This document shows positions 1 to 64,000 of a DNA stretch of 64,000 nt, piece after piece. Under the pieces are notes generated by a model. It was not told the DNA's origin. It worked only from the letters and a program-made list of their open reading frames with translations, and made no database searches. Origin of the DNA: Clytia hemisphaerica (lineage: Eukaryota; Cnidaria; Hydrozoa; Leptothecata; Clytiidae); the NCBI GenBank assembly GCA_902728285.1, contig CACVBU010001044.1, forward strand, positions 934,039-998,038, in the 5' to 3' direction. Made by a program: the position numbers and the translations under genes. Each line of letters opens with the position of its first letter. Position 1 is the first letter of the stretch.

Positions 1-70
1 AAATAGAGAAAAGAGGGTCAGACATTTTTCTGATATGTATTATCTTCTATTGATGACTTTTATTTGCCAG

Positions 71-376
71 GTACCGTCTTACCGCCCTATCCTGAAGAAA
101 TCACATTTCGATGTACCTCATGGTATCAGCCCGATTGTTCCCATGACAACCAACAACCAATCAAACGCAAGGAAACCGCTTCGTCAACAACACCAAATGT
201 CAACCCCTCTCGTCCAATCACAAAACAACTCGAACCCAGTCCTTGAGAATAAATATCTTTCGAAACCTCCACAAACGATTTCGGGTGAAGAGGAGAACCA
301 GGACCCTTCTCTGCAAAGAAAATCCAAACCCTTCGTGTTGGCTTCTGCGTATTTCAACGAAAACACAGCGCAATAA
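71..376 (+). CDS. 3'-terminal exon of an unidentified gene running in from the left
   Basis: A pyrimidine-rich tract ending in TTTGCCAG at 70 makes a good splice acceptor. The open frame then runs about 102 codons to a stop at 374-376. It is rich in Q, N, S and P, with no recognisable domain, and looks like a disordered C-terminus. An AATAAA poly(A) signal overlaps the stop (CAATAAAAG), which fits a last exon. A second open frame covers part of the same stretch, so the frame choice is not certain. The upstream exons are outside the window and the product cannot be named. Confidence 0.5.
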   Translation, partial: VPSYRPILKKSHFDVPHGISPIVPMTTNNQSNARKPLRQQHQMSTPLVQSQNNSNPVLENKYLSKPPQTISGEEENQDPSLQRKSKPFVLASAYFNENTAQ

Positions 377-3286
377 AAGCTTCGATCAAAACACTCTAAA
401 TTATTTCGTTACCAATTGTACATAGTAATCTGTTTTGTAGATCACCAAGATCATTCATTTGTTTTACAAAATTTCTCACTCGTCGTCCGCGAAATTCAAC
501 CTTGCACAATTTGATTGGAAATCTAGAATTAGCGTGAAAATTAATCCACTCTGTACCTCTCTGTCAGAATTTTTTCTCTCACTTTTGAATGGTTTGACGA
601 AACTTTAAGAAGCTTCTTGACTTTTCTACAAATTCATTTTTGCAAATTGATTCGAAAAAATAAATTATAGATTTCCAAGCATGCAGCCACCCAAACCGCC
701 AAAATCCCGAATTCAATGAATTGCCATAAAATCTGAACTAGTTGGCAAAATGATCTGAATTTTTGCACAGTGATTAACTTATCTGATATACAATATGACT
801 CCATCAAATTTCCCTGAAAAGACCTATATCACGTGGTCGCGGGTTGGACTAACCGATTTCAAATTGTTGGTTTTAATGCCGCCATTATGACAAATTCCGA
901 GTAATAATGAATTTTTTTTTATTCTGCTACAAATTTTCATGACAAAAGCAAAATCCCAACTAAAGCCTTCTCTGACATATTTATGAAATAAGTTTCCTTC
1001 AAAAGAACTCCTTTCTTTTACTCCAAAGTGTGTAACAGTGATTAAGTTTAAAATTTTCTAATACGATTCCAAATTTCATAAAATCTCTGTTTTGTTTTGA
1101 GATGACACTTACATTGAATCTTTTCTACGCTCTTATTCGTGATTTGATTGGTACGTTTCATCCAATTTCCTGGATAGTTACCATGGCTACTTTTGTATTC
1201 ACCGAGTGTGCGCTAAATAGAATCAGGATTTGTCTTCACAGTGCAATAAACTCACGGAAGCAATACAGTCGATTCCATCTAGTGCTATATATGTCTATAA
1301 TTTGTCCTCTACTTTGGAACTCAGCTGGTATAGGGTGGCAATGTGATTTCTCGTTTTAACTAATTTCGTGAATTTTTACACAAGGTCGTTAGTTGAGGCC
1401 GGAAATAGAAAGTTAACTGTCAGCCGGGTACAACAAAGATATGACATTGAGCGTATGGCCTAATTGAAATCCAGCAAATTTCGACTGAGCCGCTGACAGC
1501 TCAGTACAGAGTTCTCAGAATGTAGCAACTTACTATCCCACAAATCACTGAACTGATCCACACTCTTATCAACTCGTTATTGTTCTGTTTCATTCATTCA
1601 TTATTTAAACTCTTTTCCGTGTTCCTTCACTCTAACAGCTCGGAGGCAGCCTGGACTGTCACTCACTGGTGGTGGCATAATTTTAAACTTTGTTTTTTTT
1701 TGGAACTTAGGCAAAATGGGTGCCGGGTATGTGCACAAGGGGCACAAAAACCATTAAAAAGAAAAATGAGTCTTTTTAAGGGTCCAACAAAAATCGAGTG
1801 AAAATCGAAAAAATTTCCAGACTCTTGCTTGACATATATTGCATGCTAGATTGAGGCTGAGTTTGCATCCTAACCTAAGAATACTGTAAGAAAAAAAAAC
1901 TCCTCAAAAAACCATTCTTATTTAAAAAAGCGTTTAGGCATAAACGATGTATATACGCCAGCCTGAAATATTTTTCAAATTGTAAATTTCTTTTTGTACC
2001 AACCATTTAACAGCATGTGAATACACTTCATTAATTCAAAAAGGTTCCAAAGCGGTCAAGTAATATAGGATATAGAACACATTGCCTAGCCATATTTCAG
2101 TACACATAAGCATAAATCAAGGGGTTATGCCTGGACGCTTTGAAAACTTGAGCATATACAGAGCTGGCCAAGAGTCCGACCAATGCAAAATAATTGAAAC
2201 GGTGTGAGGAGTAAATCACTCAGATAAATCTCTTGCAACATCCCAAAAAAGTAAACAAAAAAATACAAATGTCTCTTGAATTGGCAGGTGGGTGGGGTGG
2301 TATTTATGGGTGGTGAGGGCAAGCGTTTTTTAATACTTATTTGGCGTCCGAAGGGGTGTGCGTTTTTAGTACACACACAGTAAAATTGACTTCTAGGATT
2401 TGTAACGATGATGACATTGTTCAAACTGAAAAACTAAAATAACTTATGTTCAAATAATTGAAGAAAAAAAATGAAAAAATTACTAAATTTTAATTGACAA
2501 ATGAATTTAAGGCTAATTGAAAATCAAATACATGAAAGGAATTTAAGTCTGAGTAAATGAAATTCGTGAAAGAAAATCTAAGTCTAAAGTAAAGTTAAGT
2601 CAAAGCATGATGAGAAAAAGTATAAGTCCTAACTTAACCTAAAAAATGCAAAACAAAATGGCTGGCACACCTCTAAAAAGCTCACATTATATTTTTATCA
2701 TCTCCCTTTCTTCAATCATTCATGCTTTTATCAGTTGTAAGTAGTATATAGATTTGCCAATCAGAAGAAAACGTCACACGTACAAAGCCAAATGAATTGT
2801 TCAAATAAAAATGTGATATGACTTAAAAACTTTATTACTAGCAAGTAGCTTTCGCTATGATGCTCCCGATGACAGGCATTTGACAGTGATTGCTTGAAAT
2901 TCAGAAAAAGCGAAATGCCGTGTTTATTTTTGTCAGAAATAGTGATATTGCAAAGTATTCAATTTTTCTCAGCCATAGCCTGCACTAAACATGCCCCCTT
3001 TAATAGATACCTTATAAAGCTTGAATTACAAAGTTTTTCATGTTTTATGGCAGGGTCTTTGAATAATCTTCAGGAAATAATTAGAATGACTTTCTTCTCA
3101 AAAGCATTTTCTTTGAAACAACAATAACAAAAATAAAAATAACAAACATATCAAACCGTAGATGAAAATACGGTTCCTCATACGGCTTAACAATCTTGTA
3201 AACAACAGAACAGCAAGAAAGTTAGTTTTGTGAATTTTTTTCGGTGAACACGTTTTTTTGATTTTTTGGTGGTTGTTTTTTTGGAA
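377..3286. other. Intergenic, AT-rich, no supported gene
   Basis: Only short unsupported open frames occur here. At 1690-1800 there is a degenerate copy of the start of the CCCGGGGG-ended element seen complete at 37538-37982 (shared GGGTGCYGGGTATGTGC and related words). The last 130 bases before 3287 contain ATACGGCTTAAC at about 3180, which matches the CGGCTT word of the arrays and could belong to the promoter of the SF3 gene. Confidence 0.5.
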
Positions 3287-3361
3287 ATGAAACCTAAACG
3301 GCAGCTTGACAACACGACGGTGGCGAACGCTCTCCGAAGACACATTTTAACGACGTCGATG
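3287..3361 (+). CDS. Candidate first coding exon of the SF3 helicase gene
   Basis: An ATG in a favourable context (GGAAATGAAA) opens 25 codons beginning MKPKRQLDN, ending at a strong donor (ATG|GTGAGAATT) in phase 0. The acceptor at 8207 (AATCCTTAG) begins exon 2 in phase 0, and the joined frame stays open. If correct, the whole left array sits inside a 4.85-kb first intron. The alternative is initiation within exon 2 at the ATG at 8247. The evidence is the phase match and donor quality only. Confidence 0.45.
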
Positions 3362-6300
3362 GTGAGAATTATTTGTTTTAATTTTCTTTCTCCTTTAAAT
3401 GGTTCATTTGAAATTGTTTTGTAAATAAGAAACGAATGGCCGTAATTGACGTGCCATGAATCTTCTGAGCTGCCAGTCAATTTTCGTAATTTTGCTTTAC
3501 ATTAACGTGGGTGTGGATTACTCGTCAGCAGGCCTTTAATCTCTTTTTTAATGATTTTTTTAATCATAATGAGCTGAGCCCAAACTTATTGTAGTCTGTG
3601 TAACGACACTTTCGAAATTGAGACAGGGGAATATGCTTTTTTTATTATAGTCTGTGCGGTGGCCTTTAAAATTTAATTCAAGTCTACTTCGACCAGTGAA
3701 ATTTGGGTTAGACATATCTTTAACACTTTGGAGGTGTGGTTTTTTTGTCACCAGTTTTGACCACACCCCGATTGGATTCAAATTATAAGCCGAGAAATTA
3801 TAGGTCTACAATTAATGCCCTAGTATGCAGCGTCACTTTTGAAATTGAGACAGGGGTATATCAGCTTTTAAGTAGTCTGTGTAATGACCTTTTAAATTTT
3901 ATAAAAATCTCATGAATTCTCTTAAAGCCTTCTTATTTTGAGCCGTCATATATGAGTTAAGCCAGCCTCTTGACCGTCATGTGAGTGATTCTTTATGCCT
4001 GAAAAAGATTACAAAGCCGCTAAGCCTTCATCTCAGTCTGAGACGCTTTGCTAGTCTGTGCAATGTCACTTTAAGAGGATCAGAAAGGGAAATCTTTAAG
4101 AGTCTGTGTGGTTATTTCTGGAGAGGTTTATAAAATTTTCAAAAAAAATTTACTGAAAACAATAGAAAAAAAAACAATTAAAATTTTCATGGTCATTAGG
4201 GTGTGGTCATCTCAATAAATTCGTTTTCAATTTAAGACTTTTTGAAATAAAATAAAAGTTACGCCTCTTTTGGAGTTAAGCCGTAATTGAGTTAAGCCAG
4301 AACCTAAACCGACCCTTAAGCCGGGATTTTTGCCTGAGAGAGATTGATAAGCCGTTAAGCCGTCAATATGGTGGGTGGGGTGACGAGTCAAAGTACTTTC
4401 GTTTTCAAACTTAGAAATTTTCACATAAAACAGAATACTTCGTTCTTTATAAACAACCCTTAGTTTAACTGTTCTTATAAAAAGAATCTAGATTCTTATA
4501 AAAAAACTTTTTTCATAAAGGGACCACACCTTATTGGGACCCCGCCCATGCTTGTTCTTCATTTCTAAGCCATCACTTTCGATTTGGGACTTGTTAAATT
4601 TGATGAAAAAGGAACCACGCCTTTTCCACCGGATTCTAATGCAATTTTTCAGTTAAGCCGTAATTGACTAAGCCAGAACCTAAACCGACCCTTAAGCCGG
4701 GATTTTTGCCTGAGAGAGATTGGTAAGCCGCTAAGCCGTCAATTTGGTGGGTGGGATGACGAGTCAAAGTACTTTCGTTTTCAAACTTGGAAATTTTCAC
4801 ATAAAACAGAATACTTCGTTCTTTATAAACAACCCTTAGTTTAACTGTTCTTATAAAAAGAATCTAGATTCTTATAAAAAACTTTTTTCATAAAGGGACC
4901 ACACCTTATTGGGACCCCGCCCATGCTTGTTCTTCATTTCTAAGCCATCACTTTCGATTTGGGACTTGTTAAATTTGATGAAAAAGGAACCACGCCTTTT
5001 CCACCGGATTCTAATGCAATTTTTCAGTTAAGCCGTAATTGACTTAAGCCAGAACCTAAACCGACCCTTAAGCCGGGATTTTTGCCTGAGAGAGATTGGT
5101 AAGCCGTTAAGCCGTCAATTTGGTGGGTGGGATGACGAGTCAAAGTACTTTCGTTTTCAAACTTGGAAATTTTCACATAAAACAGAATACTTCGTTCTTT
5201 ATAAACAACCCTTAGTTTAACTGTTCTTATAAAAAGAATCTAGATTCTTATAAAAAAACTTTTTTCATAAAGGGACCACACCTTATTGGGACCCCGCCCA
5301 TGCTTGTTCTTCATTTCTAAGCCATCACTTTCGATTTGGGACTTGTTAAATTTGATGAAAAGGAACCACGCCTTTTTCCACCGGATTCTAATGCAATTTT
5401 TCAGTTAAGCCGTAATTGACTTAAGCCAGAACCTAAACCGACCCTTAAGCCGGGATTTTGCCTGAGAGAGATTGGTAAGCCGTTAAGCCGTCAATTGGTG
5501 GGTGGGATGACGAGTCAAAGTACTTTCGTTTTCAAACTTGGAAATTTTCACATAAAACAGAATACTTAGTTCTTTATAAACAACCCTTAGTTTAACTGTT
5601 CTTATAAAAAGAATCTAGATTCTTATAAAAAAACTTTTTTCATAAAGGGACCACACCTTATTGGGACCCCGCCCATGCTTGTTCTTCATTTCTAAGCCAT
5701 CACTTTCGATTTGGGACTTGTTAAATTTGATGAAAAAGGAACCACGCCTTTTCCACCGGATTCTAATGCAATTTTTCAGTTAAGCCGTAATTGACTTAAG
5801 CCAGAACCTAAACCGACCCTTAAGCCGGGATTTTTGCCTGAGAGAGATCGGTAAGCCGTTAAGCCGTCAATTTGGTGGGTGGGATGCTATGCTAGTCTGT
5901 GTAACATCACTTCTGAAATTGAGACAGGTGTATACTAGTTTTTAGATAGTCTGTGTAATGACCTTTTAAATCTATAAAAAATCTCATTAATTTTCTATAT
6001 TGGCCAATAGAATTGGGTTTCGATATTTTTTTTATCTGAAAAGGTGTGATTTATTCGTCAGCACTCTAGCCACGCCTATTTTGACCAAATTCTACTTGTT
6101 TTTTAAGACTATAGAAATTCTAGTCTGTGTAACGTCACTTTTGAAATTGAGACAGGGGTATATTAGTTTTTTACATAGTCTGTGTAATGACCTTTTAGAT
6201 CTATAAAAACTCTCATTAATTTCCTATATTGGCCAATAGAATTGGGTTTCGATATTTTTTTTATCTGAAAAGGTGTGATTTATTCGTCAGCACTCTAGCC

Positions 6301-9300
6301 ACGCCTATTTTGACTAAATTCTACTTGTTTTTTAAGACTAGAGAAATTCTAGTCTGTGTAACGTCACTTTTGAAATTGAGACAGGGGTATATTAGTTTTT
6401 ACATAGTCTGTGTAATGACCTTTTAGATCTATAAAAACTCTCATTAATTTCCTATATTGGCCAATAGAATTGGGGTTCAATATTTTTTGTGATCTGAAAA
6501 GGTGTGATTTATTCGTCAGCACTCTAGCCACGCCTATTTTGACTAAATTCTACTTGTTTTTAAGACTAGAGAAATTCTAGTCTGTGTAACGTCACTTTTG
6601 AAATTGAGACAGGGGTATATTATGTTTTTGACATAGTCTGTGTAATGACCTTTTAAATCTATAAAAACTCTCATTAATTTCCTATATTGGCCAATAGAAT
6701 TGGGGTTCAATATTTTTTGTGATCTGAAAAGGTGTGATTTATTCGTCAGCACTCTAGCCACGCCTATTTTGACTAAATTCTACCTGTTCTCTTATACAAG
6801 AGAAATTTTAAATTTTTGTCTCTTTAGAGAATGATACAGGTCATTAGGGTGTGGTCTTTTCGATAAGTTGATTCTTCGTTCTTTAAAAGCATAAGAATGG
6901 TACTGCTCTTAAAGAACGAAGTGTACTACTTTGGAAGAATTGTTCAAAATCAAAGAATACTTCGTTCTTTAAAAGCATACGAATGGCACTGTTCTTAAAG
7001 AACGAAGTATACTACTTTGGAAGAATTATTCAAAATCAAAGAATACTTCGTTCTTTAAAAGCATACGAATGGCACTGTTCTTAAAGAACGAAGTATACTA
7101 CTTTGGAAGAATTATTCAAAATCAAAGAATACTTCGTTCTTTAAAAGCATACGAATGGCACTGTTCTTAAAGAACGAAACTTCATTTCATTAAAGAAAGA
7201 TTTTATAATAAAGTAGCACACCCTTGTGGAGTCACGCCCATATTGTTTTTTTATCTTTGATTCATCCTTTTTGTTTTCGGACTTGTTCAGTTTAAGAAAG
7301 GGAATTCACACCTTTACCACCGTAGTTTAACGCCCTTTTTTAGTTAAGCCGTAATTGACCTTAAGCCAGAACCTAAACCGGTCGTTTAGCCGGATTTTTT
7401 GCCCGAGAGAGGTTGATAAGCCGGTAAGCCGAGAAAATGTGGCCCGAATGACTTCGCTAGTCTGTGTTACGTCACTTTTTAAATTGAGACAGGGTAATAT
7501 ACTTCCTTAATAGTCTGTGTGACGACCTCTTAAATTCTATAAAAAATCTCATTAATTTTCTATATTGGCCAATAGAATTGGGTTTCGATATTTTTTTTAT
7601 CTGAAAAGGTGTGATTATTCGTCAGCACTCTAGCCACGCCTATTTTGACTAAATTCTACTTGTTTTTTAAGACTAGAGAAATTCTAGTCTGTGTAACGTC
7701 ACTTTTGAAATTGAGACAGGGGTATATTATGTTTTTGACATAGTCTGTGTAATGACCTTTTAAATCTATAAAAACTCTCATTAATTTCCTATATTGGCCA
7801 ATAGAATTGGGGTTCAATATTTTTTGTGATCTGAAAAGGTGTGATTTATTCGTCAGCACTCTAGCCACGCCTATTTTGACTAAATTCTACTTGTTTTTTT
7901 AAGACTAGAGAAATTCTAGTCTGTGTAACGTCACTTTTGAAATTGAGACAGGGGTATAATATGTTTTTAAATAGTCTGTGTAATGACCTTTTAAATTTCA
8001 GCTTAAAGCTGCTCTAGTCTGTGTAACGTTCATTTAGGTGTAGGGAAATAAGTTTTTGATAGTCTGTGCAATGACCTGTTGATATAGGACGATTAGTCTT
8101 TGAATTATTCCTAGTCTACAATCTAGTCCTAATTGTGATTAGAGTGTGCTTTTTTAATAGTGTCTTGGTTCGTTCTTTAAGAACATCATTCATTATTTAA
8201 TCCTTAGATTGGTGACACAGATCAAGTTTTCCCGTTCCGTTCATTAATGCTGAGCAGCCAAACAGACTTAACATCAGTGCAGCGTAAGCTAGACGACGCC
8301 TTGGCTGCTCTTCCCGAAGTAAAGTTTTTTATTTCGAGCTGCACCGCCGTCTCCACTGTTCTAGAGAAAGCAGACGATTTCATTTTCGGTGTTGCGTACT
8401 TCTTGGTGGCGCACAAGTCAACCAGTTTGACGGAAACCAAGATCTATGATCTCGTTTATGATGTCGAGAAACGTGTACAACATACCAAGCACCCCATCAA
8501 AACAAGAAACACAAAAAAGATGGGGGAATCAGATGTGCTTTTGGCCAAACTAAAGCAAGTGGTAAAGGTATAAAAATTCAGCTTTGTTCGAGTTCATTGT
8601 TTTAATGCTAATACAAATTACATCGGTTTAACTTTGATATTGTTTATGATAGAAAAATAGTTAACCTAACCGTTAATACTCTTTCATTGCTTTAGGACTA
8701 CAACTCACAACTGGTCAAGGACAAAGTTCCAAAAGGATATGTTTCCACACGATTGGTATGTTGCTCACCGCAATTGGATCTAAAAATTCGAGAAGCATCA
8801 CGGCATCTTCAGGAGCAAGGATTTCGTCACCAACACATATCTTTGCTGGGTGAAACTCCAAAATCCTTCGTCCCTGAAAAGGAAACCTCCCAGGGCAAAA
8901 CCATTGACCAAGTAAGGCGAGTGATGATGAAATTGAACCATCGCATTCATAATGGCGCCATTTTTGAAAAGGAGCCAAACGGTATGTCATGAGATTTTCC
9001 TTTCGATTGTCATTTACTAGCTCAAACCTTAGAGGGGGGCTGTCTGCTTTTGCTTTGCTGTTTCTATCTTCAACTTTGCTGATTCTTCTATTTTCTCGTT
9101 CTTTAGCAACTTACGCTTTCAAATATCACTCTTCGATTGACGAATATCTCGAGACACTTTGTGCCAATCGAAAATTTGGCGAAAAGATTGACCTTCACAA
9201 AGAAAAGATCAGGTCGCACATGGAGGCAGAATTTGTTAAGGTATCAAATTATTGGATTTATCAAATCGTCTTTGAACCTAGATTTCAATTTTGAGAGTGT

Positions 9301-12300
9301 TATAAGATTTTGAATCGGTTTAATGGTTACTTCTGAAATAAAAAGCACTGTTTAATTTTTCTACTAGGTGTTACCTTCCATCGAGATGGACTACGACTAT
9401 ATAGAAGTTGATGGTGGTTGGTTCTTCAAATTTTCAACAAAGGGCTTTGTAAAGGGACCATTCCATGAAGAGGAGTTTGGGAAAATCGCCCCGAGGTGCT
9501 ACAAAAACTTCGATTGTAACGCTGAGTGTGATGGTGGATGCTTTGCAACGTCCGTGGAAAACAGTTTTCCCGAATTGAGAGAGCGCGTCAACTTTTTAAA
9601 CAAATTTTACCAGTGCTTATTGTGCTTCCAGTTCCCACACAAAGTACCACGAATCGTAACGAGTGGTAAGAATAGGTTTACGATTGGAGCGGCGTGAGTT
9701 GTGCCAACTTTCTTACTTTCTGAGGATAAACTGTATTTATTCAGGTATTTTTGATTCTGGGGAAATATTCGAGAGGGGATAATGTAATTTTGCATGTTTT
9801 GTTTATTCATAGTGTTTCGACTACAGCTCTCAGAATTTTTTTTCTTACCTTTCTTCAGGTAGCAATAACTCCGGAAAAACATCATGGGCCAACGTTCTTC
9901 TTGGGCTTATTCCACACAACAACGTTGCTATACTTAGCAAAGAGAAAACTTTTGGCTCAATGATGATCAATAAAAGAACAGAACTTTTGTTCATTGACGA
10001 GTGGGTCTATGAAACAATGGCTCCTGACCAGGTTAGTGTAAATTCTTTCCAATGACTGAATGAATACTAACTATTTTACATCTTACAGCTTATTTCTGTT
10101 TAGTTTTTGATATTAGATATGCTGAGGAGACCAAAGTATCTAGCAAAACCTGTCATTGTATGATAACGATTATGGAATTTAGTTATCTTTAACTTATTTT
10201 ACAGGTCAAATCTATTCTACAAGGTGGTTACTTCAGCCAAGCGGTGAAAAACCAAAAGCCCAGACGAACAAAAATGAATGGTGGCATCTACATCACCTGC
10301 CAGGCTATGCCAAAATTTGATTCTATCGACGTTGGTGCCGTGGACTGTCGTGTCCAAGAATTTAAAACACGGAAGCTGGTAACAAAGGACATGACGGCAC
10401 CAGCATGGATGCTGGAACACTCTTTTGAGTGTTTGATGTGGCTGGTAAACATGCTGGTGATCCATAGAGACCTCATAAATCCCGAAGAACTTTTTTATGA
10501 GCGACCCCATGACGTCAGTGCGGGCGCTAGACTGAATATAGATATGACGGAAGAAAAGGCAAGGCAATTGATAGAGTGCACCGGGTCTACGGACGAGGAA
10601 GATGGTGAAATTGAAACAGGTAAACTTTCTGCTTTCAGACGTATGGACTGTAGAAGTGCTCGTTACTTTTTTTTAAATTTTGACCAAATTAAGAGGAAGA
10701 GGGAGCCAAAAGTAAGGGTACAGGTTTAATACTGTCAAAACTAAAAACCATTTCAAATTATCTTCTTCTCTCTTGTAAGGCTACCATGTTCAAATGTTCA
10801 GTCCATTGGGGACCTTGTCCAATGATTCATCACCAGCGACAACACCATCTTCACAAGAAACAGCCTCACCGTTCTTTACAGGTGAGAGCTTTGCATGTTG
10901 CCTTATTGATCAATTTGATGACTGGTACTTTCTTTGATGGTGTTTGTCTTTGTGTAACCTTTTCGATAAGATTCAACTCACATTTTCTATTCATTTGACT
11001 GGAATTCTTTCCATTTTGCACCAAATTGAGACACCTAGTCTATATGCAATATTTTAGGATGAATCTGATCCAATTTTTTTCATCTCAAAGGTCAAGAAGG
11101 TATGGAGGAAAGAAGCAGTGCCGACGTTGCGAGCACTGTATTCGCCTTCAGTCCACCGCGCGCCCCTTTGACGCCAATGACACCGGTGACGCCGCTCCCA
11201 ACAACACCAGATTCCTTATGGGATGGTAAGACTACTTTTACGTCATATCTGAAATCTCTATTATTTGATTCTATGATGATCTTTTTTTCTAGCTTGTATT
11301 ATGTCAATACGTACTTTGTCATTCTATTGCATCTCATTTTACATTTCAGATGATGAGTACTACTCTTGTGACGAGAACAGAGATTCCAGGCTTGGAAATG
11401 GCGAAGAAAATGACAGTGACGGTAAGATTGTTTTCAATATTTGCTTTATTTCTTGGCTATTTAATCTGACAAGGTGCACCATTCTATGTCATTTTCCCAT
11501 ATGACAGTCTCATTTTCTTATTCTTCCTTTTCAAATTTTCATGTTTTATTTTCAGATTCTGAAATCCGTTTTGTGAAGTCGAATCGGACCAATCACGTTT
11601 GTATTTCAAGTGACGAGGAAGAACCTGTCAATCCAACAATAGGTATGTGTTTGTTTTAATACTGCAATTTTTGATGATTTAACCAGAGATTTGGGAAAAG
11701 AGGATAAGAATCGCCGCTGCCGCTCGCTGTTTTCTTATTGTTGGCCATTGAATTCAGCGTCGTTTGAAGTCGCTAGGCTAGGGAACAACTTGGCCGAGAA
11801 GTTGCAGTGAAAAAAATGGCGTTATGTGCAGTATTATAACAGTTCAAGAAAAACTGTCTGAATTTACTCCTTTGGAGGGGTTTCCTACTTATATAAACAA
11901 CTGAAAAACAAATAACGATCTTTTGGGGTTTCCACTGACAAAAAAATCTGCTGCTCCATGCTTTATTTTTTGAGAAAAAGATGGTGGAAGCAGGCATGCT
12001 AAAATTGGATGTGAAATGGGACCTTTTTATTTTTAGCTAGTTTGCCTTACTGGAAAGTCTTTCAGAGTCAAAATAAAGTGGTTTGGGTTGGCAAAAGGTT
12101 GTAGTTGACTAGCCTAGCTTTGGTTTTTATTGGCACCTTCTAGATCTTTTTGGCACATCCTTCAAAGATAGCTGAAAAATTATTTAAAAAGTGTATTTTT
12201 TGTTTGTTATGTTGAATAAAATTAATTATTTTTGTGTTGCAAACATAATTTTTATGGGTAGCAGTAAGGTTAATTAAATGACAACCTATAGCTTAGTTTT

Positions 12301-15300
12301 ACATGGCAAATCTTCAAACTTTCTTAGCATTTTGATTGAAGATGGGCAGATGGGCAAAATCGACTAAAAATGTTGTTTTTTTTTCCTAGTTTTAGATGAA
12401 AACATAATGTTATCCTAGCAAAACTTGCTTGATGGCAATGGACAATGGATTTTAGATTTGGTAAGTACGCTAAATTATCCTTGATGACTTTTTAGCTCCT
12501 ACTGAGGAAAAACATTTTTTTGGGGTTGAAATTTCAAGTTTTTGTATGTAACAGAAAATTGCTACCAAAGTTCTAATATTAATACTTGTGTAATTTTATG
12601 AAACTATGACTCTGACCGGTTTGGCTCTGACCGGTTAGTAGATTTGCTCTGACCGGTTAGTAGATTTGCTCTGACCAATTAGTAGATTGGCTCTGACCGG
12701 TTAGTAGATTGGCTCTGACCGGTTTAGATTGGCTCTGACCGGTTGATAGATTAGCTCTGACCGGTTAATAGATTGGCTCTGACCGGTTAGTAGATTGGCT
12801 CTGACCGGTTTAGATTGGCTCTGACTGGTTAATAGATTGGCTCTGACCGGTTAATACATTGGCTCTGACAGGTTAATAGATTGGCTCTGACCGGTTAATA
12901 GATTGGCTCTGACCGGTTAATAGATTGGCTCTGACAGGTTAATAGATTGGCTCTGACCGGTTAATAGATTTTCCAGTTATATAAGATTTATTTCACCGGT
13001 TTTTGTCTGTGGTCGGTGGAATTAAGATTTGTTGTTTGTGTTCTGTATTTGTTCATGAGAGCTTGCTGCAAAAATCCTAATTCCCATTTTCATTATTATA
13101 TACTTTCAGGTTAGTTACCATCATACTGCCCCAGTAACCTAGATCCATGAATTATTTTGTACCTTCACGTGGTTGGTATACAATGAGAATTGGCTTAAAA
13201 TTTGTCTGAATTTCTCACGTCCAAGGTTCAATATCTTTGCAAACACCAACAAATTCTGCTAATAAGATGGACAGGTGAAAAGCATGTTTAAACTCAAAGG
13301 AAACAACAATGGAATCTGATGTCATGGTTTGTTTGCAGTTGGATTAAGGTCTTTTTATCCCTGTTTCACCAGGATTTCCTGCTTGATTACGCAAATAGTC
13401 CCAAACAAGACACCAGAATGGGGCTAGACTACAATTACAAGATAATTGATATGAACCAACCATATAGATATAAAAAATGCTTTAGATAGAAATTTCAGTT
13501 TGGAATTGGAACACACTGGACTATTTTCATACATCACATTATATAATTATTCATCTTATGAAATACTCTTTTCTTGAGCATTGATTAACAGTCTGGTTAT
13601 ATTCATACTTTTTTTCTCTAAAATTTTATTTGAAAGGGTAAATTGCTTTTTATCTTAGAATCACACCTCTATTGGAATTAGTGAGCCCCCCCCCTAAATC
13701 CAAGAGTGACCGATTTTTCATATACTGTTTCACAATATATGTTTATTTTCCAAGGTGCTTTTAGTGAGGAAGGATCAAGTCAAAGTTTTTTTATTGTAAT
13801 TAATTTTCTTGCAATTATTTAAGTAACTTTTTGGAAGCAATAAGACAAATAAAATTGACATAACAAGAATCAAAAAAATAATCCAGAAATTTAACCAGTT
13901 TATTATTATTTTTTGTTATTACAACAAACGCGACCAAATAAAGATTTTTATATAATTTTTGTTTTTAATGTATGCTACTGTTTTGTATTATATTGCTATT
14001 ATTTTTCGCTTTGTTGTAAAAACTTCAAAAAGTTCTTACAAAAAAATTCATGATATTTTTGATTTCTTGTCATTGATATCATGAATTGCTATTGTTTTAG
14101 TCCTGTTTTTTTCTTTCCCTTCTCCTTCATTGTTTTAATATTCAACCTAGCTAGCTCTTTTTATATGATTGTCAAAACACTTTAGCCCGAGAAGTAATGA
14201 AAAACTATATTAGTTTTACCAGCTTCGTTTTGTGTTTGAATGCAATGAATTTTAAATTCTTTTTCACTAGTAATTATTTCTATTTCTACAATATAATCTG
14301 TGACATTGGTTCGAGCATTCCTTTGAGGAAAGTATTTTGGCTAAAACTGAAAGTTTTTGGCTCGACTAACACTGTATCCGCCCTGTCCAAAATGAAAAAT
14401 GCTTATAAAAAAATACCAAAATACCCGATATTAAAAATATTTTTATTTCACTTTCGATATCAACCACGGCTGCCATTTTTTGTTTGTACTTCTAGTCTTG
14501 TGCGCATAGTATAATCAAGCGCTCCGATTGGTTCAGAACTAAAACAATCGATCGGGCGCAGATATTTCAATAGAACAAAAGGTTCCCTAGCCTATATTTC
14601 TATAGCTGAATAGCGCAATTCTTATCCTCTTTTCCCAAATCTCTGATTTAACCTTCCCATCGTCCGCCTAGGATTATTTGATGTAAATAAAATGGGAATT
14701 TTCTTTTGTTTTAGTTGAATCCAAGAGTGACATTCGATACATTGAAACGATACTACCGTCAGACATATCAACGTTGGACTTATCTGACATCATTAATTTT
14801 TCTGGTGAGAATACTATGAAATCCTATAGCATATATTTGCATCAGGTTTAAAAAGCGTTTCCAATGATACATTTGCTTTTAGATTTAGTGTACACTTGAC
14901 ATTAACTAGTAACTTTTCTTTTGTTTTCCCACACTTATTCCCCATCATTTTCCCAATTTTACAGGTGTTTTGTATGCCTTAGAAACGATGATTTAGTTTC
15001 TTTCTTTCTTCACTTTTTTAGAAACTGAAAATCGCAAACGGTCAATGGAAGCAACGATTGATGAGATTGCAACTCCAAAAATAAAGAGAATTGCAACTTT
15101 GGACTATTTGACAGAATATGACCTACCATCAGAATTTGGTAAGCAATTTACTACTTGATAAAAACTTTTCAGAATTTGTTTATGTATGATTGCAGTGATC
15201 TGATGGTTATTTACTTGACTTTTAGTTTTAAAGCATTTTATATTTACATTTTTCAGAAAGGAGATCTGTCACCACGTCGGTAACAAATCAAAGCAGAGAA

Positions 15301-15764
15301 ATCTTTCAGCTGGTAACACCTGGTAAGTGTTTTTTTCTTTTCTTTTTAACAATTTCAGTTGACTGGACTCGTCCATTTTGCCATCAAACTACTTGTGGTG
15401 ATATGGTATGTTGTCATCGTGACGTAGTCACTGACATCCTTTTAAACTTGGCTATTTTTCAATTTCAGCAAAGACGTCTTCACCAGTCCTTCCCTTGAGA
15501 GAAATTAACCCAGGCACGCCCTTGCTCCAGTTATCCACGCCAGGTTAGTTTGCCATTCATGAAATCAAGCTTTTGTTCAATTTTCTAATCAAACATTGCA
15601 ATGAATTTGACATACTGAATATTTTTCGGTCAACTTACTGGATTTACAGAAAAATCTGAATCTTATCTTTCCTTTTGTCTTCAGATAAGAATCATCGTGC
15701 GTTATACAACACAATCAAAAAGACGTGTGGAGCAACACCTAACGATTTGTTACTGAACTCTTAG
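3287..15764 (+). CDS. Superfamily 3 (SF3) helicase with long S/T-P-rich acidic tail, 16-exon gene
   Basis: Modelled exons: 3287-3361, 8208-8567, 8696-8981, 9107-9240, 9368-9665, 9859-10031, 10205-10619, 10780-10881, 11091-11225, 11350-11421, 11556-11642, 14715-14804, 15022-15138, 15257-15322, 15469-15543, 15685-15764. All junctions are GT-AG with matching phases, giving about 854 codons without an internal stop. Walker A GSNNSGKT (residues 385-392) is split by an intron. Walker B is TELLFIDEW (425-433). Motif C is IYITCQAMP (470-478), with Q where Asn is usual. A basic B'-like hairpin lies at 457-465, and an arginine-finger candidate follows near 490. Four Cys (329, 335, 339, 343) just before the core could bind zinc. 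No HUH nuclease motif is visible. In SF3 families this core forms a ring that unwinds viral or plasmid origins. Residues 580-854 are low-complexity with many S/T-P sites. Exon 1 is the least certain part. Viral, plasmid-like or domesticated origin cannot be decided here. Confidence 0.85.
3590..8080. repeat. Left tandem-repeat array of the SF3 element
   Basis: Three interleaved unit types occur. (1) Units carrying AGTCTGTGTAACGTCAC and AAATTGAGACAGG, spaced about 229 bp, at about 3591, 4052, 5893, 6122, 6351, 6579, 7448, 7687 and 7917. (2) Four near-identical units of about 376 bp at 4260-5885, each with clustered TTAAGCCG words, the phrase CCTAAACCGACCCTTAAGCC, and a TTCGTTCTTTATAA/TTCTTATAAA pair. 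(3) Four units of about 86 bp at 6870-7185 centred on a palindrome, TTCGTTCTTTAA with TTAAAGAACGAA. Type 2 is homologous to the right array in reverse complement, so the arrays are inverted relative to each other. Confidence 0.9.
6870..7185. repeat. Four ~86-bp units, each a TTCGTTCTTTAA/TTAAAGAACGAA palindrome
   Basis: Each unit has a 12-bp arm, a spacer of roughly 22 bases containing GAATGG, the inverted arm, then a short AT-rich tail. The same arms occur once per unit in the right array and singly near 8166 (GGTTCGTTCTTTAAG), just before exon 2. A hairpin or dimeric protein-binding site is the simplest reading. The function is inferred. Confidence 0.75.
11684..14645. mobile_element. hAT-like non-autonomous DNA element inside intron 11 of the SF3 gene
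   Basis: The left end CAGAGATTTGGGAAAAGAGG and its reverse complement at 14618-14645 form terminal inverted repeats of about 28 bp starting CAGAG. A 7-bp direct repeat ATTTAAC flanks both ends (11677-11683 and 14646-14652). GGCTAGGGAAC also recurs subterminally in inverted orientation. CAGNG ends fit the hAT superfamily, although that family normally makes 8-bp duplications. No transposase frame was found in the 2962 bp. A GACCGGTT minisatellite lies inside. Confidence 0.75.
12600..12975. repeat. Minisatellite, unit GGCTCTGACCGGTTAATAGATT
   Basis: About sixteen tandem units of 17-22 bp with minor variants (GACAGG, GACTGG, GACCAATT) fill this part of the hAT-like element in intron 11. Length varies because several units lack the TAGTA/TAATA segment. 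Confidence 0.9.
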
Positions 15765-16401
15765 TGGACTCTTAACCGTTGCGTTTGATTTAATTTTTTA
15801 TAGTTTGAAAAATTCAGAATAATTATATTTTCTGTAAAATTAGGAGAAATTTATAACAATGTACTGTTGCGTTTTTGTCTATTTTCATGTGGGGAAAATG
15901 GTAATATTTCTTTTTAGTTACGTTTTGAATGCATTTCACTTCGAATATTCCTTCTACTGGTCTTCAATATAATATATTTGAGTTTTGTAGATCGCATAGA
16001 ATTTTAGTTTTAATTTATCGTAGGTCAATACTTTGTGTTTTAATGCCTAGTTTGTGCTAGGAAAAAATGAAAGAAAAATGAAAAAGATTTGACTCGGCTG
16101 CTGAATCAGCTGAGAATAATAGAATAAACTTCTTTGTTCTCATTGTTTTCTCTAGTTTTTTTAAAGAACGCAATAGATGTTTCTTTCATTTGATTCGTCC
16201 TTTAAAAATGAAATGTAATGCTGTAACAATACTCGTTCCTAGTAGCTGCCACGCCCTTTAGAAAGACAATAGATTCAAACAACAGGGAAACAATAGTAGT
16301 TTTATGATATTTTCTTCTTGAATAAAATGGACAAAAAGATTTAGTAGACTTGAAAAATTTAATGCTATCTAACAATGAAGAACGACTTTAAAGACTAGTG
16401 G
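15765..16401. other. Convergent 3' region between the SF3 gene and the 151-aa gene
   Basis: AATAAA at about 16123 is a candidate poly(A) signal for the SF3 transcript. A TTTAAAGAACG word occurs near 16160, again resembling the array palindrome arm. No coding region is supported. Confidence 0.45.
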
Positions 16402-17005
16402 TCAATGGAGGTCTTGTCTTACATCACGTGACCTACCATCGAAATAGAACTGCCTTTTGTGAAATAACGAATAATAAAATCGGTCATGCTTTTTTATTTC
16501 CATCGATTCGAAGAGGCTCTGAATTTGGTTTTTTCTGGCATTTGTCGTCCGTTTGTCGTCTTTTAACGTGTGATACGACGAAATGATCCATTCCGCTGTA
16601 ACAATTGGAGATACGCCATTACCTGAACAATGAAAAACAAAAAAATTTACTTTAAAGTGACAGTATAAAGAATACTGCAAAACAACCATCTCTCATTGAC
16701 ACTATTCAAAATTGTTCACTGAATAATTCTTTGACGTAAAGTGCAGGTGGTTCAGTAATAAGTTACTTACCAAGTAGAAACCAGAACATGGCGGCGGTAT
16801 CTCGATCCCCCAAAGGTCTCTTAAAAAACATCAAACGATATTTCTCAGGCCAAAGAGATATCTTGGGCAACAGATCATCAGAAATTAATTCAAATAATTC
16901 CTTTCGTATTTTTGTGAATTTTTCTTTGCTCGAAGATTGAACGTAAGCTGTGAAGCCGTCTATCTTTTCTTTAGTTATAGAATCAAATATTGTAACTCGC
17001 TCCAT
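16402..17005 (-). CDS. Unidentified 151-residue protein of the SF3 element, two exons
   Basis: Exons 17005-16771 and 16622-16402 join in phase 1 (LLG|GTAAGT ... TTCAG|GTAATGG). The frame is clean from ATG to stop, about 151 codons beginning MERVTIFDSITKE. It is mixed charged and aromatic, with no signal peptide or membrane segment, ending in a basic/aromatic stretch (FHKRQFYFDGRSRD). I recognise no family. It is convergent with the SF3 gene, and its 5' end faces the right array about 100 bp away, so array sequence probably overlaps its promoter. A role in replication or packaging would be a guess from context. Confidence 0.65.
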
Positions 17006-17099
17006 GATAGAATTGAGATGAAAATTGATATTGTCAGTCTTCCAAGACGCCTATTTATTTAGTTCTGAAAATTTACCAAATAAAAAGGAGTCACCTGGG

Positions 17100-20000
17100 A
17101 AAATCTTTTGGATCAAGTGCTTATAAAGAACGAAATATTCTATGGCTTTAAATAATTACTTTATGCTAATATTCTTCGTTCTTTAAAAACGTTTCTATAA
17201 GGAGTTCTTATAAAGAACGAAGTATTCCATTAAAAAATTGTCAAGTTTGAAAGCGAAAGTACTTTGACTCGTCATTCCAACCATCAATATGACGGCTTAA
17301 CGGCTTACTAACCCCTCTCAGGCAAAAAATCCGGCTTAAGGCTCGGTTTAGGTTCAGGCTTAAATTAAATCCGGCTTAACTAAAAAATGGGCGTTTGGGT
17401 GGTAGAGAGGCGTTAACTCATTTTTTTTTTTTTTCAAATTGAACAAGTCCCAAAACGAAAGTGGTGACTTCAAACGAATTGGGCGTTGTCTAAAATAGGC
17501 GTGGCCCCTTTATTAGAAACTATTTTCTTTATTGGAAACATGTTTCGTTCTTTAAAAAGATTCATAAGATGTTCTTATAAAGAACGAAATATTCTTTCTT
17601 ATGTGGAAACTTCTAAGTTTGAAAACGAAAGTATATTTGACTCGTCAATCCAACCATCAAAATGACGGCTTAACGGCTTACTAACCCCTCTCAGGCAAAA
17701 ATCCGGCTTAAGGGTCGGTTTAGGTTCAGGCTTAAATCAAACCCGGCTTAACTAAAAAATGGGCGTTTGGGTGGTAGAGAGGCGTTAACTCATTTTATTT
17801 TTTTCAAATTGAACAAGTCCCAAAACGAAAGTGGTAACTTCAAACGAATTGGGCGTTGTCTAAAATAGGCGTGGCCCCTTTATTAGAAACTATTTTCTTT
17901 ATTGAAATCAATTTTGAAAACGAAAGTACTTTGAATTGTCATTCCAACCATCAAAATGACGGCTTAACGGCTTACCAACCCTTTTCAGGCAAAAAATCCG
18001 GCTTAAGGGTCGGTTTAGGTTCAGGCTTAAATCAAACCCGGCTTAACTAAAAAATGGGCGTTTGGGTGGTAGAGAGGCGTTAACTCATTTTTTTTTTTTC
18101 AAATTGAACAAGTCCCAAAACGAAAGTGGTGACTTCAAACGAATTGGGCGTTGTCTAAAATAGGCGTGGCCCCTTTATTAGAAACTATTTTCTTTATTGG
18201 AAACATGTTTCGTTCTTTAAAAAGATTCATAAGATGTTCTTATAAAGAACGAAATATTCTTTCTTATGTGGAAACTTCTAAGTTTGAAAACGAAAGTATA
18301 TTTGACTCGTCAATCCAACCATCAAAATGACGGCTTAACGGCTTACTAACCCCTCTCAGGCAAAAAATCCGGCTTAAGGGTCGGTTTAGGTTCAGGCTTA
18401 AATCAAACCCGGCTTAACTAAAAAATGGGCGTTTGGGTGGTAGAGAGGCGTTAACTCATTTTTTTTTTTTCAAATTGAACAAGTCCCAAAACGAAAGTGG
18501 TGACTTCAAACGAATTGGGCGTTGTCTAAAATAGGCGTGGCCCCTTTATTAGAAACTATTTTCTTTATTGGAAACATGTTTCGTTCTTTAAAAAGATTCA
18601 TAAGATGTTCTTATAAAGAACGAAATATTCTTTCTTATGTGGAAACTTCTAAGTTTGAAAACGAAAGTATATTTGACTCGTCAATCCAACCATCAAAATG
18701 ACGGCTTAACGGCTTACTAACCCCTCTCAGGCAAAAAATCCGGCTTAAGGGTCGGTTTAGGTTCAGGCTTAAATCAAACCCGGCTTAACTAAAAAATGGG
18801 CGTTTGGGTGGTAGAGAGGCGTTAACTCATTTTTTTTTTTTCAAATTGAACAAGTCCCAAAACGAAAGTGGTGACTTCAAACGAATTGGGCGTTGTCTAA
18901 AATAGGCGTGGCCCCTTTATTAGAAACTATTTTCTTTATTGGAAACATGTTTCGTTCTTTAAAAAGATTCATAAGATGTTCTTATAAAGAACGAAATATT
19001 CTTTCTTATGTGGAAACTTCTAAGTTTGAAAACGAAAGTATATTTGACTCGTCAATCCAACCATCAAAATGACGGCTTAACGGCTTACTAACCCCTCTCA
19101 GGCAAAAAATCCGGCTTAAGGGTCGGTTTAGGTTCAGGCTTAAATCAAACCCGGCTTAACTAAAAAATGGGCGTTTGGGTGGTAGAGAGGCGTTAACTCA
19201 TTTTTTTTTTTTCAAATTGAACAAGTCCCAAAACGAAAGTGGTGACTTCAAACGAATTGGGCGTTGTCTAAAATAGGCGTGGCCCCTTTATTAGAAACTA
19301 TTTTCTTTATTGGAAACATGTTTCGTTCTTTAAAAAGATTCATAAGATGTTCTTATAAAGAACGAAATATTCTTTCTTATGTGGAAACTTCTAAGTTTGA
19401 AAACGAAAGTATATTTGACTCGTCAATCCAACCATCAAAATGACGGCTTAACGGCTTACTAACCCCTCTCAGGCAAAAAATCCGGCTTAAGGGTCGGTTT
19501 AGGTTCAGGCTTAAATCAAACCCGGCTTAACTAAAAAATGGGCGTTTGGGTGGTAGAGAGGCGTTAACTCATTTTTTTTTTTTCAAATTGAACAAGTCCC
19601 AAAACGAAAGTGGTGACTTCAAACGAATTGGGCGTTGTCTAAAATAGGCGTGGCCCCTTTATTAGAAACTATTTTCTTTATTGGAAACATGTTTCGTTCT
19701 TTAAAAAGATTCATAAGATGTTCTTATAAAGAACGAAATATTCTTTCTTATGTGGAAACTTCTAAGTTTGAAAACGAAAGTATATTTGACTCGTCAATCC
19801 AACCATCAAAATGACGGCTTAACGGCTTACTAACCCCTCTCAGGCAAAAAATCCGGCTTAAGGGTCGGTTTAGGTTCAGGCTTAAATCAAACCCGGCTTA
19901 ACTAAAAAATGGGCGTTTGGGTGGTAGAGAGGCGTTAACTCATTTTATTTTTTTCAAATTGAACAAGTCCCAAAACGAAAGTGGTAACTTCAAACGAATT

Positions 20001-21080
20001 GGGCGTTGTCTAAAATAGGCGTGGCCCCTTTATTAGAAACTATTTTCTTTATTGAAATCAATTTTGAAAACGAAAGTACTTTGAATTGTCATTCCAACCA
20101 TCAAAATGACGGCTTAACGGCTTACCAACCCTTTTCAGGCAAAAAATCCGGCTTAAGGGTCGGTTTAGGTTCAGGCTTAAATCAAACCCGGCTTAACTAA
20201 AAAATGGGCGTTTGGGTGGTAGAGAGGCGTTAACTCATTTTTTTTTTTTCAAATTGAACAAGTCCCAAAACGAAGTGGTGACTTCAAACGAATTGGGCGT
20301 TGTCTAAAATAGGCGTGGCCCCTTTATTAGAAACTATTTTCTTTATTGGAAACATGTTTCGTTCTTTAAAAAGATTCATAAGATGTTCTTATAAAGAACG
20401 AAATATTCTTTCTTATGTGGAAACTTCTAAGTTTGAAAACGAAAGTATATTTGACTCGTCAATCCAACCATCAAAATGACGGCTTAACGGCTTACTAACC
20501 CCTCTCAGGCAAAAAATCCGGCTTAAGGGTCGGTTTAGGTTCAGGCTTAAATCAAACCGGCTTAACTAAAAAATGGGCGTTTGGGTGGTAGAGAGGCGTT
20601 AACTCATTTTTTTTTTTTCAAATTGAACAAGTCCCAAAACGAAAGTGGTGACTTCAAACGAATTGGGCGTTGTCTAAAATAGGCGTGGCCCCTTTATTAG
20701 AAACTATTTTCTTTATTGGAAACATGTTTCGTTCTTTAAAAAGATTCATAAGATGTTCTTATAAAGAACGAAATATTCTTTCTTATGTGGAAACTTCTAA
20801 GTTTGAAAACGAAAGTATATTTGACTCGTCAATCCAACCATCAAAATGACGGCTTAACGGCTTACTAACCCCTCTCAGGCAAAAAATCCGGCTTAAGGGT
20901 CGGTTTAGGTTCAGGCTTAAATCAAACCCGGCTTAACTAAAAAATGGGCGTTTGGGTGGTAGAGAGGCGTTAACTCATTTTTTTTTTTTCAAATTGAACA
21001 AGTCCCAAAACGAAAGTGGTGACTTCAAACGAATTGGGCGTTGTCTAAAATAGGCGTGGCCCCTTTATTAGAAACTATTT
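17100..21080. repeat. Right tandem-repeat array of the SF3 element (~371-bp unit)
   Basis: The anchor GACGGCTTAACGGCTTA recurs at 17291, 17664, 17958, 18329, 18700, 19071, 19442, 19813, 20108, 20478 and 20848. Most spacings are 370-373 bp, with two short units of 294-295 bp. Each unit carries four to six CGGCTTA/CCGGCTTAA words, GGGTCGGTTTAGG, and the TTCGTTCTTTAA ... TATAAAGAACGAA palindrome. The short units lack the palindrome block. The unit is homologous, reversed, to the 376-bp unit of the left array (shared CCTAAACCGACCCTTAAGCC, GGGACTTGTT and TGCCTGAGAG phrases). Confidence 0.95.
17650..19950. repeat. Higher-order block of six units, repeated from about 19800
   Basis: The short unit at 17664-17957 and its neighbours recur exactly 2150 bp downstream (19813-20107). 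One short plus five full units sum to 2149 bp, the same spacing. This indicates a block duplication rather than unit-by-unit growth. Confidence 0.75.
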
Positions 21081-21320
21081 TCTTTATTGAAGGTTTAGCA
21101 TACGGATATAATTCCATTGACGGTTCAGGCCCAGAGGGGTAAATTAACTTTAAAAAATGAACAAAAATTTTCAAAGTTTGAAATCGAAAGTGTTTACTAA
21201 ATTTTTTTATCTCCAAAATGTGACGGCTTTACGGCTTATAAGCTCTTTCAAGCAAATTATACGGCTTAACCCTCGGTTTAGCATACGGATATAATTCCAT
21301 TGACGGTTTAAGTCCATTGT
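21081..21320. repeat. Degenerate array edge with duplicated GCATACGGATATAATTCCAT
   Basis: GTTTAGCATACGGATATAAT occurs at about 21093 and again near 21279, each followed by TTCCATTGACGGTT. Between them is GACGGCTTTACGGCTTATAA, a diverged form of the array anchor. This looks like an older, worn edge of the right array. Confidence 0.7.
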
Positions 21321-21463
21321 GAGGCGTGAATTTGGCCTTGTACCAGCTATCTTAAAAAGGTTCAAACAATGAAATGAGAGTCATCTTTTTAAAAGTTACT
21401 TTTTATTTACAATATTTACAGAAAATTTCACTTCAGTTCCTTCTTCAACTTCAATCGTTGCCT

Positions 21464-21852
21464 TTATGTTGATATTATGTTGTTTTCTTGGCGGAGTTTT
21501 GTTTGTTTCGGCTTTTTCTTCTTGTCGTCATCGCTGATTTCGATAACTTCTTTGATGGGTTTTTGTTGTGAGTTTCGCTGTTCCTCAATAGCTGGTAAAA
21601 AATGAAGAAGAATAGACAAGAATTTTTCATATGAAGCTCTGAAAATAATCTTCGTCTTGTTATTAAATGGCTGATTTTTGCTATCCCCTCTTTTCAGTTT
21701 TAGCATAAAATTATCAAATTGAATGGAGGTTTAATTGTTAAAAATGGATAAAACTCACCTCTTAATTGATCCACAAGAGTGCCTTGTGAAAAGCATAGCA
21801 CGTCTCTTTCGAAAAGTGCTGAAATGGCACGTTGATGTTGACTATTTGACAT
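21464..21852 (-). CDS. Unidentified ~105-residue protein with a SUMO-interaction-like motif, two exons
   Basis: Exon 21852-21759 begins MSNSQHQRAISALFERD and ends in phase 1 at AGAG|GTGAGT. The best-fitting acceptor gives exon 21687-21464 and a frame of about 105 residues. An alternative acceptor nearby cannot be excluded. The C-terminus contains KEVIEISDDDKKKK. The VIEIS core followed by acidic residues matches the consensus of SUMO-interacting motifs, with an adjacent basic stretch that could be a nuclear signal. It lies just outside the right array, and upstream are CGGCTT words at 22018-22060. No family is recognised. Confidence 0.5.
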
Positions 21853-22017
21853 ATTGCTGGTTATTCTATTGGTGATATTCTTGCTGTTTGATAATCTGGG
21901 CGTTGTATTTATAGTCCAGATTAGACAATACCTATTACAATCTACTATACAAAACTATTGTTCCTATAGTGACAAATTAATGGCCATACCACTGCCTTAT
22001 CGATTCCCCTAACACCA

Positions 22018-22062
22018 GCCCACAGCTTAACCCACGGCTTATCTCACGGCTAAGCCGTTCAC
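22018..22062. promoter_or_regulatory. Cluster of CGGCTT/AAGCCG words upstream of the small minus gene
   Basis: CAGCTTAACCC, ACGGCTTATC and ACGGCTAAGCCG occur within 45 bp, about 170 bp upstream of the ATG at 21852. They match the dominant word of both arrays and lie beyond the array proper, so they may be a regulatory or terminal binding cluster. This is inferred from word similarity only. Confidence 0.45.
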
Positions 22063-22328
22063 TTTTTATAAGAAATTAAAATTTCAAACAGAAATTTGAA
22101 ACGGAAAAAATTTCTTCAATCAGCGCAAAGCAAAGTAGAGTCTAAAATGTGTTTCAATTATTTGGACATTTAAAGTTAGTGGTTCAAATAGAAAATATTC
22201 AAAAACTTGGAATTTTTTTCATGAGAATTATTTTAAACACGATTTTCCTAGAAAAAATTGGTTCTAGTTTCACCTCAAATTCACATAAAATTTTAGAATC
22301 AATATACAATACTTTGAAATTTATCACT

Positions 22329-24270
22329 CAAATAATATTCAATTTTTTTGCCCTGCCATAAAGTGTAGCAATCTGCCTTGAAGGGTGAAATTTGTAACTT
22401 GAGTCCGATAAGATGGATGTCCAAGCAGAACCATGCTTTTTAAAACCAGTTCTTAAAAATTATCCTCTATAGAAGAAAAAGGCACTTTTTTCCTCCTTGG
22501 TTGTTTTCCTATTTTCGATGTTTTCTCAAAATTAACTGAAGGGTCTATTATCGAGTTTTTGCTGGGTTGAAGAATCGAAGAATCGTTCGGTAGAAGTTGG
22601 GCTTCTTGGATTATACTTGTATCGGTAGTTTCAATAGGAAAATTGTTCACATCTAAGGAATAATTCGGCCAAACTTCAAAGTGCCCAGTACTTGAATCCG
22701 AGACTGACGTTTGAAAAGATGTATTCATTGGTGCTATATTCGAAAACCTTTCACATATCTCCCCCATCGCATTTAAAGAGGGCTGTTCATCCCTTAACTT
22801 GTTCATGGATGCCTTGCCTTTTAAGGCTACGTCACGCGATTGAAGCTTTTGATAGTGAATTTTAGCCACAAACGAGGTGTGTTTTTGATCTTCGGACAAT
22901 TTTTTTGATCATCGACGCTAAGGATTCTGCACTTTTTGTTTCGATAATTTGACGATACCTTGTCGGATTGATATATTTTCCTATTGCTTGAAAGACGATT
23001 CTCCCGAAAACATCTCCAATTCTTGCCAGTTGTGTGCCGTTGCGAGTAACTAGAACGTAATTGCATTTAGGGTTGAGCCTTGAGCGAATATACTTGATAT
23101 ACCTGTGAACTATTTCTATGATTTCCGAAGAAAATATCAAAGTGTCAAAACCATACTTTTCCTGCGTTTTAAAAACAGTTTGGTCTATCATGCCCCTTTC
23201 ATTGATGTTTTCCACCATTTCGACTGTAAGAAATTGAAAGGTCATCGGCCTAGTAGCTTTTATCACGATGAAAAATATGGCCGTTAAAAGGAGGTACAAA
23301 AGATAAGTCGTGTGGTGGCAACGGAAGGGCTTCATCCGAGGCATTCAGTAAAATTTGTGAAAACCTGTCCGTGTGATATGGTACGACTTTTTGCATTTCG
23401 TCGAGAGTGGCCCAACAGTTAATTTTTGATAGGTATTCGGCACTTAACAAAACATTCCATTCCGATCTCATCTTTTTAGATAGTGAAAGTTTTACCCGGT
23501 CGATATAGATTTCCGACGATAAAAATGTCGTTTGTGAGTCTCCTCTTTCAATTCTGCGGTAGTCTAAAACATGAGATAAAGAATGCATATATCCATAATA
23601 CCAGCGTAGCCAACTTCCCAGCAGGTTTTAAGGTATTCGATAAAATCTGATATAGCGGTCACGTTTCCCAAGCAAAAATCTACTACCGTAAACGGGATAT
23701 CCCAGCTCGCACAGCAATCTTGGCAGCAAAATTTGAGGAATTTTAAGACACGGCAACTAATCTGGCTTGCTTGGCTAAAGCTCTTCATTCCTCCGCCAGG
23801 GCTGCAAAGCCAGAGCTTGAGCATCTTATCAAATTTACAGTCTTTCAAAAACATTGGCATATGTTTGTTCTACTTCTCCTAGATTTATTTGGTTTTTTCA
23901 CTCCGTGTCGAAAGTTCTGGCAAAACAAACTTTTGGGTCAGGTCTCGTTTCGAAAAAGTAGTACCATCCATGCCTGGTAAAAACGTGTTTACGGCACCCT
24001 CTTTTGGTTGTAAAAGAAAAACTGTCACAATTTGGAACTGGGCAATAAAAAAGTCCATCCAAATCTTCTTTGAGGTGTAGCCTTTTTGCTTTCGAACTGG
24101 CCCCGACGGCATTCTTCCATATCTTTTTAGAAATAATTTTCCTGGCATTAATTGTCCACTTACTTGCTAAAGGCGATTGTCCTTTTCTGTCACCCTTGAC
24201 ATGTCAAGTTTTTTTCTACTTTCTTGCACATTTTTGTTCGTCTTGGGTGATCCTTTTCGTTACTAGGCAT
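22329..24270 (-). pseudogene. Decayed tyrosine recombinase with zinc finger and Myb-like domain
   Basis: Segments in different frames line up as one protein, read right to left. They are an N-terminal part with a C2H2-like finger (FYCPVPNC ... CRKHVFTRH, about 23985-24060), a middle region containing LCSPGGGMKSFSQ, and a recombinase core. In the core, R of ATRPMTF is at 23249-23251, R of INPTRYRQ at 22958-22960, H of DQKHTS at 22879-22881, and Y of KIHYQK at 22852-22854. The H-to-Y spacing of nine matches the catalytic block of the family. The usual His of HxxR is Asn here. The C-terminus (about 22329-22480) reads as a Myb/SANT-like domain in the next frame. At least four frame breaks separate the segments, one at an A7 run near 22905 and one at a T5 run near 22455. 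The start is uncertain. It could belong to the SF3 element or be an independent insertion. Confidence 0.75.
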
Positions 24271-24954
24271 TTTATAGTGAAAAGTTGATCGAAAAAAGGC
24301 GAAATTGCACGAAACTATGATAATTTTTCCTTTGTGAGGGAAGTAAAATTTGGAGTAATCACTAAATGTTATGTTTGAAAATTGATAGCACAATATCACG
24401 TTCTTGAACTTCAAAGTTATGTAATTATCTAAAGTTATGTAAAGCTCGCTAATGGTAAAACTCCATCCTACAACAATTTTTCTATGTGCAAACTCGTTAA
24501 AAAAATTGTAGAAAAAAGCATTCCTATCTGAAGTCTGTAATTTTGTCATAAAAACAGAACACGTTCTGGAAATTATAAATCATTACCATCTATAATTATA
24601 TTTTGCAAAGGAACTGACTGGGTCATCCCATGAGGATCACTGAGTGTCATTTGACTCTCTTAATCAAGATACCTATTCAGAACAATGTGTTCCCCTTTGT
24701 TCAATCATAATGAATCACTGTGTTCCTTTCAACGTTGAAAACAATAGATTGCTAAATATTTTCAAAAGGTATTGTGAGTTCCGAAAAAATTGTTCCCAAA
24801 AGGATAAATGGTAGCCTCTAATTTTTCAAACTTAAATTAAAGAGACCTTCCTCAAGGGAAAAAGGAACTCTTTTATTCGAAAACGTATATAAACATGAAT
24901 TTATAATTTCCAAGTTCTATATTTTTGATAAAATTTTCAGCTAAGTTGTTGTCT
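24271..24954. other. No supported gene
   Basis: AT-rich sequence with an open minus frame directly upstream of the recombinase pseudogene (24280-24549) that has no recognisable motif. No element terminus could be identified here. Confidence 0.35.
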
Positions 24955-25976
24955 ATATCGTAATGTAATATTGTTTTGTAAAGAATACAGTGGGTACAGA
25001 AGCATTCCAAAACCAAAATGATTCGAAATACAACCAAACAACAGGAACATAACATGGGGATAACATGAAATATCCTTCAGGAATTTCTCCAACAAAAGGA
25101 GTGTTAATGTCAAGTTTGTGTACCGTCAACTGCTCTATAATGGGATTACTTGAGATAACATGGGACATACTGCTTTCTGGTCAGCTTTTTCTCTCTATCG
25201 TCACATCCTCTTCAACAACAAACAGATTTCCATGTTTCTTGGACAGTACAAAAAAGATGATTCTGTGGAGGTTCGGTTAAAATGGTTGCTGTTTTGGTGT
25301 CCCATTGCACAAACATTGCACAGCTCCATTAAAAACGCAGACAATAGACGATATCGGCTTAACGTGAAAACTCAGATTTGATCCCCGAATATTGTCCACA
25401 ATGCTTTGTGCGGAAAAAATTTCACCGTGAACTTTTTTCCGCACAAAGCATTGTGGGCAATATTCGGGGATCAAATCTGAGTTTTCACGTTAAGCCGATA
25501 TCGTCTATTCATTCCAATTCTTGTTCAACATTTTGAAGTCAAAACTCTCTTGTCATTAAAATGTTATATTAAAATGAAGTTTGATGATTACGATGATAAA
25601 AAGGTTTCAAAATTCCCAGAAGCCTATCCAGAGTTAATGCTATTAAACTAAATATCGACATTGTAAAAGTTATTCTTATGCCGACAAGAATTAAATAGAG
25701 ATTCATTGCACGTAACCAGTTTGCACGATTGGAAACATTCTTTGTATATTCTGAAACAGCAGACAGAAGTATAATACTAACTCCGAACATGACATCAGAC
25801 AATGCAAGATTCGAAAGATAGATTTGTGATTTGTGGAGCTTTTTATTTTTCGATCCTTTAACGATAAATCGAATTTCCAAGACGTTTAAAATCACCATAA
25901 GAATCCCAAGGACCATAAGCATTATGTTAAAAGGCTCACTGATTGTATAATACATAAATTTTCTTCCTTCCTCCAT
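24955..25976 (-). pseudogene. Rhodopsin-like (class A) GPCR pseudogene interrupted by a hairpin MITE
   Basis: The frame 25976-25569 encodes TM1-TM3. TM2 has LSNLALSDVMFG with the conserved Asp, and TM3 ends in ALTLDRLLGILKPFYHR, a DRY-variant. The frame stops right after. Further along the strand, after a perfect hairpin element (25343-25509), come fragments resembling the third intracellular loop (LLLKR, VTIERK at about 25180-25240) and a TM7-like end (FESFWFWNASV, about 24985) in shifted frames. TM4-TM5 are not found. Such receptors normally signal through G proteins at the plasma membrane. This copy cannot. The ligand is unknown. Confidence 0.6.
25343..25509. mobile_element. Near-perfect foldback (hairpin) MITE in the GPCR pseudogene
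   Basis: The arm starting AATAGACGATATCGGCTTAA at 25343 is matched base for base, reversed, by the arm ending at 25509, with a loop of about 12 bases near 25421-25432. Arms of about 77 bp differ at only one or two positions, so insertion is recent or the hairpin is maintained. No clear target duplication is seen. Confidence 0.85.
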
Positions 25977-26249
25977 GTTTTTGACTGGACTTGATCACGT
26001 AGTAGTTTGTAAATGTTCGTGGTTTAAGTTTCACTTTGAATGTAAAATCACATAGATGATTTCAAATATATATTTTTACCAGTTTAACTAGCTTGATTCT
26101 AGTAGCTCGTGGATAAATTCACTTTTGAGTCCTTCTGTATGTCAGAAATTTACTCCTGTACAGCGCCTAGAAAGAGTAGTATATGAACATTAAAAATACG
26201 CTAATTTATAAAGTAAAAAAATTAGAATCTCCATTCTCCAGTTTTCCTA

Positions 26250-27018
26250 TTTCATTCCTATCAAAATCACAATTTTAATCTACATTTTTCTTTAATCTTC
26301 GACAACAAGGAGAAAACAAATTAAATTCGTTGTTCTACGGGCAAAAAATCGGGAAAAAACATGGATCGACCTGTAACCAGTCTTATAAAACTAATTTATC
26401 AAAATTTCTTGAACTTTGTATGTATCTAAAATTAACCCTTTTTGTTTAATTCAGCTTGAAATGTATCTAATAGTACTAGGAGTTCATAAACTCACTTTTA
26501 TCAAGGCTGTGGAGTACAAATAGAGCTCGTTCAATCAATGCAAAACTTTGGAAATACCATTGTTATATATGAAAAAGAACAAACCAAAAAAGTCGTTTTG
26601 AACTAATAGATTCACAATCTTTTTCTGGGTTGATCATCATCAAACTAACCGTTTTAAAAAGAAAATACAATATACAGTCTTCAGTTTTTCGTTGTCTAAC
26701 GTCATTATGTCAGTCCACAGAAGTGTCAGCACTCGTAAAAAGTTTTTTTTTTCGATGTCTGATTCGGCGATAACCTCAGTTATCTTGTGCAACAAATTTG
26801 GTTCAGGGTAACAAGCAATTTCTGTTTCGTAAGGCATTACCGAAATATTTTTGTTTCTGGGGTGTTTGTCCCTATCAAAATCAAAACTTTCATCTCCACT
26901 TTTCTTTAATTTTCAACAACAAGAAAAAAACAAATTAAATTCATTGTTTTACGGGCAGATAATCGGGAAAAACATGGATCAACCAATAACCGGTCTTATA
27001 AAACTAATTTATCAAAAT
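26250..27018. repeat. Direct duplication, copies at 26250-26406 and 26866-27018
   Basis: Both copies contain CCTATCAAAATCA, ACAAATTAAATTC, TCGGGAAAAA.CATGGATC and TTATAAAACTAATTTATCAA, about 616 bp apart and clearly diverged. The sequence between them has no supported gene. Confidence 0.75.
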
Positions 27019-27867
27019 TGCTTTTTTTTCTGGGGTGTACGCAGGTGCTATAGTCTAGAAGTATAAAACCTTCAACTATTGAAATGGAAACACAGAGAAA
27101 AAAACCCACAAAACAAAAGGACAAGACAAATCATAACAAATATCTAGAATGAATATCCACAAAAAGGCTACCAGGTGCGTAAAAAATGATGAAATCGGGA
27201 TACATCAAAGTATAACACTAAAAATCTAAAACGACCTCTGGAAGAACGTAAGTCGGTATGCAACTCAATGTGAGTCAATAACAAATAGGTACTTTCACCG
27301 AACACATGATCTGCTCCTAAGTTTTCCATCTGCACAGGATTTCGCATCGGCCATTTGTGAAAAAATGCTCCGAAGCAGTGTTGATTAGACACCACCACAG
27401 ATAAAATATTGTAAACAGATGTGTTTTGTGAAATATAAAATGCGTGCAATAATGTAAAAAAAACTAAAACATAAAATCTACGGAACCAGCCAAAGAAAAT
27501 AACTGTGAAAAAAACAGGATACTTTATACTATACAAAGTTGCCATACTTTTGACCCGTTTTTGCCCCAACGTTGTAAAAGCATACTAGAAGGGAAGGAAC
27601 TGTGGCTCTTACACACATTTTACAGTTCAAAGAAGAAGATGGAAAGAGTGAAAGAAAAATGAGAATTAAAAACAAATCGGACTAGAACCTGGTTTGAAGC
27701 CCCGTACAGACCGCAAGAGCTGGCGAACGAGTGAATCTTGAGAAAGTTGAAATCTCGAAAATTCCGAAATATGACGAACTATAACCCTTCGAAGACTGCG
27801 ATCTAACCTTGCGTTTTCAGCACCTTGAAGTCGCATTCTTTGTATAAAAACTTTGGAAAAAATTTTT

Positions 27868-28760
27868 TAATGGGCCAGAGAAATTTAATAATAAAAGTGA
27901 AAAGTTAAAATATAATTTTATTAATTTTGACGTTTGGATGTCTTCCTTGCAATGATCACAAGTATTATATAGTAAAAAAATTCAAATCGAAATTCAATAA
28001 AAGTTAATGGGCCAGAGAAACTTAGTAATAAATGTAAAAAGTGAAAATTTAATTTTATTAATTTTGACGTTTGGGTGTCTTCTTTGCAATGATTACAAGT
28101 ACAGGGTGTCCCTAATTAAAGTATCGAGTCGAAACACAAGTACAGGGTGTCCCTAATTAAAGTATCGAGTCGAAACACAACTATGAGTAGAAAGTTTTAT
28201 GTGCGTGTTCACAAAATTGTATTTTAAGCTCTCCCTCTTTTTTCTTTGTCATTACGATTAATTTATACGTTGTAACTACCTTTTGTAATAAGCCTGTGTG
28301 ATGGAGAACGTTCTTATATTTTAGCGATAACACACACAAACTTTTCTACTCAATCGCATGTTCAAACTCGATACTTTAATTAGGGACACCCTGCATGGTA
28401 AAAAAAAATTCAAATCCAGGTTCAATTTACAAAATTCAAAAAAAATCAAAAAATCAAAAAAATTACTACAAGTTATTAAATTTCACAAAGGAAGCACTTA
28501 AAATGGCTCAATGGGGGATGAAGAGACGTGCTCATTCAAATCCGTTTGAGTTCCCTTATGATAAATTTTTTTTTTATGTGAAGTTTTTTATTGATCCGAT
28601 GGTTACTACTATGTAAAACGTTCATGTTATCTATGGAAAAATCATGATTTTCAGTCATTAATTTTCAATCCTATACTTGTGATCAGGGTTCAAAGAAGAC
28701 ACCGAAACGTCAAAAATGAACAAAATTAAATTTTAGTTTTTACTTTTATTACTAAAAACA
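27868..28760. mobile_element. Composite inverted-repeat element with a mariner-like MITE nested inside
   Basis: The segment TTAATGGGCCAGAGAAA ... TTTTGACGTTTGG is present at 27868 and again at 28008, and in inverted form at 28676-28757 (GAAGACACCGAAACGTC ...). Inside sits a TA-type MITE at 28102-28393. This looks like an inverted-repeat element whose left end was duplicated and which later received an insertion. Confidence 0.65.
28102..28393. mobile_element. Tc1/mariner-like MITE (CAGGGTGTCCC ends) with duplicated left end
   Basis: The terminal repeat CAGGGTGTCCCTAATTAAAG appears at 28102 and again at 28143, and its reverse complement ends at 28393. A TA precedes the left end; the right-hand base is changed to CA. 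A clean second copy is at 38789-39018. Confidence 0.8.
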
Positions 28761-29035
28761 AGTTTCCGAAAAGTTACGCAATCCCGATAAATTCAACAAC
28801 AAAATAAAAATAAAAAATCGATTCTGGCAAGTTGTTATCTGCATTTGAACTATAGACAAAAAGCCGTAGCTGACGTGGCAATAAGCGAATGTCGTTCGTA
28901 TCGGGTTCCTCAAGTGACGCAAAAAAATTTCCTTCCCATCCTCCAGTCTGAGCTATTATTCTTTGACACTTTCTTTGTATTGCTAAGTTTTGAAAGTTTT
29001 TGATGCATTTCCCGAAATTTCGAAACTTTTGCGCA

Positions 29036-29096
29036 CTGTATACAAAGCACCTATGATAAGAACGCCAGCGCCTTAACCACTCGGCCATCGAGTGAC
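29036..29096 (-). ncRNA. tRNA-Ser/Leu-like 5' half, pseudo-tRNA or SINE head
   Basis: On the minus strand GTCACTCGATGGCCGAGTGG followed by TTAAGGCG is a textbook class II tRNA 5' half with an A box. The anticodon stem does not pair, and no good B box follows within the expected distance. It is a fragment, not a working tRNA gene. Confidence 0.45.
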
Positions 29097-29713
29097 AACT
29101 GCATTAAGGAGTTCAAAGTTCCTTATTAAACATGGTATTTACTCCAAACTCTACCCGGGGGGGCTAAAACCCTAACCAGGGGTTAACTCCCATCCCCAAC
29201 CCTAGCCCTAACCCTACCTGAAACAACCCTTTAATCTAATCGGGAAATTTGACTCTACTACCAATTCAATCCAAAACATAGGTCAAACATCGCGCGGGTA
29301 GGCGGGCAAAAATTCTAGATCAGTGGTTGGTTTAGCCTGGACTTGTTAATTTATTGCGCGCACATGCCCCGACAAAGACAAAATTTTTTCGATCAGTTGC
29401 TTTTAAAGGTCCATTCTGCTGTGCACTGGACCAAAAAAGAAAATGCATCCAGGTATATATGATATATCGGTCGGTGGATCGAGACAAAAATACCATTAGA
29501 TGCTAGAAATCCCAACATGTTTCGGCCAGACTTTTAGTCTCTAAAACCTAAATAATATATCAGATTTTTTACCTGAAAATGTCAAAACTTTTCAAAACAT
29601 TTTGGCAAAATACCCAATATTTTCCAGACATTTTATCCATTAGGCAGCTCTAAGTTTTTCCTTTACAGTCATTTGAAAGGAAATATGATGAATACAACGG
29701 AATGAAAAATATT
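29097..29713. other. No gene; short telomere-like tract at about 29186-29217
   Basis: A C-rich stretch includes CCCTAGCCCTAACCCTACC, close to the animal telomere repeat CCCTAA but only two or three units long. Nothing else in this interval is recognisable. Confidence 0.4.
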
Positions 29714-30331
29714 AAAGTCTGTCCAGATATAATTGGCAGTGGAAACAAGAATGCCTGTAACTTTTGATAGTCAAATATAATTATGGAATTTTTTTTGCTT
29801 GTTTTAGAGAATGAAAAGTGCTATATTTGAATGTATTTTTGGTTGAAAAATTTGCGATTTTTAGCGGTTAAATTTGCAATTGTAAAAATTGAGCTTTTTT
29901 TCTACTTATGCTATAACGTTCATTTTTACACCAGTGGTAGTTCAACCTTAGGTTAAGAAGTTTGTTAAATTTCAAGGCGAACAGAAAAATCCTTCGGAAG
30001 ATATGGGACCCGAAATATCCCTTGGTAGCACTTTTCTGTGAAATATCAAATCTCCAACTTATTACTAAAACGGGGGTTCCTAACTTCTTAACCTAAGGTT
30101 GAACTACCACTGGTGTAAAAATGAACGTTATAGCATAAGTAGAAAAAAAGCTCAATTTTTACAATTGCAAATTTAACCGCTAAAAATCGCAAATTTTTCA
30201 ACCAAAAATACATTCAAATATAGCGCTTTTCATTCTCTAAAACAAGCAAAAAAAAATTCCATAATCATATTTGACTATCAAAAGTTACAGGCATTCTTGT
30301 TTCCACTGCCAATTATATCTGGACAGACTTT
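29714..30331. mobile_element. Long foldback element, arms about 247 bp
   Basis: The arm 29714-29960 (AAAGTCTGTCCAGATATAAT ...) is repeated in inverted orientation at 30084-30331 with very few differences, separated by about 120 bp. The inner ends are ACCAGTGGTAGTTCAACC and its complement. No coding frame. Confidence 0.9.
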
Positions 30332-31839
30332 AGAAGATTTATTTGCGAACAAAAGGATGAGCAGAAATTATGGTGGGATAAAAGTTCCCTATTTCGGGAA
30401 AATTTACTAGACTTCATTCAGGACTATTTCCGTCAAATTCCAGATTTTTTCCCAGACAGTTTAAGCCAATTCCAGACTTTTCTAGACAGGTGTGCCTATT
30501 TCAGACTTTTTCCAGTCATTCCAGACATTATCCTGACAGATGTAGTAACCCTGTGTAATTTTTTTTTCAAAACGGCTTATGATCAATCCAGAAGAATTGA
30601 TGTGAAAGATTGTGAAACTAATAGTTCAAAAAAACTGTTTTTGTTTTGTTTCATCAGATATAAGAAGCTCCACCTTGTATTGAGCACTATCGAAAAAGAA
30701 GATTCTCTATAAGATATTGAAATTGGTATTATATTTTTTTAAATCTTAGTAATAATTCTATTTTTTCAATTTTTGCCCATAGAACAACAAATTCAATTGG
30801 TTTCGCCCACGAAAACAGAATTAAATTATATAAATTTGGTAGCTTGCTGAGAATAAAAACGAAAGTCAAAAAGAAATTAAAATCAAGCTAATTTTCCCAA
30901 GGGGAAACAATCCTTGGGTAGCTTTTTGAAAATGATGAAAATATCAAACTTTAGTTGTAACCCAAAAATGTCGTGTACCGAGAACAGATCTATTCCTTGT
31001 AAATTTATTACCAGTCCCCAAAAAAGCCGACCGCGTTGCTAAGGTTGATAAGTTTATTGTATGCGATCCGCATTCCCTAAAGTAGTCTAGCAAGCTAGAC
31101 GACTAATTTATACATAGTAGAAATAAAGCAAAAAGTAATGAATAGAACAATTTTAGTTTATACAAACTAAATCCCGTATTATTATTATTATTATTAGTAT
31201 AGGTATTATTAGTATTACACGCATTATAAACGACTCCAGTCAGAGAAAATAGAATTTCACTAACCTCGCCTTGGCTCAACGCATTCGGGTATACCACTTT
31301 CAAATTGACTCAGGCAAAATTTATCTACGCGAGGTCACAATGATCATAGAGTACAAGGGAAAACAAATTAAGTTGCGGACTGGAACTTTTATTCAAGGGC
31401 TGCCACGTAGAATAAGACGATTTTTCTGCTGAAAGTTTTTTAGGCTGTTAGTTGAGGGTACTTTCTCTTTTTACTTTTTTTGCAAATAGAAAACAAAAAT
31501 ATGAGAGCAAAGCTAACAAGTTAAGAAATTATAAGAATTGATATTGAAAATTATTATTTGATTTTTCGATGTCAACCTATTGGTAGCCTTAGACATTGCC
31601 GCTTTTTTTCTACACACAACAACGGAATAAAAAATACTGGTTTTTGATAAGGTGCTCGCTAACCTGTTGGCACCCCTAGTATTCGGTGTAGACGTCTCGA
31701 ATTGACTAAAGCTTTGGCGTTTTAACCTTTAATTAAAATTTAGACATTAAAGTTGAGTCTCTATAACTCGAACCTTGCTCCGTATTACGAAATTTTCTCG
31801 AACAAAGTTGCGTTTCCTATAAAAATGTAAAAATACATA
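30332..31839. other. No gene; ATT microsatellite near 31180
   Basis: AT-rich sequence with an (ATT)n run at about 31178-31196. No frame or motif is supported. Confidence 0.45.
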
Positions 31840-32015
31840 CACGTTTTTTTTTGTAAGAACATCCCAAGTTTTTGACGCTATATGACGTTCTTAACATTAT
31901 GTTCTTAACTTCCCCATTTCATTGGTATTTTTTCTTATGAAATTGAGTGTTATAGAGTTCACGAAAGCTTTGAAATAATGTGTTCTTATAAAGTTTGTTC
32001 TCATTAAAAAACGTG
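31840..32015. mobile_element. MITE of the CACGTTTTTT family (TA target)
   Basis: It begins TA|CACGTTTTTTTTTGTAAGAAC and ends AAAAAACGTG, with the second TA mutated. Shared ends with the copies at 36189-36424, 47950-48190 and 55684-56048 define the family. Confidence 0.65.
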
Positions 32016-32432
32016 TTTTCATAAATAAAAAATAAAAATAAAAAATCGGACGTGTTAAAAAAATCCAAAGTCATCAGGGTTGAAGAAAACAAACAGGCAA
32101 GGTCACGCAATAATAATCAACCTTTTCCAGACGAAAGGTGAATGCAATTTAATTATTGGGGCGCGTTATTCGCTAAGTAGTCAGGAAACCCTCAGCCCTC
32201 GCGAGCCAGCGCAGCTGGTGAGGGCCGGGTATCACCCAAATATACCGAGAATTGTCGAGAGTCTTGAAACGTTTTTTTTTAAGTAAAAATAGCCCGGGGT
32301 ATGATCTTTATTGCAAGTCTTAAATGACAACGCAACCTGGTTAGCGAAGACCCGCTAATTGCATAGTTGCTTTAATGGTACTCATTTACCGACAGAAATT
32401 GGGTAGAGAACTGAGTTGGTTAGATATTATAT

Positions 32433-32504
32433 GACACCTCCGGGAATCAAACCCTGGCCGCTCGCTTGGTAAAACAATGATTAAACCAACGCACCAACTT
32501 GGCT
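32433..32504 (-). ncRNA. tRNA-derived SINE head or pseudo-tRNA
   Basis: The 72-nt minus-strand stretch has an A-box-like GTTGGTGCGTTGG and a B-box-like GGGTTTGATTCCC at tRNA-like spacing. The T arm pairs imperfectly and the acceptor stem does not pair, so a degraded tRNA-derived SINE is more likely than a tRNA gene. Confidence 0.5.
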
Positions 32505-32803
32505 GTTTATACAACACTTAAACAGTGAGTTTAATGCCAGCAAGAGAGGTGGAATTTTCTTTTTGCGGAGAAAAAAATGATTTGGGGCGCTCGCTGAACC
32601 GTTGCTACTGGCGTGGCAACACAGCTGTATTACCGTCATTCTCAATAAGTCAAGATCTAAAACTAAAAAATAATTGTCTCGCCGTTGACATGGACACGCT
32701 GACTGGCTACAATACAATAGCAAAAGTGAAATAATAGTATAATATCATCACTAAATTGACGTCAAATAATACATCGCCAAAGAATTGACGTCAAAAGTAG
32801 AAA

Positions 32804-35800
32804 ATGAAAGACATGAAGAATGGAAACTTTAAAAAGGTAGCTCATTCAGAAATATTATCATCGTTGGCAAGTCAGAGTGGTGAATTCATAAAAAAGAATT
32901 ATCAATTCAAGATGTGGCATACTCAGTCGATGATGCCTGGTGTTCCACAGCAAATGCACGGTGCAGGATTTATTTATCCAAATTTCTACCCACAACAACA
33001 TCAACAGGTAAATTTACATGTCCAACTTCTCCGCCGTTGCTACATGATAGAGCCGCTTAACTTTTTGATTTGAAAGAGTGGACTTGACACAAAAATTTTT
33101 TAATCTTTGCTTATAAGTCTTGAAAGAGTTTTGAATACTGAGAACTAGAACCGCTAAAAAATATCAAAAAAATATTAAAGTCTTCCCATCATGTTTGATC
33201 TCGTCTCTTCTAATACAGTCGGCTCTCTCTCTAATTCGATGTTCAAGGAACCAAAAATCATTTTCAAAATAAAGAAAGATTCGAGGCTAACGAGTTACAA
33301 AGAAAGTTTGATACCGCTCTTCTGCTGTGGGGACCAATTATTTAATTCGAATTACAGAAAGATTAAAATGGTAGAATAACAGAGGTGCAAATTAGAGAGA
33401 AAGTTGACTGTTTTTTTATTTAAGTTAGCCATGTGCCTTCTAGCATTTCAAGTCTTGCTTGCTTGCCTCCATTTACCGGAGGAATCATTCTTGTAAAGAG
33501 ATTTCTATATAGTACCGATAAAACGATCTTTAATTCGTGCATCTTAAATGTTGCGAGGAAAAAAAAAGGTGTACAAAGATTAATGTGACTAAGGTATCTA
33601 GCAGAGATGTAGTTGGAGCAGTGGTCAGATATAAATTTTCTGTCCCCTATATCGCTCAATTTGAACAACAAGTGGCTTTGTGGTTTTAGAGATGCTGGCT
33701 AAATTGATCTGGCCTGCCAGGGTGCAGTATGCAGTGCTGATGAGTCCTAATAAGGGCGAAATGCATATGCTGCTCTGCCACTCAAATATCCTGAGTCATA
33801 GTTGGACAGAAATTCTTGATTTCTTCACATATTTTTGTTGTTTTTTTAGATTGAAACATATCTTGGTGAAATCACAGCCTGGAGAGAGACATGTGTACAA
33901 AAAGATATCGAAATGAAATCCCTAAAAGTAAAACTGTTAGCTGTTAACGACAGAAATGAAGGGTTGAATCACAAGACCGCTCAGCGAAACCAACTTGGCG
34001 GAAGCGGTTCGGTACTGCTGCAAAACGCTGAGGAGCGCATCTCAGAATTGGAGGCAGCCTTGAAAACGGAAAGAGAAGGTTACGAGAAAACCAAAGCTCT
34101 CGAATTTAAAAGGAATCGTACATTAGTGTTGACCAAAGTAAAGGATTCTTTGTGTCAAATTAGTTTATTAAAAAAGAAGCTCTCTCGTGAAGAAAGAGAA
34201 AATAAGGAAAGTCGATCACTGCTGATCGATATGGAAGACAAGCTAGTGGACGCCAACAACAGAAAATACAACATAAAAAAGAAATTGTTTAGGGCTACTA
34301 AAGAAACTGAAGAACTCAAGAAACAACAAGAGATCCTTGAGAAGTCCAATGTTATGAAGACTATAGAACTACAAAAGTGTTCAAAAGAATTGGCTTATAC
34401 CAAAAATAAGTTGGCGCAAATGGATGAAAAACAGACTGTTTTAGAGGCAAACGTGAACCAGTTGAAGATAGAAAATCAAATTTTGCGACTTGCAAAAGCT
34501 GATGTCGAGTCAATCCATGCTACCGTACTGGCAGAAAAGGATGAAAAGTTAGCGCAACTGAACACGGAACATAACAACCGACTGGAAATAATGGAGGAAA
34601 ATATGAATAAACTTAAGGTTGAAAACAGTCTTTTGCGATTAACAAAATCCGACGCCAAGGGAGTGCATGACACTGAGATTGATAGGATGAAGGAGGAAAT
34701 GGCTCGGTTGAAGAAAGACCAAAAGGTCCAGGAATCTATTAGAATGGACGAGATAGATCGAGTAAAGAAATTGAATAGCACGTCGAGGGAGGAGGTGACC
34801 GAGAAAGAAAGAGATCACCAAGAGTTGTTGTCTAAGAAGGGAGCAGAAGTCAAAGGATTACAGTGCAAGCTTGATCAAATGAATGAAGAAAAGCTCAATC
34901 ATGAAAAAGAAGACACTAAAAGAAAGAATGAAACGGAAGGCGTGATGAAATTGAATGCCAAATTAAAGCTAGAGGTAACTCAAGCAGCATCGAGGCACGA
35001 AGAAGAACTTGGTAAAATGTCAGCTGACATGAAAGAGTTAGAACAACAATTTGCTGAATTGAACCACGACAAGATGAACTATAATAAAAAAATGGAAGAT
35101 GAATTTAACCAATTAAAACACACCTTGACTGAATCGAAGGAAGAAAACTTAACCCTTGAGAAGAAGATGAAAGAAGAATCCAGAAAGATATCCAATTTGG
35201 AAAATCGACTCAATAGTCGGGAAGTTGAGATCCGTGGCCGTTCGGAGGAAATCTCGACAATGTCAAAGAAAGCGGCAAGTGATCAAAAGGAAATCAGCAA
35301 ATTAAGAGTATCCTTAGAGAATCACCAAAGCAAGCTGACAAGCGAGAAGAAAAGAAATGATTTATTGATCAGGCAACGAAATTGCTATAGAGATGAGGTA
35401 AAGCATCTTTTACGTTTCGTTTACAAACAGGCACTTTCTTTTCACCTTTATAGAACCTTCGAATTAGAGAGAGGGTTCAATTAATTATCAATGTTTCTTA
35501 ATATAATTTATACTACAACATATCACATCCTAAATGTTTTTCAAAATCTTCTTCAGTTATCTCTATTTACACCATATATTTCAATGACCTTTCCATAAAT
35601 TACGTCACGACATCACTTGCCTCGTATTCAAACAATTACCATGGTTATTATGTCCCTTGAGACATTAAATGATTTTTTATGAATAGAAAGTAGTTTTAAT
35701 AAAACCCACTGGGAGTTAATCACCATGGCAATAATTTCGAAACGAGGCAAGCGATGTTTGTGACGTAATTTAAGAAAAGGTTTATTCACCACTTAAATTT

Positions 35801-37018
35801 TTAGGATTTACAAAGTTTTGTAAATAATCATAAGTTCTGTATTTCCCGTAGGTACATACGAAATCTTTAGAAGTGACTCGAATATCGAAAAAGCTGGATG
35901 CCACAAAGGCGTATCTCCAAAAGGTTAAAGCCGACGGTGCCAACCAAAAAATGAACAGCATGACAGCTACAGCACCGTCCAAGAAAAAACGTAGGAGAAA
36001 AAGCAACAAGCAAGCTGCCACACAAAATTCAATTGAAACTACACAAGCCAAATCCCTTGAAATTGTCATTACTAAGAATGATACGGCATTAACTAGCAAT
36101 AAAAAAGACGGACAAGTTCAGCAAAACACAGATCTACGCAACATGACCATGAACAACGAGGCTAAAAAACCACTGCAAGAAAGGTATACACATTTTTCTT
36201 ATAAGAACAACTTATATAAGAACATAAGGCTTCGATGGACAACATATTAAGAATAGGCTTTGCGGACTCTAAAGCATCCGATTTCTTAGGAAAAAAATAC
36301 TCAAAAAAACGGTGAAAATAAGAACATGTTAAGAACATTTTTAGGCTTATAACTCAAAAAGTTAAGAACATACCAAGCGCCTACCAAGGCTTCAAAAATT
36401 TTAGATGTTCTTATAAAAAACGTGTAGATTAATCGAAGGTTGAATACGAAGGCGAATTCCCTTGTCTGTGCCGTATAGAGATTTTTTTCATGTTTTTTAA
36501 ATTAGCTTCCGCCATTTTTGAAGAAATCATTCGGTTTGCGTAAGGAATCGCTCCTACAAATTCGAAAGTTTAACACGGCTTTGTTTTTTCTAAATAAGAG
36601 TGATATCGTTTGCTTACTCTGATTCACTAGCTTTTTCAGATTGGATTGACACGGATGTGGGTAGCATAATATAACAGTGGTAAACATGATAAACTTCTAT
36701 ATATGGATAGGCTACGATTTCTCAGGCTATTTTCTTAGCTTGATTGTAGACAGATATATACATATAATAGATATCTGTTTCTCTTTTACGACCTAAAAAC
36801 ATTCAAGTCTAAACTAATCTTCTATATTCTATCTCTTCATTATCAGTCGAAGAAAACGCAAGCCCGAAGTTTCACGAACGAAAAAATGTGAGCTTGGAAT
36901 AGAGACAGAACGAAGTTGGTCTTTTTATGATACATCGTTAATGGCGTTTTGCTTCACATTGTGGTTCGCCATGGCTAATATTTGCACTTGCGTCAGCAAT
37001 GATGACCCATTCTGGTAG
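32804..37018 (+). CDS. Long coiled-coil protein (~751 residues), four exons
   Basis: Exons 32804-33007, 33850-35397, 35852-36183 and 36847-37018 join through GT-AG introns with matching phases (0, 0, 2) and no internal stop. Exon 1 gives a short Met/Gln/Pro-rich head (MPGVPQQMHGAG). Exon 2 is almost entirely charged heptad coiled coil, about residues 100-580, rich in K, E, L and M. Exon 3 adds a basic stretch, PSKKKRRRKSNK, and exon 4 begins RRKRKPEV, both possible nuclear or RNA-binding signals. The last 32 residues hold a hydrophobic segment, SLMAFCFTLWFAMANICTCV, which could be a C-terminal membrane anchor. The family is not recognised. Coiled-coil similarity to myosin tails or golgins would be expected and is not diagnostic. 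Confidence 0.75.
36189..36424. mobile_element. MITE of the CACGTTTTTT family sitting on the intron 3 donor
   Basis: Ends are TA|CACATTTTTCTTATAAGAAC and GTTCTTATAAAAAACGTG|TA. The TA target lies within GTATAC, the donor of the coiled-coil gene, so from the sixth intron base on, the intron begins with the element. Confidence 0.8.
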
Positions 37019-37537
37019 TACGGTCTTAACTCCCAAATCATATGACACACGTATAGAATAACTTTGTAGAATAACGATTTTTAACCCTGGACTTTTATAT
37101 TTTTTTATCACTTTTTATATTGAAAATAAATAAAACTAATCTTAAAAATCCCAATGCTTTCGACATTATTCCTGATCCCAAAGTATTGGTTGTTTGACGT
37201 TTATCCTCCTTCAACTGAAGGAAAACAGCGAGATTGCTTAATATTTCTAGCCCGTCAATGCCTCAATATGCTGGTCCTGATCAAAACCTAACATTTGATT
37301 AGACTTTCCTTATCTGAGAAATTCGGCACTGTTGGAAAACCAAAACTTAAAGGGGCATTAATGTAGTAAAATGTAAACATTGCGCGAACCACGTGTCATC
37401 AAAGAGAACAATTAAAATCACGTGTCCAAAACAAACTTGTAAAACAATTGAAAGAATCAAAATCGACCATCTTTGTTTTGATTTTTTATATTGACAATGT
37501 GACATTTGTTTTGATTTTGTATCCGGTTGCATACGGT
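37019..37537. other. No gene (3' flank of the coiled-coil gene)
   Basis: AATAAATAAAACTAA near 37124 could serve as poly(A) signal for the coiled-coil gene. Nothing else is supported. Confidence 0.4.
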
Positions 37538-37982
37538 CCCGGGGGGGGTACTTAGGCAAAAATGGGTGCTGGGTATGTGCGTGCCTTAAGGGTAGGGTTT
37601 TTCACCCTCCCAAAGTCTCTCTAAGGGTTACCAAAACAACAAAAGTCAAAATCAGTCTCTCTAAGGGTCGGTTTTTTCACAAACTCGGGTCAAAGAAAAG
37701 TGAAAAGTCAAAAAAGTGAGAACATTTTTAAAAAAAGTGAGAAAATTTTTCAAAAATTAGAGAAATTTTTCGAAAATTGGAGAAATTCTTTTAAAAATCG
37801 AATTTCTTTGGCCCATTATAGAAATTTTTTGTGAAAAAGTCTCTCTAAGGGTTGGGTTTTTCTACACTGAGTCTCTCTAAGGGTCACCTTTTCACCAAAA
37901 TTCAGTCTCTCTAAGGGTAAGGCTCCAGAGGTCTGGCACGCACATACCCGACACCCATCAATCCTAGTACCCCCCCCCCCGG
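37538..37982. mobile_element. CCCGGGGG-ended non-autonomous element with 9-bp target duplication
   Basis: GCATACGGT flanks both sides (37529-37537 and 37983-37991). The ends are inverted: GGGGTACTTAGG ... ATGGGTGCTGGGTATGTGCG against CGCACATACCCGACACCCAT ... CTAGTACCCC. Internally the word GTCTCTCTAAGGGT recurs at least five times. No coding frame; transposase class not determined. Confidence 0.85.
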
Positions 37983-38788
37983 GCATACGGTTTGTTTACA
38001 AATTTTGTCAGTACTTTAATACACCTTTAAGCACAAGACACCAAACAATATATTTAAAATAAGTATATCAGAGCTGAGTTGAATTTAAATGGATAAATTC
38101 GATTTAAAGTAAATATTTCTTTTTCACTGAAAATTTGTTACAATCGTTAGAAAGAGCGAGATATTCCATTATTACACATGCAGCTGGCAGCTCTTTATCG
38201 AAATAAGAAGTTTTGACTTAGTAGCATTAAACTTTAGAAAAGGTAGAAAACTTCCCGAAACAGGAATAGCAGGGGAGAAGGCATGTTTCCCGATCGGGAA
38301 ATGGCCATAGCAATAGACGATGCCTCTTATAAAGAATGATAAATAGATAGTATTGACCGTGTACAATCTCGGACAAAAGGTCTGTAGACTTTTCAAAAAT
38401 TTTTTTTAGCAATTTTCAGCCTAAAGCAAAATAATAGCAGCAAAAATTTGGACAATATTTGACTCGATTTTAGAAAACACATCCCTATATAAGTTCGGTT
38501 AAAACTGTTTGAAAAGAGGAAAAAATTATAGTTTCTTGTCATTTTTTTCCAATCTGAGGCTGGGCATGGTTTATGGGATACAACATAACTCTCTCCCAAC
38601 ATTTGGGGAGGGGATGACAAAATCTCTAAGGTATGTTTTGTGCTTGGAAAAATAAACCTTATACTTGCGGTCAGTATTAAATATTCTTATAAATCAATAA
38701 AAGATCGGAAGAGGAATTCCATTTCAAAAATGATGTATCTTTGACGTCAATTGTCAGGACGATGCTTTAAATGTAAGAGCATGATCTA

Positions 38789-39018
38789 CAGGGTGTCCCT
38801 AATAAAAGTATCGAGTTTGAACATGCGATTGAGTAGAAAAGTTTGTGTGTGTTATCGCTAAAATATAATAACGTTCTCCATCACATAGGCTCATTACAAA
38901 AGGTATAACTGACAAAGAAAAAAGAGGGAGAGCTTAAAATACAATTTTGTGAATACACACTTAAAACTTTCTACTCAATCGCATGTTCAAACTCGATACT
39001 TTTATTAGGGACACCCTG
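38789..39018. mobile_element. Tc1/mariner-like MITE with TA target duplication
   Basis: TA|CAGGGTGTCCCTAATAAAAG at the left is mirrored by CTTTTATTAGGGACACCCTG|TA at the right; 230 bp, no frame. Same family as 28102-28393. Confidence 0.9.
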
Positions 39019-39499
39019 TACATAAAATTACTTTATTTATAAGAAAATATTAAAAGAGGAGAATCAGATCTAAATCTCCTCACACAAAACCCCCCATTGT
39101 TTGATTCTTTAAAGTCCAATCTAAAAAAAATTAGCGGTCCCCGCTTTTTAGTAGATTTCTCTTGAGGGCAAAAAAGAAATGATTCCACATAAATACCTCG
39201 TTGGAGAGATAATGTCAAGTGGAGTCATTACATGTAAAGTCATACATGAAAGCTTCGGAGAGTTAACAAAAACTGAAAATGTAGATGAAAAATGAAAATA
39301 AAAAAGCAACATGCTGAATGGACCTACCTGATGATGAAAGCTAGATAATAAGGCAATAAGGAGAAAAATGAAAACAATCAGTCAGACGATATAGCGTTTT
39401 GCGAAAATGCATAAAACATCAAATTTTATCATTGATTGTTGATGGGGGAAGAGGGAAGGGGAGTAGGGAAAATAGAAATAGAAAGTTCTGGTTGCAAAA

Positions 39500-40150
39500 A
39501 GCAGTGTTATTGACAATTGAATCATGCTTAATGGTGGGCATTGTTATCAATAATGTATTTGAGTGAAAAAAACAAAGAAATAAGGAAAAAGTCAAATGAA
39601 AATCTGCAAAAACGGCGATTATCGGCATTTTCAGCCGGAAAAGATTTTTTTCAAAAAAAAACAAACTCGGTCATGTTTTGAGTATTGCGAATACGCATCT
39701 TCCTGCAAAAAATTCGAGAAAATGTCAAAAAACCGGGTTTTCCGGGCATATTTCCGGCATTTTCGGCCGGAAAGAAATGTTTTACGAAAATCGGGCTCCG
39801 TCATATTTTAGGAATTGTCATCTTGCATCAGTGTGCAAAATTTCATAGAAAAATATAAAGTACAGCTCGAGAAATTCAAGAAATACTGTCTTTCCGGCGA
39901 AAATAGGTTGTTCCGGCGATTTTTGAATAGTTCCGGCTTCAAAAATCAATTTATTTGAAAATTGAAGCATGCTTGATGGTGGGCATTGCTATTAGTAATG
40001 TTTTTGAATGAAAAAACAACCAATTATAAGAAAATCCAGAAAAACGGCGATTTCCGGCATATTTCCGGCATTTTGGGCCGGAAAAAAATTTTCTTAAAAA
40101 ATCGGACTCAGCCATGTTTTGGGCATTGTTGATATGCATCTTTGAGCAAA
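39500..40150. repeat. Imperfect tandem units before the DIRS-like ORF
   Basis: ATGGTGGGCATTG with TTTTTGAATGAAAAAA-like flanks occurs at about 39532 and 39974, each followed by CGGCGATT..CGGCATTTTC.GCCGGAAA. A half unit lies at about 39730-39800. These may be the terminal or promoter repeats of the DIRS-like element. Confidence 0.6.
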
Positions 40151-40447
40151 AAATCAGAAAAAACTAATGAGCCAATCTCGAGAAAAGCTGGTAACAGACG
40201 GACGGACGAGCGGACGAACGGACGGACATGGGTTAAGTTTCGGGCGAGGGCACGAAATTGTGGTTAGTGGCGGTAGACAAGAAGACCGCCCGCGACTCTT
40301 CCCAGTCCTCTCATGTATGTTGTTGTACCCAGACCCCGCGTGTTCTTCCTTCATCGACCCACTCAGTATTCGGTCGTGTTTTCTTTTGAGTATTTTTTGT
40401 TGGAAGTTTTAAATTTTCGTTTTGCTCGCACACAATCACATTTCATA

Positions 40448-41813
40448 ATGCCAAGCAGATCCACATCGTCGAAGAAGACCACAATGCCCGACAACGAACG
40501 CTCCACCAACGATTTGGGAAAACTCACAGTAACGGAGCTAAAGAACAAACTAAAACACTTAAAGCTCCCCGAAGAAGGAAGAAAATCAGACCTTCAACAA
40601 CGACTATTCAATCACTATCATCCCCCATCAAACCCTACCACCGCTAATATTCAACTGGCCGACATCTTGCACGAATTCCAGACCTTACGCACGGAGGTCA
40701 ATTCACTCAAAAACAAGCAAACATCCCAACCATCGCCATCACGCTCATCATCTCAATTAGTAGACCCCTGTATCACTTCTGTCGAAAACCCGACACAAAA
40801 ACACGGCACTTTCGTGATAAGTAATGACCCTGTTGCACCGCACCAAAACATTAGTCAGCAATTTATTTCAGACGAACAACAAGAACAGCCATTCGACTTC
40901 CAGCAAACACATACACAACAACATCATCAACATCTTGGGCTTCAAGGTAAGTTTACTCAAAATTACCCATACTCCCCCCCCAGGTACAAAAATTAGGAAG
41001 AGTGAATATATAGACTTTGATGATATCCTGCCCCCTCCACCATCCACCAACAACTCCACCGAACTGCTTGGTTTCCAGCTTGATGCCAACAACAACCTCC
41101 TCCTTAAACCGAATCAAACCAAAGTTAAAATACGGGACTACCCCTCTTGGATATGTGCCTGGAATCTCTATTATCAAGCGACACTACATTACCAGCCGGA
41201 AATGCACTTTAAGCTTTTCAGTTACTTCAAAGTCATGGCAACATTAGCACGTAAACACAGGTTCGATTGTGTGTACTTGTACGACAAATCCCAACGTCAA
41301 ACACTAGCCGCACAACATGCTTTACCAACAGACCTTTGCACCGCATCCTGGACAAATATCAACGAGGAGCTCTTCAATACCTACCTACGTGACAAGTTAC
41401 TTCCCTCCTGTTTCCATTTCTCATCGTTCGGTCATTTTGCATCTTCATGTCCCTACAAACCAAACACCCGTGCAACCATGAAGCAAAATCCTTACGTTTA
41501 TGTAGCCGACAAAACTTTTCGGAATGACAACAACGCTCTTCATCATGGCCCAGCACCGGACAAAACAACACACCACGATTCCAAAATAACTCCTCTAGCA
41601 CGCAACTCTGCAAGCGATATAACCACTATGGATCCTGCAGTTTTCCTGGGTGCAGATACGCCCATATGTGCAATAAATGTCTCACCCTCGGCCACCCAGG
41701 ATCAAGGTGCCAAGCTTCATCCTCAGCAACCCGTACATCATTCAGACCTTCATCCGGCTAATCCCCTACCAGAAGGTATCGTCACACCTGTACATATTAA
41801 AACTTTTCTTTAG
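40448..41813 (+). pseudogene. DIRS-like retroelement ORF1 (SAP domain and zinc knuckles), with a 37-nt intron-like gap
   Basis: From ATG 40448 the frame encodes a SAP-like helix-turn-helix (LGKLTVTELKNKLKHLKL, about 40517-40610), a motif that binds AT-rich DNA. At 40947-40983 a GTAAGT...CCCCCAG stretch of 37 nt separates two frames that join exactly (phase 1), then runs on to 41813. At about 41590-41700 a shifted frame carries Cys/His clusters (CNKCLTLGHPGSRC, a CX2CX4HX4C knuckle), so a frameshift lies near 41580. Gag-like role by analogy with DIRS elements. Confidence 0.65.
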
Positions 41814-43050
41814 CTCTATTAGATTACCCAGATCAAGAAACTTGTAAATATTTGATTGATGGCCTCACTTACGGCTTTGATATTGGTTACACTGGTCCAC
41901 ATTCTGCGTGAACACCAAAAAACTTAAAATCAGCATTAGAACACACAGACGCCGTCACAACAGCAGTCTGTAAAGAGTTAAAGCGTAAACACACCTCAGG
42001 ACCATTCCTACAACCTCCAATTCCTAATTTACACTGCCCACCACTCGGTTCGAGGGAAAAAAAAAGGATGGGACACGACGACTGATCATGGATCTCTCAC
42101 AACCAACAGGTGAATCGATCAACGAGGGCATTGCCAAAGAGGACTTTACAGTAAAGTATGCAAATTTCGACCAAGCTACAGAACTTGTTTTTAAATCAGG
42201 AAAGAACTGTCTCATGACAAAGATAGACATTCAACACGCATTCCGCCTTCTGTTCAACCATCTCAGTGGGTATTGCTCGGCATCCATTGGAGAGACATGT
42301 ACTTTGTTGACACTCGTCTACCCTTCGGGCTACGCTCATCGCCAGCCATTTTCAATTCTTTTACGGATGTAGTACACTGGATCCTGCAGAACAAATACAA
42401 ACTCCAGGACTCTACACACTACTCTGACGATTTTCTATTTGTCCACGAACCTTCACTACAAAAGGCTCGACTTGAGGTCCAGACCGCACTGTCCGCTTTC
42501 CAACATTTAGGAATTCCCACCGCTGATGACAAGACTGAAGGTCCTGCATGCCAATTAACATACCTAGGTATCGAAATCGACTCTTCGAAACAGATCATTC
42601 GAATACCCAACGACAAATATTCTGAACTCATGGAAAGTTTACCATTTTGGATTTTGCGTAGAAAATGTACAAAAAAGGAACTGCTATCATTCATTGGGAA
42701 ACTATCACTTGTTTGTAAAGTTGTTCGACCAGGTCGCATCTTCCTACGCAGGCTAATGGACATTTCAATGTCCGTGAAAAAACTCCATTATCATATTACC
42801 TTGAATAGCGAAGCCCGTGCAGACATTCAATGGTGGATCGACTTTCTCCCAACGTGGAATAAAACATCTATCATCCCAGATCCTTTCACCATACTATCCA
42901 GTGACATTAAACTTCATACAGACGCATCCAACATAGGACTTGGTGCAATTTATCGGAACGCCTGGATACAGGCAGCCTGGCCAATAAAATTCTCCACTAA
43001 TAAACAATATAACATTGACTTTAAGGAACTAATAACAATTGTAATTGCCT
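41814..43050 (+). pseudogene. DIRS-like reverse transcriptase and RNase H, broken and truncated
   Basis: RT begins in fragments near 42060 (LIMDLSQP), changes frame near 42260, and continues as 42273-43050. Visible are LPFGLRSSPAIF, the catalytic box HYSDDFLF (variant of YADD), LTYLGIEID and LLSFIGKLSLVCKVVRPGR, then an RNase H start LHTDASNIGLGA. The combination and order are those of DIRS-group elements rather than Ty3/gypsy. An in-frame stop near 41910 and the frame change show decay. Everything after the RNase H, including any recombinase, is lost at the junction at about 43050. Confidence 0.75.
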
Positions 43051-44294
43051 CTTTCATAAATTTACTAAACGTTCTCGGTTTATACTGTGAACCATTGTCT
43101 GAAACAAGTTCTTTGGGAATGCCATGTCTTGAAAAAATCTGTTTCAATACGTCTATAACCGTTAACGAGTTTGCTTTCGACAGAAGATAATGGGCAACTT
43201 TGGTTTTGATGGTTGTAATCGACAACATGTCTGGCATGCTTTTACTTTCATTTCAATGTCCGAATTCATACCCGGCCAATAAACATTTTGTCGTGCTCTA
43301 CGTTTACATTTCTCTGTTCCAAGGTGTCCTTCGTGTATTCTTTCTAAAATTTTTGTTCTCATTTTTTTGGGATTACAATTCTCTCTCCATTTATGATCAA
43401 ACCGTCGATCTTGATGATCGAGCTTCTGTGTTCCCAGTATGGTAAGCTGTTTTTGGGACAATAATTTCGAGTTTTTGGCCATCCTTCACGAATTTACTCC
43501 GAAACTTCTTTCAATATAAAAACGTCTTTCCCTGTTTCTGAACGTAGTTTCTGTAACATTGGATCACTGGCTGGTAAACTGTTCATTATCGCGTTAACAT
43601 AAAGTAACATTTCTCTTTCCATTTCATAGTCCTCCTTAGTTGGCATTGATGTGGGAGCTCTCCAAAATGCATCAGCGTCGTCTAAGTCCTTTCATGGCAC
43701 GTGGCTAGCGGTAAAATTATACTTTAATAATTTCATTCTCAAATATTGAAGTCTTGGTGACAAGTCACATATTAGTTTTGAGTTCATTATCGGTATCAGA
43801 GGCTTGTGGTCGGTCTCAAGTTCGAAATGTTTGAGACCTTGTAAGTACATATTCAGTCTCCATATACTCAACGTTAATGCCAGCATTTCCAATTCGATAG
43901 GATAGTAATTCGCTCTGATGGTGATAGAAATCGTGACGCGCAGTCTACTGGTTTCCATAGCCCTTCGCTATCTTATTGATACACTATGACACTAATTCCG
44001 TTCAGTTTGCTACCGTCTGTTCTTACTTTAGTTTTCTTTCTCACATCATACAAAGCTAATGTGGTAGATGACAACAACCCTTCCTTTACATTTTGAAATG
44101 TCTTTTCATGTTCCGGCGTCCACAAAAATTCGTTTTTGGTACTCAATAATTCACGCAACAGATCTGCTTTTTCTGAGAGTTTTGGGCAGAATCTAGACAT
44201 TTGTTGAGCCATGCCTAGAAATCGTCGGAGTTCGGTAATATTTGTTGGAGATGGATATTCACTAATTGCTTCCAATTTTTCGTTTATCGGTTTA

Positions 44295-44666
44295 CCTTAT
44301 TGGTATATATTTTCGCGTGTTACAAATTTTCGCGGGTACTTAATTTCGCGAGTTTTTTGGTCAATTTTCGCGAAATTTAATACTGTTTAAATTTTTCAAA
44401 ATTACAAAATCGCGAAATTAAATACACGCGAAAATCTTTTTCTTAATATTTTGTTAGTATTTTTACATCAAAAACGTTGTGTTTCAAGCAAAATCAGTCT
44501 TTTTCTTGCTTTATATTCCCACTTTCTGAAAATACCTAGTTTAGTGAATCGCGAAATTTAATACACGCGAAAATTTTCCAGAAGTCGGCAATCGCGAAAT
44601 TTAATACACGCGAAACACGTTTTTTCGAAAAAATTTGTAACACGCGAAAATATATACCAATAAGGG
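44295..44666. mobile_element. MITE with CCTTATTGGTATATATTTTCG ends inside the gypsy pol
   Basis: The left end CCTTATTGGTATATATTTTC is mirrored at the right (GAAAATATATACCAATAAGG) and TA flanks both sides. Internal words TTTCGCG and CGCGAAA alternate through the element. It cleanly separates two parts of the same pol gene. Confidence 0.85.
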
Positions 44667-46337
44667 TAACTCCTTCTGGTGTGATAGAAAAACATTTTTC
44701 TCGATTAAGGGTTACTCCTTTATCTTTCATTCGCTGAAGAAATACATGTAAACTTTGATCGTGTTCTTGCAATGTTTTTTCATCCATACTCTTTGCTACC
44801 CCTTCTAATCCTTCTATTATACTGTCAATTTCTCTATTGAATATCTCTGGCATTGACGATAAGCCAAACGGTGCTCTGATAGATCGAAATCGGCCAAACG
44901 GAGTGATGAATGTACATTTTTGTTGGCGCTCTTCTCATCCAATTCCATCTGCCAATACCCACTATTAGCATCTAATTTTGACATAATCTTACATTCCTTC
45001 CCTAATTTTGCTAGCGTTTCAACGGTACTATCCAACTGATAAAATCCCGTTTGGTTGCAATTTTGTTAGGTCGATACAAAGTCTTATACTACCGCTTGGC
45101 TTTTGTGCAACTACAATGGGGTGGCACCAGTCTGATGGTTCATCAACTTTAACGATCACGCCCATCTTGGTAATTCTGTCCAGTTCCTTTTTTAACGGTT
45201 CAAGCAAAGGAATTGGTACCTTTCGGGGCGCTGATATATGAAATGGTGTTGACTGGTTCTCCAGGTCGGTGTGAATCTGCCGTCCTTTCACTAACCCAAG
45301 ACCTTCCAGAAATCCTCTACAATGTCCTTTATCAAAACTGATTCATTTGCTGCTGTTACTTCTCCAATAACACTACTGTTGACTGCAATTAAGTCCAAGT
45401 TTTCGATTGCTGGTTGTCCCAATAATGGCATGTCGAGAAATTCACAAACATAAATTGCATCGTAGAAGTGGAACAACCGTAACATTTAAATTTATGCTTG
45501 TCCGGGCCTATTAATTTACGTTCTGGCTGCAAAAGTTGATCTTTAGACAGTCCAAATTTTTGCAAATGATTTAGTCCTATTACTGTCACTTCTGCTCCTG
45601 TATCGATATTTTCATTCGTAGTTTTGCTTTAGATTTCCCGACTTTAATGTTAACCTCATACTTGCTGGAAATTGACTGTTTAGTGGTACCAACCTGACCT
45701 AAGAATAGGGCCCCTATTCCCGATTCTGCCTCCTGGACCTCGTTGACCCCAGCCAACGAGGCCCTTTATCTGTACAGTTCTTATTATTGTTAACCTTTAG
45801 CCGAGCAAGTTTTACTGTTGGCAAAGTGATTCATCCCTTTGCATTGAAAGCATTGTTTCCCCCACGCTGGTCAGTTAGCTTTCCCAAAGGGGTAATTTCT
45901 CACACAAAACTTGCATTTGATGTCATTAGAATTATTAAATCGTTTCATACTTCCTTGTTGTCCTGTTTGGCTTTTACCTTTCAGCTCTGCAATTTCACTT
46001 TCTTCTCTCTTTGTTTTGTACGATTCCATTCCTTCTGTTGCTTTTTCCGATCCTCTACATACAGATTTTCAATGTTTTATCCAATGTTAATTTGTTTTCG
46101 AATAATAATTTCTTTTTCACAGAGTTACTCTTGATCCCTGCAACTATTCAATCTCTGAGTATTCCTGGATAGCAAGTGTCACAATAATTGCAATTTCGAC
46201 TAAGTAGTTTCAGCTCTGTCATGTAATCATCAAATAATTCGCCTTCTTCTTGAATTCGTGAGTTAAAGATATGTCTTTCTAATGTCTCCTTTATCAATCC
46301 TTTAGAAAATTGTTCAAGCTTTTCAATACACTCAATT

Positions 46338-46722
46338 TGTTTTATAAGCATAACGTTTATAAGCATACTGAAGCTCAAATTTCCAGAAAAATCAAGCATA
46401 TGCTAAGCATACCTTGAGGCCCAGCCAAAGAAATTTTAATATCAAAAAGCACCAAGCCACGAGAGAAAGTGTAGCAGTCTGTTTTTGAAACATGAACACA
46501 ACACTATAAAGATTCGAAATCATATGGTAAACATTCGAAAACAATAGAATGTCTTCATTTCTCTCAAGATTAAAGATAGGGGAAAATGTGCGAAAATTTT
46601 TACCCCTCCGCCTTCATGATCTTTTTACCAAGCATAGGGTTAAGCATAGTCGAGGCTCAAAATTGAGCTTTACTTAAGTATAGTGAGCTTCAGCCGAAAT
46701 TTACCGTATGCTTATAAAACAA
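46338..46722. mobile_element. MITE splitting the gypsy gag
   Basis: TTTTATAAGCATAA...TATAAGCATACTG on the left pairs with GTATGCTTATAAAACA on the right. Related to the element at 47122-47397 (same ATAAGCATA words). Ends are approximate. Confidence 0.55.
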
Positions 46723-47121
46723 AATGAGTGTAATGATTGTTGGATCCTTCTCTTGTTCAGCAGTTAAGTTCAAGGATTCATAGATGTTCCTTGTTTCATC
46801 TGTGAATGTATATCTCAATAAAGCTGACACATACTCTGGGCTTCTTCGTTTCTCAAACCTGTGATTGTGTAAAAGTCCTCCCACCTCTTTCTCCATGTCC
46901 TCCAAGCTGCATATCTGTCGACTGTAAGGTCCAATGGTGGAGGTTGAAGACTTTTCCTAAATTCATTTTCCATTATTTCACCAGATTACTTAGATTTTTG
47001 CGGACACAATTTTTATTCTTTAACTTCTTGAAAAAATCACCCTACTCGCAGCGCCATTATCCTAATGTTAACCCTTTCAATGTCGCTGTCAGCATTTGCC
47101 GACAAGAGAGATCCTGACTTA

Positions 47122-47397
47122 CATGTTTTTTTTATAAACATTGCACTTATAAGCATATCTAGGCTCAGATATGGGGAAAAATTAAGCATATGGCAAGCAT
47201 TACTTGAGCCTACGAAAAAATGTTTTTTTCCTGATTTTGGCTTTTTTTGGCTGTAATTTTACGCATTTTCGGTATTTCCCTAAATTTATGCTTTAGATTT
47301 AAGCATCCCCTCAAGCATTTTTCAGCCTTATTGAGCTTTCGTCCTAAGCATCTCTGAGTCTGTTTTCGGATTTTTGTATGCTTATAAAAAAAACATG
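47122..47397. mobile_element. MITE with CATGTTTTTTTTATAA ends, TA target
   Basis: TA|CATGTTTTTTTTATAAACAT at the left and ATGCTTATAAAAAAAACATG|TA at the right; 276 bp. Its right TA is shared with the next MITE, which starts at 47400. Confidence 0.8.
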
Positions 47398-47399
47398 TA

Positions 47400-47476
47400 C
47401 CGGGTGACCCACTTTGGGACATTTGTTCGGCCTCAAGACGTCGGGAAACATCTGAACTTTTTTGTGGGTCACCCGG
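47400..47476. mobile_element. 77-bp MITE with CCGGGTGACCCAC ends
   Basis: TA|CCGGGTGACCCACTTTGGG ... TTTTGTGGGTCACCCGG|TA. Very short, with perfect 13-bp outer arms. Abuts the previous MITE with a shared TA. Confidence 0.8.
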
Positions 47477-47869
47477 TATTGAAAGATTTTGAACTAGATT
47501 TTTTTAGATCTTTTTTAAGCAGGTTATATCATTATATATCGTGCTCATGGTCCCATTTATCTTCTTTTTTTTACAATTCTTTTGAGATTTAAAAAATATC
47601 TATGAAATGAGTTGCCTTCAAAAGAAATTCCTTGATCGATTCCTAATTAAAGACAAGAAGCCCGTTGGGCGTGAAGGCCCAGCAAAAGTGAAATTTTTGC
47701 GAGTGATTTTCGCGAATTTCGGAATTTCTAAAAATTCCAAAAAATGTTTAACAAGATTTCAAATTTCCCCCAGGAAAGGGATGACCAAAGGATTTAAAAT
47801 TTTACTGCGTCGAACAAAACACAATGAAAAATAAGTCAACAAGGATAATTCTCCCTTTCTTCATTTCTT

Positions 47870-48530
47870 AGAACAGAGAAACATCATGGAAAAAGTTCCA
47901 ATCTTGTTCAATTTTACACATGAGCTGCATTTTAGTCTCCATTGCCATACACGTTCTTTTTTTAAGAACAAACTATATAAGAACATAAGGCTTCGAGGCC
48001 CAAAAATTTAAGAACATTCTAAGGCTTTGGAGACTTAAAAACATGCATTTTCTTAAGAAATTACATCAAAATGCTCAAAAAATGCTCAAAATAAGAACAT
48101 TTTAAGAACATTTTTAGGCTTCAAATCCAAAAAACTAAGAACATCCGAAGGCTTCGAAAATTTTTGACGTTCTTATAAAAAAAAAACGTGTAAACCATTA
48201 ATAATCAGTATTTGAAATAATTCTGTGCTGCGAGTTTAAAAAATCAAAACACCAATTCTTTAAACGAGACAGATCTAGAAACAACCATTTTCACACGTAG
48301 CATCATGGAAAAAGTTCCAATCTTGTTCAAATTTACACATGAGCTGCATTTTAGTCTCCATTGCCATATCCCATTTTAAATCGGTATATATTTGAAATAA
48401 TTCTGTGTCGTGTTTGAAAAATCAAGCCACCAATCGTTAAACGAGACGGATCCAGAAATTACCATTTCCACACGTAGCATCATGGAAAAAGTTCCAATCT
48501 TGTTCCAATTTACACATTAACTCCATTTTA
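47870..48530. repeat. Three ~178-bp tandem units, first one split by a MITE
   Basis: ATCATGGAAAAAGTTCCAAT occurs at 47883, 48301 and 48478. Units two and three are 177 bp apart. The first gap is 418 bp because a MITE of about 241 bp (47950-48190) lies inside unit one. Confidence 0.85.
47950..48190. mobile_element. MITE of the CACGTTTTTT family, boundaries confirmed by sister units
   Basis: TA|CACGTTCTTTTTTTAAGAAC ... AAAAAACGTG|TA. The neighbouring tandem unit continues from GCCATA directly into the shared ...TATTTGAAATAATTCTG, showing the empty site. Confidence 0.9.
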
Positions 48531-49709
48531 GTGTCCATTAAAAAAATTCCAGAATCAGTTTACTTGAAATAATTCTGTGTCGAGTACACGTTGTCGAGTT
48601 TGAAAATCATGCCACGTCCCACTGTCACTGTACTGACCGTTGTTTAACAGCGACAGATCCAGAAGCAACAGTGTGTCTTATTTAAATTTACACATTTCAG
48701 TTTATTTATTTCTATATTAGAAGCCATTATTTCCTAAAAATAAAGTCTTTTTGAAAACAAGAAACTTTTAAAATGACAGTGATTTAAGGTAGAATTTTCA
48801 GCCCTAAAGCTTTATGAGAACTTGAGCAAAAACTATAAGATATGACAGAATGTTGAAAAAGGTTTACAAAGAAAAATCACTAAAAAGTTTCTTTGGTTTG
48901 AAAGTCTCTAAAGCAAAGAAAATGTTCAAGAAAGTATGAATCAACACGAATCAATTTCCTCGCTTCGACCGCCATCTTGTTTTGTTTTGAAAACATTTGT
49001 TGTTTAAGGAGCGCGAAATCAGAAAATATATCTTTTTTAGCCAGTACCCGACTTTAGCAAGCTTTTCCCTGTCCAGACGGCAAAAAGTGTGGTACTGGTA
49101 TTAAGCGCCGTTTCTACCAAAACGGACAGACAGAAGGAAACACGGAAAAAAAATAGTGAGACTCTCATTAAAGGCCCACTCGCTAGCGCTGGGCCAAAAA
49201 ATGGGTATGTTATGTATCAAGATGTTTCTATTTTTTAAGATCTTTTATTTTTGATTTGATTGCTACGGCTTTCATCCAAGATCCTGGATGATTTCCATGG
49301 TAATTTTGTTCTCGCTTAGTTCAGCTGGTATTTGTCGTCACATCGTGTATTCATAGGCTGTGATGCCCATTATAGTCGCATATATGATAATGTCAACTGC
49401 CTTGACTGTCCCTGTTCTCCGGGTCTGTGAAATTCACATAAAATAGTTTCCTGACTTTAAAGGTTTTGTTTTTAAAAAGAGTGATATTGTTTGCTTACTC
49501 ATCAATTTTAATTTACAAGCTTTTTCACATTGAATTGACACGGATGTGGAGCAAGATTGATCAGAAAAAGTAGAAGAAAATAATTTTTTGTTTATATCAG
49601 CATAGTATATTAGCACAATATAACAATAAGTAGACAGTCCTGATATGAAACAAGTGTCTAATATGAAACGGGAACACTAATGTAAAAGTAAAAACAAGAT
49701 TTTCGTTTG
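48531..49709. other. No gene; dispersed-repeat copy at about 49480-49560
   Basis: AGTGATATTGTTTGCTTACTC and TTGACACGGATGTGG at about 49480-49556 also occur at about 36598-36662 inside intron 3 of the coiled-coil gene, so both are copies of an unnamed dispersed repeat. Confidence 0.45.
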
Positions 49710-50385
49710 GCTACGTTTCGAGAGATTATTCTCCCATCATCGGGCAATGTGGAGGATGTTTTCCCATCAAGTTACCTAATATGGCTTATGTTACAGGAGG
49801 AACAAGTAAAATGATCAAAAGAAAACTTGCACCTCATAACATACAGAGTGTACTTTCTATTCCACTGATACATTGAGAAGACAATTTATTATCGAAACCT
49901 AAAGACACAGTTCCTATGGACAAAAGGAACAAAATCCCTTGCAAAGACTGTCATGCTACATATATCGATGAGTCTATTCGGTGTCAGATAAAAAGAACAT
50001 AATAGAGCTGTTCGAAATGGTGATACGGATAAAAACGAAATAGCTCACCATTGCTGGGAGAACGACGAAAGGGGGCGAAAGGAAAGTGATAGATACTGTG
50101 GCTTATATCAAGGACAGAAAGATAAAAGAGACGATTCATTCCTTAAAGGATAAGAATCAAATATCATACATAATCATACATTCAACCCAATCTTTGGGTG
50201 CCTATAACATCCAGACAGAGAGGCGAGTTGGAAATCAGAGTAATGAGCAATCTCGTAAATGAGATTACACTTGATAATTATGGGTAATCAGAAGGCATAT
50301 TAGTACAAATAGTGGGGAAAACATCTTCCACTTTTCCCGATGATGGGAGAAGAATCTCTCGAAACGTGCCCAAACGCAAACTTAT
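49710..50385 (+). pseudogene. Penelope-like retroelement 3' remnant with GIY-YIG-like nuclease
   Basis: Frame fragments at about 49925-50110 read IPCKDCHATYIDESIR then EHNRAVRNGDTDKNEIAHH, the pattern of the GIY-YIG endonuclease domain of Penelope-like elements, with the Gly replaced by Asp and a stop after. An inverted pair flanks it: CGTTTCGAGAGATTATTCTC at about 49717 and GAGAATCTCTCGAAACG at about 50350. Not functional. Confidence 0.6.
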
Positions 50386-50466
50386 TTAGATTAAAAATAA
50401 AAACCTTTAACAATTTGACTTTCATTATATACTTTCAGAAATAAATTTCATCTTTACAAAAACAAA

Positions 50467-51798
50467 ATGGGGGATACTGAAATCAAGGAAATACCAAGGC
50501 TTGGATCATGGTTTAAACTTCCAAATTTATTGAAAATGAAGAACGAAGGCAGATTGTTCTTCCAAGAGCTTTTCAACGAGCAAGATGGAAATGTAATCAA
50601 AGTGGAACTTATGGAATCGACAATCATGGTGCGTGACAGTATCGCCGCCAAATACCTTTTTGATCCAGAGTATATCACCAAAGGCTGCATTTTAGGATTC
50701 GCAGGTGTTTCATACAACCATTGCATGACAAAGGGTAGATATCCGTCCATATTTTGTAACGGTGCTGATCATGACGAAAAGAAAGAAAATTCATTGAAGG
50801 TGTTTCACCAACGCTTTGGAGAAATCAAGGTTGCTGATATGAACAAAATTGTTCAAGGAGGGTTCGAATCTTTCAATGATTTGAAAGAAGGAGATGATTT
50901 TGAAGTTGCTGTTGATAAAATGGCTTTTCATTTTAATGCCTTCCTAGTTCTTGGGAAGGTGATACCTGACCATGCTAACTATAGGGATTGGTTTGAACGG
51001 TGTATTCGACCAGATTTGAAACAAAAACTATTATGGCCGTTCCTATACAAGCATGACGAGAGGGTCACCGAGGAAGTCTTTCGCCAAGTCAGCGAGACAC
51101 CAACCATTAAAAACCTTGAGAAAATAGCACCTAACATGACTGATACAAAAGAAGGGAGCACTCTTGATTTGATGTTTAACACTTACTTCAATGGTTCCCC
51201 TTTGCTTGGCAAATATGCTATTTCATGCTTAGCTCGTTATGTTGATTCATTGACTGATGAAGAACGCCAGAGTTTGAAAGCAGAAGCTGATCACTTCTTG
51301 GAACAAGATCCTTCACAGTATGACGAATCATTCGAAGGATTAGAATTGATCAATTCATTTGTACTTGAAGTTTTGCGATTGAATCCGGTTCATATTACCG
51401 GAACTTATGGTAAAGCTAGAAAGGACTTTGTAATGGAGTCAAAAACAGGGAGGTATCAAATCTACAAAGATGACTTGATCACTGATTGTGTTATGGAGAT
51501 GCATAGAGATCCAAGCGTCTTTGAGGAACCATCGAAGGTTAAATTGACACGTGACAACCAGAAGGTAAAGGAGAACCTTGTCAACTTTGGGGGACCATGG
51601 TTACAAGAATCTACATCTACTAATCGCAAATGTCCTGGTCAAAACATGATGTATATGGGGTTGAAATTGTTCGTCATCCATTTAACGCGATCTACGTTTG
51701 ACGTTAAATCAGATCTTACATACACCGGCAAAAATCCAAAACGAGGCTACGGTACTGATATCCCGGTAGTGATGAAGAAATTTGCTTATAATAAATAA
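50467..51798 (+). CDS. Cytochrome P450, CYP74-clan-like (hydroperoxide-metabolising), intronless
   Basis: A single 443-codon frame, MGDTEIKEIPRLG..., with the P450 hallmarks. The ExxR motif is EVLR (residues 301-304). The heme-binding loop is NFGGPWLQESTSTNRKCPGQ with the thiolate Cys at 389. An extended heme loop and a short protein without membrane anchor fit the CYP74 clan, whose members rearrange fatty-acid hydroperoxides (allene oxide synthase, hydroperoxide lyase, epoxyalcohol synthase) without O2 or a reductase. The I-helix region has HFNAFLVLGK, and FNA is typical of that clan. Relatives are known in cnidarians and lancelets. The exact reaction cannot be read from sequence. The lack of introns in an intron-rich region may be normal for this family or reflect retroposition. 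Confidence 0.8.
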   Translation: MGDTEIKEIPRLGSWFKLPNLLKMKNEGRLFFQELFNEQDGNVIKVELMESTIMVRDSIAAKYLFDPEYITKGCILGFAGVSYNHCMTKGRYPSIFCNGADHDEKKENSLKVFHQRFGEIKVADMNKIVQGGFESFNDLKEGDDFEVAVDKMAFHFNAFLVLGKVIPDHANYRDWFERCIRPDLKQKLLWPFLYKHDERVTEEVFRQVSETPTIKNLEKIAPNMTDTKEGSTLDLMFNTYFNGSPLLGKYAISCLARYVDSLTDEERQSLKAEADHFLEQDPSQYDESFEGLELINSFVLEVLRLNPVHITGTYGKARKDFVMESKTGRYQIYKDDLITDCVMEMHRDPSVFEEPSKVKLTRDNQKVKENLVNFGGPWLQESTSTNRKCPGQNMMYMGLKLFVIHLTRSTFDVKSDLTYTGKNPKRGYGTDIPVVMKKFAYNK

Positions 51799-52028
51799 CT
51801 TGCAGGTGAAGAAATTGAACAGAATGCATTCAAACTTTATAAACGTTTTGATAGCTCGTAGACAGGATACTTATTACAACAAGATTCGCACAAATGCGAC
51901 TAAATATTTCCACTTACACTTGCAGATGGACTGCCTGATCGAAAAAAAAAACGTTTCAACTTGAGGCCGTCCAGGCTTGCGCACCGCACTGGGCTCGACT
52001 TCAGTAACTTTCGAATTATTTATTACCT
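51799..52028. other. 3' flank of the P450 gene
   Basis: The P450 stop is followed by ordinary AT-rich sequence. No further frame is supported. Confidence 0.35.
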
Positions 52029-52382
52029 TAAAGCACTTAAAGGAAGAAATTTTGGCGGGAATTTAATTTGGCGGATGGCCAAAAAAGTTTTTTCAGAGGG
52101 AACTTAATTTGGCGGATGGAAGAAAAAACTAAATTTGGAGGGAATTTAATTAGGCGGTTGCTTAAAAATTTAACCTTAAGATGGCGTCAAAACAGTGAAA
52201 AATAGCAAAAACACCTTAAAAGAGATCATATTTTCAAAATGTTTAATTTGGCAGGAATTTAATTTGGCGGATGGCGGAAAAAAGAAATTTTGGCGGGACT
52301 TAATTTGGCGGATTTCAGTCAAATCCGCCAAATCCGCCAAATTTTCTATCCGCCAAAATTTCTTCCATTAACGTATTTAAAG
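52029..52382. mobile_element. GGCGGA-rich inverted-repeat element
   Basis: Ends TTAAAGGAAGAAATTTTGGCGG and CCGCCAAAATTTCTTCC...TTTAAAGG are inverted. Inside, TTTGGCGGATGG and AATTTAATTTGGCGG recur several times. No frame. Confidence 0.7.
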
Positions 52383-55300
52383 GTCTGATTGTGGCAGTTT
52401 AAGATTTTGAAAAAAATGAAAACTCGACCCCAGGCCCAAAAATCAAAATTTTCAAAAAAGAAATATGGTTTGTCTCTTAGCCAATCAGATTGCTTATATT
52501 TTTCAAGTTCAGGAAAGGAAAACAAAATTCGAGTTATGGAGCCAAAAAAGGGGAACATTCGATATATGGAGGTTTTTTTATAAGAGTTTATTAGGAGATT
52601 TTCATACTGCCAACGAATTTGTTCGAGTTAAGGAGACGTTCGAGTAATAGAGGTTCGAGTTATTGAGACTCTACTGTATTTAAAAAAGTAAGCTCATCTC
52701 CAGGATAAGGAGACGCCTTGGAGTTTTTACAATATGCTTAACTGATTGGTTATTTTCAAACAATAGGGATGACGCGTTCTTTAGAAAAAGTAATAAAATC
52801 GTTTGTCTCAACATTTAACGACCAACAGAGTCATCAAAGAACTTGTAAAAACTCCAGCTTGACCCAGGATAAGATGATAAAAACTTCGGGCATTACGATA
52901 CGCTTATAAAAAAGTGTAGGCTAAAAAATAGAAAAAAGGGCTCGGTACTGAAAGGGTTAACAGCATACACTCTTTTTTTATAAGAACAATCAGGCTTAGA
53001 CTGAAACAATAGGTCTATTATTCTAGACAATAGAAAAAATAAGAATAAGCCTAGGCTTAACTCAAATTTCATGGTTCTTATAGAAAAAGAGCGTAATGAG
53101 GGTTCATAACAAGAAAATGTCAAAGTGAGGAACGTTGCATATTGTAGTCATGTGTTTTAAAAATTACACTGAATGTAAACCTCAGATTAAGCACAAAATG
53201 TATATTATTAATATATATATATGTATATAATGTATATTAAAAAATGTATAACAAAAGAACAGTAAAGCTAAGTGGGGGGAGGGGGGTCATCCAAAAAGCG
53301 AACGAAAACGAACAGGGGGAGGGGGCCAGAAATCTAAGATTAAAAACAAACGTTTCACACATTTCGTGTGCTTGGTTGAAATTACCTTGGATTACCTTCA
53401 TGTTTATATTTATGTGGAAGTTTGTTGATATATGAATCTCTTGACACCAATCTAATCCACAAAAGAGCAGATGCTTTATTCTATCGACCTCTTTGTCAAG
53501 AATATATGTCAACCTGAAATATCGGACAATAGTTTTTCTATCGACTTCTTTGTAGAGAATGTAAATCAATCTGCTCAAGCAGACAAGGTTTAGATTTTTG
53601 CCGCGTACGAAACATTGGAGCACTAAGGGGTTACTCACATGTCGATTCTTCCCACGACTAACGTCAAATTGACGCAAAGGGGTGGGTGGGTTAGAGTCTT
53701 TGACGCTAAGAAATTTCACCAGAAATATCGATTTTTAATACGTTTATTCCGTGACAAATGTTACTTTCCATATTTCTTTTCCTCCTTTTACATACCTAAA
53801 TATTCGTTCACTTCGCTATTTTACAGAAATTTTAACCAAAACAAACGGCCCGATGTTTACGTCTCGAGTTCCTTTTGCTCAGACGGTCCGCACGGCCCTT
53901 GAATTTCGCCCACAGTCTGTCTTTTTTTGTGAAATGCAGCTTTTCTGTTGATTATGATTATGGAGATAATTAATTCCGGCAAATTTCTGAAAACAGTTTA
54001 GAAACTATCTGGCTGAGCAAGCCGTAGCGAAATTAAAGATGGCTGACGACGAAACAACGATGAAAGTGAAGGAGAAAATTTTCATCAATTTTTGATAATT
54101 TTTGAACTTTGACGTTAAGTTAAGAGGTGGGGGTGAAAGCAAAAATATTTCTCGTACTGCCCATTTTTCTCATCAATTCTTCAACTTGAACCAGTTTCAC
54201 ATCTCAATAGAATGTTAATACCATTTTGCCAACCATTTAATGTCCAAAGTTATGGGGATGTAGCGTTTTCTTCATCTCAAGCAAATGTCTCTGAAATCTT
54301 TAAGTTGGTTGGTTTGGTATTCGGAAGAGGTAATCCATGGATATCTTTGTAATCAATGATGAAAAACTCTTGAAATTACTGATGATAACAGTTGAAGTGT
54401 TAGCCTCACATTTCATGTAATTATTGGTCGCCAATTAGATGAAAATTGTATGTTTTTTGTTCGTCAGAAAAGAGTTAAAACTTTTAGAAAGCCAAGACTG
54501 AATTTTCGTCCATCTTGTATTTTGATCTGAATTATTCGTGTCTTGATTACTCAAAAGCATGCGCGTAACATCAAGGTAAATCCGTGCGATTTTGTCTGAT
54601 TAACTAAGGCAAATGAAAACAAAAACAAACTTCGCAATGTGGTGGCGGATTGCCCCTTTAAGGGCGCAAAAAGGGCGTAAGTAGCCAAGGATCGGAGAAA
54701 TGCCTTTTTAACTAATATTTCCCCTTATAGCGGGGAAATATTCAAAAAGGGAAACCTCGTTAGAGGGATAACCACGATATCCAGCTTTTTGTCAATAAAT
54801 TTAGCTCATAATAAAACAAACACTATAAACACTGTACGAATTAATATTTTTTAGTTTTCTTAGACTGTTATAAAAGCTTCTTGAATATAGCAATTAGAAT
54901 CCAAAACTGTTCTCGTTATTCGAGCAAAATACTTCAAGTTTTTATCGTTCTTCAAACGTTATTTTATTTTATAAGCACTTGCTTTTGCTATGAAAAGAGT
55001 TGTAGAGGCCCTCAGGGGACTTCCTGCACGCCAAAGAAAAAATTGAAATCACGTCATCACACCAAAAATATTTTTTCATTACGACATCATACCAGTGGAT
55101 ACCTCTTAAAAGCTACAACAAAAAAGGTACCCCCCTAAATCCTGATAGAGAAAACAGCAAAGGGCTGAAACTTTTTCTGGTGAGTGTAGGCTACCTATGA
55201 ATCTCTTCCCTGGGTATGGTTTTTTTGTAAAAGCTGCTAAGAAAAATTTTATTGCTTCGTGAAAAAATGCAATTTTAGCTATTTACCCCTTAAAACCTAC

Positions 55301-55683
55301 AAAGTTTTTTGTATAACTTTTTTATAAAATAGTCCTTTTGGTCTAGGGTAATTATATATATACGCGTACTGTATTCCCATTTGCTTTCCTTTTTTGCTGC
55401 GTCTGTCCCTCGGGACTTTCTCTTCTCTCGCTCTCGCATTTTCTGTGGTTGTTTTTGTTGCTTTTCTGTTAGTTAAACTTTGATGAGGGATGAGCACGGT
55501 ACAAATTTTACATAGACAAATCAGAGGGGATGAAAACTGATTTTTTTTATTATTTTTTTTTTTATTATTGAAACAAAGACAAGTGTACACTACGAACATA
55601 TATTACAAAACATTACTTAAACATAAAATATAGTCCCTCCCCCCGCTAGGAACTAACGTTATATCACCAGAGGTACTAGACTA
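52383..55683. other. No supported gene; simple AT repeats near 53205-53245
   Basis: The longest minus frame (53237-53719) contains a degenerate internal repeat (IYILYKEVDR/TYILDKEVDR) and spans G-rich low-complexity sequence, so it was not called. Pieces of ATAAGAAC/GTTCTTATA-ended elements occur at about 52970-53090. Confidence 0.4.
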
Positions 55684-56048
55684 CACGTTTTTTTTTTTAT
55701 TAGAACGTCTTAATTTTAGCTGAGGCTGGATGTGCCTATTTTCTCATCAATTTTCAGCCTGAATTGTTCTTATTGACGTTCTTGAAATCGATTCGCTTAA
55801 AATCTAATAAAACCTTTGAATGTCGATATTGGGTTAAAAATCGAGTAAATTTGCTATTATTTTGAGATGAGAGGAATAATTACAGTAATAATTGCACAAA
55901 ATTCCTTAAGAAATCTAAAGATTTTTAAGCGAATTTCGTCAAACTATTCGATTCTCAGGCTGGACATGTTCTTATAATGTTCTTAAATTTTTGCCAAATT
56001 TCAGCCTAAATGTTCTTACAAACTGGGTTCTAATAAAAAAAAAACGTG
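55684..56048. mobile_element. MITE of the CACGTTTTTT family, TA target
   Basis: TA|CACGTTTTTTTTTTTATTAG at the left and AAAAAAAACGTG|TA at the right; about 365 bp, with internal TGTTCTTATAATG-type words. Confidence 0.75.
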
Positions 56049-57875
56049 TATGTAAAAAATAAATAAATAAGTAAATAAAAAAAATCTTGGAGAAGGAAGC
56101 TACAATTGTTAGGAAAAAGCCTAAAATAAAGCACTGCTAAACCTTCCAGTTTCGTTAAGAAATTCAACAACAGAACAAAGAATAGATTTATTTAGATTCG
56201 AAGTCAAACTTTCATCCCCATATAATAAAAGCCGACAGAAAAAGGAGGTTAAGTGGATGAAAAACAATGCTTAGGGTCTGAAGTTTGTCGAACAAAGATT
56301 GTCTTGCATGGGAATATATAGAGCAGTGCAGAAGAAAGTGCTGAGTGTTTTTAACAGAGTTAGTTCGGCAACCACAGAACTGATTTGAGATTGAGAACCA
56401 GATAACCGGAATATAAAAGACATTTTATAACGCACCAAAGCTCATGGGATTATACGTGTTTAGTAAGTATATATTTTACTTATTGATTTGACCTTTTTGC
56501 CCTTTTTAACTTTGTGGAACTTAGTAAAATTCCTTTGAGACTCTGCGGTAACAAACAGTGATTCACTGCAAAGTTACTAATGCTACAATTAGATTATTGG
56601 TATCTACATATTTTCAAAACTGTACGTTAAAATCAAATTACACCATAAAACCTACATTATTACACCTTAAAAACTACAAACATTGACCCCTTGTTCACAA
56701 CTAACTGAAACTGTGAAATTGCAATTCAGGTGCTGAAACATGATTCAATTGATAAAATACTTGCTAGAAATCCATTCCCAAAACAATATTTGTATTTTTC
56801 AGAATTTCATGCCCATAATGCTATTCGCCTTGGTTTTTTTGGTCAAAAAACGGCTTTAAATGGTTGAAACTTTTATTCATTTCATTTTTGACGTAATGTA
56901 TGTTACTAAAGTTTTTCTATATCTCCATCAAATTTTTGACATTTTGGTATGCAATATGACCATGTTTTGAGAAAGTTGATTTTCAGATTTAATTGGCCAC
57001 TACCATAAATGAGCTTTAAAATAGAACTTTGAGGGCCTTACGATTGATTTCTTTGGGGTGTAACAATGGAGAAGAAAATGATTTTTACACCTACCATAAG
57101 TATAGGTACGTAAAAAGTATAGGTTTTATGACGTCCAAAAAACTTGATTTTTTGAAGGAATTTTGATTAAAGTTGAGATTGTAAAAAAGTGAATTATACA
57201 AAACTAAATTAAGTTTGGTGGTTAAGAGTAGGAGTGGGCGGCTAAATATAATAGCATTTTTTTCAAAAATCTTCAAACTAAAATTTTGTGGGTTCTTTAA
57301 TCTATGCCTAGGCAGGATAAAAAAAAAAGCCTTTTTGTGACCCTACCTGATATTCGTCATTTTTATGAAAATCTCATTTCTCTCTTCATCTGTCATGTAA
57401 ATGCATATGTATATGCTTTTTGTTTAAATGTTTCAACGCTTTTGCATCTATTTTATTCCCAAATGACTTCTTTTGTACACTTTTTGGCCCAGCACGCAGC
57501 GCAATGGGCCTTTAAAACACAACTGGTCGAAAAAAATTGACTTTGTCGGGGCCTATGCACGCAGTTATCAATCGACGATTCTAGGCTAAAATCGAACTAC
57601 CTGAGTTTCTATTGTGCGCATGCGTAAGCAAAAACCACATATAATTAATACCTCCAACTTATATGGTCAAATCTTTCTTTCTTAATTAGAAGAAAAAAGT
57701 TTAAAGTAATTAAATCTTTATTGCTCGCCCGACTCGAGTCTATACATTGAAAAAATTCGCTCCTGTTGTATGGTGATTCTCAGTGGAAAAATATGCTGAC
57801 AGTGCCAACACTGCTGGGCCTTTACCTTTATCTCCAACAGCACCAATATGTATGTTTCGTAATGCTTTATTCTAG
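56049..57875. other. No supported gene
   Basis: AT-rich with short frames only. GTGCGCATGCG near 57615 and GGGGCCTATGCACGC near 57548 resemble ends of a short repeat. Confidence 0.4.
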
Positions 57876-58480
57876 ATATTGTTGCGAGCGTTAGCACAGC
57901 GGCAGGGATATCGGCTGCTAAAGCAAGAGTTGCAACTCGGGAAGTCTGCAAGAGAAAGTACGGTGACATCTATGAACTTAAACCACAAAACTCAATAAAT
58001 GAACCTGCAAAAAAGAAACCTCGTGCTTCTGACGACTATGAAATTTACCAAAACGTTTTACCGTCTGCAAAATCTGCAAACACATTCAAACACAAAAAGG
58101 CTCTGACTCAAGAGATTATTGCTGCTAAGGCTTTTGCTACCAAGAAGAATACGACAAAAGTAACATTACACTTTGACTCAACAGGCAGGAAACGTATTGA
58201 TGAAGATTGGCCTTCATTAATCTTTAACTTCAAGGACAATAATCCCCTTGAATGCCGAATGATATCATTGCGCCCTTTGTTCTTCGCCTACGAGAATAGA
58301 AAACAGATAGTCTCGTTGATTGTTGAAACTTTGAACAGATTAAGTAATGCTGTGGGTAAACTACAAGTTAACCCTTATGAACTATGGGGAAGAATTGAAT
58401 GCTTTGATGACGGACGCAGTCAGCAAAAACATTAAAATTTAGGAAGGTGTCGCCGAAGTAGTGAATTTATTTACGGTTCC
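57876..58480 (+). pseudogene. 5' part of a decayed multi-copy-type gene (unknown family)
   Basis: After an acceptor (TTTATTCTAG at 57875) a frame with no stop runs to 58435 (about 186 codons): VCKRKYGDIYELKP, KKKPRASDDYEIYQN, TLHFDSTGRKRIDEDWPS, RPLFFAYENRKQIVSLIVET. Near 58400 the sense continues in the next frame (ALMTDAVSKN) and meets a TAG. No enzyme motif is visible. From memory the pattern resembles a protein type present in many copies in cnidarian genomes; I cannot name it. The rest of the gene resumes at about 63245. Confidence 0.55.
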
Positions 58481-58599
58481 GAAAGACATGTCAAGAGAAA
58501 GTCGTTCTATAAATTACTAATTTGAAAGATTTTTGCGTGCTAATAAAAATGGTAGCTATTTCCGAACTCATCACACGTCTTTCAAGCTCTCTAGTATAT

Positions 58600-59075
58600 T
58601 CTCTAGTATATTTTATGCTGTGAGGGTGCAGCAAGAGTAATGTATTTTATGTCGTGAGGGTGCGGACAGAGTAATATATTTTATGCCGTGAGGGTGCGGC
58701 AAGAGTAATATATTTTATGCCGTGAGGGTGCGGCAAGAGTAATATATTTTATGCTGTGAGGGTGCAGCAAGAGTAATATATTTTATGCCGCGAGGGTACG
58801 GCAAGAGTAATATATTTTATGCCGGGAGGGTGCGGCAAGAGTAATATATTTTATGCCGTGAGGGTACGGCAAGAGTAATATATTTTATGCGTGTGCGGGA
58901 GGGTACGGCAAGAGTAATAGATTTTTTTTATGCCGTGAGGGTGCGGCAAGAGTAATATATTTTATGCCGTGAGGGTACGGCAAGAGTAATATATTTTACG
59001 CCGTGAGGGTGCGGCAAGTGTAATATATTTTATGATGTGAGGGTGCAGCAAGAATTTATGAGTAATGCTGTGAGG
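58600..59075. repeat. 34-bp minisatellite (ATTTTATGCCGTGAGGGTGC...)
   Basis: About fourteen units containing GTGAGGGTGCGGCAAGAGTAA with TATATTTTATGC spacers, varying at a few positions (GCTGTG/GCAGC pairs change together, so GCCG...CGGC or GCTG...CAGC pairing is kept in each unit). Confidence 0.9.
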
Positions 59076-59806
59076 GTGCAGTAAGAGATGACAATGCGAA
59101 GGTGCATTGATGAGTATTTCAGTAGAAAGCTTCTATGTAAATAAAGACTCCTTTCGGGCACTTACAAAACGAAAACTTTGTCGAGTATACCAAACGGATT
59201 TTTCGAGGCCCTTACGGTTTCCTCTACGACAGCCCAGCTAAAATTTGAGACAGCCTGGGCACCCAATTTTGACCACCGGGGTCTGGAGGTTTTTGTCCGG
59301 GGGGACTTGTATCAATCCGTTGTCTAAGTCAACAAGATAGCATGAAGATAACGGCTTCTATAAAAAAGCTCAAAGTAAGTGAATTTGATATAAAAAATTT
59401 AAAAGAAGTGCCTAAGAGGACCTCAATTTTTTTAATATCGGTTAATTGCTGTAAAGTAGGTGGTATTTATTCCATTTTGAAAGTAATATTTTAATTGGAT
59501 TGAGCCCACAGGGATTGGTAAAAGGAAATTAGTGTTTTTTATCAAAAGGAAAGTAGTTTTTTTTTATCAAGAGGAAAGTAGGGTATTTTTTCGAAAGGAA
59601 AATAGCGTTTATATCAAAGGGAAAGTAGTGTACTTTATCAAAATTAGGTTTATTTAGGACCTCAAGTATATTGACATTGATAACTGCTGTCTAACTTTTA
59701 TCGATAACTTCAATTTTGACGGTAGGCAAAGTACCATTTTCTTTCTCTATATCCCAGAGGAATTGGTGTATGAAAAAGATGTATAATTTCGTAGAATTAG
59801 GTCGTT

Positions 59807-60745
59807 TTAGGACCTCGAGTATCGGTAATTATTGTAATAGTGAGGTCTGTTAGCACAAAAATACTTCAGTTGGTGATTAAAGCATGAAATTTGGCACAGA
59901 TGATCCTTAGAGGGTCTAAAACTTAATTTTAAACAGTAACACCAAATTTTGCCACCTGGCCACCTGCCAGATGACGTCATCAGGTGGCTGGGCAAAAAAA
60001 TATTTTTTTGAAAATATTCAAAATCTGATTGTATCAGCGGAAAGAGCATGAAATGCTGATAAAAATTGAGGTATAAAACATGCCTTGAAAATCTTCCTAT
60101 CAAAAGTTATGAAGGTTTAAAGTTTTGTGATGACGTCATCATAAGCCATTCCAGGCAAAACCTAAAATACCGTAATAACGGAACTAGTTGACCAGATTTA
60201 GTGTTTTATACATGAATCCATGTCAAAATTTGAAGTTCCATCTGATGCTTGGGTCTAAACAACATAGGAAGGCTTAAAACATCCAAAAAAATTAGTTGGT
60301 TTGTACACTGTGCTCCTGAAGGGAGAACGCTGCGTTGATTTGCCTTGTAAAGCTCAAAATCTAAGTTTTAGTATTCTGTAGGATTTAAAGCTTTTTATTC
60401 AATTTGAACATCGGAATCGGAAAAAGCAATGAATTTTGATATGAATTCATGTATAAAACATGAAATTTGGTCAATTTGTACCAAAATTACGAGGTTTTTA
60501 AGTTTTGCCTGGAAAGGCTTATGATGACGTCATCAAAAAACTTTCAACCTCCATAACTTTTGATAGGAAGATCTTCAAGGCATGTTTTATACCTCAATTT
60601 TTATCAGCATCTCATGCTCTTTCCGCTGATACCATCAGATTTTGAATATTTTCAAAATAATAATTTTTTGCCCAGCCACCTGATGACGTCATCTGGCAGG
60701 TGGCCAGATGGCAAAATTTGGTGTTACTGTTTAAAACTAGTCATA
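59807..60745. repeat. Inverted repeat around TGATGACGTCATC
   Basis: The arm 59940-60110 (GCCACCTGGCCACCTGCCAG...) recurs inverted at 60550-60730. Both contain ATGACGTCAT next to CCACCTG and the phrase CATGAAATGCTGATAAAAAT or its complement. Confidence 0.8.
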
Positions 60746-60852
60746 GCTTTCACTAAATGCCCCCACATAAAGATCATGTCATGCACTTATAAAGCTTTAA
60801 TGCTTTAAAGATTAAACATTAAAAAATAATCAGGAATAATTGTTTGATTTAA

Positions 60853-60854
<2 letters not shown>

Positions 60855-60929
<75 letters not shown>

Positions 60930-60930
60930 T
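60855..60930. repeat. (TTGA)n/(GATT)n microsatellite
   Basis: About nineteen perfect or near-perfect TTGA tetranucleotides in a row. Confidence 0.95.
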
Positions 60931-63244
60931 ATTGATTGAGGCGTTTGCTTGAAAAAAAATTATATTCCATTATAAAAAAATACATACTTGAAGAATTCAT
61001 GCAGCTTAATAACTTAATAAAATTTAAGGAAAAGCTGGAAAAGCCTCTCAAAAATATATTTAAAAAGTTATGGTATCATTATCTTTCTGATTTTCACATC
61101 TCCTGTTTGTTTGTTTTTTCTCCTAGTTTCTTTCTTATAACGATACTGTATATGTCATGATTAATTATTCACTAAATAGACCTTTTCTAATAATGTCGCA
61201 GACATCTTAGATTGTAGGCAAAATATATGGACATACGCAGTGAATAAATCCACAAGGTAACCAATCAAAAATAGCTTGTTTTTTTCATTGGCTGCTATAT
61301 TTCAACATTTCTCTATTGCTACTTTGCCTAATAAACAATAGTCAAGAGGATACTGCGTATAAAATTTATCAAAAAGTTCTGCGCCATCTTAAGTTAGGTG
61401 AAATAGAAACTCACTTATCCTAGTTAAGGCCAGGGCTCCACTAGCTTACGCTGTGATTGCACTTCTCAAGCAAAATCTTCTATGTTGTTGGTCAAAAGAA
61501 AAGTAAAGGAATGCCATTGTGGTTCATTCAGACGTACAGTCGAGAAAAATTAAAATGCGCGGATTACAAATGTCGCGCTATTTATATATCCACGTGACCC
61601 TACTGGTCACGTGGTCAAACTGTCAATCATAATTTCTATTCCACGACACGCCTAAATTTCTTTTCAAGTGCATAGTCCTTTTTCATGATGCAATCTTTTC
61701 TCCAAGCTGATCGCAGCGCAGACAATGAAGAGACGTGCCTTCAGGAAGCTAGACTTTTTGAGTTTATAGCTAGCGATATACTTTCCCTTTATGGTGTTTC
61801 TGTATGACTGTCTGAGCTATTTCACCAAACCACTGGAGCGTAAGTTATTTAGGCTATCACAACTGCATGAAAAAGTTTAACGTGCACATGTAAAGTTTAA
61901 CGAGTAAACAAACTTTTTTCAGGTTTTTGAAAAAGATTTACCACACTGAAAAGACGTAAAAACACTCTAAGTGAGGTAAATTATTTTGAAGACCAAAAGA
62001 AAAAGTCAACCACGTTTGGATATTCAACTTTACATATGCGTACATTCATCTTTTTTGTACATTGCCGGTTGTTTTACTAGGTTAAGAAGGACTTTCTCGA
62101 GTTACGACCATATGGTATTTAAAGCTCAAGAAGCCCTGTAAACAATAAAGGTAGTTATCAATAAAATGACAGACAAAAATAAATTAGAGTTTGAACAAAA
62201 ATATCAAATGTACATTTGAAAACTTAAGCAAATTTCTTTAAAGATTCTGGAAAAAGAATTGAAATCATTGCTGAAGTGAATTTCTGACTAAATTACAGTA
62301 GTTAGTATTCAGTTTCAAAGACAAGAAACAAAATTTGACATATATACAAAACACTTTTTCATTTTTCCAGTCAAAATGAATCAGCTCATCATCATAACCA
62401 GTCTGCCATTTTGTTTGTTTTGATTTGCAGAAGTAATATTATAATCAGATGTAATTCGTGTTATGGTGTAATCACTATACTTTTTCTATAATTTGCATTT
62501 ATAACACTCGCTTCAGCTTTTCAATGCTAAATCAAAACTAATAAAATGTAATACGCAATAATGGTAATAGCATATAACGTACCATGAAAATATGTATAAC
62601 ATTTACCGCTGTATAATTTACCGCCATATTTTTGCGGAACACTTAATTGGCCGGAAAGCCGATTACGACGCAAACACAAAAACAAAAACAATTCGCAAAA
62701 AATCGAGATTCCAGTCCAATATATTGCGTGAAGCTATGAATGCCTCCTCAGTCGCTGCGCTCCTTGCGGGGGCAATTAAGTTTTAGACCCTCTAAGGATC
62801 ATCTGTGCCAAATTTCATGCTTTAATCACCATCTGAAGTATTCTTACGTTTTTATGTGCTACCCGACCTCACTATAAAGAATATGGTGTTTATTTAATTT
62901 TTACAGTATGCAAAAGTAACATTTTATTTCAAAGAAAAGTAGTGTTTTTTATCAAGGTGTATAATTTCGTAGATTAAGTTTCGTAGAATAATTTTTCGTA
63001 CAGTATTTATTTTTTTATCGTATTCCAGGTTGCCACGGGCCTTTTTCCCACGAGAGCCTTGAAACGCCTAACTACTAAACTAAATAAAAGGGTGCAAGCC
63101 TGTCTCAACAAATTATCTCGTTTTCACTTTCTTCATTTTCTTAGATTTTGCTTTTAAGGCCTTTAACAGTACTTGTGTTTTTTCTAAAGGATTAGTAAAT
63201 AAATAAGGTTATTTTCGGTTCAACGATTAGAAAATAACTTCAAT

Positions 63245-64000
63245 CTACTCACATACCCCATCATATTTTGTGCAAGTCACACACATCTGAGCGACTAGAC
63301 GCTGATAACCTAGTAACGCTGAGCCAAATCGAAACAAAGATCGGTCTCCGTGAATCCATTGTGTCATGTGAACCTCAGCTGAAGTCATTCCTTAGATCAA
63401 AGAAAAGCGTGACCGAGGCCGCACTAGAAGCCCTTCTGAAGCTAGTGGCTGTGACGGGAAGACAATACCATTGGCAGATGTATTCAATTTAGAGCTCGAG
63501 GAGACAGGTTTACACAAAACCATTAGGTTTTATAAAGAGAAAAGATTCATTAGATTAGGTTATCAAGCGGTGTCAGTCTACGATAGCCGTGAGGGCTTGC
63601 CGAATTTATCTAGAAAGTGACTTTATCATTGCGGGTTTTAAAGCACTGGCAAAATTTACATATAATGTAACCATGCCTTTCTTGAATTTCATCGAAAAGG
63701 CAGACCAAGAATCTTGTATAGAAGTTCTATCGAAACTTTGTACTGACCTTTCGAGCAAGAGGCTAGACACCCTTACTGAATACAAATTGATTGGACACAC
63801 GTGCATGTTGTCAAAGAAGGTCCAATTACTCAACTCGATACTTATTTATTAGACGAGATGTGCCTTCAAGCTGCTATTGGAGTTAAATTGCAGTGTAAGC
63901 AAGAGTACTGGGCTCCAGATGGGGAAAAACAAATCAACGTGCTACCAGAATTCATTCTCTCACAACGAGTGAAAGACAAAACCTGCCCACAAATAACATG
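63245..64000 (+). pseudogene. 3' part of the decayed gene split by the 4.8-kb insertion; runs off the window
   Basis: THIPHHILCKSHTSERLD opens at about 63245 and continues to 63450. Frame changes follow near 63450 and 63590, with stops near 63617 and 63850. Later segments read YNVTMPFLNFIEKADQES (about 63660) and TYLLDEMCLQAAIGVKLQC (about 63838), and the last is open to the window end. Protein type as in the 57876-58480 part; not functional as it stands. Confidence 0.6.

What the first reader, a model, noticed from the sequence alone, without database searches (positions are those of the whole stretch)
3287..22062. Large SF3-helicase element bounded by kilobase-scale inverted repeat arrays
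Seen: an intact intron-containing gene with the full SF3 signature (GSNNSGKT, TELLFIDEW, IYITCQAMP), two small co-located genes, and two long arrays of related units in opposite orientation. Known: SF3 helicases drive origin unwinding in small DNA viruses and some plasmids and bind repeated sites. Inference: this is a self-replicating or formerly replicating mobile DNA, or an endogenised DNA virus, that has gained host-style introns. I know of no described animal element with this layout.
Basis: partly seen in the sequence, partly recalled or inferred. Interest (0 to 1): 0.92.

Follow-up and report, generated by a model that had tools for sequence, protein, structure and literature searches.

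The report
Jellyfish mobile element with virus-type helicase
A 21.7-kilobase mobile DNA element in a jellyfish genome carries a DNA-unwinding enzyme of the type used by small DNA viruses, long repeat arrays that look like replication start sites, and a recombinase-like gene near one end, so it may be a self-copying, integrating plasmid-like parasite of animal chromosomes.

Summary
Comparison of copies at unrelated loci places the element at window 3154-24892 (21.7 kb). Seven loci share the right end and four junctions the left end, with no target duplication beyond 'AA'. On contig C472 the right end of one copy runs straight into the left end of another. The helicase belongs to a family of at least 277 proteins whose core has the SF3 fold; scans of IMG/VR and GTDB contigs found no relative. 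Best reading: a plasmid-like integrating element that replicates from the arrays and inserts by site-specific recombination. Replication, DNA binding and recombinase chemistry are inferred; profile searches did not confirm the recombinase. Hydra's DENSOV_HM may be a relative.

The parts
3154..24892 (+). whole mobile element (21,739 bp, including a nested 3-kb transposon)
   Evidence: common left end in window, C883, C472 and at the C472 junction; common right end in window, C207, C472, C49, C594, C882, C232
3154..3174 (+). left terminus; short hairpin ACCGTA...TACGGT
   Evidence: hairpin read from the sequence
3287..3361 (+). presumed first coding exon of the helicase gene (inferred, phase-0 join to 8208)
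   Evidence: splice signals only, no transcript evidence
3580..8080 (+). left-only repeats, ~230-bp unit with AGTCTGTGYAA
4261..5886 (+). left iteron-like array, ~376-bp unit
6874..7178 (+). 86-bp repeats forming hairpins of TTCGTTCTTTA/TAAAGAACGAA
8208..15763 (+). SF3 helicase gene: exons near 8208-8567, 8697-8980, 9107-9241, 9369-9665, 9857-10031, 10205-10620, 10779-10886, 11090-11224, 11349-11420, 11555-11641, 14708-14805, 15012-15138 and further short exons to a stop near 15763
   Evidence: spliced relatives P0006 and P0020; exons after 15101 read from the sequence only
9858..10620 (+). SF3 core: Walker A GSNNSGKT, Walker B LLFIDEW, motif C IYITCQ
   Evidence: motifs in window exons and relatives; fold from a relative
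11685..14644 (.). nested transposon in a helicase intron, terminal inverted repeats, 9-bp duplication GATTTAACC at 11676-11684 and 14645-14653; absent from the C472 copy
16402..17005 (-). small gene A, two exons, about 150 aa
   Evidence: 96-97% identical exons in C472; partial in C244; with a stop in C594
17150..21333 (-). right iteron-like array, ~371-bp unit
21464..21852 (-). small gene B, two exons, about 88 aa
   Evidence: present in C207, C472 and, with a stop in one piece, C49
22453..24270 (-). tyrosine-recombinase-like gene (several exons, start position approximate), frame-shifted once near 22.9 kb in this copy
   Evidence: pieces of it next to each of the 7 right ends; not confirmed by profile libraries
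24875..24892 (+). right terminus ...ATTCGAAAACGTATATAA

Best explanation
A plasmid-like integrating mobile element of animal chromosomes. Step 1 (inferred): the helicase, or its N-terminal domain, binds the spaced TAAGCC repeats of the two arrays. Step 2 (fold shown on a relative, action inferred): its SF3 core assembles as a hexamer and unwinds the origin, so that the host machinery copies the element, perhaps as a circle or head-to-tail concatemer. Step 3 (products shown, enzyme inferred): a tyrosine-recombinase-like protein joins the right and left ends to each other and to target DNA with only a 2-bp AA overlap, giving insertions without target duplication and head-to-tail tandems.
For: Common ends at unrelated loci: 7 right ends, and 4 left ends counting the junction. 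Head-to-tail junction on C472: flank-to-right-end alignment score 338 against a shuffle maximum of 54. Window and C207 98.9% identical over a 2.5-kb helicase stretch and 99.3% over 21340-24892. Each of the 7 right ends has pieces of the recombinase-like gene and at least one array core beside it. The C472 copy (16.6 kb) shows left end, arrays, outer helicase exons, genes A and B, recombinase-like gene and right end; its helicase core was not fetched, but P0006 is on a contig of that length. Relative P0087's core matches D5/E5, SaPI5, AAV Rep, B19 NS1 and E1 structures. 66 of 88 relatives match DUF5906 and 44 of 88 PPV_E1_C at E<=0.01. The array core with six hexamers at the same positions is 137/160 identical between left and right consensus, the rest of the unit 140/225. 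277 helicase relatives.
Against: The recombinase assignment rests on invariant R, R, H, Y residues, among many other invariant columns in five mostly close copies, read against a motif I recall; Pfam, PDB, PHROGs and NCBIfam gave no support. The gene is broken in several copies, this one included. The Clytia proteins closest to the window (P0006, P0020) and the window exons themselves match neither DUF5906 nor PPV_E1_C; the fold was modelled on a relative 30% identical to P0020. No binding, replication or circle was observed. One tandem junction could come from unequal recombination. Of four left flanks aligned to the right end, three (window 47, C472 outer 26, C883 45) lie within their shuffles. 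A ~50% identical recombinase-like gene near C680 hints that modules can be exchanged. Copy number is a lower bound from one genome search.
Confidence: 0.64

Rival explanations
1. An endogenised virus or remnant of a papilloma/parvovirus-like lineage that lost its capsid and became a repeat family, like Repbase DENSOV_HM or PIVE.
For: Helicase type. [quoted passage not shown]
Against: No relative in IMG/VR at the tool's sensitivity. No coat gene recognised in the ORFs scanned. Many introns in the helicase gene.
Confidence: 0.22
2. A large Crypton-type transposon in which the recombinase-like gene does all the moving and the helicase and arrays are captured passengers.
For: No inverted copies found at the ends and no target duplication; pieces of the recombinase-like gene at each of the 7 right ends.
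Against: Helicase exons and arrays lie together also in a diverged copy (C712: exons 42-71% identical, one with a stop, arrays about 2.4 kb away), which suggests a kept association.
Confidence: 0.15
3. A foldback-type transposon: arrays are terminal inverted repeats used by a DDE transposase.
For: Inverted array layout.
Against: Arrays are not at the ends and there is no target duplication; no transposase was recognised in the ORFs scanned.
Confidence: 0.03
4. A host gene cluster with satellite arrays, duplicated segmentally.
For: Introns and open helicase exons.
Against: Flanks change at the same two points in different contigs.
Confidence: 0.02

Closest known systems
DENSOV_HM (Hydra) and PIVE (Schmidtea), Repbase integrated virus-like elements; PEVE of Girardia (PMC3198968, passages read)
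   Same: animal repeats or elements called virus-like; the Figure 5B legend names Parvo_NS1 and PPV_E1_C domains among the elements shown; [quoted passage not shown] PEVE reported as not found integrated, with inverted repeats (the latter recalled)
   Different: their sequences could not be fetched; no recombinase-like gene, iteron arrays or head-to-tail junction is described in the passages read
Crypton elements (recalled)
   Same: recombinase gene, no terminal inverted repeats, no target duplication
   Different: Cryptons are a few kb with a recombinase gene and no helicase or arrays; the recombinase assignment here is unconfirmed
Polinton-like viruses (PMC12220804: search listing and start of abstract only; that some carry tyrosine recombinase and SF3 helicase is recalled)
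   Same: integrated elements of 14-40 kb
   Different: viral elements of protists; no capsid gene recognised here
Papillomavirus E1, polyomavirus large T, parvovirus NS1
   Same: SF3 core fold (E1 and parvovirus Rep/NS1 among the matches, large T not in the rows shown) and weak Pfam E1 matches in relatives
   Different: low sequence identity; element is chromosomal, with introns and arrays
Foldback transposons such as Galileo or sea-urchin TU (recalled)
   Same: long inverted arrays of tandem repeats
   Different: arrays internal, no target duplication

Membership tests
SF3 helicase | Walker A, Walker B and motif C in order in one short core | tested here: met
   window exons and relatives aligned
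SF3 helicase | SF3 AAA+ fold | tested here: met
   on relative P0087, not on the window protein: residues 230-560 at pLDDT about 95; the 50 rows listed are viral, phage or SaPI replication helicases that I know as SF3-type
SF3 helicase | ATP-driven unwinding, hexamer | not testable with these tools
   none
E1/large T/NS1 type replication protein | N-terminal origin-binding (HUH-derived) domain before the helicase | tested here: inconclusive
   a shared N-terminal domain exists (27% identity, E 9e-10) with predicted beta-alpha-beta-beta-alpha-beta order at moderate confidence; no Pfam match there
Crypton | tyrosine recombinase catalytic domain | tested here: inconclusive
   R14, R111, H138, Y147 invariant in 5 copies, the most distant 55% identical to the first; no profile support
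Crypton | no terminal inverted repeats, no target duplication | tested here: met
Crypton | small element with a recombinase gene only (recalled) | tested here: not met
   21.7 kb with helicase, arrays and two more genes
Polinton / polinton-like virus | major capsid protein and packaging ATPase | tested here: inconclusive
   none recognised in the ORF pieces scanned; not every ORF was scanned
Foldback transposon | repeat arrays form the termini | tested here: not met
   ends mapped at 3154 and 24892, arrays internal
DENSOV_HM / PIVE type virus-like repeat | sequence relation to those Repbase entries | not testable with these tools
   Repbase sequences not available

The most novel reading that the evidence does not exclude
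A new class of eukaryotic mobile element: an integrating, capsid-less animal plasmid that replicates itself from chromosomal iteron arrays with an E1-type helicase, inserts by tyrosine recombination, and is spread widely among animals. It could represent the non-viral pool from which, or into which, papillomavirus-type replication proteins passed.
Probability: 0.3. Interest if true: 0.95.

Novelty: new variant of a known kind. Interest (0 to 1): 0.8.

Why it matters
PMC5618006 (abstract and sections 13, 18, 23, 24 read) searched the sequenced biosphere for relatives of papillomavirus domains. It judged the metazoan hits to the E1 DNA-binding superfamily to be misannotations or contaminants, found one E1-helicase hit in a planarian virus-like element, and suggested a marine ancestor for papillomaviruses. 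A multi-copy animal family with an E1-like SF3 helicase, in an element with defined ends and candidate origins, would make that origin question testable in a laboratory animal (Clytia). It would also suggest that animal chromosomes host self-replicating, plasmid-like DNA.

Tried and rejected
Foldback and DDE reading: disfavoured because the arrays are internal and there is no target duplication. Single-copy host gene: rejected. Relatives in IMG/VR or GTDB contigs: none (these scans look only for places sharing short conserved peptides); none in phage records for the recombinase-like protein. PDB sequence searches with two helicase pieces and with the A4 and A8 profiles gave no SF3 chain at E<=10; only the fold comparison did. 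The first AlphaFold job (P0006 first) was poor, mean pLDDT 43.9, and was not used. Small genes A and B: no convincing Pfam, NCBIfam or PDB relative in the pieces tried (SPOC_AIPP2 at E 0.0014 is below its cut-off). C883 tandem: suggested by a diverged recombinase-like gene beside the left end, but the flank alignment is within shuffles, so not claimed. A palindrome at 25343-25509 sharing CGGCTTAA was looked at as a possible mini-copy and dropped. Literature: no paper describing this combination was seen in searches (listings; two papers opened in part); the library lacks most subscription papers and Repbase. The planarian PEVE paper is not held.

Full report
Setting. The window is C722:934039-998038 of a 417-Mb, 951-contig assembly. 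So the host is that hydrozoan jellyfish.

The helicase gene. Open pieces at 8208-10620 and beyond carry Walker A (GSNNSGKT), Walker B (LLFIDEW) and motif C (IYITCQ). P0006 and P0020 are spliced Clytia proteins. Compared exon by exon, the window pieces from 9107 to 10620 are 96-100% identical to P0006 and P0020, except one P0006 exon that lacks a part (70%). Later P0020 stretches match the window at 80-100%, with one that runs into an intron at 56%. The joins from 8924 to about 15101 are thus supported. A first exon at 3287-3361 with a phase-0 join to 8208 is plausible from splice signals only; if real, the left arrays lie in intron 1. I kept exons apart in all searches because a virus-like origin could not be excluded.

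The arrays. The left 376-bp array (4261-5886) and the right 371-bp array (17150-21333) are related only in inverted orientation (37 of 37 pairs). TAAGCCG occurs 24 times on the + strand in 3-8 kb and 46 times on the - strand in 17-22 kb, against one reverse-oriented hit in those two regions and five elsewhere. Within the unit, the first 160 columns hold five TAAGCC and one TAAACC at the same positions in both arrays. These are 86% identical between the left and right unit consensus (137/160); the other 225 columns are 62% identical (140/225). This is what conserved binding sites would look like. It is not a binding test.

Ends and copies. The single answered genome search found the array unit in 19 contigs (103 matches, lower bound). 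I fetched stretches from 12 of the 18 contigs other than the window's. Left end: the window, C883 and C472 enter the same sequence (ACCGTAGATGAAAATACGGTTCC) from unrelated flanks; a fourth, slightly diverged left end is at the C472 junction. A partial 44-bp match on C680 was not counted. Right end: the window, C207, C49, C594, C882, C232 and the C472 junction (which differs by one base in the last nine) all stop at ...GTATATAA, window 24892; the C594 end is more diverged (74% over the last 100 bp). Only AA is shared between the left and right sides of insertions, so there is no target duplication of the usual kind. In C207 the match to the window starts at 3894, after about 0.4 kb of unrelated sequence and a run of N, so that copy's left end was not seen. 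C207 is otherwise 98.9% identical over a 2.5-kb helicase stretch and 99.3% over 21340-24892.

Head-to-tail junction. On C472 the right end of a 16.6-kb copy (3580461-3597084) continues directly into the left end of a second copy. Alignment score of the junction flank to the right end is 338 against a shuffle maximum of 54. The flanks outside the other three left ends gave 47 (window), 26 (C472 outer) and 45 (C883), within their shuffles, although a diverged recombinase-like gene sits beside the C883 left end.

The missed gene. A reverse-strand gene from about 24270 to 22453 lies near the right end, and pieces of it lie beside each of the 7 right ends. The pieces tested are open in C207 and C232. 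C472 has stops in the zinc-finger-like piece, C882 one stop in the middle piece, C594 several, C49 has lost the core, and the window copy has one frame shift. Five copies, the most distant 55% identical to the first, keep R14, R111, H138 and Y147, among many other invariant columns. I recall this pattern as that of tyrosine recombinases. Pfam, PDB, PHROGs and NCBIfam searches did not confirm it. The insertion products (common ends, no duplication, end-to-end junction) fit such an enzyme.

Linkage. An array core and pieces of the recombinase-like gene occur together at all 7 right ends. Helicase exons with arrays occur at the window, C207, C472, C883, C680, C594 (2.75 Mb) and, diverged, C712. 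No helicase exon was found by tblastn in the fetched stretches of C781, C244 (which has part of gene A) and C464 (which has a weak DNA match to one helicase exon), nor at C594 (2.18 Mb), where it would be expected. For C49, C882 and C232 the fetched stretch ended before or within the place where the helicase would lie. C680 has a recombinase-like gene about 50% identical, in the expected orientation about 10.7 kb downstream of the helicase exons.

Interpretation. The best reading is an integrating element with its own replication protein and origin-like arrays and no recognised capsid gene. Shown: ends, copies, one junction, gene set, SF3 motifs and the fold of a relative. Inferred: origin binding, replication, circles, recombinase chemistry. 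[quoted passage not shown] PMC5618006 (sections 13, 18, 23, 24) judged metazoan hits to the E1 DNA-binding superfamily to be contaminants or misannotations in 2017.

Noticed in passing
window 11685-14644: Nested ~3-kb transposon in a helicase intron with terminal inverted repeats and a 9-bp duplication GATTTAACC; it holds the 22-bp tandem array at 12621-12970 and is absent from the C472 copy.
   Followed up: partly
window 40277-43190: Reverse transcriptase ORFs resembling a DIRS-type retroelement with a SAP-like start (by eye).
   Followed up: no
window 44536-44934: Reverse-strand fragment resembling a gypsy-type reverse transcriptase (by eye).
   Followed up: no
window 50419-51798: 459-aa open frame without introns matching cytochrome P450 (Pfam E 3.4e-10).
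   Followed up: no
window 25569-25994: Rhodopsin-type GPCR exon (Pfam 7tm_1) beyond the right end; a receptor-like fragment by eye at 1042-1359 beyond the left end.
   Followed up: no
window 25343-25509 and 29713-30332: Near-perfect palindromes (97% and 86%), probably small inverted-repeat transposons.
   Followed up: partly
window 58607-59053: 34-bp tandem array, 12.9 copies.
   Followed up: no
L049 1197-8777 (C232): Diverged subfamily with 15 array cores between the recombinase-like gene and the interior; the right flank starts CGGTAG like a left end, a possible second junction.
   Followed up: partly
L041 1922-3304 (C680): Recombinase-like gene about 50% identical, downstream of a 97% identical helicase copy: possible module exchange.
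   Followed up: partly
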